A stretch of DNA of 64,000 nucleotides from Actinomadura sp. J1-007 (GTDB lineage Bacteria > Actinomycetota > Actinomycetes > Streptosporangiales > Streptosporangiaceae): NCBI RefSeq assembly GCF_009793335.1, contig NZ_WING01000001.1, positions 1,612,001 to 1,676,000 on the forward strand, given 5' to 3'. This document shows, piece after piece, positions 1 through 64,000 of the stretch (position 1 is its first letter; the number at the start of each line of letters is the position of its first letter). The position numbers were made by a program, and so were the translations under genes. The notes below the pieces were generated by a model that worked only from the letters and a program-made list of their open reading frames with translations, made no database searches and was not told the DNA's origin.

Positions 1-942
1 CCCCCGCCGCCGTGGCGGTCGTTCGGCGGCGGCCCGCCGCTGCCGGTCCCGGAGGGCGGCTCGGGCGCCGACCACCACGCGACCGCGTACCGGCCGTCGG
101 ACGACGCCGTCCAGCAGGTCAACGCGGCGCTGTACCTGCGCAGGCCGCTGCTGGTGACGGGCCCGCCCGGCACGGGCAAGTCGACGCTGGCGTACGCCGT
201 CGCGCACGAGCTGAAGCTCGGGCCCGTGCTGCACTGGCCGATCACGAGCCGCGCCACGCTGCGCGACGGGCTCTACCAGTACGACCCGCTGACCCGGCTG
301 TACGCGGCGGGCCGTCCGGGCGGCGGGCACGCGGACCGCACGGGCGACGCGGCGGCGGACGATGACATCGGCCGCTACATCCGGCTCGGCCCGCTCGGCA
401 CGGCGCTGCTCCCGTACGGGCGCCCGCGCGTGCTGCTGATCGACGAGATCGACAAGAGCGACATCGACCTGCCGAACGACCTGCTCACGATCTTCGAGAA
501 GGGCGAGTACGAGATCCCGGAGCTGTCGCGGCGGGACGAGCCGGAGGCGCGGGTGCTGACCGCCGACGGCGGCGGGCCGGGCGCGCGCGTCGCGGTGACC
601 GGCGGGAGGGTCGCCTGCGCGGCGTTCCCGCTGGTGGTGATGACCAGCAACGGCGAGCGGGAGTTCCCGCCGGCGTTCCTGCGCCGCTGCGTCACCGTGG
701 ACCTCAGGCAGCCCGCGGACGCGGCGGAGCTGGCCGCGATCGTCCGCGAGCACCTCGGGCCGCTCGCCGACCGGAGCGACGACCTCGTCCGCCGGTTCCT
801 CGAACGCTCCTCCGGCGGCACGCTCGCGACCGACCAGCTCCTGAACGCCGTGTACCTGTGCCGGCACGCCGACGTGAGCGACCGGAGGGAGCTGGCCGAC
901 CGGATCATGCCGTACCTGTCCGGGGCCGCCGATGACGACTGA
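1..942 (+). CDS. MoxR-family AAA+ ATPase (5' end outside window)
   Basis: A MoxR-type AAA+ ATPase, a chaperone-like remodelling enzyme that in known systems usually acts with a vWA-domain partner. The frame is open from base 1, so the N terminus is missing; 313 codons are visible. Walker A GPPGTGKS is at visible residues 54-61, Walker B LLIDEID at about 145-151, a sensor-1 segment MTSNGERE at 214-221, and an FPPAFLRRC arginine-finger segment at 222-230. The stop overlaps the ATG of the next gene (932) by 11 bases, so the two are probably translated together. The downstream protein carries a vWA-like domain, which fits the MoxR-vWA pairing. The family call is firm; the substrate is unknown. 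Confidence 0.9.
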   Translation, partial: PPPPWRSFGGGPPLPVPEGGSGADHHATAYRPSDDAVQQVNAALYLRRPLLVTGPPGTGKSTLAYAVAHELKLGPVLHWPITSRATLRDGLYQYDPLTRLYAAGRPGGGHADRTGDAAADDDIGRYIRLGPLGTALLPYGRPRVLLIDEIDKSDIDLPNDLLTIFEKGEYEIPELSRRDEPEARVLTADGGGPGARVAVTGGRVACAAFPLVVMTSNGEREFPPAFLRRCVTVDLRQPADAAELAAIVREHLGPLADRSDDLVRRFLERSSGGTLATDQLLNAVYLCRHADVSDRRELADRIMPYLSGAADDD

Positions 943-3900
943 GCGCCTGAGCGCCGTCCTCGGCGCGGCGGGCGTGGACGCCGACGCGCGCGAGCTGAGC
1001 GAGATGCTGTGGCTCGCCTGCCACCTCGGCGGCCCGCCCGCCCGGCCGCCGCGGGACGGCGAGCCCGCCGGACCGGAGGCCGGGCGACCGGCGGAGGGCG
1101 GCGAGGCCGGGGAGGGCGAGCCGGAGCCGCCGCGACCGCCGCGGCCGCCGTCCGGCGCGGCCCTGCACGCGGCCCCGGCCCCGGACGCCGCGACGCGCCG
1201 TCCGTCCAGCGCCGGGGGCCGGGACGGCGCGGACGACGGTGAGGCGTCGCGCGTCCTGGTCCCGACGGCGCCGATGCTCGGCGACCCGCTCGGCCTCCAG
1301 CGCGCCCTGCGCCCCCTCAAACGGCACCTGCCGTCGCGGCGGCGGCTCGTCCTGGACGAGGACGCCACCGCCGCGCGCATCGCCGACACCGGCGTCTGGA
1401 CGCCGGTCCTCGTCCCGGAGCCCGAGCGCTGGCTGAGCCTGACGCTGGCCGTCGACACCGGCCCGACCATGCGGCTGTGGCGGCCCCTCGCCCGCGAGTT
1501 GGTCGAGAACCTCCTGCGGCAGGGCGCGTTCCGCGACGTCCGGGCCGTCTACCTGCGCCCGGACGGCGGCGTCGCCCCGGCCCCGGGCGCGCGCGTCCGG
1601 GCCCGCGACCCGCGGACGCTGCTGGACCCGTCCGGCCGCCACGCGGTGCTGGTGCTCAGCGACTGCTCGGGCCCGCACTGGTGGAACGGCGCGGCGGCGG
1701 GCACCGTGCGGCGGTGGGCCGAGGCCGGGCCGGTCGCCGTCCTGCAACCGCTGCCCGAACGGCTGTGGCGGCGCTCGGCCCTGCCGCCCGCCCCCGGCCT
1801 CGCCGCGCTGCCCCGGCCCGGCGCGCCGAACACCGAGCTGCTGTTCGACCCGTTCGACGGGGCCCGCGCGCCGGGCGTCCCGGTGCCGGTGCTGGAGGTC
1901 GCGCCGCGCTGGCTCGCGGGCTGGGCCGGGCTCGTCGCGGGCGGCGCGCCGCGTCCCGCCGCCGTCGCGGCGCTCCCCCCGCACCGGCCGAGCCGGACGG
2001 ACGGCGCGGACGGCGCGGACCGGGCGGACCCGGCGGCGCCCGTGCGCCGCGAACGCGCGCTGCCGATCGAGGAACGCGTCCGCCGGTTCCTGCGTTCGGC
2101 GTCGCCGGAGGCGGCGGAGCTGGCCGCGCACATCGCCGTCTCGGTGCCGTCGCTGCCCGTCATGCGGCTCGTCCAGCGGCGGATCCTCGGCGCGTCCGGG
2201 CCGGGCCAGCTCGCCGAGGTGCTGCTGAGCGGCCTCCTGCGGCCCGTCCGCCCCCGCGACGGCGCGCACACCGACGCAGCCGGTGACGCCGACGCCGACG
2301 GACGGTACGAGTTCGTCGAGGGGGCGCGCAGCGCGCTGCTGGCCACGCTGCCCCGGCCGGAGGCCCAGCACACGCGGCACGTCCTGGAAGCGGTGTCCGC
2401 CGAGATCGAGCGCCGCGCCGGAACGTCCGCCGAGACGTTCCCCGCCCTGCTGCGCCCCCTGGACCGCGACCCCGCCTCCCCGGCCGGCGGACCCGAGTTC
2501 GCCCTCCTGAGCCCCGAGGCCCGCGCCATCCTCGACCGCACGTCCGCCCCGCCCCCCGGCCCCGGCCCCGGCCCCGGGCCCGTCACCGTGCCCGCGCCCG
2601 ATCCGCAGCCCCCGGCTCCCGCCGCGCCGCCCGACCTGCTGACGCTGAACGGCGGCGCGGAGCCCGACGCGTTCCTCGACCAGTGGGCGCGGCCCAGGGA
2701 CGAGCCGCGCCCCGCCGCGATCGCCCTGGCGGCGGACGGCGGCGACGCGGTAGCCCTCGACGTGCTCGCGGGCGCGGACCGGCACGGCCTCGTCGTCGGC
2801 GGCACCGCCGAGCGCCAGGAGGTCGTGCGGCGGCTCGTCCTCGCGCTGGCCGCCCGGCACGCCCCGCACCACCTGCGCGTCCTCGCCGCGGGAGTCGGCG
2901 AGCACCCCCTCGGCGAGGGCTTCCCGCCCCTCCCGCACGTCGCGTTCTCCGAAGAGGAGATGCTCGGCTTCCCCGAACGGCTCGAACGGTTCGCGGCGGC
3001 GGTCACGGACGAGCTCGACCGCCGCGCGGGCGACGCGGCGGACCGTCCGGCCCTGCTCGTCGTGGTGGACGTGTCGCTGACCCTCCCGGCCGGGCGCCGC
3101 GAGGTGGCCGACCTGCTCGTCCGGCTGGCGCAGCGCGGCCGGGGCGACCGCGTCCACGTGGTGGTCGCGGCGGGTTCGGTGGAGAGCAGCGCCGCGTGGA
3201 GCCGCCTGCTCGCCCTGCTCACGTGGCGGGTCCTGGCCGGTGCGCTCCCGCCGCGCGAGACGCGGACCGTCCTCGGCCGCACCCTCGCGCCGTCCGACGT
3301 CGGGGAAGGCGTCGTCCATCTGCGGGCCGGTTCCGGACCGGTGGCGCGCGCCCGGCTCGCGCCGTGGCCGCCGCCCGCCGCCGCCGAGGCCGTCGCGCGC
3401 GAGATGCGGCGCGTGACCGGGCAGGCGCCCGGCGAGGCGGGCGGGCTGCCGAGGCTCGTGACGACCGACGCGCTGCCCGCCGCGTCCGGGAACCGCATAC
3501 CGATCGGCATCGACGAGGAGCGCCTCGCGCCCGTACGGCTGGATCTGGCGCTCGACCCGCACGTGCTCGTCGTCGGCCCGCCCGGGATCGGCCGCACCAA
3601 TGTGCTGCGCCTCGTCCTCGCGTCCCTCGCCGGGACGGCCGCGGCCGGACGAGCGCTGGTCTTCGTCATCGACCCGGGCGGCGCGCTGGCCGCGCTCGCG
3701 GACGGCGACGACCGGATCGTCTACGGCGGCTCCCCGAACGCGTCGCGGAGATCGTCGCCGAGGTCCGGCGGATCGTCCGCGAACGCCTGGCCGCGCCGAA
3801 CGCGCCGGGCGGGCCGGGCGTGTACGTCGTCGTGGACGACCACGACCTGCTGGGCGACGATCCGCTGACGCCGCTGCACTCGCTGCTGGGGTCGGGCGCG

Positions 3901-4140
3901 GAGCTCGGCCTGCACCTCGTCGCCGCCCGCCGCAGCACCGAGGGCGGCGAGGTCCCCGACCCGCTGGTGCTCAAGCTGCACGAGATGGAGTCGCCGCTGC
4001 TGCTCATGGCGTACGGGCACGGTGTGGAGGAGGCGCTGTGGGGCGCCGCCGCGCCCGAACGGGTGAAGGGCCGCGCGGTGCTCGTCCAGAACCACCGGAC
4101 GCGGACGGTGCAGGTCGCGCTGGCGCCGCGGACCCGCTGA
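932..4140 (+). CDS. vWA-like / FtsK-EccC-like ATPase fusion (SAV_2336-type), frame break near 3733
   Basis: A protein of about 1,069 residues if one C is restored in the CCCC run at 3732-3735. Upstream of that point the frame starting at 932 is used; downstream it is the frame ending at 4140. Residues about 110-340 resemble the N-terminal domain of the actinobacterial SAV_2336 family and look vWA-like: a MIDAS-like DTGPTM at 175-180 and a second acidic VLSDCSG with Asp244. A Pro-rich linker follows. Residues about 570-830 and 850-1069 look like two FtsK/EccC-type P-loop domains with degenerate nucleotide sites. The second has GPPGIGRT at 882-889, with Arg where Walker A has Lys, and a VVVDDHDLL Walker B-like strand near 966-974. 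Coupled to the MoxR gene upstream. Probably a scaffold or regulatory ATPase; function unknown. Confidence 0.75.
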
Positions 4141-4146
4141 GGGTTT

Positions 4147-4162
4147 TGTGCAGCTCAGTACA
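4147..4162. promoter_or_regulatory. Candidate TetR operator, tetR promoter
   Basis: Imperfect palindrome TGTGCAGCTCAGTACA, 20 bases upstream of the tetR ATG. Read on the minus strand, 4152-4165 gives TTATGTACTGAGCT. This matches 12 of 14 bases of TTTTGTACTGACCT (4807-4820) in front of the neighbouring MFS gene, as expected if the TetR protein binds both promoters. Confidence 0.45.
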
Positions 4163-4182
4163 TAACGTGTTACGGTGATCCC

Positions 4183-4755
4183 ATGGCACGGCCGAGGACC
4201 TTCGAGGAGGAGCGCGCGGTCGAGGCGGCGATGCGGACGTTCTGGGCGTCCGGCTACGAGGCCACCTCGACCGAGGAGCTGTGCCGGGCCACCGGGCTCG
4301 GCCGCAGCAGCATCTACAACGCGTTCAAGAGCAAGCACGACCTGTTCGAGAAGGCGCTGCGCCGCTACATGGACGAGATGACCGGCGACGTCGTCGCGAT
4401 CCTGGAGAGCGACCTGCCCGTCCGCGAGCGGGTGCGGGCGGTGCTGCGGCGCGCCGTCGACACCGAGGCGGGCGACCTGCCCGGCTGCCTGGTGGTCAAC
4501 GCGATGGTGGAGCTGGCGCCCCGCGACGCGCGGGTCGCGGCGATGCTCGAACGCGACTACGCGGTGCGCCGGGACGCCCTGGAGGCCGCGATCGAGTCGG
4601 GGCGGCGCGCGGGCGAGATCGCCGCCGACCGCGACGCGGCGGGCCTCGCGCACTTCGTCATCGCCACGGTCAGCGGCATGCGCGTCGCGGCCCGCGCGGG
4701 CGCGGACCGCCGCGCGCTGGAGGGGATCGCCGCCTCGGCCATGAACGCGCTCTGA
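4183..4755 (+). CDS. TetR/AcrR family transcriptional regulator
   Basis: A TetR-type repressor of 190 residues. The N-terminal DNA-binding domain (about residues 1-50) has the usual helix-turn-helix ending in GLGRSSIYNAFKSKHDLF; the rest is the helical ligand-binding/dimer domain. The next gene on the same strand is an MFS efflux pump, and both promoters share a 14-base element, so the natural reading is a drug-responsive repressor controlling itself and the pump. The ATG at 4183 is the only sensible start; no strong Shine-Dalgarno sequence is seen. Confidence 0.9.
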   Translation: MARPRTFEEERAVEAAMRTFWASGYEATSTEELCRATGLGRSSIYNAFKSKHDLFEKALRRYMDEMTGDVVAILESDLPVRERVRAVLRRAVDTEAGDLPGCLVVNAMVELAPRDARVAAMLERDYAVRRDALEAAIESGRRAGEIAADRDAAGLAHFVIATVSGMRVAARAGADRRALEGIAASAMNAL

Positions 4756-4809
4756 CCCCACGGGCGGCCGCCCGCACCGCGACGGCCGCCCTTTCTCACG
4801 CCCTTGTTT

Positions 4810-4830
4810 TGTACTGACCTATCTAATACA
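4810..4830. promoter_or_regulatory. Candidate TetR operator, MFS promoter
   Basis: Positions 4810-4830 begin TGTACT and end AATACA, an inverted repeat with matching outer arms only. It lies 12 bases upstream of the MFS start and just upstream of its ribosome binding site (AGGAGG near 4830). The first half repeats the element found in the tetR promoter. Confidence 0.4.
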
Positions 4831-4842
4831 GGAGGCTCCCGC

Positions 4843-6057
4843 ATGCACCGCATGCCACCGGCCGTCCACGTGCTGGGCCTGGCGATCTTCGCCATGGGCA
4901 CCTCGGAGTTCATGCTCTCCGGGCTGCTGCCCGACCTGGCCGCCGACCTCGGCGTCTCGGTCCCCGACGCGGGACTGCTGATCTCCGCGTTCGCCGTCGG
5001 GATGGTGGTGGGCGCGCCCGTCCTCGCGCTCGCCACGCTGCGCCTGCCGCGCCGCACGACGCTGCTCGCGTTCCTCGGCGCGTTCGTCCTCGCGCACGTC
5101 GCAGGAGCGCTCGCCCCGGGGTACGCGCCGCTGTTCGCCACCCGCGTCGCGGGCGCGTTCGTGTACGCCGGGTTCTTCGGGGTCGCGGCCGTCACCGCGG
5201 CGGACATGGTCCCGGCGGGCGCCCGCGGACGGGCCCTCGCCATCGTCACGGCGGGGATCACGCTGGCGACCGTGCTCGGCGTCCCGGCGGGCACGCTCAT
5301 CAGCCAGTACGCGGACTGGCGCGCGGCGTTCTGGACGGTCGCGGCCCTGTCGGCGATCGCGATGATCGGCGTGTTCGCGGCGGTCCCCGCCAAGAGCCGG
5401 ACCGGCCCGGAACGGCGCGCCACGAGCCTGCGCGACGAGCTGCGCCCGATGCGGGACGGCCGGATCTGGGTCGCGTACGCGATCGTCGCGCTCAGCTTCA
5501 GCTCGATGATGGCGACGTTCAGCTACCTCGGCGCGCTGCTCACCGGCACCACCGGCCTGCCCGAGGCGTGGGTCCCGGCCGTCCTCGCCCTGTTCGGCGT
5601 CGGCTCGCTGATCGGCATCGCCGCCGGCGGCCGGATCGCCGACGCGCGCCCGCACGCCCTCCTCGCCGCCGGGATGGCCGGCGTCGTGGCGATCTCCGCC
5701 GCGCTCGCCCTCCTCGCGTCCGTTCCCGCGGCCGTCATCGTGCTCGTGCCGCTGCTCGGCGCGGCGGGCATGGCCACCAACCCGGCGGCGAACGTCCTGG
5801 TCTACGCCCGCGCGGGCCACGGGCGAACGCTGCCCGGCGCGTCGGTCACCTCGGCGTTCAACGTGGGCAACACCCTCGCGCCGTGGCTCGGCGGCCTGGT
5901 GATCGGCGCCGGGTTCGGCTACCGCTCCGTCGGCTGGGTCGGCGCCGCAATGGCCCTCGCGGCCCTCGCCGCCGTCGCACTCTCCCACACCCTCCAAACC
6001 CGCACCCCCGCGCGGGCGCGCGAGACGACCGCCAAGCGCGTCCCCGCACGCACCTGA
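4843..6057 (+). CDS. MFS drug efflux transporter (Cmx/CmrA-like)
   Basis: A 404-residue, 12-segment major facilitator. The first segment carries GTSEFMLSGLLPDLA, typical of the Cmx/CmrA chloramphenicol exporters and the wider AraJ-like group, followed by AFAVGMVVGAP and the LPRRTTLLAF loop. I start at 4843 because AGGAGG sits about 7 bases upstream; an upstream in-frame ATG at 4804 has no such site and would overlap the putative operator. Placed after a tetR gene, it is most likely an inducible multidrug or chloramphenicol exporter. The substrate cannot be read from sequence. Confidence 0.88.
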   Translation: MHRMPPAVHVLGLAIFAMGTSEFMLSGLLPDLAADLGVSVPDAGLLISAFAVGMVVGAPVLALATLRLPRRTTLLAFLGAFVLAHVAGALAPGYAPLFATRVAGAFVYAGFFGVAAVTAADMVPAGARGRALAIVTAGITLATVLGVPAGTLISQYADWRAAFWTVAALSAIAMIGVFAAVPAKSRTGPERRATSLRDELRPMRDGRIWVAYAIVALSFSSMMATFSYLGALLTGTTGLPEAWVPAVLALFGVGSLIGIAAGGRIADARPHALLAAGMAGVVAISAALALLASVPAAVIVLVPLLGAAGMATNPAANVLVYARAGHGRTLPGASVTSAFNVGNTLAPWLGGLVIGAGFGYRSVGWVGAAMALAALAAVALSHTLQTRTPARARETTAKRVPART

Positions 6058-6073
6058 ACGAACGGGGAAGCGG

Positions 6074-6115
6074 GAGGGGCGGCTCACCGATCGAGTGATC
6101 GGGGAGCCGCCCCTC
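6074..6115. terminator. Bidirectional hairpin terminator
   Basis: Perfect 12-base arms GAGGGGCGGCTC (6074-6085) and GAGCCGCCCCTC (6104-6115), with an inner CCGATC/GATCGG stem. It lies between the convergent MFS gene and the M6 protease gene. There is no T-run, as is common in actinomycetes. Confidence 0.8.
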
Positions 6116-6132
6116 AGGGGTCCGGCCTCGGG

Positions 6133-8202
6133 TCAGGGGAGGCGGCAGGTGCCGTAGTCGGTCTTGGTCGGGTCGCTTTCGGAGTTGGCCGTCAGGCGGA
6201 GCTTGGCCTTGCGGTCGGCGCCGGGGGCGGGCTTGGCCCACACCTCGACGTTCTGGCCGCCGCCGTTCGCGGCCGTGGCGAGCTCGTTGGGCAGCCAGGT
6301 CCGCCAGCCGCTCCCCGCCACGTCGGCCTTCAGGCGGAACACGTCGGAGCCGTAGTGGCCGCTGCCGCCCTTGCCGCGGTTGTGCAGCGCCATCGTGCAC
6401 TTGGTCCAGCCGGAGCCCGCGGGCCTGGCGGTGCCCGAGTCGACCTTCACGCCGCGCTTCTGCGGCCCCGCGCCGTCGAGCGAACGGATCGCGACGGTGT
6501 AGGACAGCACGCCCGCGCGGTCGCGCTTGAGGTCCAGGACGTAGAAGTGCAGCCGGTTCTCCTTGTCCACGTACTCGTACTGGCTGCCGCTGTTCGTGCC
6601 CGCGTGGAACAGCGCGTCGGAGAGCTGCCGGTAGTCGCCGATCGTCATCTTCTGCGGCGTGCCGTCCGGCCGGACGAAGTCGACCTTGTCGATGTCCTGC
6701 GGGTTGGCGTCCTTCACCCAGATGAACGGCGCGTCGTCCCTGTTCTTGGTCTTGGAGAGCAGCACGCCGGAGTCGGGCGTGAACGAGTCGAAGCCCATCC
6801 GGTCCACGACCTCGACCGTGTAGTTGTCGTACTTGTGCTTGGCGTCGCCGTCGCACAGCGGGTCCTGGCGCGGGTCGCACGCGGGGCTCTTGTCACCGCC
6901 GGCGCCGAACTTGAGGTTGATGCCCGCCAGCTCGTTCTTCCCCGGTTCGGCGGCACGGGCCGTCACCTTCGCCACGACCGTCCCGGACGCGGCGAGGGCG
7001 TCGCGGTCGAGCTGGAGCACCTTCCCGGCGTCCACGATGCCGAGCTTCAGCTTGTTGCGCAGCGTGTGCTGCGAGCCCATGGACGCGCCGCCCGTCGCGG
7101 GGATCATCCACCGGCTGTGCGGGCCGCCCGGCCCGTTGAAGCTGCCGCGGCTCAGCATCTCCCACGGCCCGGTGTACGCGCGGCGGGGCGGGACGCCGTA
7201 CGGGTTGTTGTAGTTGTCGCCGATGCCGAGGATGTGGCTGAACTCGTGCGCGAACACGCCCTGCCCCGAGCTCTCCGCCTGGGTGGAGCTGCCGGGCACC
7301 GCGTTCGGCCACAGGGTCGAGCCCGCCTGCCAGGACGTCCAGTCCACGTACCGGGTCTTGATCCAGTTGGGCAGGGCCGGGTCGCCCGAGCCCCATTCCG
7401 GCGGGACGTCCTCCTTGGTGGTGAACTTCATCTGCCCGAACTCCTGCCAGGTGGACGACTCGTCCTGCCCGGCGGAGAGGAAGAACACGAAGTCGTACTT
7501 CTTCGCGGTCTCCTCCCCCACGTCCGCGACCCACGCGGCGCGCGCGTCCTCGCGGATGTCGCGCTCGCACTTGTCGCCGGCCGGGCAGCCGGTGCCCTCC
7601 TGGAAGTCGTCCACGCCGTACTCGTGGTCCTTGGCCGGCATCCGGTACGCGCCGAACGCGGTGAGGTCCACGCCGTAGCGGCCGCCGGAGTCCTCCATCC
7701 AGTACTCGTGCAGCGTGTGCCCGTGGTTGAGGTCCTGCGGCTTGTTGAGGAAGTCCTGGTAGAACTTGGCGACCTTGTCGCGCGGCACGTCCCCGACGAC
7801 GGTCGGGTTGCCGAAGATGGTGGAGTTCTTCGGCTGCGTCACCACGAACGGCTGGTTCGGGTAGTCGACCAGCACGACCGCGCCCTTGAAGTCCTTGATC
7901 GAGCCGCGGCGGGACGGGTCCACCCACGACGTGCCGGGGACGGGCTTGTAGTCGTCCCACGTCATGGTGTCGGGCAGCTCGTAGTTCTGCGGGTCGATGG
8001 GCCGCGGCGCGCCGGCCGCGAACGCGCGCGCCCGCTGGCCCTGCTGCCACGGCTGCGTCTGCGGCCAGTGCCGCATCTGCCAGGGATTGGCGGTGGGCTT
8101 CGGAATCGGCGGCTTCGGCTGCGCGGCGGCCGGAACGGCCCCCAGCCCCGCGGCGAGCGCGATCGCCGCGACGGGCACCAGCCAACTCTTCTTGGCGCGC
8201 AT
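6133..8202 (-). CDS. Secreted M6 family metalloprotease (immune inhibitor A-like)
   Basis: A 689-residue secreted zinc protease. Start at 8202 (MRAKKSWLVP), preceded by AGGGGTG; the frame runs further upstream without a good site. Residues 1-28 form a Sec signal peptide ending AAA-Q. The catalytic zinc motif HEFSHILGIGD fits HExxHxxGxxD of the immune inhibitor A/M6 group, and the WEMLSRGSFNGPGG segment after it is typical of the family. The C-terminal region is probably beta-rich and binds substrate or carbohydrate. Secretion suggests a role in extracellular protein degradation. It lies 105 bases downstream of the rraA-like gene on the same strand. Confidence 0.9.
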   Translation of the reverse strand: MRAKKSWLVPVAAIALAAGLGAVPAAAQPKPPIPKPTANPWQMRHWPQTQPWQQGQRARAFAAGAPRPIDPQNYELPDTMTWDDYKPVPGTSWVDPSRRGSIKDFKGAVVLVDYPNQPFVVTQPKNSTIFGNPTVVGDVPRDKVAKFYQDFLNKPQDLNHGHTLHEYWMEDSGGRYGVDLTAFGAYRMPAKDHEYGVDDFQEGTGCPAGDKCERDIREDARAAWVADVGEETAKKYDFVFFLSAGQDESSTWQEFGQMKFTTKEDVPPEWGSGDPALPNWIKTRYVDWTSWQAGSTLWPNAVPGSSTQAESSGQGVFAHEFSHILGIGDNYNNPYGVPPRRAYTGPWEMLSRGSFNGPGGPHSRWMIPATGGASMGSQHTLRNKLKLGIVDAGKVLQLDRDALAASGTVVAKVTARAAEPGKNELAGINLKFGAGGDKSPACDPRQDPLCDGDAKHKYDNYTVEVVDRMGFDSFTPDSGVLLSKTKNRDDAPFIWVKDANPQDIDKVDFVRPDGTPQKMTIGDYRQLSDALFHAGTNSGSQYEYVDKENRLHFYVLDLKRDRAGVLSYTVAIRSLDGAGPQKRGVKVDSGTARPAGSGWTKCTMALHNRGKGGSGHYGSDVFRLKADVAGSGWRTWLPNELATAANGGGQNVEVWAKPAPGADRKAKLRLTANSESDPTKTDYGTCRLP

Positions 8203-8307
8203 GTCACCCCTGTCTCCGTCGTTGACCGCGACGCTAAGGAGACCCGGGTCACACGGCAATGGCCGAGTTAGCCGATCTTGGCGGGACGGCCCTGGCAGCT
8301 CACGCCG

Positions 8308-8787
8308 TCAGAGCAGGTCACGGCCCGCGACGACGATGCCGTCCTCGTCGCTGTAGAGCCGGTCGCCGGGCGCGAACCGCACGCCGCCGAACTCCACCGG
8401 CACGTCCACCTCGCCCGCGCCGTCCTTGGCGCTCTTGCGCGGGTTGGAGCCGAGCGCCTTCGCGCCGAGGTCCATGCCGCGCAGCGCCGCCACGTCCCGG
8501 ACGGCGCCGTTGATCACCACGCCCGCCCAGCCGTTGCGGACGGCCGCCGCCGCGATCTGGTCGCCCATCAGCGCGGAGGCGAGCGAGCCGCCGCCGTCCA
8601 CGACCAGCACCCGGCCCTCGCCGGGCCCGTTGAGCAGCCTCTTCACCAGGCCGTTGTCGCGGTGGCAGCGGACGGTGACGACGGGCCCGGCGAACGCGGC
8701 GCGCCCCCCGTACTGCCGGAACTGCGTCTCGCAGCTGCGCAGCTCGTCCCCGAAGTCGTCGATGAGGTCGGCGGTCGCGAAGTCCAT
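8308..8787 (-). CDS. rraA: RraA-family protein (RNase E regulator / aldolase-like fold)
   Basis: A 159-residue RraA-like protein. The glycine-rich [20 protein letters not shown] and the [10 protein letters not shown] segment with the conserved Arg-Asp pair are diagnostic. Members either bind RNase E and inhibit it or act as 4-hydroxy-4-methyl-2-oxoglutarate/oxaloacetate lyases, and sequence alone does not separate the two. The size matches the family norm of about 160 residues. It stands between the Lrp gene and the metalloprotease gene, all on the minus strand. Confidence 0.88.
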
Positions 8788-8846
8788 GCCCGCAGCCTAC
8801 TGGTGGGTAATCAGGGTGCGCGGACCGGCGGGCGAACGGCGCGGGG

Positions 8847-9308
8847 TCAGGCGGAGGAGGGCGCGTCGATGGGGCGGCCGAGCAGCCGGGACAGCACGAT
8901 CGCGGTCTTGGTCGCGGTGATGTTGTCCTCGCGCCGGAGCCGTTCGAGGGCCTGCTCCAGGTGCTGGATGTCCCGGGCGCGGACGTGCACGAGCGCGCTC
9001 GCGTCGCCGCTCACCGTGTAGGCGGCGACGACCTCCGGATGGCCCCGGACGCTGGAGTAGATCTGCTCGGGGGACGTCGCGCCGGTACAGAAGATCTCGA
9101 TGAACGCCTCGGTCGTCCAGCCGAGCGCGGCCGGGTCCACGACCGCGGCGAAGCCGTTGATCACGCCGTCCGCGCGCAGCCGGTCGACGCGCCGCTTGAC
9201 CGCCGGCGCGGACAGCCCGACCTGATCGCCGATCTGCGCGTAGGAGGCGCGGCCGTCCTCCAGGAGCCGTGCAACGATCCGCCGGTCCAGCTCGTCAAGA
9301 CGCAACAA
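8847..9308 (-). CDS. Lrp/AsnC family transcriptional regulator
   Basis: A 153-residue feast/famine regulator. The N-terminal helix-turn-helix (LDELDRRIVARLLEDGRASY...SAPAVKRRVDRL) is followed by a RAM-type ligand domain with GHPEVVAAYTVSGDASALVH. I choose the tandem TTG codons at 9308/9305 as start because the Lrp domain begins there and GGGGGTG lies just upstream; the frame stays open far upstream without support. Divergent from rocD, so it probably controls ornithine/arginine catabolism in response to an amino acid, as Lrp-type regulators next to rocD commonly do. Confidence 0.9.
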   Translation of the reverse strand: MLRLDELDRRIVARLLEDGRASYAQIGDQVGLSAPAVKRRVDRLRADGVINGFAAVVDPAALGWTTEAFIEIFCTGATSPEQIYSSVRGHPEVVAAYTVSGDASALVHVRARDIQHLEQALERLRREDNITATKTAIVLSRLLGRPIDAPSSA

Positions 9309-9485
9309 ATAACACCCCCGAAGTCGGTTTTCGTCATTGGTCGTTGGTTGATCCCGAACATACGCTGTGAGCAGGGCCCGCGGCCACCGGGCCGCGTGCC
9401 ACCCCCTCCCCTCGGCACCGGGCCACCGTCCGGTGCGTTCAGCGATCCCGGCCGGACCGGCCGGGCCGATCCGCGAAGGAGCGTC
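9309..9485. promoter_or_regulatory. Divergent lrp-rocD promoter region
   Basis: The 177 bases between two divergent genes. For rocD, TTGGTC (9337-9342) and TACGCT (9361-9366) are 18 bases apart and could be -35 and -10. The AT-richer 9300-9360 stretch, with repeated TTGGT words, is the likeliest Lrp binding area. No clean palindrome is seen. Confidence 0.4.
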
Positions 9486-10679
9486 GTGAGCCGATCCGAC
9501 CAGTTGCGGGCCCTGTCCGAGGAGCACAGCGCGCACAATTACCACCCGCTGCCGATCGTGATCGCCGAGGCCGACGGGGCCTGGGTCACCGACGTGGAGG
9601 GCCGCCGCTACCTGGACATGCTCGCCGCGTACTCCGCGGTCAACTTCGGCCACCGCAACCCCCGGCTGACCGCCGCCGCGCAGCGGCAGCTGGGCCGCGC
9701 CACCCTGGTCAGCCGCGCGTTCGAGCACGACCAGTTCGGCCCGTTCACCGCCGAGCTGGCGCACCTGTGCGGCAAGGACATGGTGCTGCCGATGAACAGC
9801 GGCGCCGAGGCCGTCGAGACGGCGCTGAAGACCGCCCGCAAGTGGGGGTACGAGGTCAAGGGCGTGCCCGCCGGGCAGGCCAACATCGTCACGTTCGAGG
9901 GCAACTTCCACGGCCGCACCACCACGATCGTCAGCTTCTCGACCGACGCCGAGGCCCGGGAGTCCTACGGCCCGTACACGCCGGGCTTCCGCACCGTCCC
10001 GTACGGCGACGTCGAGGCGCTGCGGGCCGCGATGGACGAGGCGACCGTCGGCGTGCTGGTCGAGCCGATCCAGGGCGAGGCCGGGGTGGTCGTGCCGCCG
10101 GACGGGTTCCTGACCGCCGTGCGCGAGCTGTGCACGGCCAACGGCAGCCTGATGATCGCCGACGAGATCCAGACCGGGCTCGGCCGCACCGGCGCCACGT
10201 TCGCCTGCGAGCACGAGGGCGTCGTGCCGGACGTCTACATCCTCGGCAAGGCGCTCGGCGGCGGCATCATGCCCGTCTCGGCGGTCGTCGCGGACGTGGA
10301 CGTGCTCGGGGTGTTCAAGCCGGGCCAGCACGGCTCGACGTTCGGCGGCAACCCGCTGGCCTGCGCGATCGGCCGCGAGGTGATCGCGATCCTGAAGACC
10401 GGCGAGTTCCAGGAACGCTCCCGCGAGCTCGGCGCGCACCTGCACGAGCGGCTGCGCAAGCTGCCGTCCGACGCCGTCCGCGAGGTGCGCGGGCGCGGAC
10501 TGTGGGCGGGCATCGAGCTGTACGGCCGGGCGCGCCCGGTGAGCGAGCGGCTGATGGACCTCGGCGTGCTCGCGAAGGAGACGCACGAGACGACGATCCG
10601 GCTGGCGCCGCCCCTGGTGATCAGCCGCGAGGACCTGGACTGGGCGCTGTACCAGCTGGAGATCGCCCTCAAGGGCTGA
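9486..10679 (+). CDS. rocD: Ornithine--oxo-acid aminotransferase
   Basis: A 397-residue class III PLP aminotransferase converting ornithine and 2-oxoglutarate to glutamate semialdehyde and glutamate. The N-terminal NYHPLPIVIAEADG segment is typical of ornithine aminotransferase. Further marks are MNSGAEAVETALK, EGNFHGRTTTIVSFS, EPIQGEAG, ADEIQTGLGRTG, and the PLP lysine in ILGKALGGG. Start GTG 9486 with GAAGGA 6 bases upstream. The divergent Lrp gene is the probable regulator. Followed by a strong hairpin terminator, so it is probably a single-gene transcript. Confidence 0.93.
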   Translation: MSRSDQLRALSEEHSAHNYHPLPIVIAEADGAWVTDVEGRRYLDMLAAYSAVNFGHRNPRLTAAAQRQLGRATLVSRAFEHDQFGPFTAELAHLCGKDMVLPMNSGAEAVETALKTARKWGYEVKGVPAGQANIVTFEGNFHGRTTTIVSFSTDAEARESYGPYTPGFRTVPYGDVEALRAAMDEATVGVLVEPIQGEAGVVVPPDGFLTAVRELCTANGSLMIADEIQTGLGRTGATFACEHEGVVPDVYILGKALGGGIMPVSAVVADVDVLGVFKPGQHGSTFGGNPLACAIGREVIAILKTGEFQERSRELGAHLHERLRKLPSDAVREVRGRGLWAGIELYGRARPVSERLMDLGVLAKETHETTIRLAPPLVISREDLDWALYQLEIALKG

Positions 10680-10708
10680 CCGCCGGGACGCGGGGGACGC
10701 GCGGACCA

Positions 10709-10744
10709 GGGCCGCCGCCGGTCAACGGCGCCCGGCGGCGGCCC
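10709..10744 (+). terminator. rocD terminator hairpin
   Basis: Perfect 13-base arms GGGCCGCCGCCGG (10709-10721) and CCGGCGGCGGCCC (10732-10744), 30 bases after the rocD stop and followed by GTTTAG. Confidence 0.8.
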
Positions 10745-10826
10745 GTTTAGATCCCCAGGAATCCCTATAAAGCAGGTCGACACGCTCTTTCTGGACTCGG
10801 GGCCGCGCGGGCCCGCGCCTCCCAGA

Positions 10827-11864
10827 ATGATCCGCATGTCGCCCGCACCCTCCTCCGGCCCCCGCGTCGCGGTCGTCGTCGCCACCGTCGGCAGGCCGAG
10901 GCTCCTGGACCGGCTGCTGCTCTCCCTCGCCGGCCAGACGCTGCCCCCGGCCGACGTGGTCGTGGTCGACCGCGACCCCGGCCCCGGCACGCGCGTCGTC
11001 GTCGCCGAACGCGCCGCGCTCCTCCCCGTCCGCCGCCTCGCCCTGCCCGCCGGGACGCGCCCCGGCCTCTCCGCCGCGCGCAACGCCGGCCTCGCGGCCC
11101 TCGACCTCGCCGCCACGTCCGCGTCCGCGTCCGCGGGAGCCGCTCTCGCCGCCCGGGACGGCGCGGACGAGCCAAGCGGCACCAGCGGCACCGGCGGCAC
11201 GGCGGTGATCGAACGGGACGGTCCCGGCATCGTGGTCTTCGCCGACGACGACATCTGGTACCAGCCCGACGCGTTCGCCCGCGCGGCGCGCGCGATCGGG
11301 GCGGGACCCGACGTGGTGGCCGGACGGCTCCTTGCGTCCGGGCGGCGGCCCGCGACCGCGCCGATCGAGGACGAGCCCGGCCCGCTCGACGCGCGCACGG
11401 TGTGGACGCACGCGCCGACCGGCACCTGCTTCTTCCGCGCCGCGTTCCTCGCCGAGGTCGGCGGCTTCGACGAGTCGCTCGGCATCGGCTGCGCGGCCCC
11501 GTGGCAGTCGGGCGCGGGACCCGACCTGCTGCTGCGCGGGCTGCGGGCCGGGCGCGAACTCGCCTCCGACCCGGACGTCCGGGCGTACGGGCACAATCCC
11601 GAGGACCGGGGCGCCTCCGACCGCGGGCACCGCGCGAAGGCGCGGCACGCGGCGCGCGGCGCCGGGCGCGTCCACCGGCGGCACTGCGGGGCCTACGCGT
11701 GCGCGCGGGCGGTCGTGCGCCCGCTGGCCGCCGTCGCCGTCCACACGGCGTGCGGGCGGTGGCCGATGGCCCTCCGCTCCCTGCACGTCGCCGTGGGGCG
11801 CGCCGAGGGCATGTCGGGCCTGCTCCTCCCCGCGCCACGGCCCGTACCGCCGCAACACCTCTGA
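10827..11864 (+). CDS. Glycosyltransferase family 2 protein
   Basis: A 345-residue GT-A glycosyltransferase. The N-terminal VAVVVATVGRPRLLDRLLLSL and the SAARNAGL segment are typical of GT2. The metal-binding acidic motif is VFADDDIWYQPDA, and PTGTCFFRAAFLAEVGGFDE belongs to the acceptor region. Between residues about 90 and 130 there is a low-complexity Ala/Ser/Gly insert not usual for the fold. Start is 10827 or the ATG at 10836; neither has a clear ribosome binding site. It stands alone between rocD and padR, so the acceptor is unknown. Confidence 0.8.
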   Translation: MIRMSPAPSSGPRVAVVVATVGRPRLLDRLLLSLAGQTLPPADVVVVDRDPGPGTRVVVAERAALLPVRRLALPAGTRPGLSAARNAGLAALDLAATSASASAGAALAARDGADEPSGTSGTGGTAVIERDGPGIVVFADDDIWYQPDAFARAARAIGAGPDVVAGRLLASGRRPATAPIEDEPGPLDARTVWTHAPTGTCFFRAAFLAEVGGFDESLGIGCAAPWQSGAGPDLLLRGLRAGRELASDPDVRAYGHNPEDRGASDRGHRAKARHAARGAGRVHRRHCGAYACARAVVRPLAAVAVHTACGRWPMALRSLHVAVGRAEGMSGLLLPAPRPVPPQHL

Positions 11865-11945
11865 GCACCGAGGTCTCCCGCGCCACACCCCTGGCGCCCC
11901 TCTCCCGGTCCGTCCGGTTCGCCCCGGATGTGACAGGTGGCATCC

Positions 11946-11977
11946 GGTTGGATTAGTCTGAGTGGACTAATCCAACC
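11946..11977. promoter_or_regulatory. PadR operator (perfect 13-base inverted repeat)
   Basis: GGTTGGATTAGTC (11946-11958) and GACTAATCCAACC (11965-11977) are exact reverse complements with a 6-base spacer, 23 bases upstream of the padR ATG. It is AT-rich against a very GC-rich background. Position and symmetry fit an autoregulatory PadR site that would also control the co-transcribed efflux pump. Confidence 0.8.
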
Positions 11978-12000
11978 CGACCACATTCGAGGGCGCCGCC

Positions 12001-12636
12001 ATGTCCAGACCGATCACCCCGCTCGGGCTGACCGTGCTGCGCATGCTGTGCGGCGGGCCCATGCACCCGTACGAGATGCAGCAGCGCATCCGGGACCACG
12101 CCTACGACCACGCCGTCAAGATCACGCACGGGGCGCTCTACCACACGGTGGAACGGCTCGCCGCGTCCGGCCTGATCGAGCCGATGGAGACCAGCCGCGA
12201 GGGGCGCCGGCCCGAACGCACCGTGTACGCCGTCACCGCCGCCGGCCGCGACACCGCGCACATGCGGATGAGCGACCTGCTCGCCAAGCCCGCCGAGGAG
12301 TTCCCGCTGCTCGGCACGGCGCTCGCGTTCGTCAACCTGCTCCCCGAGACCGAGGCGCTGGTCCAGCTCCGCGCCCGCGAGGTGGCCCTGGAGTCGCTGC
12401 TGGCGGCCCACCAGACCGCCCACGAGGCGCTGCTGAAGCGCGGGCTCGCCCGCCACAAGCTGCTCGACCAGGAGTGGACGATCACGCGGGTGCGCGGCGA
12501 GCTGGAGTTCGTCCGCGGCCTGGCGGGCGACCTGGAGGCGGGCCGGCTGACCTGGGAGGACGACGACAGCGTGACCGCCTGCCATCCCGACCACGAACGC
12601 GACGAGCCCGTCGCTGAGGAGACGACGAGACCATGA
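12001..12636 (+). CDS. PadR family transcriptional regulator
   Basis: A 211-residue PadR regulator. The winged-helix domain shows the family pattern MHPYEMQQRI...ALYHTVERLAASGLIE...GRRPERTVYAVTAAGR, followed by a C-terminal helical dimerization domain (Vir-type). PadR proteins repress efflux or detoxification genes until a phenolic or drug ligand binds. It overlaps the DHA2 pump gene by 4 bases (ATGA at 12633-12636), a two-gene operon under the palindrome at 11946-11977. Confidence 0.93.
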   Translation: MSRPITPLGLTVLRMLCGGPMHPYEMQQRIRDHAYDHAVKITHGALYHTVERLAASGLIEPMETSREGRRPERTVYAVTAAGRDTAHMRMSDLLAKPAEEFPLLGTALAFVNLLPETEALVQLRAREVALESLLAAHQTAHEALLKRGLARHKLLDQEWTITRVRGELEFVRGLAGDLEAGRLTWEDDDSVTACHPDHERDEPVAEETTRP

Positions 12637-14252
12637 CCAGATGGCGTGGCAACCCCTGGGCGATCCTGATCACCCTGTCCCTGGGGTTCTTCATGACCCT
12701 GCTCGACCTGACGATCGTGAACATCGCGATCCCCAACATGATCGACAAGCTGGACGCCTCGCTGGACGAGGTGCTGTGGGTGAACAACTCCTACATCCTG
12801 GTGCTGGCCGTCCTGCTGATCACCGCCGGCCGACTCGGCGACCTGTGGGGCAAGCGCAACCTGTTCATCGCGGGCGTCGCGCTGTTCACCCTCGCCAGCC
12901 TCGCGTGCGGGATCTCGCAGGACCCGACCCAGCTCATCGCCGCGCGCGCCGTGCAGGGCCTCGGCGCCGCGATGCTGATGCCGCAGACCATGTCGATCAT
13001 CATCGACACGTTCCCGGCCGAACGGCGCGGCGCGGCGCTCGGCATCTGGGGCGCGGTCGCGGGCGTGTCCACCATCGCCGGGCCGACCATCGGCGGCCTG
13101 CTGGTGACCAGCCTCGACTGGCGGTGGATCTTCTTCGTGAACCTGCCGATCGGCGTGCTCGTGCTGGCCCTCGCGGTGCCGATCCTGCCCGCCAACGCCC
13201 GCACCGTCCGGCACCGCTTCGACGTCGTCGGCGTCGCGCTGGTGAGCGCGTCGCTGTTCTGCCTGACGTTCGCCCTCACCGAGGGCCAGAAGTACGAGTG
13301 GAACGTCTGGATCTGGACCCTGATCGCGGCCGCGCTCGTGCTGTTCGGAACGTTCCTCGCACACCAGCGGACGCAGCAGTCCGGCGAGCCGCTGGTGCCG
13401 TTCGCGCTGTTCAAGGACCGCAACTTCACGATCCTCAACCTCGTCGGCGCGATCGTGTCGATCGGCATGATCGGCATGTTCCTGCCGATGACGATCTACA
13501 TGCAGTCGGTGCTCGGCTTCAGCGCGCTGAAGGCCGGCCTGGTGATGGCGCCGTCCTCGGCGGTCTCGATGTTCCTCGCGCCGGTCGCCGGGAAGCTGTC
13601 GGACCGGATCGGCGGCAAGTTCATCCTGATGGCGGGGCTCACCCTGTACGGCGTCGCGATGGCGTGGATCGTGCTGATCGTCGAGCCGGGCACGTCCTGG
13701 ACGGCGTTCATCGCGCCGCTGGTGGTCGCCGGACTCGGCGTCGGCGGGGTGTTCGCGCCGATGGCGACCGAGGCGACCCGCAACGTCCCGCCGCGCCTGG
13801 CCGGCGCCGCGTCCGGCGTCAACAACACGACCCGGCAGGTCGGGTCGGTGCTCGGCAGCGCGGCCGTCGGCGCGCTGCTCCAGAACCAGCTCGCCGAGTC
13901 GCTGAAGAGCGAGGCGGCCTCGCGGTCCGCGGCGCTGCCGCCGGGCATGCGCGAAAAGTTCGTGGAGGGCTTCTCCGGCGCCGCCAAGGGCGGCCTGGAG
14001 GTCGGCGCGAGCCAGCACGCGGGCGCGCAGAAGCTCCCGCCGGGCACCCCGACGGCCGTCGCGCACCGCGTGCAGGAGATCGCCGGGCAGGTGTTCAGCC
14101 ACGGGTTCGTCCACGCGATGAAGCCGACGATGATCCTGCCCGTCGTGCTGATGTTCGTCGGCGCCGCCGCCTGCCTCGGGGTGAAGAGCTACCGCGCTCC
14201 GGCGGCTCCCACCGACGCGAACGATCCCACTCCCGCTCCCGTCGCCGGCTGA
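12633..14252 (+). CDS. DHA2 family MFS multidrug efflux transporter
   Basis: A 539-residue EmrB/QacA-type drug:H+ antiporter with about 14 membrane segments. Early marks are FMTLLDLTIVNIAIPNM (motif D1), GRLGDLWGKRNLF (motif A) and RAVQGLGAAMLMPQ; motif C-like GPTIGGLLV follows. A soluble loop of about 60 residues near positions 420-480 precedes the last segment. Translationally coupled to padR by a 4-base overlap, so its expression should follow PadR ligand binding. The substrate is unknown. Confidence 0.92.
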   Translation: MTRWRGNPWAILITLSLGFFMTLLDLTIVNIAIPNMIDKLDASLDEVLWVNNSYILVLAVLLITAGRLGDLWGKRNLFIAGVALFTLASLACGISQDPTQLIAARAVQGLGAAMLMPQTMSIIIDTFPAERRGAALGIWGAVAGVSTIAGPTIGGLLVTSLDWRWIFFVNLPIGVLVLALAVPILPANARTVRHRFDVVGVALVSASLFCLTFALTEGQKYEWNVWIWTLIAAALVLFGTFLAHQRTQQSGEPLVPFALFKDRNFTILNLVGAIVSIGMIGMFLPMTIYMQSVLGFSALKAGLVMAPSSAVSMFLAPVAGKLSDRIGGKFILMAGLTLYGVAMAWIVLIVEPGTSWTAFIAPLVVAGLGVGGVFAPMATEATRNVPPRLAGAASGVNNTTRQVGSVLGSAAVGALLQNQLAESLKSEAASRSAALPPGMREKFVEGFSGAAKGGLEVGASQHAGAQKLPPGTPTAVAHRVQEIAGQVFSHGFVHAMKPTMILPVVLMFVGAAACLGVKSYRAPAAPTDANDPTPAPVAG

Positions 14253-14268
14253 CCCCGCCGACCGTCCC

Positions 14269-14308
14269 GACGAGCCGCCGCCCTCCCGAACGAGGACGGC
14301 GGCTCGTC
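14269..14308. terminator. Bidirectional hairpin terminator
   Basis: Perfect arms GACGAGCCGCCG (14269-14280) and CGGCGGCTCGTC (14297-14308) between the convergent DHA2 and flavin reductase genes. Confidence 0.8.
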
Positions 14309-14341
14309 CCGTACGGGCTCGTTCGGGCCGGTCCCGGCGGT

Positions 14342-14929
14342 TCAGGCGAGGGAGCGGTAGCCGCCCCGGTAGTAGACCAGGGGGCGCGCGTCGGGATCGG
14401 GCACGTCGAGGCTCAGGACCTCGCCGACCACGATGCTGTGGTCGCCGCCGTCGTGCACCGCGTACGTGCGGCATTCGAGCGCGGCCACGGCGCCGGCCAG
14501 GACCGGGGCGCCCGTCGCGGGGCCCCTGGTGTGCTCGAACGCGTCGAGCCGGCCGTCCAGAGCCCGCCCGCGCGTCGCGAACCAGTCGGACGCGCCGCGC
14601 TGCTCCTCGCCGAGCACCGAGACCGCCCAGACGCCGCTGTCCAGCACCACGGCGTGGAACCGCGCGGCCTTCTCGGCGCAGAACATCACGAGCAGGGGGT
14701 CGAGCGACACGGAGGTGAACGCGTTGACCGTCATCGCGTGGTCGGAGCCGTCCGCCACGGTGGTGACGATCGCGACGCCGGTCGCGAACCGTCCGGCCAC
14801 GTCGCGGTAGAGGGCCGGATCGACGCCGCCGCCGGTGCCTCGCCGGGCGTCGCGAGCGGCGTCCCGCCGGTCGGCGTCCCGCCGGTCGTGCGCGGCGGAG
14901 TGCCCGGACGGCGCTGGCTCGGCGTTCAC
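14342..14929 (-). CDS. Flavin reductase family protein
   Basis: A 195-residue FMN-binding split-barrel protein of the flavin reductase-like group (HpaC/ActVB type). Motifs are GRFATGVAIVTT, MTVNAFTSVSLDPLLVMFCAEK (flavin site) and AVSVLGEEQRGASDWFATRG. Such proteins supply reduced flavin to a two-component monooxygenase, but no oxygenase is in the neighbourhood. The first 35 residues are Arg/Asp-rich and may be over-long; a later start near residue 36 is possible. Confidence 0.85.
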   Translation of the reverse strand: MNAEPAPSGHSAAHDRRDADRRDAARDARRGTGGGVDPALYRDVAGRFATGVAIVTTVADGSDHAMTVNAFTSVSLDPLLVMFCAEKAARFHAVVLDSGVWAVSVLGEEQRGASDWFATRGRALDGRLDAFEHTRGPATGAPVLAGAVAALECRTYAVHDGGDHSIVVGEVLSLDVPDPDARPLVYYRGGYRSLA

Positions 14930-14953
14930 AACGCGACCACTGTACCCGGGCGG

Positions 14954-15501
14954 CTACCCGCGGCTACGGCCCGCCCCGACCGTCAGCCACTCGCCCGGCG
15001 GGCGGTTGGACGGCACCCGCGACACCGCGAGCACGGCCGCGACCAGCCCGCCGATGATGTAGACGTACCCGGCCGCCGTGCCCGGGACGACCAGGTCGCC
15101 CTCGGGCCGCTGCATCGACAGCACCATCACGACCACGCCCCACACCACCGCGGGGACCGCCGCGCCGAGCCGTCCGGCCATGCCCCATCCGGCCAGCCGC
15201 ACCATCGCGAACACCAGCAGCACGAGCAGGACCGCCGCGACCGGCACGTCGCCGGTGGACCAGTTGAGGGCGAACGATCCGAGCAGCCCCACGACGCCGC
15301 CGAGCAGCCCGAGCGCCGCGTACGCCGCGCCGGCCACGAACGCCTCGAACGGCCCCTCCCCGCGGGCGCCGCGGCGGTCGCGCCCGCGGTCGCGCCGGCG
15401 TCCGCCGAGTCGCCGGCCGCGGCGCCCTTCGCCGGGGCGTCCTCGGCGGGAGCCTGCTTCGCGAGGGCCGCCTTCGGCGGGGTGTCGTCGTCCTTGTCCA
15501 C
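14954..15501 (-). CDS. Small membrane protein downstream of mshB (DUF6113-like), frame break near 15358
   Basis: About 182 residues if one G (minus strand) is restored in the run at 15358-15361. The first 50 residues are an Asp/Lys/Ala-rich cytoplasmic tail beginning MDKDDDTPPK. After the break come four hydrophobic segments (AALGLLGGVVGLLGSFAL, AAVLLVLLVFAMVRLAG, VPAVVWGVVVMVLSM, GYVYIIGGLVAAVLAV). I recognise it only as the small membrane protein that often follows mshB in actinomycetes, like Rv1171 after mshB in mycobacteria (from memory). Start GTG 15501, 22 bases after the mshB stop. Function unknown. Confidence 0.7.
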
Positions 15502-15523
15502 GAAGGTCAGCGTATCCAGGCGT

Positions 15524-16429
15524 TCAGGCGGGCGTGTCCGGCAGCCCGGCGAACAGGTCGTTCTCGCGGCGGCCGGGCCCCGCCGGGGCCGCCTCGCCCG
15601 TCTGGAGGATGAAGTACTCCGTGCCGAACGCCTGCTGGCCGAGGTTGTTGGACAGCGCGAAGAACGGCCCGACCTGCTCGGGCGCCACCACGATCTGCGT
15701 GCGGTGCGCCCGCAGCGCGGCGAGCTTGGCCGGCAGGTACGGCCGGGCGTCCACGGCCGTCGTGACCTGCCCGTCCGGCACGCCGGAGCCGAGCTCGTCC
15801 AGCCCGGCGACGCGGGCGAACGGCAGCCGCGCCTCCCGCATCACGGCGATCGCGCGCGCCAGCACCGTGCGGGGCGTCGCGTAGGCGTAGAACTTCGCGG
15901 CCCGCCAGGGCTCGGCGCCGCCCGCGCCCTCGTAGGCCGGGTCGGCCGCCAGCTCGAACGCGCGGCGCGCGATCCGGTGCGCCTGGATGTGGTCGGGATG
16001 GCCGTAGTTGCCGCGCTCGTCGTAGGTGACGATCACCTGCGGGCGCACCTCCCGGACCACCTCGACCAGCGCCCCGGCGGCCTCGTCCACGTCCGCGCGC
16101 CAGAAGCAGCGCGGGTCGTCGTTGGTGGGCGCGCCCATCATGCCCGAGTCGCGCCACCGCCCGGCCCCGCCGAGGAACCGGTGGTCGCGGACGCCGAGCG
16201 CCGCGCACGCCTCGGCGAGCTCACCGATCCGGTACTCGCCGAGCCGGTCCTCCTTGTCGGAGGCCAGGTGCGCCAGCTCGGCGGGGATGATCTCGCCCTC
16301 CTCGCCGAGCGTGCACGTGACCAGGCAGACGTGGGCGCCCTCGGCTGCGTACTTGGCCATCACGGCCCCGGTCCCGATGGACTCGTCGTCCGGATGGGCG
16401 TGGACGAACAGGATCCGCGGCTCCTTCAT
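15524..16429 (-). CDS. mshB: Mycothiol biosynthesis deacetylase MshB
   Basis: A 301-residue PIG-L/LmbE zinc deacetylase that removes the acetyl group from GlcNAc-inositol in mycothiol synthesis. The zinc motif AHPDDE lies at residues 11-16 and [11 protein letters not shown] carries the other metal histidine. The [21 protein letters not shown] segment is specific to MshB rather than to the related Mca. Start ATG 16429 ([16 protein letters not shown]). It precedes the small membrane protein and follows a membrane kinase on the same strand. Its presence supports an actinobacterial origin. Confidence 0.92.
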
Positions 16430-16506
16430 AGACAGCGAGCCTACTAACGGACCGGACCGCGACGGTTGGCCGCCCTGCCCCCCCGTCCCGCCGAGCGAAC
16501 CGTCGG

Positions 16507-17946
16507 TCAGTCCTCGGGGCGCTGGCCGCCTCCGCCGTTGCCGCCGCCACCGCCGCCGTTGTTGCCGCCGCCGTTGTTGCCGCCGCCGCCGGTGTCGGGC
16601 GGGCTGGAGCCCGGGTCGCCGGACGGGGTGTCCTTGGTCGGCGGGGGCGTGTGCCTGGTCGACGGCGGGGGCTCCGGCCGCTCGGACCGCGGTGTGCGGG
16701 TCCGCGTCGGGATGCTCGGCGGCTCGTTGGAGGGCTCCTCCTCCGAGGTCGAGGGCGTGTCGGTCGGGCTCTCGCTGTCGGACTCGCTCGTGGTGGGCGT
16801 GGTCGGCGCGTTCGGCGAGTCGCCGCCCGTGTTGGCCATCGCGATCCCGACCACGAGCGCCAGCACGGCGATCGCCGCGATCGCCGCGAAGATCGGCCAC
16901 TTGGACTTGCGCTCCGGCTCGTACCCCCGGTGGCCGCCGCCACCGCCGCCGCGCCTCTGGTCGGCGTAGCCGGGCGCGGGCGGCAGCGCCCCCTCGTACT
17001 GCGCGGGCGACACCCGGCGCGTCGCCCCGACCGGCTGCGTGCCGTGCGCGGGCATCGCCTGGGTGCCGTGCGCCATGTGCTCGCCCTGCGACAGCAGCGC
17101 GGTCGCCTGCGCCGGGTCGTCCATGCGGGTCTGCGCCGCCTGGCCCGTGCCGCCGCCCATCATCGCGCTCATGAGCTGCTCGGCCTTCGGCCGCCGCTCC
17201 GGCTCCTTGACCAGGCACGCCGCGATCAGCCGCTGCATGTTCTCCGGGACGCCCTGGAGCGTCGGCGGCTCGTGCATCACCCGGTTGATCACCGCGACCA
17301 CGGTGTCGTCGCCGAACGGCGGGCGGCCCGTCGCCGCGAACACCATCGTGGTCGCCCACGCCCACACGTCCACGGCCTCGGTGAGCGTCGCGCCCGCGAC
17401 CTGCTCGGGCGCCATGTACGAGGGGGTGCCGATCGCCTTGGTCGCCGCCGTCTGCCCGGTGTCCAGGGCCCGCGCGATGCCGAAGTCGATCACCCGCGGC
17501 CCGTCCGGCGCCATGATCACGTTGTGCGGCTTGAAGTCGCGGTGCACGATCCCGGCCCGGTGGATCGCGACCAGCGCGGTCAGCGAGCCGATCGCGAGCC
17601 GGTCCAGCGTCGCCCCGGTGATCGGCCCCTGCTCGGTGACCTGCCGGTACAGCGACGGCCCCGGGACGTACTCGCTCGCGATGTACGGCTGGTCGCCGGC
17701 GACGTCGGCCTCCAGCACCTGCGCCGTGCAGAACCGCGCGACCTGCTTGGCCGCCTGCGCCTCGCGGACGAACCGGTTGCGCGCCGAGGCGTCCCCCGCG
17801 AGGTCGGCCCGCAGCAGCTTGATCGCGGCCTGGTTCCCGGAGGCGTCCACGCCCAGGTAGACGACGCCCTGGCCGCCCTCACCGAGCCGTTCGAGGATCT
17901 CGTACGACCCCAGCCGCCGGGGATCTCCCGGCTGCAGCTCCGGCAT
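16507..17946 (-). CDS. Membrane Ser/Thr protein kinase (PASTA-less, Ser/Thr/Pro-rich exterior)
   Basis: A 479-residue Hanks-type kinase. I start at ATG 17946 because AAGGAG lies 6 bases upstream; the GTG two codons earlier falls inside that site. The kinase domain covers about residues 12-270: GEGGQGVVY loop, AAIK lysine, HRDFKPHNV catalytic loop (Phe for the usual Leu), IDFGIA, and [11 protein letters not shown] Gly-rich stretch and an Arg/Lys stop-transfer precede one membrane segment ([22 protein letters not shown], about 355-375). The exterior is Thr/Ser/Pro-rich, ending in Gly/Asn repeats with no PASTA domain. It may sense the envelope; it is upstream of mshB. Confidence 0.9.
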
Positions 17947-18145
17947 GGACACTCCTTAGCGCGGCGACAAGTCTTGGGGAAGCTTTGAGCTTACGCGAGC
18001 GCGCACCCGATCACCGGCCGTTCCCGGCCCCGGAGGCGATCCGGTCGATCAAGAGCCCGACCGGCGCGTCCCGGCCGCGACACCTTCCCCGAAGCCGCGC
18101 GCACGAACGGGAAGCATAGGCCCACCCCTGGCAGACTCGGCTTCC

Positions 18146-20231
18146 ATGAGCATCAGCTATCCGCGGCAGAGCGCCCGTACCCGCCGGTTCACCCTTGGCG
18201 TCCCGCGCGCCTTCCAGATCGCGCCCGACGGCTCGCGGGTGGCCTTCCTGCGCACCAAGGCGGGCGACGACCCGGTCACCTGCCTGTGGACGCTGGACCC
18301 GGCGACCGGCGAGGAGCGCCTCGTCGCCGACCCCGGGGCGCTGGACGTGCCCGGCGAGGAGAACCTGCCCGCCGAGGAGCGCGCCCGCCGCGAGCGGGCC
18401 CGCGAGCAGGCCGGCGGCATCGTCGGCTACGCCGGGGACCGCGACCTGCGCAACGCCGCGTTCACCCTCGGCGGGCGGCTGTACGTCGCCGACCTGGAGA
18501 CCGGGCGCGTCCGCGACCTGCCCGCGCGGGCGCCCGTCTTCGACCCGCGCCTCGACCCGCGGGACGCCGCGTCGCGTACGTGTCGGGCCGGACGCTCCGC
18601 GTGATCGACCTGCCGGACGGCGCGGACGACCGGGCGCTCGTCCAGCCCGAGACCGAGCAGATCTCCTACGGCCTCGCCGAGTTCATCGCGGCCGAGGAGA
18701 TGGGCCGGATGCGCGGCCACTGGTGGTCGCCGGACGGCGGCACGCTGCTCGCCGCCCGGGTGGACGAGACGCCCGTGCTGCGCTGGCACATCGCCGACCC
18801 CGCCAACCCCGACCGCACCCCGGCCGAGGTCGCCTACCCCGCCGCCGGGACGCCCAACGCGATCGTGTCGCTCGTCCTGCTCAAGGTGGACGGCCGCCGC
18901 ACCGCGATCGCCTGGGACAAGGGGGAGTTCCCGTACGTGGTGACCGCCGTGTGGGACAAGCACGGCCTGCTGATCGTCGTCCAGTCCCGCGACCAGCGCT
19001 CCCAGCGCGTCCTCAAGGTCGACCCGTCCAACGGCGAGACGGCCCTGCTGCACAACGCGCACGACGCGGTGTGGTCGGAGATCGTCCCCGGCCTCCCGGC
19101 CCGTACCGCCAAGGGCGACCTGGTCTGGTTCGTCGAGGACCGCGAGACCGACACCCGCCGGATCACCGTCGGCGGGGAGCCCGTCACCCCGGGCGGCCTC
19201 CAGGTCCGTTCGGTGCTCGGCGTGGAGGGCGACGCGATCCTGTTCACCGCGTCGGAGGAGCCGACCGAGGTGCACGTCTGGCACCACTCGCCGGAGGGCC
19301 TCACCCGCCTCACCGAGGGGCGCGGGGTGTTCGGCGGCGTACGGTCCGGCGACGTCACCGTGATCACCGGCTCCCGGCTCGACAGCGCGGGCGCCGCCGC
19401 CGAGGTGCGCGCGCCGTCCGGCGTCCACCCGGTCGCCTCCCTCGCCGAGACGCCCGTGATCACGCCGCGGGTGGAGCTGCTGAACGCCGGGGACCGCGAG
19501 ATCCGCACCGCCGTGGTGCTGCCCACCGGCTGGGAGCCCGGCGACGGCCGGCTGCCCGTGCTGCTCGACCCGTACGGGGGCCGGGCGCCCAGCGGGTCCT
19601 GGCCGTCCAGCGCGCCTACTGCGAGGCGCAGTGGCTCGCCGACCAGGGGTTCGCCGTCGTGATCGGCGACGGCCGCGGCACGCCCGGCCGGGGCCCCGCG
19701 TGGGAGCGGGCCGTGCACCGCGACTTCGTCGAGCCCGTCCTCCAGGACCAGATCACCGCGCTGATGGAGGCGGCGCGCCTGCACCCGGCGGCGCTCGACC
19801 TCGACCGGGTCGGCATCCGCGGCTGGTCGTTCGGCGGCTGGCTCGCCGCCCTCGCCGTGCTGTGCCGCCCGGACGTGTTCCACGCGGGCGTCGCGGGCGC
19901 CCCGCCGACGGACTGGCGGCTGTACGACACCCACTACACCGAGCGCTACCTCGGCCACCCCGACGAGGAGCCGGAGGTCTATGACGCCAACTCGCTCATC
20001 GGCCTGGCCGGACGGCTGGAACGCCCGCTGCTGCTGATCCACGGCCTCGCCGACGACAACGTGGTGGCGGCCCACACCCTGCGGTTCTCGTCCGCGCTGG
20101 TGGCGCAGGGGCGCCCGCACACCGTGCTGCCGCTCTCCGGCGTCACCCACATGACGCCGCAGGAGGTCGTCGCCGAGAACCTCCTCGTCCTCCAGGTCGA
20201 CTTCCTCAAGGCCAACCTCACCGACCGCTGA
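18146..20231 (+). CDS. S9 family prolyl oligopeptidase (DPP IV-like), frame breaks near 18567 and 19580
   Basis: A cytoplasmic serine peptidase of about 695 residues once one C is restored near 18567-18568 and one G/C in the run at 19576-19585. The N-terminal two thirds is a beta-propeller (DPP IV N-terminal type) beginning with FQIAPDGSRVAFLRT. The alpha/beta-hydrolase domain has the nucleophile motif RGWSFGGWLAAL, the Asp in IHGLADDNV and the His in LSGVTHMTP. It removes dipeptides or cleaves short peptides after proline or alanine. Three reading frames are used in succession, each shifted as a missing base predicts. Monocistronic, with a terminator at 20259-20288. Confidence 0.85.
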
Positions 20232-20258
20232 GGCGCGCCCCCGCGCCCCCGCGCCCCT

Positions 20259-20288
20259 GGCCCCGGCCGCGAACGTGCGGCCGGGGCC
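20259..20288. terminator. Bidirectional hairpin terminator
   Basis: Perfect arms GGCCCCGGCCGC (20259-20270) and GCGGCCGGGGCC (20277-20288) with a 6-base loop, between the convergent peptidase and ABC transporter genes. Confidence 0.8.
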
Positions 20289-20312
20289 GGGGCCGACTCG
20301 CGGCCGGGGCGT

Positions 20313-22067
20313 TCAGCGGTCGGCCTGGGCCGGGGCGCCGGAGCCGTGCCAGGACGACCAGAGGGCGGCGTACGAGCCGTCCGCGGCGATCAGCTCGTCG
20401 TGGGTGCCGAGCTCGGTGATGCGGCCGTCCTCGACCACGGCGACGCGGTCGGCGTCGTGCGCGGTGTGCAGGCGGTGCGCGATCGCCACGACCGTGCGGC
20501 CGTCCAGGGCGGCGGCCAGGGACCGTTCGAGGCGGCGCGCGGCGCGCGGGTCGAGCAGCGACGTCGCCTCGTCCAGGACGAGGGTGTGCGGGTCGGCGAG
20601 GACGAGCCGGGCCAGCGCGAGCTGCTGCGCCTGCGCGGGCGACAGCGTCTCGCCGCCCGAGCCGACGACCGCGTCCAGCCCGGGGCCGTCCCAGTCGACG
20701 GCCTCCAGCACGGCGGCGATCGTTTCGTCGGACGCGCCGGCGCGGGCCATCACGAGGTTGTCGCGGAGCGTCCCCCGGAACACGTGGTGCTCCTGGGTGA
20801 CCAGGGCGACGTGGCCGCGCAGCTCGTCCAGCGGCAGCCCGACCAGCGGCACGCGGCCGTCGCCCTCGCCGACCGTGATCTCGCCCGAGCCGGGGCCGTC
20901 CACCCCGGCGAGCAGGCGGCCGAGGGTGGACTTCCCGGCGCCGCTCGGCCCGACCACGGCGAGCCGCTCGCCGGGCCGCAGGTCGAGGTCCACGCCGTGC
21001 AGGACGTCCTTGCCCGGACGGTACGCGTAGCGGACGCCGCGGGCGGTGAGCCGTTCGCCCTCGGGACGGCGGCCGTTCGGCGCGCGATCGGGCGGGACCT
21101 CGCCGACGCCGAGCAGGCGGGCGAGCGACGCGCCGCCGAGCTGGAGCTCGTCCAGCCAGCTCAGCAGCATCTCGACCGGGCCGATGAGCTGCTGGACGTA
21201 CAGCGTGGCGGCGGTCACCTGCGCCAGCGAGGCCATGCCGTGGGCGTAGAGGAACCCGCCCGCGAGCAGCGTCGCCGCGACCGGCAGCACGAAGCTGATC
21301 TCGATCACCGGGTACAGCACCGTGCGCAGGCCGAGCGTGTAGCGCTCGGCGGCGTAGCTGCCCGCGATGTCCCGGTCGCCGCGCCGGTGCCGCCGCTCCG
21401 CGAGCCCGAACGCCTCGACGGTGCGGGCGCCGCCCACGGTCTCGGCGAGGCCGTCGGTGAGCTCGGCCCACGCCGCGTTCTCGCGCAGGTAGCCGTCGCG
21501 GGCGCGGCGCAGGTACCAGCGCATCACGCCCCACAGCAGCGGTACGGCGACCAGGCACGGCAGCGCGACGAGCGGCCCGGTCACCACGAGCGCGCCGACG
21601 GTGAACCCGGTGACGACGAACGCGATCAGCGTCTCGGGCACCGCGTACCGGACGGAGGTGGCCAGCATGTCCACGTCGCGGGACGTCCGCGCGACGAGGT
21701 CGCCGGTGCCCGCCCGCTCGACGGTGGACAGCGGCAGCGCGAGGACCCGTTCGACGAACTCCTCGCGCAGCTCGGCGAGGACGCGCTCGCCGAGCCGCGC
21801 CGACAGGTAGTAGGCGTAGCGGGTCAGCACGCCCTGCGCGATCACGAACGCGGCGATGGCGAGGCCGACCGAGTCGATGTGCGCGGTGCCGTCGCGGACG
21901 CCCTCGACCAGGTCGCCGAGCAGGCGCGGCGTGACGAGGCCGGTCAGGGCCGCCATCGCGTGCAGCCCGAGCGCCCCCGCGAGGGCGCGCGGATGCCGCA
22001 GCGTCAGCCGCCGCGCGTAGGCGCGCACCTGCGCGGCCGACGCCACCGGCAGGATCTCCGTGCTCAC
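20313..22067 (-). CDS. ABC exporter half-transporter B (active Walker A subunit)
   Basis: A 584-residue ABC exporter half with six membrane segments then a nucleotide-binding domain. Walker A VGPSGAGKST and Walker B TLVLDEATSLLD are intact, but the signature is LSPAQAQQ instead of LSGGQ. Start GTG 22067 with GGGGGAG upstream. It lies 148 bases downstream of the partner gene at 22216-23913, whose domain has the opposite defects, so the two should form a heterodimer with one hydrolytic site. The substrate is unknown; related actinobacterial pairs export drugs or peptides. Confidence 0.9.
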   Translation of the reverse strand: MSTEILPVASAAQVRAYARRLTLRHPRALAGALGLHAMAALTGLVTPRLLGDLVEGVRDGTAHIDSVGLAIAAFVIAQGVLTRYAYYLSARLGERVLAELREEFVERVLALPLSTVERAGTGDLVARTSRDVDMLATSVRYAVPETLIAFVVTGFTVGALVVTGPLVALPCLVAVPLLWGVMRWYLRRARDGYLRENAAWAELTDGLAETVGGARTVEAFGLAERRHRRGDRDIAGSYAAERYTLGLRTVLYPVIEISFVLPVAATLLAGGFLYAHGMASLAQVTAATLYVQQLIGPVEMLLSWLDELQLGGASLARLLGVGEVPPDRAPNGRRPEGERLTARGVRYAYRPGKDVLHGVDLDLRPGERLAVVGPSGAGKSTLGRLLAGVDGPGSGEITVGEGDGRVPLVGLPLDELRGHVALVTQEHHVFRGTLRDNLVMARAGASDETIAAVLEAVDWDGPGLDAVVGSGGETLSPAQAQQLALARLVLADPHTLVLDEATSLLDPRAARRLERSLAAALDGRTVVAIAHRLHTAHDADRVAVVEDGRITELGTHDELIAADGSYAALWSSWHGSGAPAQADR

Positions 22068-22087
22068 TGCTCCCCCACCTCGTCATG

Positions 22088-22117
22088 CCGGCCATCCGGC
22101 CATCCGGCCATCCGGCC
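22088..22117. repeat. Short 8-base tandem repeat
   Basis: The unit CCGGCCAT occurs 3.75 times in a row in the 148-base spacer between the two ABC genes. The rest of the spacer has TTCGTGCG-like repeats. Probably slippage-prone filler; a role in mRNA structure is possible. Confidence 0.8.
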
Positions 22118-22215
22118 GTACCCGGTCGTACGGTTCGTTCGTGTGTTCGTGCGTTCGTGCGTGCGGTCGTGCCGGTCGCGCGGTGGGCGGTGGCGCCGCC
22201 GGGGCCGGGACGCCG

Positions 22216-23913
22216 TCAGGGCTGGGCCGCCGCCTCGCCGCGGGTGACGACCGCCGCGTAGCGGGACTCGGCGTCCAGCAGGTCGCGGTGCGCGCCCTCG
22301 GCGACGACCCGGCCGTCCGCCACGAACGCGACGTGGTCGGCGCGGTCGAGGACGAGCGGGCTGGTCGTGCAGACCACCGTCGTCCGGCCCCGCCTGGCGG
22401 GCCCGAGCCGGCCCGCGATGCGGGCCTCGGTGTGCGCGTCCACCGCGCTCGTCGGCTCGACCAGGACCAGCACCTCCGGGTCGGCGGCGAGGGCCCGCGC
22501 GAGGCGCAGCCGCTGCCGCTGCCCGCCGGAGAACTCGCGGCCCGCCTCGGCGACGTGGGCGTCCGCGCCGACGGAGGCGACGATGTCCTCGGCGCACGCC
22601 GTGCGGAGCGCGCCGGCCATGGTCTCGCCGTCGGCCCCGCCCGGCGGCGCGAGCGACGCGGTGAGCGGGCCGGAGAACAGCCGGTCCTCGTTGACCGCGA
22701 CGAGCACCCTGCGCCGCACGTCCGCGACGTCGCGCAGGGGCACGCCGCCGAAGTCGACGTCACCGTCGGCGTAGCGGCCGAGCCGGTCGGCGATCGCCTG
22801 GGCGTCGCGCGGGTCGGCGGCGGCGATCGCGGTGAGCCGTCCGGGCCGTACGACCAGCCCGGACTCCAGGTCCACGAGCGGCGCGGGGCCATCCGGACGG
22901 GCCGTGCCGGTCTCGGGCAGCTCGGGCTCGATGTCCAGCAGCCGCACCACCCGGCCCGCCGACACGTGCGCCTTGGTGATCTTCCCGGCGGCCTCCCCGA
23001 ACGTCTTCAGCGGGCCGATCAGGAACACCGCGTACGCGTAGAACGACACGAGCTGGCCGACCGTGATCGCGCCGTCCGCCGCGAACCGCGCCCCGACCCA
23101 CGTCACCACGGCGACCAGCAGGCCGGGCAGCAGCACCTCGGCGCCGCTCAGCAGCGACTCGGCCCGCGCGGTCGCGACGCCCGCGCGCCGCACCCGCTGC
23201 GACTCGGCCCGGTAGCGGTCGGCGAACAGCCGCTCGCCGCCGACGCCGCGCAGCACCCGCAGCCCGGTGACCAGGTCGGTCGCGTGCGTGTTGAGCTCGC
23301 CGACCAGCTCGCGGTGGCGCTCCTCGCGCCGGTGGTACGGGCGCAGCAGCGGGGCGGCGGCCAGCAGGATCAGCGGGACGCCGACCAGCACGACCAGGCC
23401 GAGCTGCGGCGAGGTGTAGAGCATGATCCCCGCGACGGCCACGACGGCGACGACCGCGCCCGACCCGCGCGAGACGATGTCGAGGGCGTCGCCGATGTGG
23501 GCGACGTCGGAGATCCCGACGCTGACCACCTCGCCCGCGCTCAGCCGCTTCGGCAGCGTCCCGCCGAGGCGGGTGGACTGCCGGGTGACGACCTGCACGG
23601 TGCGGTACGCGGCGGACAGCCAGTTGTAGACGGCGAGCCGGTGCCGCGTCACGCCGCTCACCGTCTGCACCGCGCCGAGGCCGAGCAGCACCGCGGACCA
23701 GGCGGCGAGCGCGCCGGTGTCCTTGGCCGCCACCCCCTGGTCGATGGCGCGGCCGATCACGGCGGGCATCAGCGCCTGGCTGAGCATCCAGAGCACGCCG
23801 AGGCCGGCGCCGGCCGCGACGCTGCGCGCCTGGGCGCGCGTCAGCCAGGCCAGGTACCGTGTCGGGGATCGATGGTCCGGCCTCCCGGGATCTTTGACCG
23901 GCAGCGACTTCAC
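22216..23913 (-). CDS. ABC exporter half-transporter A (degenerate Walker A subunit)
   Basis: A 565-residue ABC exporter half. The signature FSGGQRQRLRLARAL is canonical, but where Walker A should be there is only TAIAAADPRDAQAI, and Walker B reads VLVLVEPTS with Val in place of Asp. It therefore cannot bind ATP normally at its own P-loop but can complete the partner's site. The membrane domain starts around residue 25 (AGAGLGVLWMLSQALMPAVI). Start GTG 23913. First gene of a two-gene operon with 20313-22067. Confidence 0.9.
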   Translation of the reverse strand: MKSLPVKDPGRPDHRSPTRYLAWLTRAQARSVAAGAGLGVLWMLSQALMPAVIGRAIDQGVAAKDTGALAAWSAVLLGLGAVQTVSGVTRHRLAVYNWLSAAYRTVQVVTRQSTRLGGTLPKRLSAGEVVSVGISDVAHIGDALDIVSRGSGAVVAVVAVAGIMLYTSPQLGLVVLVGVPLILLAAAPLLRPYHRREERHRELVGELNTHATDLVTGLRVLRGVGGERLFADRYRAESQRVRRAGVATARAESLLSGAEVLLPGLLVAVVTWVGARFAADGAITVGQLVSFYAYAVFLIGPLKTFGEAAGKITKAHVSAGRVVRLLDIEPELPETGTARPDGPAPLVDLESGLVVRPGRLTAIAAADPRDAQAIADRLGRYADGDVDFGGVPLRDVADVRRRVLVAVNEDRLFSGPLTASLAPPGGADGETMAGALRTACAEDIVASVGADAHVAEAGREFSGGQRQRLRLARALAADPEVLVLVEPTSAVDAHTEARIAGRLGPARRGRTTVVCTTSPLVLDRADHVAFVADGRVVAEGAHRDLLDAESRYAAVVTRGEAAAQP

Positions 23914-24306
23914 GGCCGAAGGTTATGCAGGCGCCGCTGAGAATCTCGACCGATTTTTCGCGGCGCGCCCGCCCGCGCCGAAGCGGTGATCTTGGCCGGG
24001 CGGCGGCCCGCCGAGCGCGGGCCGGGAACGTTCCGGACCCCCGTCGCGCAACCTGGACGGCCGCTGGACGCACCCTCCCGACCCGCTCAGAGGATGATCG
24101 CGGGGATGCGTGACCGCGATCGGAGGCGCTAGGGTCGGGAGCGTACGGAGCGAAGTTCCGATGCTCCAGGAGCCGGGACCCAGGCGGCTAGGCAGATGCC
24201 GCTGCCCCGGCGCGGTCCGGCCTTTCCGCCCCGCGTTCGCGCGGGAATACCCGGGACGGCACGGTCGTTGCCAGTGCCGCCACCCAGCCGACAGTCCGGA
24301 AGCTTT
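23914..24306. other. Divergent intergenic region (393 bases)
   Basis: Lies between the ABC operon (minus) and the phosphatase gene (plus). It holds a small hairpin GGCCCGC/GCGGGCC (24005-24023) and the 10-base palindrome GGAACGTTCC (24025-24034). No open frame here looks coding. Promoters of both genes must lie here but cannot be placed with confidence. Confidence 0.6.
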
Positions 24307-25530
24307 GTGAGCGCTACCAGTTACCAGACCAACGCCCTCTCCCATGCGGTCGAGGACAGGATCGACCTGCTCCTCATCGACGACGACCCGTCCGACGTGT
24401 TCCTCGTCGAGAAGATGCTCGCCGACAGCGGCCTGGACATCGCGATGACCGTCGCGGAGGGGCTGGACGCCGCGCGGCGGAGGCTGACGCGCCGTACCCA
24501 GTGCATCATCGTCGACCTCTCGGCGCCCGAGGCCGACCGGCTCGCCGGGCTGCGCGAGGTCCTCGCCATGTCCGGGCGGGCCGCGGTGATCGTCCTGACC
24601 GGCCTGGACGACACCCAGCTCGGGGTGCGGGCGGTCGCGCTCGGCGCCGAGGACTACCTGGTCAAGCAGGAGGTGGACGGGCCGCTGCTGGCCCGCGCCA
24701 TCCGCTACGCGATCGAGCGCAAGCACGCCGAGGAGACCGAGCGCCGCCTCGTCGAGGCCCGCATCCTCGGCCGCGAGAACGCCCGGCTCGAACGCGGCCT
24801 GCTGCCCGTCCCGATCATCGACGACCCGACGCTGCGGCACGACGCCCGCTACCGGCCCGGACGGCGGCGGGCGCTGCTCGGCGGCGACTTCTACGACACC
24901 GTGCAGACCGAGGGCGGCGCGGTCCACATGATGATCGGCGACGTGTCCGGGCACGGGCCGGACGAGGCCGCGCTCGGCGTCCAGCTCCGCATGGCGTGGC
25001 GCACGCTGGTGCTGGCCGGGCACACCGGCGAGCAGCTCCTCGGCACCCTGGACACCGTGCTCGGGCACGAGCGGCGCAGCGAGGAGATCTTCACCACGCT
25101 CTGCATGATCACCATCGCGCCGTCCATGCGGACGGCGCGGATGCACCTGGCCGGGCACCCCGCGCCGCTGCTGTTCCGCGAGGGCGACGGGCCGGACGGC
25201 CGGCAGGTGAACGCGCTCCCCGAGTACGCGCACGGGCCCGCGCTCGGGCTCGTTCCCGGCGCCGAGTGGCCGACCACCGAGATCGACCTCGGCGAGTCGT
25301 GGGGCCTGATGCTCTACACCGACGGGCTGATCGAGGGCCGCATCGGCGCGGGCTCGGCCCGCCTCGGCACCGACGGCCTGGTCGGGCTGGCGCGGCGGGC
25401 GCGCGCCCGCGGCACCGCCGGGCGCGCCCTGATCGACGACCTGGTCACCGAGGTCGAGCACCTCAACGGCGACGCGCTCACCGACGACCTCGCGGTGGTC
25501 CTGCTCTCCCGGCGCCCGGCGGAGGTCTGA
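24307..25530 (+). CDS. Response regulator receiver fused to SpoIIE-type PP2C phosphatase
   Basis: A 407-residue protein. Residues about 15-130 are a receiver domain (LLLIDDDPSDVFLVEKML, with the likely phospho-acceptor Asp in IIVDLSAPE, and the conserved Lys in DYLVKQEV). A short coiled linker (RKHAEETERRLVEARIL) leads to a SpoIIE/PP2C domain with the metal-binding GGDFYDTV, IGDVSGHGPDEA, and LMLYTDGLIE motifs. Such RsbU/RsbP-like proteins dephosphorylate anti-sigma-factor antagonists in stress signalling. Start GTG 24307 with GGAAG upstream. No histidine kinase or STAS partner is adjacent. Confidence 0.9.
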   Translation: MSATSYQTNALSHAVEDRIDLLLIDDDPSDVFLVEKMLADSGLDIAMTVAEGLDAARRRLTRRTQCIIVDLSAPEADRLAGLREVLAMSGRAAVIVLTGLDDTQLGVRAVALGAEDYLVKQEVDGPLLARAIRYAIERKHAEETERRLVEARILGRENARLERGLLPVPIIDDPTLRHDARYRPGRRRALLGGDFYDTVQTEGGAVHMMIGDVSGHGPDEAALGVQLRMAWRTLVLAGHTGEQLLGTLDTVLGHERRSEEIFTTLCMITIAPSMRTARMHLAGHPAPLLFREGDGPDGRQVNALPEYAHGPALGLVPGAEWPTTEIDLGESWGLMLYTDGLIEGRIGAGSARLGTDGLVGLARRARARGTAGRALIDDLVTEVEHLNGDALTDDLAVVLLSRRPAEV

Positions 25531-25631
25531 CGCTCCGTTCCGGGGTCTCTGCGCCCACCCCGGATCGGGGTCGGCGGGGATGGATGGGAGACTTCTGGAA
25601 GGGCCCTGACCGGGCGTTCCTGACCCGGTCC

Positions 25632-25647
25632 TGTGCCCTGGATCACC
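25632..25647. promoter_or_regulatory. CRP-like site 1 upstream of sdhCAB-1
   Basis: TGTGC-N6-TCACC, 8 of 10 positions of TGTGA-N6-TCACA. Exactly 40 bases (about four helical turns) upstream of a better copy at 25672. Confidence 0.5.
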
Positions 25648-25671
25648 CGAAGCGCGAGTTCCCGATCATGC

Positions 25672-25687
25672 TGTGAACTCCCTCACC
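25672..25687. promoter_or_regulatory. CRP-like site 2 upstream of sdhCAB-1
   Basis: TGTGA-ACTCCC-TCACC, 9 of 10 positions of the CRP consensus, centred about 128 bases upstream of the sdhC start. Confidence 0.6.
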
Positions 25688-25807
25688 TCCAGCCCCTGAC
25701 TCGTCGGACGCAAAGGGCCCCGCTGCACGGTTCATAGCCTGCGGCTATCGCAACGAGTGCCGCCATGACTTGGCGCTCTCGTCCCAGGCGGACGTACGGT
25801 CCGCGAT

Positions 25808-26497
25808 GTGGCTATAGCGATACCTGCGATCTACCGATCGACCGTCGGCAAGAAGGCCGTCATGGCCGTGACCGGCGGCATCCTCGTGCTGTACCTGGTC
25901 GCGCACATGATCGGGAACCTGAAGATCTTCCTCGGCGAGGACGACTTCAACCACTACGCGCACTGGCTGCGCACGATGGGCGAGCCCGCGGTGCCGTACC
26001 GGACGGTGCTGACGGTCATCGAGGTCGTGCTGGGCGTCTCGGTCGTCCTGCACATGTGGTCGGCGGTGTCGCTGGCCCGCCGGGCCCGCGCCGCGCGGCC
26101 GGTGAAGTACCAGTCGAAGAAGAAGTCGCACGCGCAGGGCTACGCCACGCACACCATGCGGTACGGCGGGATCATCATCGCGCTCTACGTGGTCTGGCAC
26201 CTGCTGGACCTGACGTTCTACGTGGTGAACCCGAAGGGCTCGGACGCCAGCCCGTACGACCGGATGGTCGCCGACTTCGACCCGTCCCGCTGGTACATCA
26301 CGGTCTGGTACGTCGTGGCGCTGCTGCTGGTCGGCCTGCACCTGCACCACGGCATCTGGAGCGCGTTCCAGACGCTCGGCCTGCGCAGCAAGCGCAGCGA
26401 GGGCCTCCTGCGGGGGCTGGCCCTGGCGGTCGCCGTGGTCATCACCGCGGGCTTCATCTCCGTGCCCGTCTCCATCACCTTCGGATGGGTGAGCTGA
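25808..26497 (+). CDS. sdhC: Succinate dehydrogenase cytochrome b subunit, operon 1
   Basis: A 229-residue membrane anchor of succinate:quinone oxidoreductase with five hydrophobic segments, the single-subunit layout of the B. subtilis-type enzyme. Candidate haem ligands are the histidines in [34 protein letters not shown] and GLHLHHGIW. Start GTG 25808. Followed after 2 bases by the sdhA ATG, so sdhC-sdhA-sdhB form one operon. Two CRP-like sites lie 121-176 bases upstream of the start. Confidence 0.9.
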
Positions 26498-26499
26498 AC

Positions 26500-28436
<1,937 letters not shown>

Positions 28437-28438
28437 TC

Positions 28439-29191
28439 ATGAAGCTCACACTGCGCGTCTGGCGCCAGAAGGGCCCCGAGGACTCGGGCGCCATGGTCGG
28501 GTACGAGCTCGACGACATCTCCCCCGACGCCTCGTTCCTGGAGATGCTGGACGTCCTCAACGAGAAGCTGATCGCCGACGGCGAGGACCCCGTGGCGTTC
28601 GACCACGACTGCCGCGAGGGCATCTGCGGCATGTGCTCCCTGGTGATCAACGGGACGCCGCACGGCCCCGAGCAGCGCACCACCACCTGCCAGCTCCACA
28701 TGCGCAAGTTCCGCGACGGCGAGGTCATCGACGTCGAGCCGTGGCGCGCCAAGGCGTTCCCGGTGGTCAAGGACCTGGTCGTGGACCGCTCCGCGTTCGA
28801 CCGGATCATCCGTTCGGGCGGGTTCATCTCCGCGCCGACCGGCACCGCGCCCGAGGCGCACTCGGTGCCGGTGCCGAAGCCGGACGCCGACGCCGCGTTC
28901 GAGGCCGCCGAGTGCATCGGCTGCGGCGCGTGCGTCGCGGCCTGCCCGAACGGCTCGGCCGCGCTGTTCCTCGGCGCGAAGATCACCCACCTCGGGCTGA
29001 TGCCGCAGGGCCAGCCCGAGCGCTGGGACCGCGTCGTCGGGATGCTCGACACCCACGACGAGGAGGGCTTCGGCGGCTGCACCAACACCGGCGAGTGCAC
29101 CGTGGCCTGCCCGAAGGGGATCCCGCTCGACGTGATCGGCCGCCTGAACCACGACTACCTGAAGGCGTCCGCGGGCGGCAGGAAGAAGTGA
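28439..29191 (+). CDS. sdhB: Succinate dehydrogenase iron-sulfur subunit, operon 1
   Basis: A 250-residue iron-sulfur protein. The N-terminal 2Fe-2S domain shows [15 protein letters not shown] and a later TTTCQLH cysteine. The C-terminal ferredoxin domain has [17 protein letters not shown] and [18 protein letters not shown] for the 4Fe-4S and 3Fe-4S clusters. It passes electrons from SdhA to the SdhC quinone site. The start ATG is 2 bases after the sdhA stop. Terminator at 29222-29253. Confidence 0.93.
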
Positions 29192-29221
29192 CCGCCTGAG
29201 GAGCCGCCGCTCCCCCCGTTC

Positions 29222-29253
29222 CAGCCCCGCTCGGCCTCAGCCGGGCGGGGCTG
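29222..29253. terminator. Bidirectional hairpin terminator
   Basis: Arms CAGCCCCGC (29222-29230) and GCGGGGCTG (29245-29253) with an inner GGC/GCC stem, between convergent sdhB-1 and the lysR gene. Confidence 0.7.
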
Positions 29254-29277
29254 CTCCAACTCCGCGGTGCGCGTGCG

Positions 29278-30261
29278 TCACGGCGTGACCAGCGTCTCCA
29301 CCCCGGCGGGCAGGCTGTCCTTCTCGCCCGCCTCGACCAGGAACGCGAGCAGCGTCTCCTGGAACGCGCGGGCCGCGTGCGTCAGGTCGACGTCCTTGCG
29401 GTGCGCGAGCGCGATCGTCCGCAGCAGCCCCGGATGCCCGCCCCGCGCGTGGACGTCGTGGACGGCGGCCTGCTCGGCCAGGACGAGCGGCGTCCCCCGC
29501 AGTCCCGGCCGTCCCGCGAGGACCATGCTCGGCACCACCGCGATGCCGAGCCCCGCCTCCACGAACCGCAGCACCGCGTCCATCTCGCCGCCCTCGACCG
29601 CGAAGCGCGGCTCGAAGCCCGCCGCGCGGCACGCCCCGATCGTCGCCTCCCGCAGGTCGTAGCCCGACCGGAACATCACCAGCGGCCGGTTGCGCAGGTC
29701 CTCGATCCGCAGGTGCGAACGGCGCGGTACCCGCCCAGGCGTCCCGGCCGGCGACGCGACCACCAGGTGCTCGCGCAGGATCGGGGTCGTGTCGAGCGGC
29801 GGGTCGCCGTGCAGCGGGAGGATCACCAGCGCGAGGTCGAGCGACCCCCGCACCAGGTCCCGGACGAGGTCGCGCGAGCCGCCCTCCTCCACCAGGAGCC
29901 GGATGCCCGGATAGGCGTCGTGGAACCGGCGCAGCACGTCCCCCAGCAGCCCCGCGCACAGCGACGGCGTCGCGCCGAGCCGTACCCGGCCCCGCCGCAG
30001 GCCCGCGAGCTCCTGCACCTCCAGCCGGGCGGTGTCGACGTCGGCCAGTATGCGCTTGGCCAGCGGCAGCAGCGCCTCACCGGCCGGGGTCATCGTGATG
30101 TTGCCGCGCGCCCGGCTGAACAGCGACGCGCCGAGCTCGGTCTCCAGCGCGCGGATCTGCTTGGACAGGGACGGCTGCGCCACGCGGAGGATCTCCGCCG
30201 CCTGGGTGAAGTGCCGGACCTCCGCCACCGCGACGAAGTACGCGAGCTGCTGCAACTGCAT
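29278..30261 (-). CDS. LysR family transcriptional regulator
   Basis: A 327-residue LysR regulator. The helix-turn-helix is MQLQQLAYFVAVAEVRHFTQ...VAQPSLSKQIRALE; the effector domain starts around residue 90 with RVRLGATPSLCAGLLGDVL. It lies 60 bases downstream of the CRP-type gene on the same strand, possibly in one operon, and no divergent gene faces its start. The effector is unknown. Its place between two succinate dehydrogenase operons suggests a link to central carbon metabolism, but only by position. Confidence 0.9.
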   Translation of the reverse strand: MQLQQLAYFVAVAEVRHFTQAAEILRVAQPSLSKQIRALETELGASLFSRARGNITMTPAGEALLPLAKRILADVDTARLEVQELAGLRRGRVRLGATPSLCAGLLGDVLRRFHDAYPGIRLLVEEGGSRDLVRDLVRGSLDLALVILPLHGDPPLDTTPILREHLVVASPAGTPGRVPRRSHLRIEDLRNRPLVMFRSGYDLREATIGACRAAGFEPRFAVEGGEMDAVLRFVEAGLGIAVVPSMVLAGRPGLRGTPLVLAEQAAVHDVHARGGHPGLLRTIALAHRKDVDLTHAARAFQETLLAFLVEAGEKDSLPAGVETLVTP

Positions 30262-30321
30262 CCTGCACAGCGTACGGGCCGGGCCTCCCCCGCCCCGGCC
30301 CCGGGTCGCCGCCCCCCGCGG

Positions 30322-30999
30322 TCAGTGGGCGTGGCGGCGCAGCGCCTGGAGGTCGTGGACGATCACGCGGCGGCGGCCGGTCTCGATCCAGCCCTCGTTG
30401 CGCAGCGTCCGCAGGGCCTTGCTCACGGCCTCCCGCGACGCGCCGACCCAGCCGGCCAGCTCCTCCTGCGACAGGTGCAGGGTGATCCGCACGCTGTCCT
30501 CGCCCTCGCGCCGCACGCCGAACCGTTCGGCCAGCTCCACGAGCCGCTGCGCGACCCGTCCGGTCGCGTCGAACATGCCGAACTCGATCCGCTTGCGGTC
30601 GGCGTCCCGCCACCGCTGGCAGAGCGTCTGCATGATCAGCACGCTGACCCGGCCGTGCGCGTGCAGGAACGCCATGAAGTCGCCGGAGGACACCGCGAGG
30701 ACCCGCGCGGGTTCGAGCGCGGCCACGCTCGCCGACCGCGGCAGCCCGTCGATCGCGGCGACCTCCCCGAGCAGCGCGCCCGGCCCCCGGACCGCGAGCA
30801 TCGCCTCCCCGCCCTGCTCGCGGTAGGAGAACGCCTTCACGCGCCCCTTCAGCAGGACCGCGACCCAGCCCGACTCCTCCCCCTCGTTGAACAGCGTCCG
30901 CCCCCGGTCGTAGTCGCGGACGTTCCCCCTCCTCTGGAGGTCCTCCCGTTCCGCGGGCGTGAGCTCGGAGAGGAACGAGCCCGGTTCGAGGGCGCTCAT
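30322..30999 (-). CDS. CRP/FNR family regulator, cAMP-binding type
   Basis: A 225-residue CRP-like activator. The cyclic nucleotide pocket keeps the GE...RS pattern (LLGEVAAIDGLPRSASVAAL), matching the cAMP contacts of E. coli CRP (Glu72, Arg82, Ser83). No FNR-type cysteine cluster is present. The recognition helix SREAVSKALRTLR keeps the Arg-Glu pair that reads GTGA. I start at ATG 30999; an in-frame ATG at 31041 is possible and neither has a strong ribosome site. TGTGA-type half sites occur in pairs upstream of both neighbouring sdh operons, the likely targets. Confidence 0.85.
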   Translation of the reverse strand: MSALEPGSFLSELTPAEREDLQRRGNVRDYDRGRTLFNEGEESGWVAVLLKGRVKAFSYREQGGEAMLAVRGPGALLGEVAAIDGLPRSASVAALEPARVLAVSSGDFMAFLHAHGRVSVLIMQTLCQRWRDADRKRIEFGMFDATGRVAQRLVELAERFGVRREGEDSVRITLHLSQEELAGWVGASREAVSKALRTLRNEGWIETGRRRVIVHDLQALRRHAH

Positions 31000-31322
31000 G
31001 CGTTCAACGCTAAAGGGAACGCGCGGCATGGAGGCCCGCACGAGAATTACGAATGCATCACGCGTTCTGTGAACTTCTCCCTATACGCCCGCCGGGGACC
31101 GGGCGATCGTGGACTACGGCGTGCGCGGCCGAGAGGCCGCCCAGCGGCCACGGCGTTCTGGGGAACGGCGGTACGGCGGGCGGCGGTGACGGGGACACGC
31201 CGCCCGCCGTCATCCGCCCCCCGACCACGGCGACGCCCCCGCCGCACCAGCGACAGGGGCGCCGTTCCTCAGGTGGGCTCACATCCGACGTCCTCCAGGC
31301 GGGGGCCCACATCCGACGTTTC
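31000..31322. other. Intergenic region with ~27-base direct repeats
   Basis: The 323 bases between the crp-type start and the sdhB-2 stop. The right end carries a degenerate direct repeat: two copies sharing CACATCCGACGT (in about 31268-31292 and 31294-31320), then a partial CTCAGGCGG copy running into the sdhB-2 stop. The left part must hold the crp promoter. No gene is seen. Confidence 0.6.
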
Positions 31323-32093
31323 TCAGGCGGATGGGGTGTCCTGGCCCTTCTTGACGATGCCGAGCTTGCTGCCGAGCCAGACGACGGGGTCGTAGCGGCG
31401 GCCGACGACGCGCTCCTTCATGGGGATCAGGGCGTTGTCGGTGATCTTGATGTGCTCGGGGCAGACCTCGGTGCAGCACTTGGTGATGTTGCAGAAGCCG
31501 AGGCCGTGGTCCTCCTGCGCGATCTCGCGGCGGTCGGCGGCGTCGGCCGGGTGCATCTCCAGCTCGGCGATCCGCATGAGGAAGCGGGGGCCGGCGAAGC
31601 CCGGCTTGTTCTCCTCGTGGTCGCGGATGACGTGGCAGACGTTGTTGCACAGGAAGCACTCGATGCACTTGCGGAACTCCTGCGAGCGCTCGACGTCCAC
31701 CTGCTGCATGCGGAACTCGCCGGGCTCGACGCCGCCCGGGTCGAACGACGGGATCTGCCGCGCCTTCTCGTAGTTGAACGACACGTCGGTGACCAGGTCG
31801 CGGATCACCGGGAACGTGCGGATCGGGGTGACCGTGATGGTCTCCTCCGGTTCGAACGTCGACATCCGCGTCATGCACATCAGCCGCGGCATGCCGTTGA
31901 TCTCGGCGGAGCACGAGCCGCACTTGCCGGCCTTGCAGTTCCACCGGACGGCGAGGTCGGGGGCCTGCGTCGCCTGGAGGCGGTGGATGATGTCGAGGAC
32001 GACCTCGCCCTCGTTCACCTCGACGGCGTAGTCGCGCAGCTCGCCCTCGCCCTCGTCGCCGCGCCAGACCTGGAACTTGGCCTCGTAGCTCAT
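31323..32093 (-). CDS. sdhB: Succinate dehydrogenase/fumarate reductase iron-sulfur subunit, operon 2
   Basis: A 256-residue iron-sulfur subunit of a second, distinct enzyme. The 2Fe-2S ligands are in CKAGKCGSCSAEING and RLMCMTRM. The C-terminal cluster ligands are in KCIECFLCNNVCHV and CNITKCCTEVCPEHIK. It resembles the mycobacterial Sdh1 type more than the operon 1 protein, which it matches poorly outside the cluster motifs. The ATG overlaps the sdhA-2 stop by 4 bases. Confidence 0.92.
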   Translation of the reverse strand: MSYEAKFQVWRGDEGEGELRDYAVEVNEGEVVLDIIHRLQATQAPDLAVRWNCKAGKCGSCSAEINGMPRLMCMTRMSTFEPEETITVTPIRTFPVIRDLVTDVSFNYEKARQIPSFDPGGVEPGEFRMQQVDVERSQEFRKCIECFLCNNVCHVIRDHEENKPGFAGPRFLMRIAELEMHPADAADRREIAQEDHGLGFCNITKCCTEVCPEHIKITDNALIPMKERVVGRRYDPVVWLGSKLGIVKKGQDTPSA

Positions 32094-34059
32094 CGGTCGC
32101 CCTCCTCGGTCTCGGCGGTCGCGTCCTCGTCCCCGGCCGCGGCGCCCGCTCCGGCTCCGCCGGGCAGTTCCTCGGCGGTGAGGTACTTCTTCAGCTCGTC
32201 GGTCTCGAACAGGCCGATCAGGTCGGGCCGCATCGGCTCCATCGGCTGGCGCCTCAGCTCCACCCGCGGGGAGTCGGGGTCGCCGGCGAGGCGGCAGACC
32301 AGGTTGACCTTGCGCCAGTCGGGCGACATCTGCGGATAGTCGTCGCGGGTGTGGCCGCCGCGGCTCTCCTGCCGTTCGAGCGCGGCGCGGGCGATCGCCT
32401 CCGACACGATGAGCATGTTGCGCAGGTCGAGCGCGAGGTGCCAGCCGGGGTGGTAGCCGCGGCCGTCGTTCACCGCGACGGGCTCGACGCTGACGTTCGC
32501 GACCCGCTCGCGGATCTTGCCGAGGGTCTCCAGCGCCTGTTCGAGCTCCTCTTCCTTGCGGATGATGCCGACGAGCTCGTTCATCGTCTGCTGGAGCTCG
32601 GCGTGGACGGCGTAGGGGTTCTCGCCGTTCTCGCGCTCGAACGGGCGAGGGCCTCGGCGGTCGCCGCCTCGACCTCGGTCTCCGGAACGGCCGGGCGGGC
32701 GTCCAGGGCGTCCACGTACTCGGACGCGCCGAGCCCGGCGCGGCGGCCGAAGACCAGCAGGTCGGTGAGGGAGTTGCCGCCGAGCCGATTGGAGCCGTGC
32801 ATGCCGCCCGCGACCTCGCCCGCCGCGAACAGCCCCGGCACGAGCGCCGCCGCGGTGTCCGGGTCGACCTCCACGCCGCCCATCACGTAGTGGCAGGTCG
32901 GGCCGACCTCCATCGGCTCGGTGGTGATGTCGACGTCGGCCAGCTCCTTGAACTGGTGGTGCATCGACGGGAGCCGCCGGACGATCTCGGCGGCGCCGCC
33001 CGGCATCCGGTCGACGACGGTGAGGAACACGCCGCCGTGCGGGGAGCCGCGCCCGGCCTTGACCTCGGAGTTGATCGCGCGGGCGACCTCGTCGCGGGGC
33101 AGCAGCTCGGGCGGGCGCCGGTTGTTGTCGGGGTCGTCGTACCAGCGGTCGCCCTCCTCCGGGGAGGTCGCGTACTGGGACTTGAACACCTCGGGGATGT
33201 AGTCGAACATGAAGCGCTCGCCGTCGGAGTTCTTCAGCACGCCCCGGTCGCCGCGGACGGACTCGGTGACGAGGATGCCCTTCACCGACGGCGGCCAGAC
33301 CATCCCGGTCGGGTGGAACTGGACGAACTCCATGTTGAGCAGCGTCGCGCCCGCGAGCAGGGCGAGGGAGTGCCCGTCGCCGGTGTACTCCCAGGAGTTC
33401 GAGGTGACCTTGAACGCCTTGCCGATCCCGCCGGTCGCGAGCACCACCGCGGGCGCCTCGAACACCACGAACCTGCCGGTCTCGCGCACGTAGGCGAACG
33501 CGCCGCAGATCCGTTCGCCGTCGAGCAGCAGCCGGGTGACCGTCGTCTCGGCCCACACCTTGAGGTTCGACTCGTAGTCGCCGGTCTCCGCGTGGTCCTG
33601 CTGCTGGAGCGCGACGATCTTCTGCTGGGCGGTGCGGATCAGCTCCAGGCCGGTGCGGTCGCCGACGTGCGCGAGGCGGGGGTACTCGTGCCCGCCGAAG
33701 TTGCGCTGGCTGATCTTGCCGTCCTTGGTGCGGTCGAACAGCGCGCCCCAGTGCTCCAGCTCCCAGACCCGGTCGGGGGCCTCCTTGGCGTGCAGCTCCG
33801 CCATCCGCCAGTTGTTGAGGAACTTCCCGCCGCGCATGGTGTCGCGGAAGTGGACCTGCCAGTTGTCGTTGGGGTTGACGTTCCCCATCGCGGCCGCGGC
33901 GCCGCCCTCGGCCATGACGGTGTGGGCCTTGCCGAACAGCGACTTGGAGATGATCGCCGTCCTCTTGCCCTGGAGGCGCGCCTCGATCGCCGCGCGCAGT
34001 CCGGCGCCGCCCGCGCCGATCACGACGACGTCGTACGAGTGCCTTTCGATCTCAGTCAT
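32090..34059 (-). CDS. sdhA: Succinate dehydrogenase/fumarate reductase flavoprotein, operon 2; frame break near 32643
   Basis: 656 residues when one C (minus strand) is restored at the GGG run 32643-32645, joining ATAEALA to PFERENGENPYAVH. The FAD motif is VVVIGAGGAGLRAAIEA, the flavin-linking His region is FGKAHTVMAEGGAAAAMG, and the active site includes QFHPTGM and MHGSNRLGGNSL. Both halves align as one classic flavoprotein, so the break looks like a base-call error. It overlaps sdhB-2 by 4 bases and follows the membrane anchor gene after 12 bases. Confidence 0.9.
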
Positions 34060-34071
34060 GATCCGCCGGTC

Positions 34072-34902
34072 CTAGTTGAAGATTCGCAGGTCGGAGATGG
34101 TGTTGCTGGCGACCAGCGCGACGTACAGGTCGGCTGCCACGAGCGAGCCGAGCGTGATGAGCGCGAACTGGCCGTGCCGCTGGTTGAGCTTGGAGACCTG
34201 CCCCCACATCCAGTAGCGGACGGGATGCTTGGAGAAGTTCTTCAGCCGGCCGCCGACGATGTGCCGGCAGGAGTGGCACGACAGCGTGTAGCCCCACAGC
34301 AGGATCACGTTGGCGAGCAGGATCAGCGTGCCGAGGCCGACGCCGAACCCGCCGTCCTTGCCGTGGAACGCGCGGACGGCGTCCCAGGTGTTGACGACGG
34401 AGATGAGGAACGCGGCCATCCAGAAGTAGCGGTGCAGGTTCTGGCCGATCAGGGGGAAGCGCCGTTCGCCCGTGTACTTCTTGTGCGGCTCCTGGACCGC
34501 GCACGCGGGCGGCGACGCCCAGTACGACCGGTAGTACGCCTTGCGGTAGTAGTAGCAGGTCAGGCGGAACAGCAGCAGGAACGGCAGCGAGATCACCGCG
34601 AACGGGATCCAGCCGCGCAGGCCGGACGGCAGGAACGTGCCGAACTCGGCCGCGTCGCCCGTGTGCCCGTCGACCGTGACGTTGTTGCAGATCTCGTTGA
34701 AGCAGGGCGAGTAGAACGGCGTCAGGTAGTGGAACTCGGGGACGTAGAAGGCCGAACCCCAGAACGCGCGCACGGTCGCGTACACCACCCACGCCGTGAA
34801 GATCACGAAAGTGGTGATCGGATACAGCCGCCAGTTGTCCTTGCGGAGCGTGCGTTCCTTGATCTGGGCGCGAGCCTTGGCGGGCGCCTCCACAGTGCTC
34901 AT
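34072..34902 (-). CDS. Membrane anchor subunit of succinate dehydrogenase, operon 2 (Rv0249c-like)
   Basis: A 276-residue polytopic protein with about five membrane segments (ITTFVIFTAWVVYATVRAF, WIPFAVISLPFLLLF, WMAAFLISVVNTW, GTLILLANVILLWGYTL, FALITLGSLVAADLYVAL). The histidine/cysteine-bearing LSCHSCRHIVGG motif after segment four is a candidate haem-binding site. Start ATG 34902 is chosen for AGGAG about 9 bases upstream; the frame runs 18 codons further. First gene of the operon; similar in size and order to the membrane gene of mycobacterial Sdh1 (from memory). Confidence 0.85.
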   Translation of the reverse strand: MSTVEAPAKARAQIKERTLRKDNWRLYPITTFVIFTAWVVYATVRAFWGSAFYVPEFHYLTPFYSPCFNEICNNVTVDGHTGDAAEFGTFLPSGLRGWIPFAVISLPFLLLFRLTCYYYRKAYYRSYWASPPACAVQEPHKKYTGERRFPLIGQNLHRYFWMAAFLISVVNTWDAVRAFHGKDGGFGVGLGTLILLANVILLWGYTLSCHSCRHIVGGRLKNFSKHPVRYWMWGQVSKLNQRHGQFALITLGSLVAADLYVALVASNTISDLRIFN

Positions 34903-35058
34903 CGATCGCTCTCCTGAGCTCGGGTCATCGGGTCCCCGTACCACGGGCGAGCGCACTCATGCGGCCGTCGCGCCCCGGCCTCAGACGGGCGCCGCATCCG
35001 GACGGTGACGCCTCGTGTGCGCTTCCAGCGAGGCGACCCTACGCCACCCGGGAGGCAC

Positions 35059-35074
35059 TGTGACATACATAACA
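35059..35074. promoter_or_regulatory. CRP-like site 1 upstream of sdh operon 2
   Basis: TGTGA-CATACA-TAACA, 9 of 10 positions of TGTGA-N6-TCACA, centred about 164 bases upstream of the first gene's start. Confidence 0.55.
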
Positions 35075-35086
35075 GGCGGCGGCGCC

Positions 35087-35102
35087 TGTGACGCTGACCA
35101 CA
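35087..35102. promoter_or_regulatory. CRP-like site 2 upstream of sdh operon 2
   Basis: TGTGA-CGCTGA-CCACA, 9 of 10 positions of the CRP consensus, 28 bases from the first site. Confidence 0.55.
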
Positions 35103-35142
35103 GAGTTTGTCCCCGCAAACCCGTACCGGAGGCAGAGTTCTC

Positions 35143-35161
35143 CCATAACCAGTTGTTATGG
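35143..35161. promoter_or_regulatory. Unassigned palindrome upstream of sdh operon 2
   Basis: CCATAAC and GTTATGG are exact reverse complements around a 5-base spacer. AT-rich in a GC-rich genome, so probably an operator; the protein is unknown. It does not match the Rex consensus. Confidence 0.45.
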
Positions 35162-35239
35162 CAGAGCAGAATCGAGACGAGCGCCAACGGGCATGAGGGG
35201 TTCGCGGCCCCGCGGGCGCCGCCGCCGGACGGCCCGCCG

Positions 35240-35899
35240 TCACCCTCCGTGACGGCCGAGGGTCCGGTCGAGGTGCGCCTCGGCGTCGCCCGTCCGGCCC
35301 GTACCGTAGACGCGCAGCACCTCGGCGAGGCCCGGATGCCCGGCCTCGATCAGCCGCGCCGCGTCCTCGATCTCGGCGGCGGACGCGACCTCGCGCAGCA
35401 GCGCCTGGAGCACGCGCGCGGGCGACCCGGCGGGCACCCGTCCCGTAGCGCCCGCCTCGCCCCCGCCGGGCGAACGGTCGGCCGCGCCTGATGCACGGTC
35501 GCCCGCGGCGGCGGACCGTTCGGCGGCGGACCGTTCTGCGGCGGCGGACCGTTCGGCGGTGCCGAGGCGCAGGCCGGACGTGGTGGTGGGCGACTCGGCC
35601 CGGATCCGCCGCAGCCGCTCCTTCACCTCGGCGGCGGGCAGCGCGTCGTACTCGGGCGCGGCGGCGAGCTCCTCGACGGCGAGCAGCCGGTGCAGCACGG
35701 CCGGGTTGCTGATCTTCGCGCGATGGCCGGACATGAGCTGGGAGAGCATCGGCGGCGACAGCCCGAGCACCCCGGCGAGGCCGGACTGCGAGAGCCCGAG
35801 CCGTTCGAGGAGGGGGCGGACCCGTTCCCCCAGCGGCTCGCCGTACCACTCGGCCTGGAGCGCCCGGTTCCGGACGACCGTCTCCTCGGCCACGCTCAC
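35240..35899 (-). CDS. XRE family transcriptional regulator
   Basis: A 219-residue regulator. The helix-turn-helix is near residues 28-65 (LLERLGLSQSGLAGVLGLSPPMLSQLMSGHRAKIS). A low-complexity linker follows with tandem AERSAAAERSAAERSAAAG, encoded by 15-18-base repeats at about 35506-35558. The C terminus (LLREVASAAEIEDAARLIEAGHPGLAEVLRVYG) is helical. Start GTG 35899 with AAGGGGG upstream. It is divergent from the lipoprotein gene at 36054, and each promoter holds one copy of a 17-base inverted element, the probable binding site of this protein. Confidence 0.85.
   Translation of the reverse strand: MSVAEETVVRNRALQAEWYGEPLGERVRPLLERLGLSQSGLAGVLGLSPPMLSQLMSGHRAKISNPAVLHRLLAVEELAAAPEYDALPAAEVKERLRRIRAESPTTTSGLRLGTAERSAAAERSAAERSAAAGDRASGAADRSPGGGEAGATGRVPAGSPARVLQALLREVASAAEIEDAARLIEAGHPGLAEVLRVYGTGRTGDAEAHLDRTLGRHGG
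35506..35558. repeat. Tandem repeat inside XRE gene
   Basis: GCGGCGGACCGTTC is repeated three times in units of 15 and 18 bases, giving the ERSAA linker repeats. It is a likely site of length variation between strains. Confidence 0.75.
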
Positions 35900-35911
35900 G
35901 CCGTCACCCCC

Positions 35912-35941
35912 TTGACTATTCGCAAATGCAAACGCTACCTT
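35912..35941 (+). promoter_or_regulatory. Promoter for the lipoprotein-OmpA operon
   Basis: TTGACT (35912-35917) and TACCTT (35936-35941) with an 18-base spacer, reading toward 36054. The spacer is almost filled by the left operator copy (35920-35936), so a bound repressor would block RNA polymerase. Confidence 0.55.
35920..35936. promoter_or_regulatory. XRE operator, left copy
   Basis: TCGCAAATGCAAACGCT. Its reverse complement matches the element at 35992-36008 at 16 of 17 bases. It lies between the -35 and -10 of the divergent operon promoter and close to the XRE start codon. Confidence 0.65.
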
Positions 35942-35991
35942 CTCGTCTGCACAGGCGTTGGTGCCAGTGGCTCCATCGTGCCACGGACATC

Positions 35992-36008
35992 AGCGTTTGC
36001 ATATGCGA
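35992..36008. promoter_or_regulatory. XRE operator, right copy
   Basis: AGCGTTTGCATATGCGA, inverted relative to the left copy, 55 bases away and 45 bases upstream of the lipoprotein ATG. The core GCATATGC is itself palindromic. Confidence 0.65.
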
Positions 36009-36053
36009 TGCGCCGGTTCACACCGGCGATCTCCCCCCGACCAGGAGGACGCC

Positions 36054-36647
36054 ATGACGCGCCCGACGCACCGCCCGACGTACCACCGCGCCGCGCTCGC
36101 GGCCGTCGCCCTCGCGCTCACCGGCGCCCTGACCGGCTGCTCGGTGTTCGGCGGGTCCGACTCCGAAGGCCACGGCCAGGCGAAGTCCGTCGTCGCCGAG
36201 GGCGCCGACGTGGCGAAGGGCAAGCCCAGCGTGGACGGCGCCGGCAAGCCCGTCGTCCAGGGCACGTTCCCGAGCGCCATCTCCAGCGGCGCGACGGTCG
36301 ACATCGCGATCTTCGGGCTGAAGGCGCGCGGCAAGCTCGCGACGCTGACGGTGCGGTACACCCCGCACATCCCGCCGGGCGGCGACGGCAACCCCAACCC
36401 GTACAACCTGAACGGCGGCAACAACCTCGGCACCTCGCTGATCGACCCGGTCAACCTCAAGCGCTACGTCGTGGTGTCCGACTCCAACGGCAAGCCGCTC
36501 CAGACCGACGACATCTTCGCCCACGTCGCCAACAACCAGGCCGGGAACTTCTACTACACCTTCGCCGCCCCGCCGGAGAACGTGAAGGCCATGGACGTGC
36601 AGATCGGCTCGTGGCCGACGTTCCGCAACGTTCCGGTGGAGCGGTGA
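36054..36647 (+). CDS. Secreted lipoprotein, unknown function
   Basis: A 197-residue predicted lipoprotein. The signal peptide ends in the lipobox LTGC (about residues 24-27), and the mature protein is a beta-rich domain with VDIAIFGLKARGKLATLTVRYTP and an NPYNLNGGNNLGTSLIDP stretch. I recognise no named domain. Start ATG 36054 with AGGAGG 6 bases upstream. It overlaps the OmpA-like gene by 4 bases (GTGA at 36644), so the pair probably works together at the cell surface, under control of the divergent XRE protein. Confidence 0.8.
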   Translation: MTRPTHRPTYHRAALAAVALALTGALTGCSVFGGSDSEGHGQAKSVVAEGADVAKGKPSVDGAGKPVVQGTFPSAISSGATVDIAIFGLKARGKLATLTVRYTPHIPPGGDGNPNPYNLNGGNNLGTSLIDPVNLKRYVVVSDSNGKPLQTDDIFAHVANNQAGNFYYTFAAPPENVKAMDVQIGSWPTFRNVPVER

Positions 36648-37276
36648 GGCCGGTGCGGCGCGCCACGATCGCCGCGGCCGTCCTCGCGCTCGCCGCCGGA
36701 ACGCCCTGCGCGGCGTCCGCCGCGGGCCCGACCCCTTCCCCGAGCGCCCCGAACGTCCTGAACGCTCCGAACGTTCCAGACGGCAATCTCACCGCGGCCG
36801 TACGCGGCCTCGACGCCTCCGGGGCCGTCCGCGGTCTGGACGCCGCCGGCTCGGTCCGCGGCATCGACATCGCGTCCTCGATCAAGCCGCTGGAGACCGA
36901 GGAAGCGCAGGGCTCCGAGGTCACGGTGCGGATCTCGGCGGACGTGCTGTTCGACTTCGGCAAGGCGGACCTCACCGACGCCGCGCGGCGCCGCATCGGC
37001 GACCTCGCGCCGAGGCTGCGGCAGGCCACCGGCACCGTCGAGGTGTCCGGGCACTCCGACGCCGTCGGCGACGACGGCTACAACCTGCGGCTGTCGAAAC
37101 GGCGCGCCGAAGCCGTCAAGGCCGAGCTGCTGCGCACGCTGAACGGCGCGAACGTCACCGTCAAGGCCGAGGGCTTCGGCGAGACCAAACCCGTCGCGCC
37201 GAACAAGAAGGGCGACAAGGACGACCCCGAGGGCCGCGCCAAGAACCGCCGCGTCGACATCACCTTCCAGAAGTAA
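36644..37276 (+). CDS. OmpA-family peptidoglycan-binding protein
   Basis: A 210-residue exported protein with an OmpA C-terminal domain. The signal peptide is the Ala-rich first 28 residues. Residues about 45-75 carry the repeated AAVRGLDASGAVRGLDAAGSVRGID. The OmpA domain (from about 90) has VLFDFGKADLTDAARRRI and VSGHSDAVGDDGYNLRLSKRRAEAV, the usual diaminopimelate-contact pattern, and ends KNRRVDITFQK. Start GTG 36644 overlaps the lipoprotein stop. In a bacterium without a classic outer membrane it would tether its partner to peptidoglycan. Confidence 0.85.
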   Translation: MRPVRRATIAAAVLALAAGTPCAASAAGPTPSPSAPNVLNAPNVPDGNLTAAVRGLDASGAVRGLDAAGSVRGIDIASSIKPLETEEAQGSEVTVRISADVLFDFGKADLTDAARRRIGDLAPRLRQATGTVEVSGHSDAVGDDGYNLRLSKRRAEAVKAELLRTLNGANVTVKAEGFGETKPVAPNKKGDKDDPEGRAKNRRVDITFQK

Positions 37277-37343
37277 CCGGCGGCCCATCCAGATCAGGCG
37301 GCCCGAGCGGCCCGTTCAGGCCGGGCGGACTGCACGTGCCGGA

Positions 37344-37379
37344 CGGGCCGTACGCGCCGGGCGGGCCGTATGCGCCGGA
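37344..37379. repeat. 18-base tandem duplication
   Basis: CGGGCCGTACGCGCCGGG (37344-37361) is followed directly by a copy with 16 of 18 identities (37362-37379). In the minus frame ending at 37260 it encodes repeated AYGPPG/AYGPSG-like text, so it may belong to the kinase tail. Confidence 0.7.
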
Positions 37380-37396
37380 CGACACGTTCTCGACGG

Positions 37397-38332
37397 TCAG
37401 GCCGGACGCGCCGGAGGTACCAGAGGCGGAGGTACCGGGGCGGGGGCGGGGCCGAGGTGGTCGAAGATCTGGAGCGGCTCGCCGTCCAGCGTGCGCGCGG
37501 GGAGGCGCAGTCGCAGGCCGCAGGCGGCGAGGGCGTGCCGCGCCACGTCCGCGTTGGCCGGCCGCCGCTCCGGGTCGTCCGCGCACAACCGCGCGACGAC
37601 TCGCCACAGCGGCGGCGGAACGTCCGGCGGCGGCGTTCCGAGCTGCTGCCGGGGCTCGGGGTCCGCGGCGCCGGTCAGCATCCGCCAGGCCACCATGCCC
37701 GCCGCGTAGAGGTCCTGTCGCGGGCCGGGCCGGTTCCACTCCAGCACCTCCGGAGCCAGGTATCCGGGTGTTCCGACCGTGAATCCGGTCGTCGTGAGGC
37801 GCATCCTGTCCTCGCCCAGCGCGATCCCGAAATCCGCCACGCGGACGTGCGGCGCGCCTTGCGCGCTCGGCTCAAGCAGCAGATTCGCCGGTTTCACGTC
37901 CCGATGCACCACGCCCGCGCCGTGGATGTGGCTCAACGCCGCGAGCAGTTGGTCGAGCACCTCCGCCGCGTACTCCGGAGGCAGCCGCCCGTAATCGCCC
38001 AGCAACGTCTCCAGCGACCCTCCCCGTACGAGCCCCATCGCGAGGAGAACGTCGTCGCCTGCCAGGCACGACGCGTACGGCGTGAGGACGTTCGGGTGCG
38101 CCAGCCTGAGCGCCCGTTCGCGCACCACTCGCTGCACGGACGTCGGCCCGTTCCGCCGCACCAGCTTCGCCGCGCAGTACACCCGTTCCCCGTGGTCGTA
38201 GGCGCGCCACACCCGGCTCGTCCCGCCCGTCCCGATGCGGTCCAGCATGGTGAACCGCTCGCCGATCACCCACCCCGCTCGCACGCCCACGATCGTACGG
38301 AAATCCACCAAGATGGGGGCCGATGCCCGCAC
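37397..38332 (-). CDS. Ser/Thr protein kinase (soluble)
   Basis: A 311-residue Hanks-type kinase with no membrane segment in the visible frame. Motifs: GTGGTSRVW loop, AAKLV lysine, VHRDVKPANLLL catalytic loop, VADFGIAL, and GTPGYLAPEV. The C terminus is Pro-rich (APVPPPLVPPARPA). The start is unclear: GTG 38332 gives the longest form, and GTG 38290 (just before the GWVIGERF entry to the kinase domain) is equally plausible. The Pro-rich tail may continue in another frame to 37260 if a base is missing near 37410-37450. Confidence 0.82.
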   Translation of the reverse strand: MRASAPILVDFRTIVGVRAGWVIGERFTMLDRIGTGGTSRVWRAYDHGERVYCAAKLVRRNGPTSVQRVVRERALRLAHPNVLTPYASCLAGDDVLLAMGLVRGGSLETLLGDYGRLPPEYAAEVLDQLLAALSHIHGAGVVHRDVKPANLLLEPSAQGAPHVRVADFGIALGEDRMRLTTTGFTVGTPGYLAPEVLEWNRPGPRQDLYAAGMVAWRMLTGAADPEPRQQLGTPPPDVPPPLWRVVARLCADDPERRPANADVARHALAACGLRLRLPARTLDGEPLQIFDHLGPAPAPVPPPLVPPARPA

Positions 38333-38444
38333 AGCGGGTTCCGAGGGTTCGGCTGCTCCTGATCACCCGGCGGCAGACCCTGCATAAACTGACAAACCAC
38401 GTAGACCACGTGCCCTGGACAGGGCCCGCCCGAGACGGGACCGG

Positions 38445-40040
38445 ATGAGCGACGACACCCCCGGCCGCGCCGACCGCGCGGAGGACCCCGCCCCGAAGGA
38501 CGCCGGCGCCGACAGCGCCGAGGCGGGCAAGGCCGGACCGCCCGAAGCGAAGCCCGAGCCGAACGAGACCGACGCGGAGAACAACAAGGGCGACGCAGGC
38601 ACGGAGAACAACGAGGGCGGCGCCGAAGACCCGGAGAAATCCGGGGAGGCGGGGAAGAATGGCGAGCCGCGAAAGGCACGCACTCGTCGCCGTAAAGTGC
38701 TTCGCTGGACGGCCGTGGGCGCCGCCGCCGTCGTCCTCCTCGGAACTGCGGGCGCCGTCGGCCTCTATTACGACCTCGTCGGAGGCATCAAGCACAAGGA
38801 CGCCAGCGGCCAGCTCGGCTCGAACCGTCCGAAGAAGCTGAACAAGTCGCTCAACGTCCTGCTGATCGGGTCCGACACGCGGGACGGCGACAACGCGCGA
38901 TACGGCGCGTCCGCCGGGATGAGCGGAGCGCGTTCCGACACGGCGATCCTGCTGCACCTCTCCCCGAACCGCGACCAGGCCGTCGGGATCAGCTTCCCGC
39001 GCGACTCGATGGTCAAGATCCCCGAGTGCAAGAAGGAGAAGGGCGGAACGGTCCCGGCGCAGTTCGGGATGCTGAACGCCGCGTTCGCCTACGCGGGCCC
39101 GACCTGCACGTGGAAGATGCTGGAGTCGCTCACCGGCATCCACATCGACCATTTCGTCCAGGTCGACTTCTCGGGTTTCAAACGGATGGTGGACGCGCTC
39201 GGCGGCGTGGACATCTGCGTCGACAAACCCGTCAACGACCCGCGCGCCGAACTGTTCCTCAAGGCCGGAAAGCAGTCGGTCAAGGGCGAGGACGCGCTCG
39301 GCTACGTCCGCGCCCGCTACTCGCTCGGCGATGGCTCCGACCTCGAACGGATCGAACGGCAGCAGAAGTTCATGGCCTCGGTCGTCAACAAGGCCACCAG
39401 CGGAAAGGTGCTGTCCGACCCCGCCAAGCTCTACAAGTTCCTGAAAGCCACGAGCAAGTCGGTGACGACGGACGACGACCTCGACCTGTCGGCGATGCGG
39501 AAACTCGCCGAGGGGCTGAAGGGGATGAGCGCCGGGCAGGTGCGCTTCGTGACCGTTCCGGTGGAGGGGTACGCGCCGGACCCGAACCGCGTCCAGTGGG
39601 ACCAGGCTCGGGCGAAGCCGCTATTCGAGGCGATCCGGCACGACAACGACCTGCCCGCCGAGCCCGCCGCCCCTGCGAAGCAGGAGCCGAAGGCGCTCGA
39701 ACCGGCCAAGGTGAAGGTGACCGTCGTGGCCGCGGGCGCCAAGGACAAGGCGGTCGAGCGGATCACCGACCAGTTGAAACGGCGCGGCTTCGACGTCGCG
39801 AAGAAGGTGGAGGAGGCGCCGGCGGCGCCGGAGAGCCGCATCACGTACGCGCCGGCCGACGAGGCGCAGGCGTCCGCGCTCGCTCCCGCCGTCCCCGCCG
39901 CCCTGCTCTCCGCCGACCCGGACGCGCCGAAGGGCGGCGTCCGCCTGGTCATCGGCAAGAACGGCCTCACCCTCGCCCCGCCTCCGATCAACAAGATCGA
40001 CGGCGGGGTGAAGGCGGGCCAGAAGAACCCCTGCGCCTAG
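38445..40040 (+). CDS. LytR-CpsA-Psr (LCP) family cell-wall glycopolymer ligase
   Basis: A 531-residue membrane protein that attaches teichoic acid-like or other glycopolymers to peptidoglycan from a lipid-linked donor. Residues 1-85 are acidic and disordered, then one membrane segment (TAVGAAAVVLLGTAGAVGLYY). The LCP domain covers about 135-300 with VLLIGSDTRDG, SDTAILLHL, GISFPRDSMV and LGYVRARYSLGDGSDLERIERQQ, including the phosphate-binding arginines. A LytR C-terminal domain follows at about 415-510. A single gene on its own promoter, next to a kinase that could act on such proteins. Confidence 0.92.
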   Translation: MSDDTPGRADRAEDPAPKDAGADSAEAGKAGPPEAKPEPNETDAENNKGDAGTENNEGGAEDPEKSGEAGKNGEPRKARTRRRKVLRWTAVGAAAVVLLGTAGAVGLYYDLVGGIKHKDASGQLGSNRPKKLNKSLNVLLIGSDTRDGDNARYGASAGMSGARSDTAILLHLSPNRDQAVGISFPRDSMVKIPECKKEKGGTVPAQFGMLNAAFAYAGPTCTWKMLESLTGIHIDHFVQVDFSGFKRMVDALGGVDICVDKPVNDPRAELFLKAGKQSVKGEDALGYVRARYSLGDGSDLERIERQQKFMASVVNKATSGKVLSDPAKLYKFLKATSKSVTTDDDLDLSAMRKLAEGLKGMSAGQVRFVTVPVEGYAPDPNRVQWDQARAKPLFEAIRHDNDLPAEPAAPAKQEPKALEPAKVKVTVVAAGAKDKAVERITDQLKRRGFDVAKKVEEAPAAPESRITYAPADEAQASALAPAVPAALLSADPDAPKGGVRLVIGKNGLTLAPPPINKIDGGVKAGQKNPCA

Positions 40041-40140
40041 CCTGCGGGACGGACGGGACCGTACCGGAGCGGCTCTCCCTCGCCCGGCGCGGCAGGCCCT
40101 AGAGTCGTCCCGTAGGGACACCACCCAGGAGACGACGGCG

Positions 40141-40638
40141 ATGACGCACCCTTCCGACCCCGGCCAGCCGCACCACCCCCAGCCGGCCCCACCGCCGCCC
40201 CGCCCCCCTGGCGGCCCCACCCCCTACGGCCCACCCCCCCAAACCCGTCCCGGCCCCGGTCCCGTCCCGGGGCCCCGTCCCTCCGACACCGGCCAGACCC
40301 CCGTCCCGCAAGGCGGCTGGGTCCCCCCGGAACGCACCGACAAGGGCCTCTTCGGCGCCCTGCTCGACGCCAACTTCGACTACCTGGTGACGCCGAAGCT
40401 GATCAAGGTCTTCTATATCCTCGCCCTGCTGCTGATCAGTCTGTTCGCGCTGATGGTCGTGGCGCTCGGCATCTGGGTGGCGCAGTTGCGCAACGGGTGG
40501 CTGCTCGGCCTGCTCATCATGCTCAGCTCCCCGGTCATGTGGTTCTTCCAGGCGATTCTCGCCCGCATCTTCATGGAGGCCGTGGTGGTGCGGTTCAAGG
40601 GGGTCGAGCACCTGCGGGTGATCAAGGACAAGATCTAG
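40141..40638 (+). CDS. DUF4282 domain membrane protein
   Basis: A 165-residue protein. The first 65 residues are Pro-rich (repeated PPP/PG), then FGALLDANFDYLVTPKLIKVFY leads into two membrane segments (ILALLLISLFALMVVALGIWV and LLGLLIMLSSPVMWFFQAILA), the DUF4282 layout. Function is unknown in the family. ATG 40141 is the natural start, with CAGGAG upstream. It ends 47 bases before the kinase cassette and may be co-transcribed with it. Confidence 0.82.
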   Translation: MTHPSDPGQPHHPQPAPPPPRPPGGPTPYGPPPQTRPGPGPVPGPRPSDTGQTPVPQGGWVPPERTDKGLFGALLDANFDYLVTPKLIKVFYILALLLISLFALMVVALGIWVAQLRNGWLLGLLIMLSSPVMWFFQAILARIFMEAVVVRFKGVEHLRVIKDKI

Positions 40639-40684
40639 AGGGTGGGGTTAGGCTCGCCGGGAGTCACGCGACATAGACGGGGCA

Positions 40685-43190
40685 GTGCAGGTGGCCGACT
40701 TCGAGGAGCCAGGGTCCGGAGGCGACGCTCCACCGCGTGAGACGCGACGGGATCCCGGTGTGACGCATCGCGATCCGGAGGTTCCCGCGCCGCGCGCGGG
40801 CGGGCCTGCGGACACGCGGCGGGACGGGGCCGGGGGCGCGCAGGGCGGCGGGACGTTGATGCGGCTGCCGGCCGTTCTCGCCGAACGGTACGAGGTCGTC
40901 GCCGAGCTTCCCGTGCAGGGCGCCGAGTCCGACCTGCTGCTCGTGCGCGACGTGCGCGACGTGCGCGACGCACGGGCCCCACGCGACGCGCGCGGCGGCG
41001 AGTACGTGGTGAAGGTGTTCCGGCGCGGCTACCACGCCGACCGGGACGTGTGGGCGAAGCTGCCCGCGCTGGGCTCGCCGAACGTGCTGCGGATCCTGGA
41101 GACCGGGCACGCCGACGGCCGCGACTACGAGATCACCGAGTACGCGCCGGACGGGAACCTGCGGGCGCTGATGGCGGGGCCGCTGCCCGCCGAGGCCGTC
41201 ACCGAGATCGCGGCGCAGCTCGCGTCCGGGCTGGCGGCGCTGCACCGGGTCGGGATCGTGCACCGCGACCTGAAGCCGGAGAACGTGCTCGTCCTCGCCG
41301 CCGCGCCGCTGCGGCTGGCGATCGCGGACTTCGGGCTGAGCCGGGTCCTGGACGAGAGCGTGGTGTTCGCCTCGTCGTCGCGGACGCTGGCGTACGCGGC
41401 GCCGGAGTCGCTGTCGGGGCAGGTGTCCCCGGCGCGCGACTGGTGGTCGCTGGGGATGATCGTCCGGGAGCTGGTGACCGGGCGCGCGCCGTTCCTGGGG
41501 TTGAGCGAGACGGCGGTGGTCGACCATCTCGCGACGCGTCCGGTGAGCGCCGACGACGTTCCGGACGGGCGGTTGCGGCTGCTCTGCCAGGGGCTGCTGA
41601 CGCGCGACCCGCGCGCCCGGTGGGGCGGGGAGCAGCTCGCGGAGTGGCTCGGCGGAGGCGCGCCCCCCGTCGCGAAGGAGGCCCCGAGACCAGTCGCCCC
41701 GGCCGCTCCGCCCGGCGCGGGCGTGCCGTTCAACGGGCGGCGGTTCACCGACCGGGCCGAGTTGGCGCGCGCTCGTCGAGCGGTGGGACTACGCGGCGCT
41801 GTACTTCTTCGGACGGGGCGAGACGGGCGAGGCGTGGCGGAGCCTGCGCGACTGGCTCGCGGAGGTCCCGGACGACAGCCGGATCGGGCTGGTCGACGGC
41901 TACCTGACCACCGGGCTCGCGCCGGACGTGAAGCTGCTGCACCTCGTCCGGTGGCTGGACCCGTCGATGCCGCCGCACTTCCTCGGCCGCCGCGTCACCG
42001 CGGACGACCTGCCGGTGCTGGCGGCGCTGGCCGGGGACGCGGCGCATCCCGACCACCGCACCGCGTGCCTGCTCGGCCGCGAGCTGTGGGAGCAGAGCCT
42101 GCTGCGCGTCCTGGCGGGGTTCGAGCAGGGGCACGACCTGGCGGGGATCGACGACCAGTGGCGCGTCCACGTGCGGGCCTGGAACGACCTGGCGCGCTGG
42201 CTCCGCGAGCACGAGGCCACGCCGGCGGGTCTCGCCGCGCGCCTTCCGGCAGCGGGCGGGAGCGGTGACGGCGTGCCGGTCGCCAGTGGGGCCCCGGTCG
42301 CCGGGGGCGTCGCGGTCGCCGGGGGGATCCCGGCGGACGATCCGCCCGTCGTCCTGCTGACGTTGCTGGCGCTGGCCGCGCGTCCGGCGGAGACGCGGCG
42401 CGCGCTCGCGGACGCCGCGTCGCGGGCCCGCGCGTCCGTACGGGGCGAGGTGCCGTGGTTCGCGTGGATGGCGGACGGCGCGGGCGACGACCCGTTGCGG
42501 CTCCTCGCGGTCGCCCGCGCGGCGCCCGAGGCCGCCCTGGAGGGCGAGGCGCGGGCGCGGGAGCTGCACGCCGCCGAGCAGCGGTCGGCCGCGCTGCGCG
42601 CCCAGCGGGCCGAGCGGGAACGGCTCCGGCTCGCGGGACGCGGCTCCGCCGTCGCCCGCGCCGCCGCGTGGTCGGTGCCGTTCCTCGCGCTGTGGCTGGC
42701 CGGGAGCTGGGTGGTCGGCGCCGTGTTCGGCGAGAAGGAGTCGGGGACGTCCAGTGTGGGCGCGCCGAGCGGCGGGTCGGGCCTCGGGTTCGGCGCGCTG
42801 GCGGCCGTCGCCGTGCTGGTGTGGGCGGTGCAGTGCGGGGCCGAGGTCCTGCTGGCGCGCACGCAGGGCACGGACTACCTGCCGTACGGCCCGTGGTCGT
42901 GGCTGTCCAAGCTGCTGGGCGCGGGCGGCCGAGGGCTGTCCAAGGCCGGGCGGGCGGTGTCGGGCGCCGCCAGGCAGACGCGGGGGCGCGGATGCGGGCT
43001 GATGCTGATCGCGGCGATCGTTCCGTTGCTGGGCTTCCTGCTGCTGTCCATGCTGATGTCGTCCATCGCGGGCGTGCTGTGGGTGCTGGTCATGGTCGCC
43101 GGGGCGGGCGCGCACGCGGTCGCCGCCGGGTTCCGGCTGCACGAGTGGCGGCAGGCCCGCGAGGAGGAAGAGCGCCGGGCCGCGGCATGA
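40685..43190 (+). CDS. Membrane-anchored Ser/Thr kinase, first gene of signalling cassette; frame break near 41766
   Basis: About 834 residues when the break at 41764-41771 is repaired (either two bases lost from a CG repeat or one G gained). The kinase domain is near residues 65-320: VVKVF lysine, VHRDLKPENVLV, IADFGLSRV and LAYAAPES. It has no canonical glycine-loop sequence. After a Pro linker comes a helical domain of about 200 residues (from WDYAALYFFGRGE through WNDLARWL) that I do not recognise. The C terminus has at least four hydrophobic segments (WSVPFLALWLAGSWVVGAVF, GALAAVAVLVWAVQ, and two between 43000 and 43130). Head of a five-gene run reading the same way. Confidence 0.8.
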
Positions 43191-43229
43191 ATCACTGGGC
43201 CCCGGCATGACCGTTCCGGGAGGGACAAC

Positions 43230-44387
43230 GTGAGCAGCGGCGTCGAGGCCGACATCGCACTGGACGCGGCGGTCGTCCTCACCCTGGGGATGAACCGCGT
43301 CCTCGGCCGTACGGCGGGGGCGGCGGGACGCGGCGCCGAGGCCCTGGCCGCGCTCGCGGGCGAACGCGCCGAGGCCCGGGCCGCCGCGCTCGCCGAGGCG
43401 CGCACGTACGAGCGGGCGCTGCGCGAGGTCCTCGAACGCAACGCCCGCATCGACGCGCTCGCGCGGTCCCGCGACAGGATCGGCGCCGACGCGGAGCTGC
43501 CCGCGCCGCTGACGCCCGCCGACGAGACGCCGGACCAGCTGACCGCGTGGTGCGCCGCGACCGACCGCCTGCTGGACGAGGCGGAGCGGCGGCTCTCCGA
43601 GCATCTCGCCGCCGAGGTGACGTCGCAGATCTTCACCGCGCCCGCCGAAGGGCTCCGCGCCGACACCGGCCCGTCCGCCCCGTCCGGCGAACGGCACCAG
43701 GAGCGGGAGCAGGACGGGCCCGAGGGCGGGAGCGGACTCCAGGCGACGCTCGAACGGGTGCTGGCGCGCCTGCTGCCCGACGCGGCCGAGGCCGAGCGCC
43801 GCGCGGTCGCCGAGGCGGCGCGGCTCCTCGCGGACGCGGGCGCAGGCGAGGCCGAGGCCGCGCTGACGGAGGTGCGGCTGCGGGTGCGGGACGCCAACCG
43901 CCGCACCGAGGAGCGCCGCGAGGCGCTGCGCCGCGCCGAGGCCGAACGGGACGCCGCCGAGCAGGCCGAGGCCGAGCGCCGCTACGTGCTCGACTCGATC
44001 ACGGCCGCGTTCACCGGGATGGGGTACGAGGTCGACGCCGGGTTCGAGACGCTGACCGCGTCGGACGGCACGGTCGTGCTGACCCGCGGGAGCTGGCCCG
44101 ACCACAGCGTGAAGATGCGGGTGGACGGCGTCGGGCAGGTCCGCGCGTCGATGGTCCGGGAGCGTCCGGCCGAGAGCGAGGACGACCGCCGGGTCGACGT
44201 CGAGCGCGAGCGCGAGTGGTGCGAGGCGTTCGAGGCCGCGCGCGACCGGCTGGCCGGGGCGGGGATACGCTCCGACGTGACGTGGCGGCTGGAGCCGGGG
44301 GTGCGGGAGCTGCCGGTCGCCGCCCGCGCGCGGCGGCCCGCGGCCCGCGCCGGACGGCGCGAGCGCGGCCGCGAACGCGAGAAGTGA
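43230..44387 (+). CDS. Coiled-coil protein of the kinase cassette
   Basis: A 385-residue protein of unknown family. The N-terminal 100 residues and residues about 175-260 are strongly charged Ala/Glu/Arg helices, probably coiled coils (RTEERREALRRAEAERDAAEQAEAERR). A small C-terminal domain (AAFTGMGYEVDAGFETLTASDGTVVLTRG, about 265-350) is alpha/beta in character and ends in an Arg-rich tail. Start GTG 43230 with GGAGGG upstream. Between the kinase and the AAA+ protein, it could be their adaptor; that is inference from position. Confidence 0.75.
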   Translation: MSSGVEADIALDAAVVLTLGMNRVLGRTAGAAGRGAEALAALAGERAEARAAALAEARTYERALREVLERNARIDALARSRDRIGADAELPAPLTPADETPDQLTAWCAATDRLLDEAERRLSEHLAAEVTSQIFTAPAEGLRADTGPSAPSGERHQEREQDGPEGGSGLQATLERVLARLLPDAAEAERRAVAEAARLLADAGAGEAEAALTEVRLRVRDANRRTEERREALRRAEAERDAAEQAEAERRYVLDSITAAFTGMGYEVDAGFETLTASDGTVVLTRGSWPDHSVKMRVDGVGQVRASMVRERPAESEDDRRVDVEREREWCEAFEAARDRLAGAGIRSDVTWRLEPGVRELPVAARARRPAARAGRRERGREREK

Positions 44388-44422
44388 CCGGAGCAGAGCG
44401 AGCCGCGAGCGGAGTCAGCCTG

Positions 44423-46342
44423 ATGAGCATCGAATCACCGACCCTCGGGGGACGGCTGCCGGGGTGGCCGCCGTTCATCCGCGAGCTGGACGCGACGCTG
44501 TCGGTGCACTCCCAGTACGTGCTGTCCGGCAACCTCTACGACAGCTTCCTCGCGCCGCCGACCGACGCCGTCGGGCCCGCGCGGCTGCTGCCGCTGCGCG
44601 ACCTGCTGTGGGAGTCGCTGCGCTCCAGCGGGTCGTCCTGCATGGTCGTGTACGACCCGGTGGACGGCCTCCAGGTGTATCCCGACACCGGCGACGAGAT
44701 CGCCGAGGAGGCCGCGAAGGCGGCGGAGAAGCTCCTCGGCAAGCTGAAGGCCGACGAGAAGCCGTCGCTGGAGGGCCTCACCCGCCACCTGTCGGGGGTG
44801 GCGCGGCCCCAGGAGAACCTGCGCGCCGCGTTCGTCATCGACTCGGCGTCGCGGATCGCGCGGACCCCGACCGACCTGGAGCCCGCCGAGCGCGACTTCT
44901 TCCGCTACTGCGCGAAGCTGTCGCGCAGCGCCCGCCCCGTGCGGGTGGTGGGCGCGCGGCCGAAGCCGCTCTACAACCCGATCATCTGGCTGGTGGAGCG
45001 GCCCGGCGACCTGCCGCCCTGGCTGACCAACGACAACGAGAACATCCGCGAGATCACCATCCCGCGCCCGCACCTCGGCGACCGGCAGGAGACCGCGCGG
45101 CTGCTCGCCCGCGCGTTCGGGGTGAGCGACGTCGGCGCGGACGAGGCCGCCGCGGCGGCGTGCGACGCGTTCGCCGAGCAGGCCGACGGGCTCACCCTCC
45201 AGTCGATGATCGAGGTGACCCGGCTCGCCAAGGAGCGCAACGTCAGCCTGGCCGACCTGCCCGACGCCGTCCGCACCTACAAGCTCGGGGTGCTCGACAA
45301 CCCGTGGAGCCGCGGGCACCTGCGCCGCCGCGTCCTGGAGGGCGAGCGGAAGGTCCCCGAACGGGTGATCGGGCAGCGGCAGGCCGTCACCAAGACCCTC
45401 GACATCCTCAAGCGGGCGGTCCTCGGCCTGTCGGGCGCGCAGGCGACGCGGTCGGGGAGCCGTCCGCGCGGGGTGCTGTTCTTCGCCGGGCCGACGGGCA
45501 CCGGCAAGACCGAGCTGGCCAAGGCGATCACCGAGCTGGTCTTCGGGGACGAGTCGGCCTACCTGCGGTTCGACATGAGCGAGTTCTCCGCCGAGGGGTC
45601 GGGCGACCGGCTGATCGGGTCGCCGCCCGGGTACGTGGGGCACGAGGCGGGCGGCGAGCTGACCAACGCCGTCCGCGAGGACCCGTTCCGGGTGATCCTG
45701 TTCGACGAGATCGAGAAGGCGCACCCGCGGATCCTCGACAAGTTCCTCCAGATCCTGGAGGACGGGCGGCTCACCGACGGCCGCGGCAACACCGTGCACT
45801 TCTCCGAGGCCATCCTGATCTTCACCTCGAACCTCGGGATGTACGTCCCGGGCCGCGACCTGACGGCCCGTTCGGACGGCGGGGGGCACGCCCCGCAGGG
45901 CCGGGTGCAGAACATCGCGCCGGGCATGACCTACGACGAGATCGAGCAGCGGATCAAGGGCGCGGTCGCCGACCACTTCACCGACGTGCTGAACCGCCCC
46001 GAGCTGCTCAACCGGTTCGGCGACAACATCGTGGTGTTCGACTTCATCGCCGGCGAGGCCGCCGACAAGATCTTCGACCTCCAGTTCGCCAACATCTGCC
46101 GCCGCGTCACCGACGAGCACCGCCTCGTCCTCGCGGTGAAGGGCGAGGCGCTCCAGACGCTGCGCGAGTGGTGCACCGCCGAGCTCGACAAGGGCGGCCG
46201 GGGCATCGGGATGGCGCTGGAGTCGCACTTCGTCAACCCGCTGGCCCGCGCGCTGTTCGACCGCGACCTGAAGCCGGACGAGCGGATCACCGTGTCGGCG
46301 ATCCGGCGCGAGGGCGGCATCGTCCACCTGGACCTCCAGTGA
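44423..46342 (+). CDS. ClpB/ClpA-like AAA+ ATPase with degenerate first module
   Basis: A 639-residue protein. The C-terminal half is a Clp D2-type AAA+ module: GPTGTGKTELAKAI Walker A, VILFDEIEKAHP Walker B, DMSEFSAEGSGDRLIGSPPG pore-loop region, IFTSNLG sensor 1 and LNRPELLNRFGDNIVVF with the arginine finger. The N-terminal half looks like a decayed AAA module: MVVYDPVDGL where Walker A would be, AAFVIDSASRI like Walker B, and NIREITIPRPHLGDRQETARLLARAF like the lid. No ClpP-binding IGF/IGL loop is seen, so it is more a remodelling enzyme than a protease partner. The radical SAM gene overlaps its stop by 4 bases. Confidence 0.85.
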   Translation: MSIESPTLGGRLPGWPPFIRELDATLSVHSQYVLSGNLYDSFLAPPTDAVGPARLLPLRDLLWESLRSSGSSCMVVYDPVDGLQVYPDTGDEIAEEAAKAAEKLLGKLKADEKPSLEGLTRHLSGVARPQENLRAAFVIDSASRIARTPTDLEPAERDFFRYCAKLSRSARPVRVVGARPKPLYNPIIWLVERPGDLPPWLTNDNENIREITIPRPHLGDRQETARLLARAFGVSDVGADEAAAAACDAFAEQADGLTLQSMIEVTRLAKERNVSLADLPDAVRTYKLGVLDNPWSRGHLRRRVLEGERKVPERVIGQRQAVTKTLDILKRAVLGLSGAQATRSGSRPRGVLFFAGPTGTGKTELAKAITELVFGDESAYLRFDMSEFSAEGSGDRLIGSPPGYVGHEAGGELTNAVREDPFRVILFDEIEKAHPRILDKFLQILEDGRLTDGRGNTVHFSEAILIFTSNLGMYVPGRDLTARSDGGGHAPQGRVQNIAPGMTYDEIEQRIKGAVADHFTDVLNRPELLNRFGDNIVVFDFIAGEAADKIFDLQFANICRRVTDEHRLVLAVKGEALQTLREWCTAELDKGGRGIGMALESHFVNPLARALFDRDLKPDERITVSAIRREGGIVHLDLQ

Positions 46343-47170
46343 GCCCGCCCGGCCCCGCGGACCCCGCTGCGGACCGCGCTCCCGGCCCCGCGGACCCCGC
46401 CTCCGGCCCCGGGCCCGCGGGCTCCGGCTCCGAGGGGCCGCGCCGGGACGGCGGGGACGGGCCGGCGCTGCTGCTGGCGAAGGCGCACTACCCGGTCACC
46501 ACGCTCGGGCCCGGCACCCGCGCGGGCATCTGGACGCAGGGCTGCACGCTGCACTGCCCCGGGTGCCTGTCCAGGGACACCTGGGACGCCGATCCGGGCC
46601 GGGCCGTGCCCGTGGCGGCGGTGCTGGGCTGGCTGGCGTCCCTGCCCGGCCCGGTGGACGGCGTGACGATCTCGGGGGCGAACCGTTCCAGCAGCCGGAG
46701 GCCCTGGCGGCGCTGCTGCGCGGGATCCGCGCGTGGCGGGACGGCCTCCGCCGTGAGACGATTCCGTTGGACATACTCGTCTACAGCGGATATGTCTACA
46801 CTCGGCTCTCGCGCTCCTCCGGGACGCGCGAGATCATGAGCATGTGCGACGCCGTCATCACGGGGCCGTACGTCGACCGGCTGAATCCGGAGGCGGGACA
46901 CTCCGGGAGTGGCTCTCTACTCTGGAGGGGGTCGGCCAACCAGCGCGTCGTTCCGATCTCCCCGCTCGGGAGCGGCGGTACGGAGCAGCGGCCGGCGTCG
47001 TGCAGACTGAGGAAGACGCAGGGCCCCGAGTGCAGGTGTCCGTGGACGAGGGGCCGGAGGGAAGGCGGGTGTACTACATCGGGATCCCGCGAAGGGGTGA
47101 CATGGAGCACCTCACATCGACGCTCGAACGCGCCGGGGTGCGCTCGGGGGATGTGTCATGGCGACCTTGA
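46339..47170 (+). CDS. Radical SAM activase-like protein (NrdG type), frame breaks near 46674 and 46968
   Basis: About 277 residues when one G is restored in each of the runs 46674-46678 and 46968-46970. After a Pro/Gly-rich N terminus of 45 residues, GIWTQGCTLHCPGC carries the CX3CX2C ligands of the 4Fe-4S cluster. TISGGEPFQQPEAL is the SAM-binding GGEP motif, and LDILVYSGYVY, CDAVITGPYVD and LWRGSANQRVV are NrdG-like. The C terminus (VYYIGIPRRGDMEHL) is an addition not found in NrdG. GTG 46339 overlaps the AAA+ stop (GTGA), and the end overlaps the next ATG by 13 bases. No glycyl-radical enzyme is in view. Confidence 0.82.
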
Positions 47171-48404
47171 ACTGTCCTGTCTGTGACGAGCCGTTCCAGC
47201 AGGGCGATCTGCTCTGCCTGAGCTGCGGCGCCAACCTGGCGCGCGCCGGCGGCGGCGCCGCGCGGCGTCCGGGCCCGGGCGGCTACGACCAGGCTCCGGG
47301 CGGGTACGACCAGGCTCCCGGCGGCTACAACCAGCCACCTCCCGGTTACGAGCACCAGCAGCAGGGCCAGCCGTACCAGCAGGCGCCCCCGCAGCACCAG
47401 GCTCCTCCGCAGCACCAGGCTCCGCAGCCCCCGGCCGACCAGTGGGGCGCTCCGCCGCCCCAGCAGCAGGCGCCGCCGCAGCATCAGGCTCCGCAGCACC
47501 AGCCCGACCAGTGGGGGCACCGCCTCCGCAACAGCAGGCACCCCCGCAGCCTCAGGCCGACCAGTGGGGAGCTCCGCCGCCCCACCACCAGGCGCCGCCG
47601 CAGCACCAGGCACCGCAGCCTCCCGCCGACCAGTGGGGCGCTCCGCCACCGCAGCAGCAGGCACCGCATCAGCACCAGGCACCGCAGCCCCAGGCCGACC
47701 AGTGGGGGGCACCGCCCCCGCAACAGCAGGCACCCCCGCAGCCTCAGGCCGACCAGTGGGGCGCTCCGCCGCCCCAGCAGCAGGCGCCGCCGCAGCACCA
47801 GCCCGACCAGTGGGGAGCGCCGCCGGCGCACGACCAGCAGTACTCGCCGCCGCCCGGCCCGGCCGACCACCAGTACCAGCAGCCGCCCCAGGGGCAGCAC
47901 CAGCCGCCGATGCCGCCGCCGCACGGCCGCGAGGCGACGCTCCTCCCGCCCGAGCAGCAGCACGGCGGGGCGCCGGGCCAGCGCCCGCACGGCAGCGACA
48001 GCACGGCGTTCATGTGCCCCTACTGCGAGGCGGTGCTGACCAACCCGGGCGCCGCGCAGTGCGACTCGTGCCTGCGGCCGCTGCCGCAGAAGGGCACGCC
48101 CGTGCTGCGGATGATGTTCCCGGGCGGCGAGCTGAAGGTCTCGGTCGGCCAGCACCTGGTGCTCGGCCGCGACGCGGGCCAGTCGCCGGTGGCCGCGACG
48201 TTCACGCAGTACGACAACGTGTCGCGGCGGCACTCGACGGTCTGGCTCGACCCGTCCGGCACCGCCTGGGTCCGCGACGAGGGCTCGACCAACGGCACGT
48301 TCGTCAACGGCGAGCGGCTGCCCCGCGGGGTGGAGGCGCCGCTGCGCGACGGCGACCAGCTCCGCCTGGCCGCCGACGTGACGGGCACCGTCCAGCTCAA
48401 CTAG
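47158..48404 (+). CDS. Double zinc-ribbon, Pro/Gln-repeat, FHA-domain protein; frame break near 47513
   Basis: About 415 residues when one G is restored in the GGGGG run at 47513-47517. The first zinc ribbon is NCPVC...CLSCG (Cys 6, 9, 20, 23). About 220 residues of Pro/Gln-rich repeats follow, built on DQWGAPPPQQQAPP. A second ribbon is MCPYCEAVL...QCDSC. The C-terminal FHA domain has LVLGRDAGQ, NVSRRHSTVWL and DEGSTNGTFVNGERL, so it should bind phosphothreonine, presumably a product of the cassette's kinase. Last gene of the cassette, followed by a strong hairpin at 48433-48472. Confidence 0.85.
47387..47815 (+). repeat. Pro/Gln-coding imperfect tandem repeats
   Basis: At least seven imperfect units on the pattern GACCAGTGGGG-GC(A/T)CCGCC-(CAGCAG)-GC(A/G)CC encode DQWGAPPPQQQAPPQ. 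Unit length varies, so this is protein low complexity, not a CRISPR or minisatellite with a fixed period. Such repeats also promote assembly error, and one frame break lies here. Confidence 0.8.
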
Positions 48405-48428
48405 CAGTGCCGCTCAACTAGCGGTGCC
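48395..48428. repeat. 17-base tandem duplication over a stop codon
   Basis: GCTCAACTAGCAGTGCC (48395-48411) is followed by the same 17 bases with one change (48412-48428). It spans the stop codon of the FHA gene; each copy contains an in-phase-looking TAG. Confidence 0.85.
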
Positions 48429-48432
48429 GCGC

Positions 48433-48472
48433 GGGCGGCGGGTCCGGGGCCGTACGGCCCGGCCCGCCGCCC
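48433..48472 (+). terminator. Terminator of the kinase cassette
   Basis: Arms GGGCGGCGGG (48433-48442) and CCCGCCGCCC (48463-48472) are perfect, and the inner part (CCGGGGCCGTACGGCCCGG) is nearly self-complementary too. Confidence 0.75.
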
Positions 48473-48504
48473 GTTGCGCATTCGTGATCACCGCCGCGCC
48501 ATCC

Positions 48505-48580
48505 GGATGATCTTTCCGCACGTCTCTACTGCGCGCGCCGCGTCCGGCGGCGCGCACCGGAACGAGCCGAAAGATCATCC
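48505..48580 (+). promoter_or_regulatory. Nested RNA hairpin ending at the start codon of 48581
   Basis: GGATGATCTTTC (48505-48516) pairs perfectly with GAAAGATCATCC (48569-48580), whose last base touches the ATG. Nested inside, GCGCGCCGC (48533-48541) pairs with GCGGCGCGC (48547-48555) around a 5-base loop. The outer stem would hide the ribosome-binding region, suggesting translational control. No T-run follows, so a terminator is unlikely. Confidence 0.6.
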
Positions 48581-49303
48581 ATGCGCAGAACTCTCAGCGT
48601 CGTGGGCGCGACCGCCGTGTCGGCCGCGCTCCTCGCCGCCCCGCCCGCGCAGGCCGCCCAGGCCGCCGGGCCCGCCCCGACGCACGTCACGGGGTTCAAG
48701 ATCTCCACCACCGCCGACGCGAAGCTGACCGTCTCCGGCACGCTGACCGCCGACGGCACCACCGTCGGCGCGGGCACGCCGCTGGTCGTCGAGACCGCGA
48801 ACGCGAGCCGCAAGGGCTGGCGGAAGCTGCCGCTCTCCAAGGGGCAGGCGCAGCCGAAGACCAAGGCTGGCGGCGCGTTCTCCGGCCGGTACTACGTCTA
48901 CTTCCCGCACGGGTACTACCGCGTCCGCTTCGCGGGCGGGCCCGCGCTCAAGGCGACGGTCAGCGCCGAGGTCCGGGACAAGCGCATCAACGCGTGGACG
49001 ACCAAGTGGAAGGTGACGCCGCGCAAGGTCCGCAAGGGCGGCTACGTGACGTTCAGCGGGCTGTTCTCGCACAACCCGGGGACGAAGTACGTGCCGTACA
49101 AGGGCCGCCGCGTCTACATCATCGGGCGCATCAAGGGCCAGAAGAAGTGGTACTGGTACGCGCGCCCGACCACCAACTCCAAGGGCTACTTCAAGGCCCG
49201 GTTCAAAGTCTACAAGGACATGTACTTCCAGTACCAGTACCCGGGTGACAAGACCCACTACTGGGACTTCCCGCAGAAGTCGACGTTCGTCGACGTCCGC
49301 TAG
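48581..49303 (+). CDS. Secreted beta-rich protein, unknown family
   Basis: A 240-residue exported protein. The Sec signal peptide is residues 1-29 (ALLAAPPAQAAQA). The mature part reads as two beta-sandwich (Ig- or CalX-like) repeats: VTGFKISTTADAKLTVSGTLTADG with GYYRVRFAGGPALKATVS, then TKWKVTPRKVRKGGYVTFSGL with YFQYQYPGDKTHYWDFPQKS. It is unusually rich in Lys, Tyr and Trp (KGQKKWYWYARP). No catalytic motif is seen. A structural or adhesive surface protein is the best guess. Its start codon directly abuts a long RNA hairpin. Confidence 0.75.
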   Translation: MRRTLSVVGATAVSAALLAAPPAQAAQAAGPAPTHVTGFKISTTADAKLTVSGTLTADGTTVGAGTPLVVETANASRKGWRKLPLSKGQAQPKTKAGGAFSGRYYVYFPHGYYRVRFAGGPALKATVSAEVRDKRINAWTTKWKVTPRKVRKGGYVTFSGLFSHNPGTKYVPYKGRRVYIIGRIKGQKKWYWYARPTTNSKGYFKARFKVYKDMYFQYQYPGDKTHYWDFPQKSTFVDVR

Positions 49304-49342
49304 CCGGCCGGCCGTCCAGCCGTTCCCTTAGCGCGAACGCGG

Positions 49343-49373
49343 AAGGCCCCGGCGAGCGGCTCGCCGGGGCCTT
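49343..49373. terminator. Bidirectional hairpin terminator
   Basis: AAGGCCCCGGCGAG (49343-49356) pairs perfectly with CTCGCCGGGGCCTT (49360-49373) around a 3-base loop, followed by TCC. Shared by the convergent secreted-protein gene and typA. Confidence 0.88.
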
Positions 49374-49442
49374 TCCGTCACGTCACGCGTGCGTGGGCCG
49401 CGCCTCGATCGCCGTACGGCCCGTACAGGCCGTGAGGGCGGG

Positions 49443-51296
<1,854 letters not shown>

Positions 51297-51662
51297 GCGG
51301 CTTCGCCTTGCGTGAGAGTTCGGAGGTCGCCGCAGACGCGCGGCATACCCCATTCTACTTGGCCGCGGGCGTCCCCCCGGCCGTCGTCCCGCCACACCCG
51401 CCCAGACCGCCGCAATTGGCCTTCTTTGCCCATCCTTTGTACTCTCCCCCAAGATCCGGCCGTTCCCGAGCCCCGCCCCCGGGGCAGCGGCCGGCCGCCG
51501 AATCCCCCGGCGGGCCGCACGTCGCGGACCGTGCGCGGGGAACCGGGGACCCAACCCCCTGGGGTGAGTCTGCGCACGCCGCGAGGCGCGCGCCGTAGGG
51601 CGACTCCTGGCCCGAACCCGTCAGCTAACCCGGTAGGCGACGAAGGAGAGGAGAGCACCGGC
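51297..51662. other. typA / NlpC-P60 divergent region (366 bases)
   Basis: Contains the typA promoter (unresolved), a candidate promoter for the rightward gene at TTGGCC (51416-51421) and TGTACT (51438-51443) with a 16-base spacer, and the c-di-AMP riboswitch (51520-51642). Confidence 0.6.
51520..51642 (+). ncRNA. c-di-AMP riboswitch (ydaO/yuaA class)
   Basis: The conserved blocks are in order: GGGGACCCAAC (51545-51555), GGGGTGAGTC (51561-51570), GTAGGGCGACTC near 51595-51606, and CCCGAACCCG...CAGCTAACCCGGTAGGCG (51611-51639). The closing stem P1 is perfect: CGTCGC (51520-51525) with GCGACG (51637-51642). The Shine-Dalgarno AAGGAG starts at 51643, right after P1. This class normally turns expression off when c-di-AMP is bound and in actinobacteria typically sits in front of peptidoglycan hydrolases, exactly as here. 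Confidence 0.92.
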
Positions 51663-52703
51663 TTGGCACCGGATCCCCGACGGCGGCGGCGCGTCACGCC
51701 CGCCGCCACCGCGGCGACGATCATCGTTCTCGGGCTCGGCGCGGCGGGTCCCGTCGCGGCCCGCGCCGCCACGTCCCCCCGCCACCCCTCGGCCGTCCCG
51801 GCCGCCGCGCGCCTGGCCGCGGCCCCGCAGACGCCGAAGCCGAGCGAGAAGGAGCTGCGCAAGCGGCTCGACGACCTCAACACCGAGGCCGAGAAGCTCA
51901 CCGAGCAGTACAACAAGACCCGCGTCGAGCTCGGCAAGGCGGTCAAGGCCGAACGGGCCGCCGCGAAGACCGCTGCCGACCTGGAGGCCCAGGCGGCGCC
52001 CGCCCGCGAGCAGCTCGGCCGGATGGCCGCCGCGTCGTACATGAACGGCAGCCCCGAGACGGCCTTCGGCTCCGGCCACGGCACGGACGGCCTGACCGAC
52101 TCGGCCTACCTCGCCCAGACCCGCGCCGCCTCCGTCGCCGGCCTCCAGGCCAAGATCGACCAGGCGAACAGGGCCAAGGCCGCCGCCGCCGCGCGGACCG
52201 CCCAGGTCCAGCACGCCGCCGAGCAGTCCGAGGCGGCCCGCAAGACCGCCAAGTCCAAGGTGGACGAGGTCACCAAACAGCTCGACAAGCTCACCATCAC
52301 GCACGTCAAGGACCCGAAGACGGGCCTGTCCGCGACGATCAAGGGCTCGGGCCTGCCCGCCAGGATGGTGCGCAAGGCCCTGACCAAGCTCGGCAGCCCG
52401 TACGTGTGGGCGGCCGCGGGCCCGACCACGTTCGACTGCTCCGGCCTGGTGGTCTGGGCGTACGCGCAGGTCGGCAAGCCCGGCCTGCCGCACTACACCG
52501 GCGACCTGTTCGCCATGGGCAGCAAGGTCGGCAAGGGCTCGCTCCGCTCGGGCGACCTGGTCTACTTCGGCGGTGACCTGCACCACATGGGCATCTACCT
52601 GGGCGGCGGAAAGTACCTGCACGCCCCGCAGACCGGCGATGTGGTGAAGATCTCCAATCTCTCGGACCGTTCCGACTACGCCGGCGCCAACCGCATCTCG
52701 TAA
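51663..52703 (+). CDS. NlpC/P60 peptidoglycan hydrolase under riboswitch control
   Basis: A 346-residue secreted endopeptidase. I use TTG 51663 as start: AAGGAGAGGAG lies just upstream, directly after the riboswitch. A signal region (AATIIVLGLGAAGPVAARAA) precedes a long coiled coil (about residues 58-205). The NlpC/P60 domain occupies about 230-346, with catalytic Cys in TTFDCSGLVVWAY, His in GDLHHMGIYLG and the third polar residue near KYLHAPQ. It cleaves peptide stems in peptidoglycan, like RipA/RpfI-associated enzymes in actinobacteria. Regulated by c-di-AMP through the upstream RNA. Confidence 0.9.
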   Translation: MAPDPRRRRRVTPAATAATIIVLGLGAAGPVAARAATSPRHPSAVPAAARLAAAPQTPKPSEKELRKRLDDLNTEAEKLTEQYNKTRVELGKAVKAERAAAKTAADLEAQAAPAREQLGRMAAASYMNGSPETAFGSGHGTDGLTDSAYLAQTRAASVAGLQAKIDQANRAKAAAAARTAQVQHAAEQSEAARKTAKSKVDEVTKQLDKLTITHVKDPKTGLSATIKGSGLPARMVRKALTKLGSPYVWAAAGPTTFDCSGLVVWAYAQVGKPGLPHYTGDLFAMGSKVGKGSLRSGDLVYFGGDLHHMGIYLGGGKYLHAPQTGDVVKISNLSDRSDYAGANRIS

Positions 52704-52719
52704 TCGCCTTCCCACCCCC

Positions 52720-52752
52720 GCGGCTCCCCGCATCCCCTGTGCGGGGAGCCGC
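52720..52752 (+). terminator. NlpC/P60 gene terminator
   Basis: Arms GCGGCTCCCCGC (52720-52731) and GCGGGGAGCCGC (52741-52752) are perfect, followed by GCCCCTTTAC. Confidence 0.85.
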
Positions 52753-52898
52753 GCCCCTTTACAGGCCCCTCCCCCGCCGCCCGGCAGCGCGTCGTCGCCG
52801 CAACAAGCACCGAACAGGCTCCTGGACGATCGCGCGCTGAGGTGGCGCGGGTGGTCTTCCGCCCGGACGAGACGCGGCCGCTGCCGGCCACCGGGGGA

Positions 52899-53279
52899 TC
52901 AGGAGGGAGCGGCCAGGTCCTTGGCGAGGATGTCCACGGCGGGGAGGTCGCCGGGGAGCCAGTCGACGTCGTACAGCTCGGCGGGGGTGAGCCAGCGCAG
53001 CGCCAGGTGTTCGAGGGCCTGCGGCTCGCCGCGGACGAGTTCGGCCGTCCAGACGCGCAGGACGCTCCTCTCGCTCAGCCGCCAGTCGCCGCCGACGCGG
53101 CGGCCGAGCCTGACCTCGACGGCCAGTTCCTCCTCGCACTCGCGGACGAGGGCGTCCTCGTCGGTCTCGCCCGGGTCGACCTTGCCGCCCGGCAGCTCCC
53201 AGCCGCCCGCCATGTGCGGCGGTTCGGCGCGCTGCGCGGCCAGCAGCCGGCCGTCCGAGATGATCGCGGCGCCCACCAC
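52899..53279 (-). CDS. Nudix hydrolase (MutT-like)
   Basis: A Nudix enzyme of about 126 residues, probably a nucleotide pyrophosphatase of the 8-oxo-dGTP (MutT) type. The Nudix box is GGKVDPGETDEDALVRECEE-EL, with Ala in the last glycine position. The N-terminal strand VGAAIISDGRLLAAQRAEPP and GGWELPGG are typical of actinobacterial MutT proteins. The GTG at 53279 is the first standard start, but homologues usually have a few residues before this strand, so the true N terminus may be slightly upstream. Confidence 0.85.
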   Translation of the reverse strand: MVGAAIISDGRLLAAQRAEPPHMAGGWELPGGKVDPGETDEDALVRECEEELAVEVRLGRRVGGDWRLSERSVLRVWTAELVRGEPQALEHLALRWLTPAELYDVDWLPGDLPAVDILAKDLAAPS

Positions 53280-53385
53280 GACGAGGTCTATCGCAACCAG
53301 CCCCTTCCGCGGCCGTCCGGCGCCGTGCCCGGCCGTGCGGCGCCCGCCGGCCCCGCGGGCGCGCCGTCGTCCTGCCGTGCGGACA

Positions 53386-54198
53386 TCATGCCGGGTCCGC
53401 CGCCGGCGCCGGACCGGCGGCTCCCGAACGGGCCGTCTCGACGGCGCGGACGGACTCGCGCACGATGCTCTCCAGGTGGTCGCCGTGCGCGCCGCGCCAG
53501 TAGACCTGGCCGCAGTCCTCGCAGCGCCCGTACACGTCGTAGCTGCGGCGGGTGCCCGACCGGAGCCCGCGTTCGATCTCGCTCTTGTCGACCGGGACGA
53601 GGCGTCCGTTGCACGCGGTGCAGCGGGTCCACGGGCTCAGCACGGGCGCGAACCGGTCGAGCAGGTCGCGCAGCTGGTCGTCCGGGCGCGAGCCCCGCAC
53701 GTACGCGCCGAACCAGAGGGCGCGGCGGCGCAGCAGCCCCCGGTCCTGGGTGAGCAGCACGCGGCGCTCCGCGTTGGCCTGGACGACGAGCGCCGGGTCG
53801 TCCATGTCGTTGTGGTAGGCGGTGTCGAGGCCGAGCAGCCGCATCCGGCGCGCGAGGGTGCCGAGGTGGACGTCCAGCAGGAAGCGCGGCGCGTCCTGGC
53901 CCGGCTCCAGCGGGACGGGCTGCGGGCGCGGCACCGCGGCCACCGCCACCTCCGCGCCGGGGACGGGCCGGGTGGACGGCTCGGCCGGGCGCCCGTCCAC
54001 GGTCATCGGACCGGCCTCGGGCAGCGGGACGCCGAGCGACTCGACGACGTGCCCGAGGGACGACGTGCCGTCCCAGGGGACCGTCTGCGTCTCCGTCCGG
54101 CGCGACGAGGGCAGGAACATCAGCAGTTCGCCGGCCACCCGGACGGTCAGCTCGTGCTGCCGGTCGTCCTCCGGTGCGGCGCGATGGTCGGCTTCCAC
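53386..54198 (-). CDS. Mut7-C RNase domain protein with ubiquitin-like N terminus
   Basis: A 270-residue protein. Residues about 15-100 match the Mut7-C ubiquitin-like domain (VRVAGELLMFLP...LGHVVESLGVPLPE...VDGRP). The Mut7-C PIN-like RNase domain follows: RFLLDVHLGTLARRMRLLGLDTAY, TQDRGLLRRRALWFGAYVRG, and a zinc ribbon with CTACNGRLVPV and RCEDCGQVYWRGAHGDHL. The family is predicted to cut RNA; targets are unknown. It is followed by the Nudix gene after 106 bases on the same strand. Confidence 0.88.
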   Translation of the reverse strand: MEADHRAAPEDDRQHELTVRVAGELLMFLPSSRRTETQTVPWDGTSSLGHVVESLGVPLPEAGPMTVDGRPAEPSTRPVPGAEVAVAAVPRPQPVPLEPGQDAPRFLLDVHLGTLARRMRLLGLDTAYHNDMDDPALVVQANAERRVLLTQDRGLLRRRALWFGAYVRGSRPDDQLRDLLDRFAPVLSPWTRCTACNGRLVPVDKSEIERGLRSGTRRSYDVYGRCEDCGQVYWRGAHGDHLESIVRESVRAVETARSGAAGPAPAADPA

Positions 54199-54258
54199 GC
54201 GATCAGCATGCCACGCGCCGGTGACGTTCTCCTCCGCATTTGTTCGCCGTGCGAGCGG

Positions 54259-55545
54259 TCACGCGGCGGTGACGTGCGCGGCGGACTCCGCCAGGGCCGC
54301 CAGCACCGACGGCACGTCGTGCCTCGTCAGGACGCCGCCGCGCTTGACGACCTCGCCGCCGACCAGGACGGTGTCGACGGCCGCGGTGTCGGCCGCGAGG
54401 ACCACGGCCGCGATCGGGTCGTACGCGCAGGCCATCCCGAGCGTGTCGGTGCGCAGGAGCTGCACGTCGGCCTGCTTGCCGGGGGTGAGCGAGCCGGTGA
54501 CGTCGGCGAGCCCGGCGACCTCCGCGCCCTCGATCGTCGCCATGCGCAGGACGTCGCGGGTGGTGAACCCCATCCCGGCGCCGTCCGGACGGCCCCGTTC
54601 GAGCATGTACGCGGCGCGCATCAGGGAGAACATGTCGCCCGCCCCGTTGGAGACGGTGTCGGCGCTCAGCGCGGTGGGGATCCCGGCGGCGCGGGCGCGG
54701 CCGGTCGGCGGCGCGCCGAAGCCCATGGTCGCCTCGACCGCGGGCGACACCGACACCGTCCCGCCGTTCCGCGCGATCCGTACCAGCGCCTCATCGGTGT
54801 AGCAGTTGGCGTGGACGTACGTCGTCGGATGCGCGATCAGCCCGTTGTCCTGGAGGAACGCCAGCCCCCGCGCGGCGCTCTCGGGCCCGTGCCCGCCCAT
54901 GTGGACGGTGACGGGCAGGCCCAGGTCGCGGGCGGCGCGCCATTCGGCGAGGGCCCGCTCCTCCTGGGCGAGGTCGGGGCCGAGCGCGGCGAACGCCATG
55001 GTCAGCAGGGCGTCCGGGGTCTCGAAGTACTCCTCGCGGACGCGGCGCGTCTCGGCGGCCAGCGCGTCGGGCCCGCCGGGGCCGCCGTAGCAGTAGCCGA
55101 ACACCGCCCTGACACCTGACTCGCGCAGCGCCGACACGTTCGCCTCGGTGTGGGCGGGGCTCGACTGGATGTGCGACCAGTCGAGCACCGTGGTGACACC
55201 GGCGTCGAGGCATTCCAGCGCCCCGGCGAGCACGCCCGCGTGGACGTCCTGCGCCCGGTAGCGCGGGACGAGCCGTCCGAAGACGCGCTCCATGTACGTC
55301 TGGAGGGTGCTGTCGGGCAGGATCGCGCGGATCCCGGCCTGCCAGGTGTGCCGGTGCGTGTCGACGAACCCGGGCAGGACGATCCGTTCGCTCGCGTCGA
55401 TCACTTCGGCGCCCGGCGCGGCCAGGTCCGGGCCGACGGCCGTGATCAGGCCGTCCTCGATCAGCACGTCCGCCCGGCCGAGCACGGCGGGCTCGGGCAC
55501 GGTGTCGACGACCACGCCGTTCCGCAGCAGCTTGGTTGAAGTCAT
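54259..55545 (-). CDS. Amidohydrolase (chlorohydrolase/nucleoside deaminase-like)
   Basis: A 428-residue metal-dependent amidohydrolase. Metal ligands are in FVDTHRHTWQ (HxH), VTVHMGGHG, TYVHANCYTD and LSADTVSNGAG; the C-terminal GSLTPGKQADVQLL is the usual return to the small beta domain. Closest in pattern to cytosine/guanine deaminases and atrazine-type chlorohydrolases. Start ATG 55545. It is divergent from a marR gene, with a strong AT-rich palindrome over the promoter, so it is probably repressed by that MarR until its substrate appears. Confidence 0.87.
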   Translation of the reverse strand: MTSTKLLRNGVVVDTVPEPAVLGRADVLIEDGLITAVGPDLAAPGAEVIDASERIVLPGFVDTHRHTWQAGIRAILPDSTLQTYMERVFGRLVPRYRAQDVHAGVLAGALECLDAGVTTVLDWSHIQSSPAHTEANVSALRESGVRAVFGYCYGGPGGPDALAAETRRVREEYFETPDALLTMAFAALGPDLAQEERALAEWRAARDLGLPVTVHMGGHGPESAARGLAFLQDNGLIAHPTTYVHANCYTDEALVRIARNGGTVSVSPAVEATMGFGAPPTGRARAAGIPTALSADTVSNGAGDMFSLMRAAYMLERGRPDGAGMGFTTRDVLRMATIEGAEVAGLADVTGSLTPGKQADVQLLRTDTLGMACAYDPIAAVVLAADTAAVDTVLVGGEVVKRGGVLTRHDVPSVLAALAESAAHVTAA

Positions 55546-55549
55546 ACCC

Positions 55550-55579
55550 AAAAGCTTAAAAACTAGCTTTTCAAAAAGC
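55550..55579. promoter_or_regulatory. MarR operator, two overlapping palindromes
   Basis: AAAAGCT-N8-AGCTTTT (55550-55571) is a perfect 7+8+7 inverted repeat. GCTTTT-N2-AAAAGC (55566-55579) overlaps its right arm. They fill the 60-base gap between the amidohydrolase and marR starts, the only clearly AT-rich stretch nearby. Confidence 0.75.
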
Positions 55580-55605
55580 AACCAGCGGGAGAGTATCCTC
55601 GGTGC

Positions 55606-56127
55606 GTGCAGGATGGTGACCGGCCCCGCGACGAGGTGGACGACCTCGTGGCGGCCTGGGAGGAAGACGGGCTCGCGGCCCCGCTGATCGGGATGCTGGA
55701 GCTCAGCAAGCGCGCCACCCGCGTCACCTGGCTCGTCCAGCAGGCGCTGCGCGCCGACCTCACCGACCTCGGCCTGACCTACGCCGAGTTCGAGGTGCTG
55801 AACGTCCTGCGCCGCGCGGGCGAGCCGTACCGGCTGAAGCCGAGCGAGCTGACCCGCTCGGCGTTCCTGACCTCCGGCGGCACGAGCAACGTCCTGCAAC
55901 GCCTCCAGAAGGCCGGCTACGTCGAACGCGAGGCCAACACCGGCGACGGCCGCAGCCGCTGGGTCCAGCTCACCTCCGCCGGGCTGCGCGTCACGGGCCA
56001 GGCCCTCCGCGCCGCCGCCCGCGCCCACGAGGACGCTTTCACCGGCGTCCCCCCGGACGCCGTCCGCGAGGCCGCCGACGCCCTGCGCGACGTCCTCGCC
56101 GTCATCGGCCGCCGCCGCTACCGCTGA
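55606..56127 (+). CDS. MarR family transcriptional regulator
   Basis: A 173-residue winged-helix regulator. The pattern LGLTYAEFEVLNVLRRAGEP...LTSGGTSNVLQRLQKAGYVERE...DGRSRWVQLTSAG is typical of MarR. Dimer helices flank it. Start GTG 55606. Divergent from the amidohydrolase across a shared operator region, it most likely controls both genes and answers to a small ligand handled by the amidohydrolase. Confidence 0.9.
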   Translation: MQDGDRPRDEVDDLVAAWEEDGLAAPLIGMLELSKRATRVTWLVQQALRADLTDLGLTYAEFEVLNVLRRAGEPYRLKPSELTRSAFLTSGGTSNVLQRLQKAGYVEREANTGDGRSRWVQLTSAGLRVTGQALRAAARAHEDAFTGVPPDAVREAADALRDVLAVIGRRRYR

Positions 56128-56262
56128 TCCCCCGCGCTACGCCGCCCGCGTCTCGAACGCCTCCCGCTGCCGTACCGAACGACCGGTAAAGCACTCGGCA
56201 ACATCGGCCGAAAAGTCCCTTAGACCCGTGACGGGAGCGCCGCGCGGAGTGACACTCGGCCC

Positions 56263-56637
56263 ATGAAGACCCCCCGCTTCCTCACGTTCCTCCTGGCCCC
56301 GCTCCTCGCGCTCACCCTCCTCGCCCCGTCCGCCGACGCCGCCGCGCTCCCACCCGTCTGCGAGACGACGCTCCCCGCCCAGGCCGACGACACCATCGCG
56401 CTCATCGACAAGGGCGGCCCGTACCCGTACCCCCAGGACGGCACCGTCTTCCAGAACCGCGAGGGCCTGCTCCCCAAGGAACCCCGAGGCTTCTACCACG
56501 AGTACACGGTCAGGACCCCCGGCGACTCCACCCGCGGCCCCCGCCGCATCATCACGTCCGGCGACGAGGGCCACGACGGCATGTACTGGACCCCCGACCA
56601 CTACCGCACCTTCTCCGACATCGACTTCACCTGCTGA
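56263..56637 (+). CDS. Secreted guanyl-specific ribonuclease (RNase Sa/T1 family)
   Basis: A 124-residue exported microbial RNase. The signal peptide is residues 1-27 (ending ADA-A), leaving a mature protein of about 97 residues, the same as Streptomyces RNase Sa. Matching segments are GPYPYPQDGTVFQNRE, GFYHEYTV (catalytic Glu), GPRRIITSGDEG (catalytic Arg) and TPDHYRTFSDID (catalytic His). Cysteines near residue 38 and at the C terminus fit the single disulfide. It cuts RNA after guanosine outside the cell. No barstar-type inhibitor gene is adjacent. Confidence 0.92.
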   Translation: MKTPRFLTFLLAPLLALTLLAPSADAAALPPVCETTLPAQADDTIALIDKGGPYPYPQDGTVFQNREGLLPKEPRGFYHEYTVRTPGDSTRGPRRIITSGDEGHDGMYWTPDHYRTFSDIDFTC

Positions 56638-56749
56638 CCTCGAACCCACCCCCAAATCACAATCCGATGACCATGCGTTTCATGCGGATCGCGCAGAAGC
56701 GGTTCGGGGTTGTGCACGAGTGCACGCCTCGGGCGGGTTAGCCGCCGGG

Positions 56750-57802
56750 TTACTGGGCGGCCAGTTCGGAGAGCTTCTGCTTGAAGGCGGGACGGGCCAG
56801 GGGGCGGGTGGAGCCGATCCAGTCGGGGCGCTTGTAGGACTTGACGCCGATGTTGGGGACGCAGGTCGAGCAGCTCGCGACGATCATCTTGCCGTTCCCG
56901 ATGACCATGCCGACATGGCCCGGGTTGTCGGTGGACGTGCCCGGCCCGGAGTTGAAGAAGACCAGGTCGCCCGGCTGTTCGGTGCCCTTCTTGATTTTGA
57001 CGCCGAACGGCCACTGCTCGAAGGTGGTGCGGGGAATGGCGAGGCCGACGCTGCGGTACGCGGCCTGGAGGATGCTGGAGCAGTCCCACGCGTCGGGGCC
57101 GTTCGCGCCGAAGATGTAGCGCTTGCCCCGTTGAGCCATGGCGAACGCGATGATGCGCTTGACGAGTTCGCTGGCATTGGCGGGAAGCTGGTTGTCCTGG
57201 CATTCCACACCGTTGGACTGAACGACCTTGAAATCGCCGCCGACGTACTTCTTCGCCCAGTCCAGGACGAGGTTCACGTAGTCCCACGAGTGGTTGTACT
57301 GGAAGATCGCGGTGCGCATTCGCTGGGGCGCGCCATTGTGCTTGAGGTACGCGGCGGCGCTCGGGATCGCGTCGTCCGGGTCGTAGCGGTCCTTCTTCCC
57401 GTCCTTGTCGCCGTCCACGCCGAACGAGTCGAAGGTGGGCTGGAGGAACTGCATCGGCCCGCCCGCGCCCGCGTAGTTCTCGCCTTTGCTGACGCCGGGG
57501 AGCTTGGACGTTCCGTGGCTCGTCTCGACCTTTCCGATTCCCGCGAGGACGTTCCACGGGATGCCGTACCGGTCGCCGGCCTTCTTGTAGAGGTCGAGGT
57601 AGTTGGCGGGGATGGCCTTGGCGTCGGTCGCGGCGGCGGGCTGGGCCCCGGCCTGCGAGACGTCCACGCAGCCGCCGCTGCCCGCGCCGCCGCCGAACAT
57701 GAACTGGCTCGCGCCGAAGAGCGTCGGTACGACCATGAGCGCGACGAACAGCATCCCGGCGACGCCCAGGGCTCCGGCGACGAGGAGGTTGCGGCGGTTC
57801 AT
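56750..57802 (-). CDS. Bifunctional lytic transglycosylase / NlpC-P60 hydrolase of the T4SS-like operon
   Basis: A 350-residue cell-wall enzyme. One membrane anchor (VAGALGVAGMLFVALMVVPTLF) is followed by an SLT-type transglycosylase domain (about 60-195: YGIPWNVLAGIGKVETSHG, GPMQFLQPTFDSFG, SAAAYLKHNGAP). An NlpC/P60 domain follows (about 210-340) with catalytic Cys in AWDCSSILQAAY and His in NPGHVGMVIG. Such VirB1-like proteins open peptidoglycan so that a secretion apparatus can pass. The ATG overlaps the upstream stop by 4 bases; last gene of the operon. Confidence 0.9.
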   Translation of the reverse strand: MNRRNLLVAGALGVAGMLFVALMVVPTLFGASQFMFGGGAGSGGCVDVSQAGAQPAAATDAKAIPANYLDLYKKAGDRYGIPWNVLAGIGKVETSHGTSKLPGVSKGENYAGAGGPMQFLQPTFDSFGVDGDKDGKKDRYDPDDAIPSAAAYLKHNGAPQRMRTAIFQYNHSWDYVNLVLDWAKKYVGGDFKVVQSNGVECQDNQLPANASELVKRIIAFAMAQRGKRYIFGANGPDAWDCSSILQAAYRSVGLAIPRTTFEQWPFGVKIKKGTEQPGDLVFFNSGPGTSTDNPGHVGMVIGNGKMIVASCSTCVPNIGVKSYKRPDWIGSTRPLARPAFKQKLSELAAQ

Positions 57803-58443
57803 CCCGTGTCGCCCTGCTGCCCGGCGTCGGCGGGCGCGAAGGAGTAGACCTTCAGCGACCCGCCGTCACGCGCGACGGTCACCGCGTACTGCTCGCTCTT
57901 CTGGGTCTTCTTGCCTCCCTCGGTGACCTCCTGCTTGCCCGTCACCAGGAAGATGACCGAGTTGTCCTCGATATCGCGGACGCGGTCGAGGGTGGCGCCG
58001 CCGGTCGCGACCGTCTGCTGCTGCCGGCGGTCCTCGATCAGTCCGGGCGCCGTCGCGCCGCGTTCCAGCTCGGCGCGCAGTTCCCCGGTGACCATCGGCG
58101 CGAGGCGCCCGATGTAGGTCTTCGGGTCCTCGTCGAAGCGGAACGTCCCGTACGCGGCCGTGAACCGCTGGGCCAGGTCGGCCGCCGTACCGAACTCCGC
58201 CTGCGAGAACGGCAGCAGCCGGTAGATGTCGAACCCGCCCGGCGACACCGGCGTCGCGATGCCGGGCGGCGGCGACGCCGGGCCGGTGGGCCCGGTCGGC
58301 GTGGCGGTCGGGCGGGCGGACGGCGCGGGGTCGGCGCCGGAGTCGTGGTCCGGCGCCGCGACCGTCAGGTAGACGCCGACGGCTGCCAGCACCACGACGA
58401 GCCCGCCGAAGACGAGCTTGCGCTGGCGGTCCGACAGGTTCAT
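57799..58443 (-). CDS. Membrane-anchored protein of the T4SS-like operon (VirB8/TcpC-like position)
   Basis: A 214-residue protein with a short cytoplasmic start (MNLSDRQRKL), one membrane segment (LVFGGLVVVLAAVGVYLTVA), a Pro/Thr-rich linker, and an exterior domain of about 140 residues (FTAAYGTFRFDEDPKTYIGRLAPM...SEQYAVTVARDGGSLKVYSFAP). The domain has the length and helix-strand order of NTF2-like VirB8/TcpC domains; that identity is inferred from position and shape. ATG shares one base with the upstream stop, and its own stop overlaps the next ATG. Confidence 0.7.
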   Translation of the reverse strand: MNLSDRQRKLVFGGLVVVLAAVGVYLTVAAPDHDSGADPAPSARPTATPTGPTGPASPPPGIATPVSPGGFDIYRLLPFSQAEFGTAADLAQRFTAAYGTFRFDEDPKTYIGRLAPMVTGELRAELERGATAPGLIEDRRQQQTVATGGATLDRVRDIEDNSVIFLVTGKQEVTEGGKKTQKSEQYAVTVARDGGSLKVYSFAPADAGQQGDTG

Positions 58444-60989
58444 CACTCGTCCCGGTCGACCGGACGCAGCCAGAACGGGATCGGCGGCTCGCCCTCGTCT
58501 CCGCGCCGACCCCACAGCGGGGGCGCGGCCTGCTGCCCTCCCGCGCCGCCGGAGCCCGAGTCGCCCGCGCCGGCGCGCGGCTTCGGCACCCCGGACGCCG
58601 GGTCCTTGCCTCGGGTGGGCGCGCTCCCTCCGCCCTTCCCTCCGGACGGCTTCCCGCCGCCGGAAGGAGGCGCGGTGCCACCGCCGCCGCGTCCACGGCC
58701 ACGTCCCGCGCCACCGGACGAACGGCCGACGCCGGCGAACCAGCCGCCGCCACCGCCGGACGAGCCTTCCGACCCGCCGCCCGACCCGTTGCCGCCAGGA
58801 CCACCGGAACCGCCAGAGCCGCCGCCGGACGGTGTGCCGCCGCCTCCGCCCCGGCCCGACCACGACGTGGGACGGGAGGACGATCCGGCGCCGGACGCCC
58901 TGATCCCGCCGGACGTTCCCGGCCCCGCGCCCGCGGCCCCGGCACCGGCCGCCCCGGCGCCCGCGCCCGCCGAACCGCCGCTCGGACGGGACGTTCCGCT
59001 AGGACGGGCCGCCGCGATACCACCGCCCGGACGAGCCGCGGCCGAACCGTTGGAGTCGCCGCGCTTGTCGCTCAACGCCCCCGCACGCGAGGGGAGGTTG
59101 AGCGGGGGCGCGCCGCGCGTGGAGCGTCCCTGTCCGGCGGCCGCACCGGTGCGGGGCTTCGCCGCGAGGACCGGCGCCGCGTCCGGCGACACCCCGTCGC
59201 CCGCTGCGGCCGAACGCCGCTCGGCGGCCGTTCCGGAGCCGACCGACGCGTCCGAGAGCCCGCCCGCCGCGGCCTCCGCCGCCGCGTCGCGCTTGCCTCC
59301 CCACCGGCCCAGCCGGTAACCGGCCGCGGCGGGAGCCGCGACGGCGCCCGCGAGCGCGGTGGTGTTCTTGCGCGCCTCGAGGATGGACTTGTCGAGCTGC
59401 GCCTCACCCTTGTCGCGCGCCCCGACCGCCGAGTAGCCGACCGCCGAGAACAGATGCTGGAACGGCTTGCGGTAGATGAACGCCGCGGCCGTAACGAGCG
59501 CGATCAGCAGGATCTGCAAGCCCCACGGCAGCGTCTCGCCGAGGATCAGCCCGTACGCCCACAGCAGCAGCGACAGTACCCCGATGAGGGCCGCCTGTTT
59601 CAGCAGCATCGACAGCAGCAGTTCGAGCCATCTGATCGCGATCACCCGGCCGATGCCCGGATGGATCCCGATCCCGAGGAAGATCGGCCCGGCCACGAGC
59701 AGCAGCAGGAACGCGATCTTGACGACGATCAGCGCGATCGCGATCACCAGGATCAGCAGCCCCGCCACCAGGGCCGCGAACAGCCCGCCGAACGCCACCG
59801 CGAGGCGGCTCGTCCAGTTCTTGCCCTGGAACAGCGGGTAGACGCCGGAGTGGTCCTCCTTGATGCTCTTGGAGACCTCCTTGTAGGCGTCGGCCTTCTT
59901 CGCGAGGTCGACCTTCTGGCCGCCGTACGTCTCGGGCAGGTCCACGGCCTGCGACCACAGCAGCTTGTCGGCGTTGTCCTTGACGACCTTGGCGTTCGGG
60001 TCGGTAGTGCCGAACTCGCCCATCAGCCACGGCTTGCACACGAGCGCGACCCACAGCCCGTTGGCGTTGCGCGTCGTGGCGTCCATCGTCGGGTCGGCCG
60101 TCGGGCTCCGCCGCCCCTCGGGCGGCGGGATGCACGTACTGCCCTTGGTGTCGCTCTGCGGCAGCGCGGCGTTGAACGCGGCGCTCGTCGCCTCCGACAC
60201 CTTCGTCCCGAGCGTGGTGAAGTCGGCGGGCCGGGCGACGAGCCAGATCAGCGCCACCATCGCGGCGACCATCCAGATCACGCCCTCGGTGACCTTGCTG
60301 GCACGCTTGCGGACCAGGCCCCACCAGGCCAGCCACATCGCGCCGAGGATGACCACCCACGACCAGTACCGGGCGTTGAACGTCTTGCCCATGCCGGTGA
60401 TCACGCCGTCGACGGTGCTCTTCAGCCAGCCGAGCAGCGACTCCGACGCCGCCGCCTGGTAGACGCTGATCGTGGTCCGGTCGATCGCGCGCACCAGCGT
60501 GAACGTGGTGTTGGCGAGGGCGTTGCCCATCATCGCCATCGCGTCCGAGCAGCCCATGTCGACCGCGTACCAGCTCTGGCCGGCCGTCCCGAACCGGTCG
60601 TAGTACGTCAGGTCCTCGACCGGCGTCTTCTGGAGCTTGGCGTCCGGGTAGTCGGGCGGCTTGATCATCCCGTCCGTCCCGGACCCGTACGACTCCGGCG
60701 CGGGGTTGTCGGCCGGCCGGCACGCGTCGCTCGGGCTCGGCAGCGGGATCGACGCCGACGCCGGTGACACCGGGCTGATGAGGAACATCGCCATGATGAC
60801 GAGCAGCAGCGCCGAACGGCGGCTCCGCGGCCGATGGCGACGCCCGCGGCCGGGCCTGCGGGTGCGCGCCAGCGGGCCCGGGAGGAGGGAGCGGGCGCGG
60901 CCGGAGGAACGGGGGTGGAACTGGGCGGGGTCGAGCCCTTCGCCGGGTGAGCGCTGGAGGCGCGTCGCCCGGTTGCGGGGACCTGTCAT
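58443..60989 (-). CDS. TrbL/VirB6-like polytopic membrane protein of the T4SS-like operon
   Basis: An 848-residue protein. After a signal-like segment (SALLLVIMAMFLISPVSPASAS) there are about seven to eight membrane spans (WSWVVILGAMWLAWWGLV, VIWMVAAMVALIWLVA, LFAALVAGLLILVIAIALIVVKIAFLLLLVAGPIF, LLKQAALIGVLSLLLWAYGLIL, LQILLIALVTAAAFIY). The cytoplasmic tail of about 350 residues is Gly/Ser/Ala/Pro-rich and disordered. The layout matches TrbL/VirB6 channel components. ATG 60989 overlaps the VirB4-like stop by 4 bases. Confidence 0.82.
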   Translation of the reverse strand: MTGPRNRATRLQRSPGEGLDPAQFHPRSSGRARSLLPGPLARTRRPGRGRRHRPRSRRSALLLVIMAMFLISPVSPASASIPLPSPSDACRPADNPAPESYGSGTDGMIKPPDYPDAKLQKTPVEDLTYYDRFGTAGQSWYAVDMGCSDAMAMMGNALANTTFTLVRAIDRTTISVYQAAASESLLGWLKSTVDGVITGMGKTFNARYWSWVVILGAMWLAWWGLVRKRASKVTEGVIWMVAAMVALIWLVARPADFTTLGTKVSEATSAAFNAALPQSDTKGSTCIPPPEGRRSPTADPTMDATTRNANGLWVALVCKPWLMGEFGTTDPNAKVVKDNADKLLWSQAVDLPETYGGQKVDLAKKADAYKEVSKSIKEDHSGVYPLFQGKNWTSRLAVAFGGLFAALVAGLLILVIAIALIVVKIAFLLLLVAGPIFLGIGIHPGIGRVIAIRWLELLLSMLLKQAALIGVLSLLLWAYGLILGETLPWGLQILLIALVTAAAFIYRKPFQHLFSAVGYSAVGARDKGEAQLDKSILEARKNTTALAGAVAAPAAAGYRLGRWGGKRDAAAEAAAGGLSDASVGSGTAAERRSAAAGDGVSPDAAPVLAAKPRTGAAAGQGRSTRGAPPLNLPSRAGALSDKRGDSNGSAAARPGGGIAAARPSGTSRPSGGSAGAGAGAAGAGAAGAGPGTSGGIRASGAGSSSRPTSWSGRGGGGGTPSGGGSGGSGGPGGNGSGGGSEGSSGGGGGWFAGVGRSSGGAGRGRGRGGGGTAPPSGGGKPSGGKGGGSAPTRGKDPASGVPKPRAGAGDSGSGGAGGQQAAPPLWGRRGDEGEPPIPFWLRPVDRDE

Positions 60990-63475
60990 CGATGGGCCTC
61001 CTCGACCTCGGCCCCCGCGGCGGTCAGTGCTGCCGACTCCGGACGGGACCGGGTCGGGTTGGTGTCCAGCCAGCGCTGGAGCTCCTCGGAGATCAGGTCG
61101 ACGCCGATGCGGCCGGCGCGGCCGTCCAGGTCGCGGAAGATGCACTCGCCGTTGCCGAGGTTGCGCAGCACGGCCTTGTGCTCGTCGGACGCCTCCACCC
61201 CGAGAAGCGCCATGACGTTCCCGACCTCGACCCGTTCGGAGGAACGGAAGGAGAACACCGACGACAGGCAGTTGGTCACCTGCTCATTCAAGAGGTCTCC
61301 GGCGTTCTGCGACACCAGGATCAACGCAGTGTTGCGAGAACGGCCCATTCTCGACACTTCCGGCACCAGCTTGGCCCCTTCGGGTGTCGATGTGATGGCC
61401 CACGCCTCGTCCAGGAAGATCGCCTTCGGCAGCCGCCGGTCGAGGCCGTGCATGAGGCGCCGCGCGAACTGCGACACCAGGTACATCAGCGCGACCGACA
61501 GCCGCTGCTCGTACGAGTAGTCCTCGCGCGAGATCGTCACGTCCGGCAGCGTGAGGCCGCCGAGCGTGAACACGGTCGTCCACCCGGCGGTGTCGATGCG
61601 CTCGCCGCCGGACGGGTCGAAGCAGAGCCGCGCGAGCCGCATCTCCGACATCGAGCGGAGCACCGCCCCGAGGTTCTTGGACGCCGGGTCCTCCGAGCCC
61701 TCCAGATGGTCGACCACGCGGCCGAGGGACGGGCGCTCGGCGTTGGCGACGGCGCCGACCGCCTGGATCATCGCCGACTCGCGCTCCTCCGACATGCGGG
61801 GCAGCAGCAGCCGCAGCGTCTCGGTCGCCATCGTCTTCTTCGCCGCGAGGTCGTCCCCGAACGAGAACGGGTCGAGCAGCCCCGGGGCGGCCGACCCGAG
61901 CGGCAGGATCCGCGCCTTGCGGCCCCGCGCCTTGAGCAGTTCGACGAGCGACTCGGCGTCGCCCTTCGGGTCGATCGCGGCGACCGTGACCCCGCGCAGC
62001 GACATCTGGTAGATCAGCATCAGCGCGAGGGTGGTCTTGCCGCCGCCCGGCTCACCGGTGATCGCGACGGCCGTCGGCCGGTTGCGGGCCGCGGCGACGA
62101 GCGGGTCGAAGTGGACGATCGACCGCGCCCGGCCGAGCGTCTCCCCGATGTAGGGCCCGATCCAGCCCTCGCCGTTCTCGTCGGTGCGGTCGCCGAGGTC
62201 GACGGTCGCGACCGGCATCCCGCCCGCGATGGTGCGCAGCGGCTGCCGCTGCGCGTACGCGTTGAGCCGCAGCCGGTCGCCCGGCAGCGACTCCAGGAAC
62301 AGCGAGAACTGGTCGCCGGTCGAGTTGACCACGTCGATGCCGATGTCGCGGTAGTGCTCGACCACCGCGTCCACCCGCTGCGCGAGCAGGTCCTCCGTCG
62401 GCGCCGACACGATCAGCCGGTGCCAGCCGTAGACGAACGGGAGCCGTTCCTTGGTGATGCCGTGCTCCAGCATCCGGGCCGCGTCGATCTGCTCGGCGAG
62501 CGCGATCGGCGCCTCCGCGCCCGCCTCCCGGATGTGCTGGTCCATGTCGCGGGCGTGCGCGAGCTTGCGCGAGACGTCCTTGGACGCCTTGGCGGGCGGG
62601 ATCAGCTTCATCCGCGCGCTGATCTCGACGGGGAACGGCAGCGCGTCCGCGTAGTGGAACCAGGGCTCCCCGTCCGGGAACGCCATCATGTCCGGGAAGC
62701 GGGCGAACGACAGGTACGCGACGTACGACTGCGCCGTCGCGCCCCGTCCCGCGCCCGTGAAGTTGGGCTGCTCGACCCTCAGGTACGAGCGGCCGTTGTG
62801 GATCGCCCCCTCGACCAGCGCCTCGATCTCGCCCTTGCCCCACGTGCGGCGCGGGACGGCGGACGGCGGCGGGTCGGCGAGCGACCCCGTCACCGCGTGC
62901 TGGAACAGCCACGCGACCTCGGTGGACGTCGCGTGCCGCGCGTAGAGGGCGGAGCCGCCGAGGGCGCGGCCGATCCGTTCGGCCTGGTCGGTCCAGCGCG
63001 CGATCTCCTTCTTGTCGATCGCGTCGTCGTGGACGCCGAGGACCTTCTCGCTCCTGTTGTAGAAGCCGAGGAGCTGCGCGAGGACGCCGCCCGACAGGTG
63101 CGCGCCCATGCCGCGCGGCCCGAGCCGGACGCCGAGGTAGACCTCCTTGGTCCAGAAGTCCTTCGCCCAGACGTGCGCGTACGTCTCCTCCAGGTACTCG
63201 CGCCAGCCCGAGCCGCCGTCGGAGGTCTGGTCGAGCGCGAGCGCCCACTCCGCCGCCGGGTACGTGCGGTGCGCGATCCGCAGGTGCACCTCGGCGTCCT
63301 GCATCCGGATCCCGGCGAGCGCGATCGTGATGTTGGTGGCGAGCGCCTCGCGCTCCTCCCCCGTCGTGAACTCGTACGACACCGTCGGCAGCCTGAAGTA
63401 CGCCCAGGCGGCGGTGTCGGTGAGCAGCACGCGGTCGTCGAAGTACCGCACCGCCAGCCGGCTGGACTTGCTCAT
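60986..63475 (-). CDS. VirB4/TrbE-like ATPase of the T4SS-like operon (SCO6880-type)
   Basis: An 829-residue secretion ATPase. Walker A is GEPGGGKTTLALML (about 490-505), Walker B is KAIFLDEAWAIT, and SQNAGDLL follows as the sensor region. The N-terminal 400 residues are the non-catalytic VirB4-type half. It powers assembly or transport in conjugation-like type IV systems. Start ATG 63475 is chosen because GGGGGAA lies just upstream and the ATG overlaps the stop of the small gene before it. The frame also runs 13 codons upstream. Confidence 0.87.
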   Translation of the reverse strand: MSKSSRLAVRYFDDRVLLTDTAAWAYFRLPTVSYEFTTGEEREALATNITIALAGIRMQDAEVHLRIAHRTYPAAEWALALDQTSDGGSGWREYLEETYAHVWAKDFWTKEVYLGVRLGPRGMGAHLSGGVLAQLLGFYNRSEKVLGVHDDAIDKKEIARWTDQAERIGRALGGSALYARHATSTEVAWLFQHAVTGSLADPPPSAVPRRTWGKGEIEALVEGAIHNGRSYLRVEQPNFTGAGRGATAQSYVAYLSFARFPDMMAFPDGEPWFHYADALPFPVEISARMKLIPPAKASKDVSRKLAHARDMDQHIREAGAEAPIALAEQIDAARMLEHGITKERLPFVYGWHRLIVSAPTEDLLAQRVDAVVEHYRDIGIDVVNSTGDQFSLFLESLPGDRLRLNAYAQRQPLRTIAGGMPVATVDLGDRTDENGEGWIGPYIGETLGRARSIVHFDPLVAAARNRPTAVAITGEPGGGKTTLALMLIYQMSLRGVTVAAIDPKGDAESLVELLKARGRKARILPLGSAAPGLLDPFSFGDDLAAKKTMATETLRLLLPRMSEERESAMIQAVGAVANAERPSLGRVVDHLEGSEDPASKNLGAVLRSMSEMRLARLCFDPSGGERIDTAGWTTVFTLGGLTLPDVTISREDYSYEQRLSVALMYLVSQFARRLMHGLDRRLPKAIFLDEAWAITSTPEGAKLVPEVSRMGRSRNTALILVSQNAGDLLNEQVTNCLSSVFSFRSSERVEVGNVMALLGVEASDEHKAVLRNLGNGECIFRDLDGRAGRIGVDLISEELQRWLDTNPTRSRPESAALTAAGAEVEEAHR

Positions 63476-63600
63476 CGTGGTTCCCCCGAAGCGCGGGCGG
63501 CGTCCGGCGCGCACGCGGCGCCGGCGCCGCGGAGCCGGTCACGGAACGGGTCGTCGGGCCCGGCCTGCGCGGGTCCGCGCGGGCGCGTGGGGGCGCTCAT
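63472..63600 (-). CDS. Small 42-residue protein, coupled on both sides
   Basis: A short frame MSAPTRPRGPAQAG...ARASGEPR that fills the gap between the ParA/MinD-like gene and the VirB4-like gene. Its ATG overlaps the upstream stop (ATGA at 63600-63597) and its TGA overlaps the downstream ATG (ATGA at 63475-63472). Third positions are mostly G/C. Pro/Arg/Ala-rich, no recognisable domain. Either a small subunit or a coupling ORF that keeps ribosomes moving through the operon. Confidence 0.6.
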   Translation of the reverse strand: MSAPTRPRGPAQAGPDDPFRDRLRGAGAACAPDAARASGEPR

Positions 63601-64000
63601 CGGGTGGCCTCCTGCTCCTGCTGAAGCTCCTGGTAACGCTCGGGCACGACGGTGAACCCGCCGGCGACCACGCCGGCGAGGGCAAGATAGGCACGCCGCG
63701 TCGGCGCGCGCAACGACTTGAGCTCGTTGCGCGGCGCGCGGTCCATGCTGAGGTGATCATCCCACGGGATCCGCACCAGGGCCCGGCAGCGGCCCCGGGC
63801 GACCGCTTCGGCCTGCTCGACGTCGTCCATGCTGCGCCGGCTGACCCCGTTGATCACCGTCACGGCGCGGGACCGCAGATCCTCATATCCGTGTCCGTCG
63901 AGCCACTCGAATGTCATGGCGACGGCACGTGGCGCGTCGGCGCTCGCGGGCGCGACCAGCACCACCTGGTCGGCGTACGGCAGCACGCGCGCGACCACCG
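63597..64000 (-). CDS. ParA/MinD-like protein, C-terminal part (5' end outside window)
   Basis: The frame is open to the right edge; only the last 130 or so residues are visible. ADQVVLVAPASADAPRAVAMTFEWL and AVTVINGVSRR resemble the central strands of MinD/ParA-type ATPases, and PWDDHLSMDRAPRNELKSL is the usual later loop. The P-loop would lie beyond the window. In related actinobacterial clusters such an ATPase precedes the VirB4-like gene. The identification rests on these partial motifs. Confidence 0.6.
   Translation of the reverse strand, partial: VVARVLPYADQVVLVAPASADAPRAVAMTFEWLDGHGYEDLRSRAVTVINGVSRRSMDDVEQAEAVARGRCRALVRIPWDDHLSMDRAPRNELKSLRAPTRRAYLALAGVVAGGFTVVPERYQELQQEQEATR

What the first reader, a model, noticed from the sequence alone, without database searches (positions are those of the whole stretch)
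40685..48404. Five-gene kinase / coiled-coil / ClpB-like / radical SAM / FHA cassette
Seen: five same-strand genes with tight spacing or overlaps (40-base gap, 35-base gap, 4-base overlap, 13-base overlap) and one terminator at the end. Known: FHA domains read phosphothreonine, Hanks kinases make it, Clp D2-type ATPases remodel proteins, NrdG-like radical SAM enzymes install or trigger radicals. Inferred: a membrane kinase signals through the FHA/zinc-ribbon protein to an unfoldase and a radical-SAM effector, possibly a stress or biological-conflict response. I know of no named system with this exact set.
Basis: partly seen in the sequence, partly recalled or inferred. Interest (0 to 1): 0.8.

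Follow-up and report, generated by a model that had tools for sequence, protein, structure and literature searches.

The report
Kinase-controlled radical-SAM and unfoldase cassette

Summary
The cassette is real, but in this assembly three of the five genes (kinase, radical SAM, FHA) have broken reading frames at four places; relatives have whole genes. The ClpB-like ATPase is in 36 of 36 genomes of the genus (Actinomadura/Spirillospora by named hits), and all five genes lie in the same order in 28 of 31 flanks examined. Outside the genus the set is rare but crosses phyla. (1) Kinase N-terminal tails carry repeated T-x-x-D motifs, enriched at +3, in FHA-bearing loci and not in the four tails without FHA: expected for FHA docking. 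(2) The radical SAM resembles NrdG, yet its usual partner NrdD is absent from all 59 genomes searched. (3) The coiled-coil protein starts with a conserved Met-Ser-Gly and has a near-invariant Cys; it is the likely substrate. In a prospective test, 8 of 8 testable new loci had the motif (other residues in place of Gly: at most 5 of 8). Sister copies carry RES, Macro-like, TPR-S or helicase-nuclease parts of conflict systems; none was seen beside this core-genome copy, so defence is unproven here. The papers searched describe no system with this set.

The parts
40685..43190 (+). Membrane Ser/Thr kinase, reading frame broken between 41752 and 41766 in this assembly; catalytic HRDLKPEN and DFG present in the N part; hydrophobic segments near the C end (seen by eye)
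   Evidence: Pkinase E 5e-33; HRD/DFG; break; unbroken 769-795 aa in three relatives
40742..40825 (+). Kinase tail stretch with three T-x-x-D motifs (TRRD, THRD, TRRD), predicted FHA docking sites
   Evidence: Sequence; enrichment at +3
43230..44387 (+). Coiled-coil protein, 385 aa, no Pfam, NCBIfam or PADLOC family; predicted substrate of the radical SAM enzyme
   Evidence: Pfam; NCBIfam, PADLOC, scanned as its L037 ortholog; alignment A4; model pLDDT 78
43230..43241 (+). N-terminal MSSG, the conserved MS(S/T)G motif
   Evidence: 27 of 36 homologs against 2 of 130 partner proteins; 9 of 884 other called genes in these loci
44220..44222 (+). Codon of the near-invariant Cys331 in the C-terminal domain
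   Evidence: C in 34 of 36 rows
44423..46342 (+). ClpB-like AAA+ ATPase: D1-like fold without P-loop, then active D2 with pore loop
46339..47173 (+). NrdG-like radical SAM enzyme, reading frame broken twice in this assembly
   Evidence: Fer4_12 E 1e-9 on the first piece; breaks
46543..46566 (+). CX3CX2C cluster motif (CTLHCPGC) of the radical SAM enzyme
   Evidence: Sequence; motif in 26 of 28 homologs, the other two called with late starts
47158..48404 (+). Zinc-ribbon / low-complexity / FHA protein, reading frame broken between 47238 and 47811
   Evidence: FHA E 8e-14; break; zinc ribbon seen by eye
48428..48478 (+). GC-rich hairpin after the last gene, possible terminator without T-tract
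   Evidence: Fold z -3.2 for 48405-48520; not found by the T-tract scan

Best explanation
The five genes form one conserved cassette that likely encodes a phosphorylation-controlled protein-remodelling machine in which a radical SAM enzyme is predicted to modify a coiled-coil protein and a ClpB-like ATPase would then remodel it. Shown: the genes stay together across genera and phyla; the ATPase has one ring with and one ring without the ATP-binding motif; the radical SAM keeps its cluster motif, but no NrdD for it to activate was found in the genus; most coiled-coil homologs keep an N-terminal Ser-Gly and a C-terminal Cys; kinase tails of FHA-bearing loci are enriched in T-x-x-D. Inferred: the kinase phosphorylates its own tail; the FHA/zinc-ribbon protein docks there and brings the ATPase and radical SAM to the membrane; the radical SAM acts on the coiled-coil protein, at the N-terminal Gly or the conserved Cys; the ATPase threads or releases it. 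Output here: an unknown core-genome stress or envelope response; in sister loci the same chassis seems coupled to conflict effectors.
For: Linkage: 28 of 31 genus flanks hold all five in order; ATPase in 36 of 36 genus genomes. Of 80 named loci kept from a radical SAM bait scan, 20 score at least 200 bits with my radical SAM profile; within the fetched locus (up to 10 kb each side) 19 of these 20 have the ATPase (L088 ends at its contig edge), 17 a kinase, 11 an FHA gene; of the 60 weaker ones 5 have the ATPase. In 396 phylum genomes drawn evenly, 6 (own genome included) have the ATPase N-domain and all 6 have the radical SAM within about 3 kb. Docking: T-to-D spacing of +3 seen 27 times against 6.1 expected in 14 non-redundant tails and 60 against 8.6 in 24 genus tails, other spacings to D at chance; not enriched in 4 tails without FHA. 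Radical SAM without NrdD: 0 of 59 genomes, control positive in 6 of 14 genomes; Gly_radical in 3 of 59, one in the genus. Substrate: MS(S/T)G start in 27 of 36 coiled-coil proteins against 2 of 130 partners and 9 of 884 other genes; an MSG start in 13 of 38 weaker bait loci without a glycyl-radical motif, other M-S-X starts at most 5 of 38; prospective 8 of 8 testable Burkholderiales loci (control). ATPase fold.
Against: No biochemistry. The MSG motif is absent as called in several members (L041, L080, L093, L096, L097, L182, L185). With the strict ATG filter the strong-side loci L077-L097 give MSG in only 7 of 21, against up to 5 of 21 for other M-S-X, because GTG and MSSG starts are not counted. 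The 0 of 21 for loci with a glycyl-radical motif is a weak control, since hardly any M-S-X start passes the filter there (1 hit in all). Simple presence or absence of T-x-x-[DE] does not differ between loci with and without FHA (9 of 11 against 3 of 4, Fisher p 1.0); only density does, and the set without FHA is 4 tails, two of them near-identical. Six divergent kinases show +3 enrichment only when Q is allowed. Small excesses at other spacings appear when E or Q is allowed (for example +4 D/E in genus tails, 23 against 13.6). FHA pThr+3 preference is not universal (PMC4037201 passages). In most proteobacterial loci my FHA profile found nothing. In five Streptomyces loci the kinase and another gene lie between radical SAM and ATPase. 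Here three genes are broken, so this copy may be dead.
Confidence: 0.5

Rival explanations
1. The cassette is an anti-phage or kin-conflict defence system, with the coiled-coil/ATPase complex as sensor and a variable effector.
For: Relatives sit with RES genes (L043-L045, L077-L082), Macro-like genes (L043, L044, L077-L079, L081, L082) and TPR-S (L044), with GAP1-N2, HSP70 and PP2C genes (L042), and in alpha-proteobacteria with a kinase fused to DUF4011, SF1 helicase and MTES_1575 nuclease (L097, L103); a like-sized gene lies in this position on a conjugative Rhizobium plasmid. Rare outside the genus (5 of 395 other phylum genomes). The ATPase D2 matches the candidate-defence model PDC-M37B at 107 bits over residues 352-471.
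Against: The window ATPase is in all 36 genus genomes, beside the same flanking genes in the three relatives compared, and no RES, Macro-like, TPR or GAP1 label occurs in the 31 genus flanks; PADLOC has no model for the coiled coil, radical SAM or FHA proteins tested, and its kinase and ATPase matches cover single generic domains.
Confidence: 0.25
2. The radical SAM is a genuine glycyl-radical-enzyme activase and its target lies elsewhere in the genome.
For: It matches NrdG best (84.8 bits, TIGR02491, protein of L037) and keeps GGEP and GS-NQ motifs.
Against: NrdD found in 0 of 59 genomes; a Gly_radical domain in only 3 of 59, one of them in the genus; score below the NrdG cut-off of 126.1.
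Confidence: 0.07
3. The five genes are merely co-transcribed housekeeping genes without a joint function.
For: The genus copy is in a stable chromosomal neighbourhood in the relatives compared.
Against: The same types occur in different orders yet stay together in other families and phyla, and T-x-x-D density tracks the FHA gene.
Confidence: 0.08
4. In this strain the cassette is a decaying pseudogene array.
For: Four frame breaks in three of five genes while the flanking TypA and LytR-CpsA-Psr genes are continuous. Genome completeness 90.9 against 93-99 in the other 35 genus genomes fits assembly indels as well.
Against: Pieces keep 65-96% identity and codon bias, and no stop lies inside the shifted pieces read.
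Confidence: 0.15

Closest known systems
NTP-dependent conflict systems of Kaur et al. 2020 (PMC7159879; section 29 read whole, other passages by search)
   Same: Chaperone-type ATPase plus kinase, PP2C, vWA, GTPase/GAP1 or HSP70 parts; one passage pairs a radical SAM with a presumed peptide substrate in FtsH ternary systems; L042 has GAP1-N2, PP2C and HSP70 by Pfam, a kinase by profile, and vWA and GTPases by eye
   Different: The passages seen name no ClpB-D2 ATPase with radical SAM, FHA and this coiled-coil protein; no vWA, MoxR, GTPase or GAP1 gene was seen in the window cassette
Type VI secretion threonine phosphorylation pathway (PpkA, PppA, Fha, ClpV; PMC5995506 passages)
   Same: Kinase, FHA protein, ClpB-family ATPase; PP2C in some relatives (L039, L040)
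   Different: ClpV model far below cut-off (185 against 885 bits); no radical SAM in that pathway (recalled)
TerY-P triad and CoCoNuT systems (PMC11090510 passages)
   Same: PP2C, kinase and a vWA-like gene stand in a row in one diverged relative (L042)
   Different: No vWA or PP2C in the window cassette; the find for radical SAM and Clp in that paper gave no hit
NrdG, activase of class III ribonucleotide reductase
   Same: CX3CX2C, GGEP, GS-NQ motifs, size
   Different: No NrdD found in the genus; paired instead with an MSG coiled-coil protein
ClpB/Hsp104 disaggregase
   Same: Active D2 with pore loop; overall two-ring fold
   Different: First ring lacks the P-loop in 38 of 38; no ClpB equivalog score

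Membership tests
ClpB disaggregase | Two ATP-binding rings with P-loops | tested here: not met
   0 of 38 homologs have a P-loop in the first 280 residues; 38 of 38 in D2
ClpB disaggregase | Equivalog score (TIGR03346) | tested here: not met
   235 against cut-off 1232 bits
ClpB-type D2 unfoldase | Walker A/B, aromatic pore loop, ClpB D2 fold | tested here: met
   Walker A 38, Walker B pattern 36, pore loop 35 of 38; fold
NrdG activase | CX3CX2C cluster motif | tested here: met
   26 of 28, two called with late starts
NrdG activase | Partner NrdD in the genome | tested here: not met
   0 of 59 genomes
NrdG activase | TIGR02491 curated cut-off | tested here: not met
   84.8 against 126.1 bits, protein of L037
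T6SS threonine phosphorylation module | ClpV (TIGR03345) score | tested here: not met
   185 against cut-off 885 bits
T6SS threonine phosphorylation module | T6SS core genes in the genome | not tested
   No search was run
MoxR-vWA or GAP1-N2 conflict systems | vWA with MoxR, or GTPase with GAP1, in the cassette | tested here: not met
   Nine gene pieces or neighbours at 38.4-49.3 kb scanned with Pfam show none; relative L042 does have GAP1-N2
TerY-P triad | vWA, PP2C and kinase with zinc ribbon | tested here: not met
   Kinase only in the window cassette
Anti-phage defence | Protection against phage | not testable with these tools
   Needs a plaque assay
FHA-kinase signalling pair | FHA domain binds phosphothreonine of the partner kinase tail | not testable with these tools
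   Only the motif enrichment was tested

The most novel reading that the evidence does not exclude
A new kind of radical-SAM maturation system: NrdG-like enzymes freed from glycyl-radical enzymes act on the N-terminal Ser-Gly of a coiled-coil protein, and AAA+ motors of two types (ClpB-D2 or SpoVK/CbxX) then load or fire that protein as the core of many bacterial signalling and conflict systems, with FHA-read phosphorylation as the switch in this branch.
Probability: 0.3. Interest if true: 0.87.

Novelty: new variant of a known kind. Interest (0 to 1): 0.72.

Why it matters
If right, it gives a substrate to a group of radical SAM enzymes that annotation calls NrdG-like or '4Fe-4S single cluster domain' although no class III ribonucleotide reductase was found in these genomes, and it links radical chemistry to AAA+ remodelling and Ser/Thr kinase signalling in one operon. 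The two key steps, a modified coiled-coil N-terminus or Cys and FHA binding to TRRD phosphopeptides, are each a single experiment. It also shows a chassis that is core genome in one genus and conflict-associated in others.

Tried and rejected
Canonical NrdG role: rejected for the genus. ClpB ortholog: rejected. A presence/absence link between FHA and T-x-x-[DE] was tried and failed; density and spacing tests held. Phage carriage: a viral-contig scan with the ATPase N-domain gave one relative of four pattern matches, L170, not studied; the phage search with the radical SAM matched 1706 records, and most of the 20 listed are annotated as activators of the anaerobic ribonucleotide reductase. Coiled-coil fold: Foldseek found no PDB match at E 0.001 or better; this does not show a new fold. 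Homology of the coiled-coil proteins of SpoVK-type loci to ours: a group of five matched at 92.9% with Cys on Cys, but single sequences mostly did not, and the first group test (97.9%) is void because it contained L129, which is also in A4. Literature: eight answered searches, six of them for the gene set and its relatives, gave no paper with the set; the 2012 Ter-systems paper is not held, so prior description there cannot be excluded. Gene calls in relatives come from my own small gene finder, which mis-starts some genes. Rows left out: 18 of 55 kinases (10 without a recognised catalytic motif, 8 with called tails under 15 residues); six of the ten were tested apart with tail ends set by eye; L177 was dropped from the prospective count because its contig begins at the radical SAM gene. 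'Coiled coil' in the scans means a long ORF rich in A, E, L, R, K, Q and D, not a coiled-coil prediction.
Full report
What is in the sequence. Between 40685 and 48404 five genes lie on the + strand: kinase, coiled coil, ClpB-D2-type ATPase, radical SAM, FHA protein. The coiled-coil (43230-44387) and ATPase (44423-46342) are whole. The other three are broken in this assembly: tblastn with proteins of three relatives places the kinase break between 41752 and 41766, the radical SAM breaks near 46674-46677 and 46961-46973, and the FHA break between 47238 and 47811, while the flanking LytR-CpsA-Psr and TypA genes are continuous.

Whose genome and how constant. Named best hits are Actinomadura and Spirillospora. 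The ATPase is found near full length in 36 of 36 genomes of the genus, once in two pieces. Of these I fetched flanks for 31; 28 of 31 have kinase, coiled coil, ATPase, radical SAM and FHA in that order; the three others (L069, L070, L071) lack one or two labels in my gene calls and were not followed up. Outside the genus it is rare: 7 of 296 class genomes, the own genome included, at E 1e-75, and 6 of 396 phylum genomes, again with the own one, have the ATPase N-domain. In all six the radical SAM lies within about 3 kb of the ATPase, directly adjacent in four; in L042 the coiled-coil gene and in L038 the FHA gene and one more lie between. A seventh genome, G670, has radical SAM, kinase and an ATPase cut by its contig end.

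Across phyla. With profiles built from nine loci, the window included, 20 of the 80 score at least 200 bits for the radical SAM; 19 of 20 have the ATPase in the fetched locus, 17 of 20 a kinase, 11 of 20 an FHA gene. Hosts include Streptomyces, Pseudonocardia, Undibacterium, Gallionella, Methylocaldum and Bradyrhizobium. Of the other 60, 5 have the ATPase. Relatives vary the theme: PP2C added (L039, L040); RES genes in all nine of L043-L045 and L077-L082, Macro-like genes in seven of them, TPR-S in L044; GAP1-N2, HSP70 and PP2C in L042, with vWA and GTPases by eye; a giant kinase fused to DUF4011, SF1 helicase and MTES_1575 nuclease in alpha-proteobacteria (L097, L103). A like-sized gene follows the radical SAM on a conjugative Rhizobium leguminosarum plasmid.

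Kinase and FHA. The window kinase starts with TRRD, THRD and TRRD motifs; relatives have TQRD five times (L040), TRLD/TQLD/TELD (L038) and so on. In 14 non-redundant tails T followed by D at +3 occurs 27 times against 6.1 in shuffles, and 60 against 8.6 in 24 genus tails; spacings +1, +2 and +4 to +7 are not enriched for D, though +4 is for D or E together in genus tails (23 against 13.6). Split by partner, 11 tails from FHA-bearing loci show 23 against 5.8, and 4 tails without FHA 1 against 1.0. Six divergent kinases show +3 enrichment only when Q is allowed (15 against 6.5). A cruder presence/absence test showed no difference (9 of 11 against 3 of 4). Rad53 FHA1 prefers Asp at pThr+3, though the rule is debated (PMC4037201 passages). 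I infer autophosphorylated docking sites.

The radical SAM. Homologs carry CX3CX2C (26 of 28), GGEP and NrdG-like GS-NQ motifs (28 of 28), but the L037 protein falls below the NrdG cut-off. NrdD was found in 0 of 59 genomes searched, with positive controls in 6 of 14 genomes; a Gly_radical domain occurs in 3 of 59, one of them in the genus. Its target should be something else.

The coiled-coil protein. It has no Pfam, NCBIfam or PADLOC family. 27 of 36 homologs start with MS(S/T)G, mostly MSSG in the genus and MSGP outside it, although outside the genus clade they are only 17-30% identical to the window protein; radical SAM, ATPase, kinase and FHA proteins of the same loci do so in 2 of 130, and all other called genes of these loci in 9 of 884. 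Some exceptions were start-calling errors: L083, L087 and L099 have an upstream in-frame MSG start. Cys331 is conserved in 34 of 36. Among the 59 weaker bait loci L098-L156, an ATG-started MSG ORF of coiled-coil-like composition lies within 5 kb in 13 of 38 loci without a glycyl-radical motif nearby; no other M-S-X start exceeds 5 of 38. The 21 loci with such a motif gave 0, but hardly any M-S-X start passes the filter there, so they are a weak control. In the 21 loci L077-L097 the same strict filter gave 7 for MSG and up to 5 for others. Several of the weaker loci have a SpoVK/CbxX-type tandem ATPase instead of the ClpB type. Their coiled-coil proteins, as a group of five, match ours at 92.9%.

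Prospective test. After forming the hypothesis I searched 300 genomes of the order of G693, an Undibacterium (Burkholderiales), itself included: 12 new genomes matched, 9 of them strongly. One of the 9 contigs starts at the radical SAM gene; the other 8 all have an MSG-start gene (7, L179) and a ClpB-type ATPase next to the radical SAM. These loci are new: none shares 500 bases at 80% identity or more with earlier loci. With the same lenient filter (ATG, GTG or TTG start) other residues in place of Gly reach at most 5 of 8; with ATG only, MSG is in 7 of 8 and others in at most 2. In 7 of 8 loci the coiled-coil profile also matches an ORF. Of the three weak matches, L180 and L181 have a glycyl-radical motif and no MSG; L182 has the ATPase and a candidate coiled coil starting MSA. 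In a Lachnospiraceae sample (150 genomes; 13 loci fetched) two have MSG or MSSG (L186, L187), one has the ATPase with MSSS (L185), ten have neither MSG nor a ClpB-type ATPase by my profiles.

A second module in the same genome. At G000:C1:2589500-2607500 (L165) a radical SAM, an MSGAK coiled-coil protein and a SpoVK-type tandem ATPase stand in a row with a zinc-ribbon protein and two further genes that look GTPase/GAP1-like by eye; Pfam names none of those three.

Mechanism. I commit to a membrane kinase whose phosphorylated tail recruits the FHA/zinc-ribbon protein and with it the ATPase and radical SAM; the radical SAM modifies the coiled-coil protein; the ATPase remodels it. The physical steps are all inferred. 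For the window copy, core-genome status argues for a housekeeping or stress output; for sister loci, RES, Macro-like, TPR-S, GAP1-N2 and nuclease neighbours argue for conflict.

Known or new. Kaur et al. 2020 (PMC7159879: section 29 whole, other passages) describe related chassis, including kinase, PP2C and vWA with GAP1-N2, and a radical SAM presumed to modify a peptide in FtsH ternary systems, but in what I read not this set. PMC11090510 passages describe TerY-P and SpoVK extensions; PMC5995506 passages the T6SS pathway. Searches found no paper with the set; PMC8195603 was seen in listings only. The 2012 Ter-systems paper could not be read.

Noticed in passing
L165 (G000:C1:2589500-2607500), 3-9700: A second, diverged radical SAM module in the same genome: radical SAM, MSGAK coiled coil, SpoVK/CbxX-type tandem ATPase, zinc-ribbon protein, and genes that look GTPase-like and GAP1-like by eye.
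   Followed up: partly
L043, L044, L045: Three genomes of the genus carry a second five-gene cassette in another order (coiled coil, ATPase, radical SAM, FHA, kinase) beside RES-domain genes (all three), Macro-like genes (L043, L044) and large TPR genes (L044, L045; TPR-S by Pfam in L044).
   Followed up: partly
L114 4643-6536, L117 7418-9884: Lachnospiraceae-type versions of the radical SAM/MSG module sit next to runs of TerD-like genes (named by eye from sequence).
   Followed up: no
L103 6429-12692, L097 11395-17001, L157 9662-15922: Kinase fused to DUF4011, SF1 helicase and MTES_1575 nuclease in one giant protein in alpha-proteobacteria (Pfam for L103 and L097; L157, on a conjugative Rhizobium plasmid, is alike by position and size).
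   Followed up: partly
window 40141-40638: A DUF4282 membrane gene lies just before the kinase; its last part matches genes before the kinase in three relatives, and a similar-looking gene follows the FHA gene in L037 (12130-12555).
   Followed up: no
window 47250-47950: The FHA protein has a long Q/P-rich repeat (QAPPQHQAPQ...DQWGAPP) between zinc ribbon and FHA domain; one frame break lies in it.
   Followed up: no
L183 8831-9043, L111 8913-9122, L105 9231-9455: Three other NrdG-like radical SAM loci without an MSG partner have a tiny neighbouring protein with a GIKG--C motif, possibly another substrate type.
   Followed up: no
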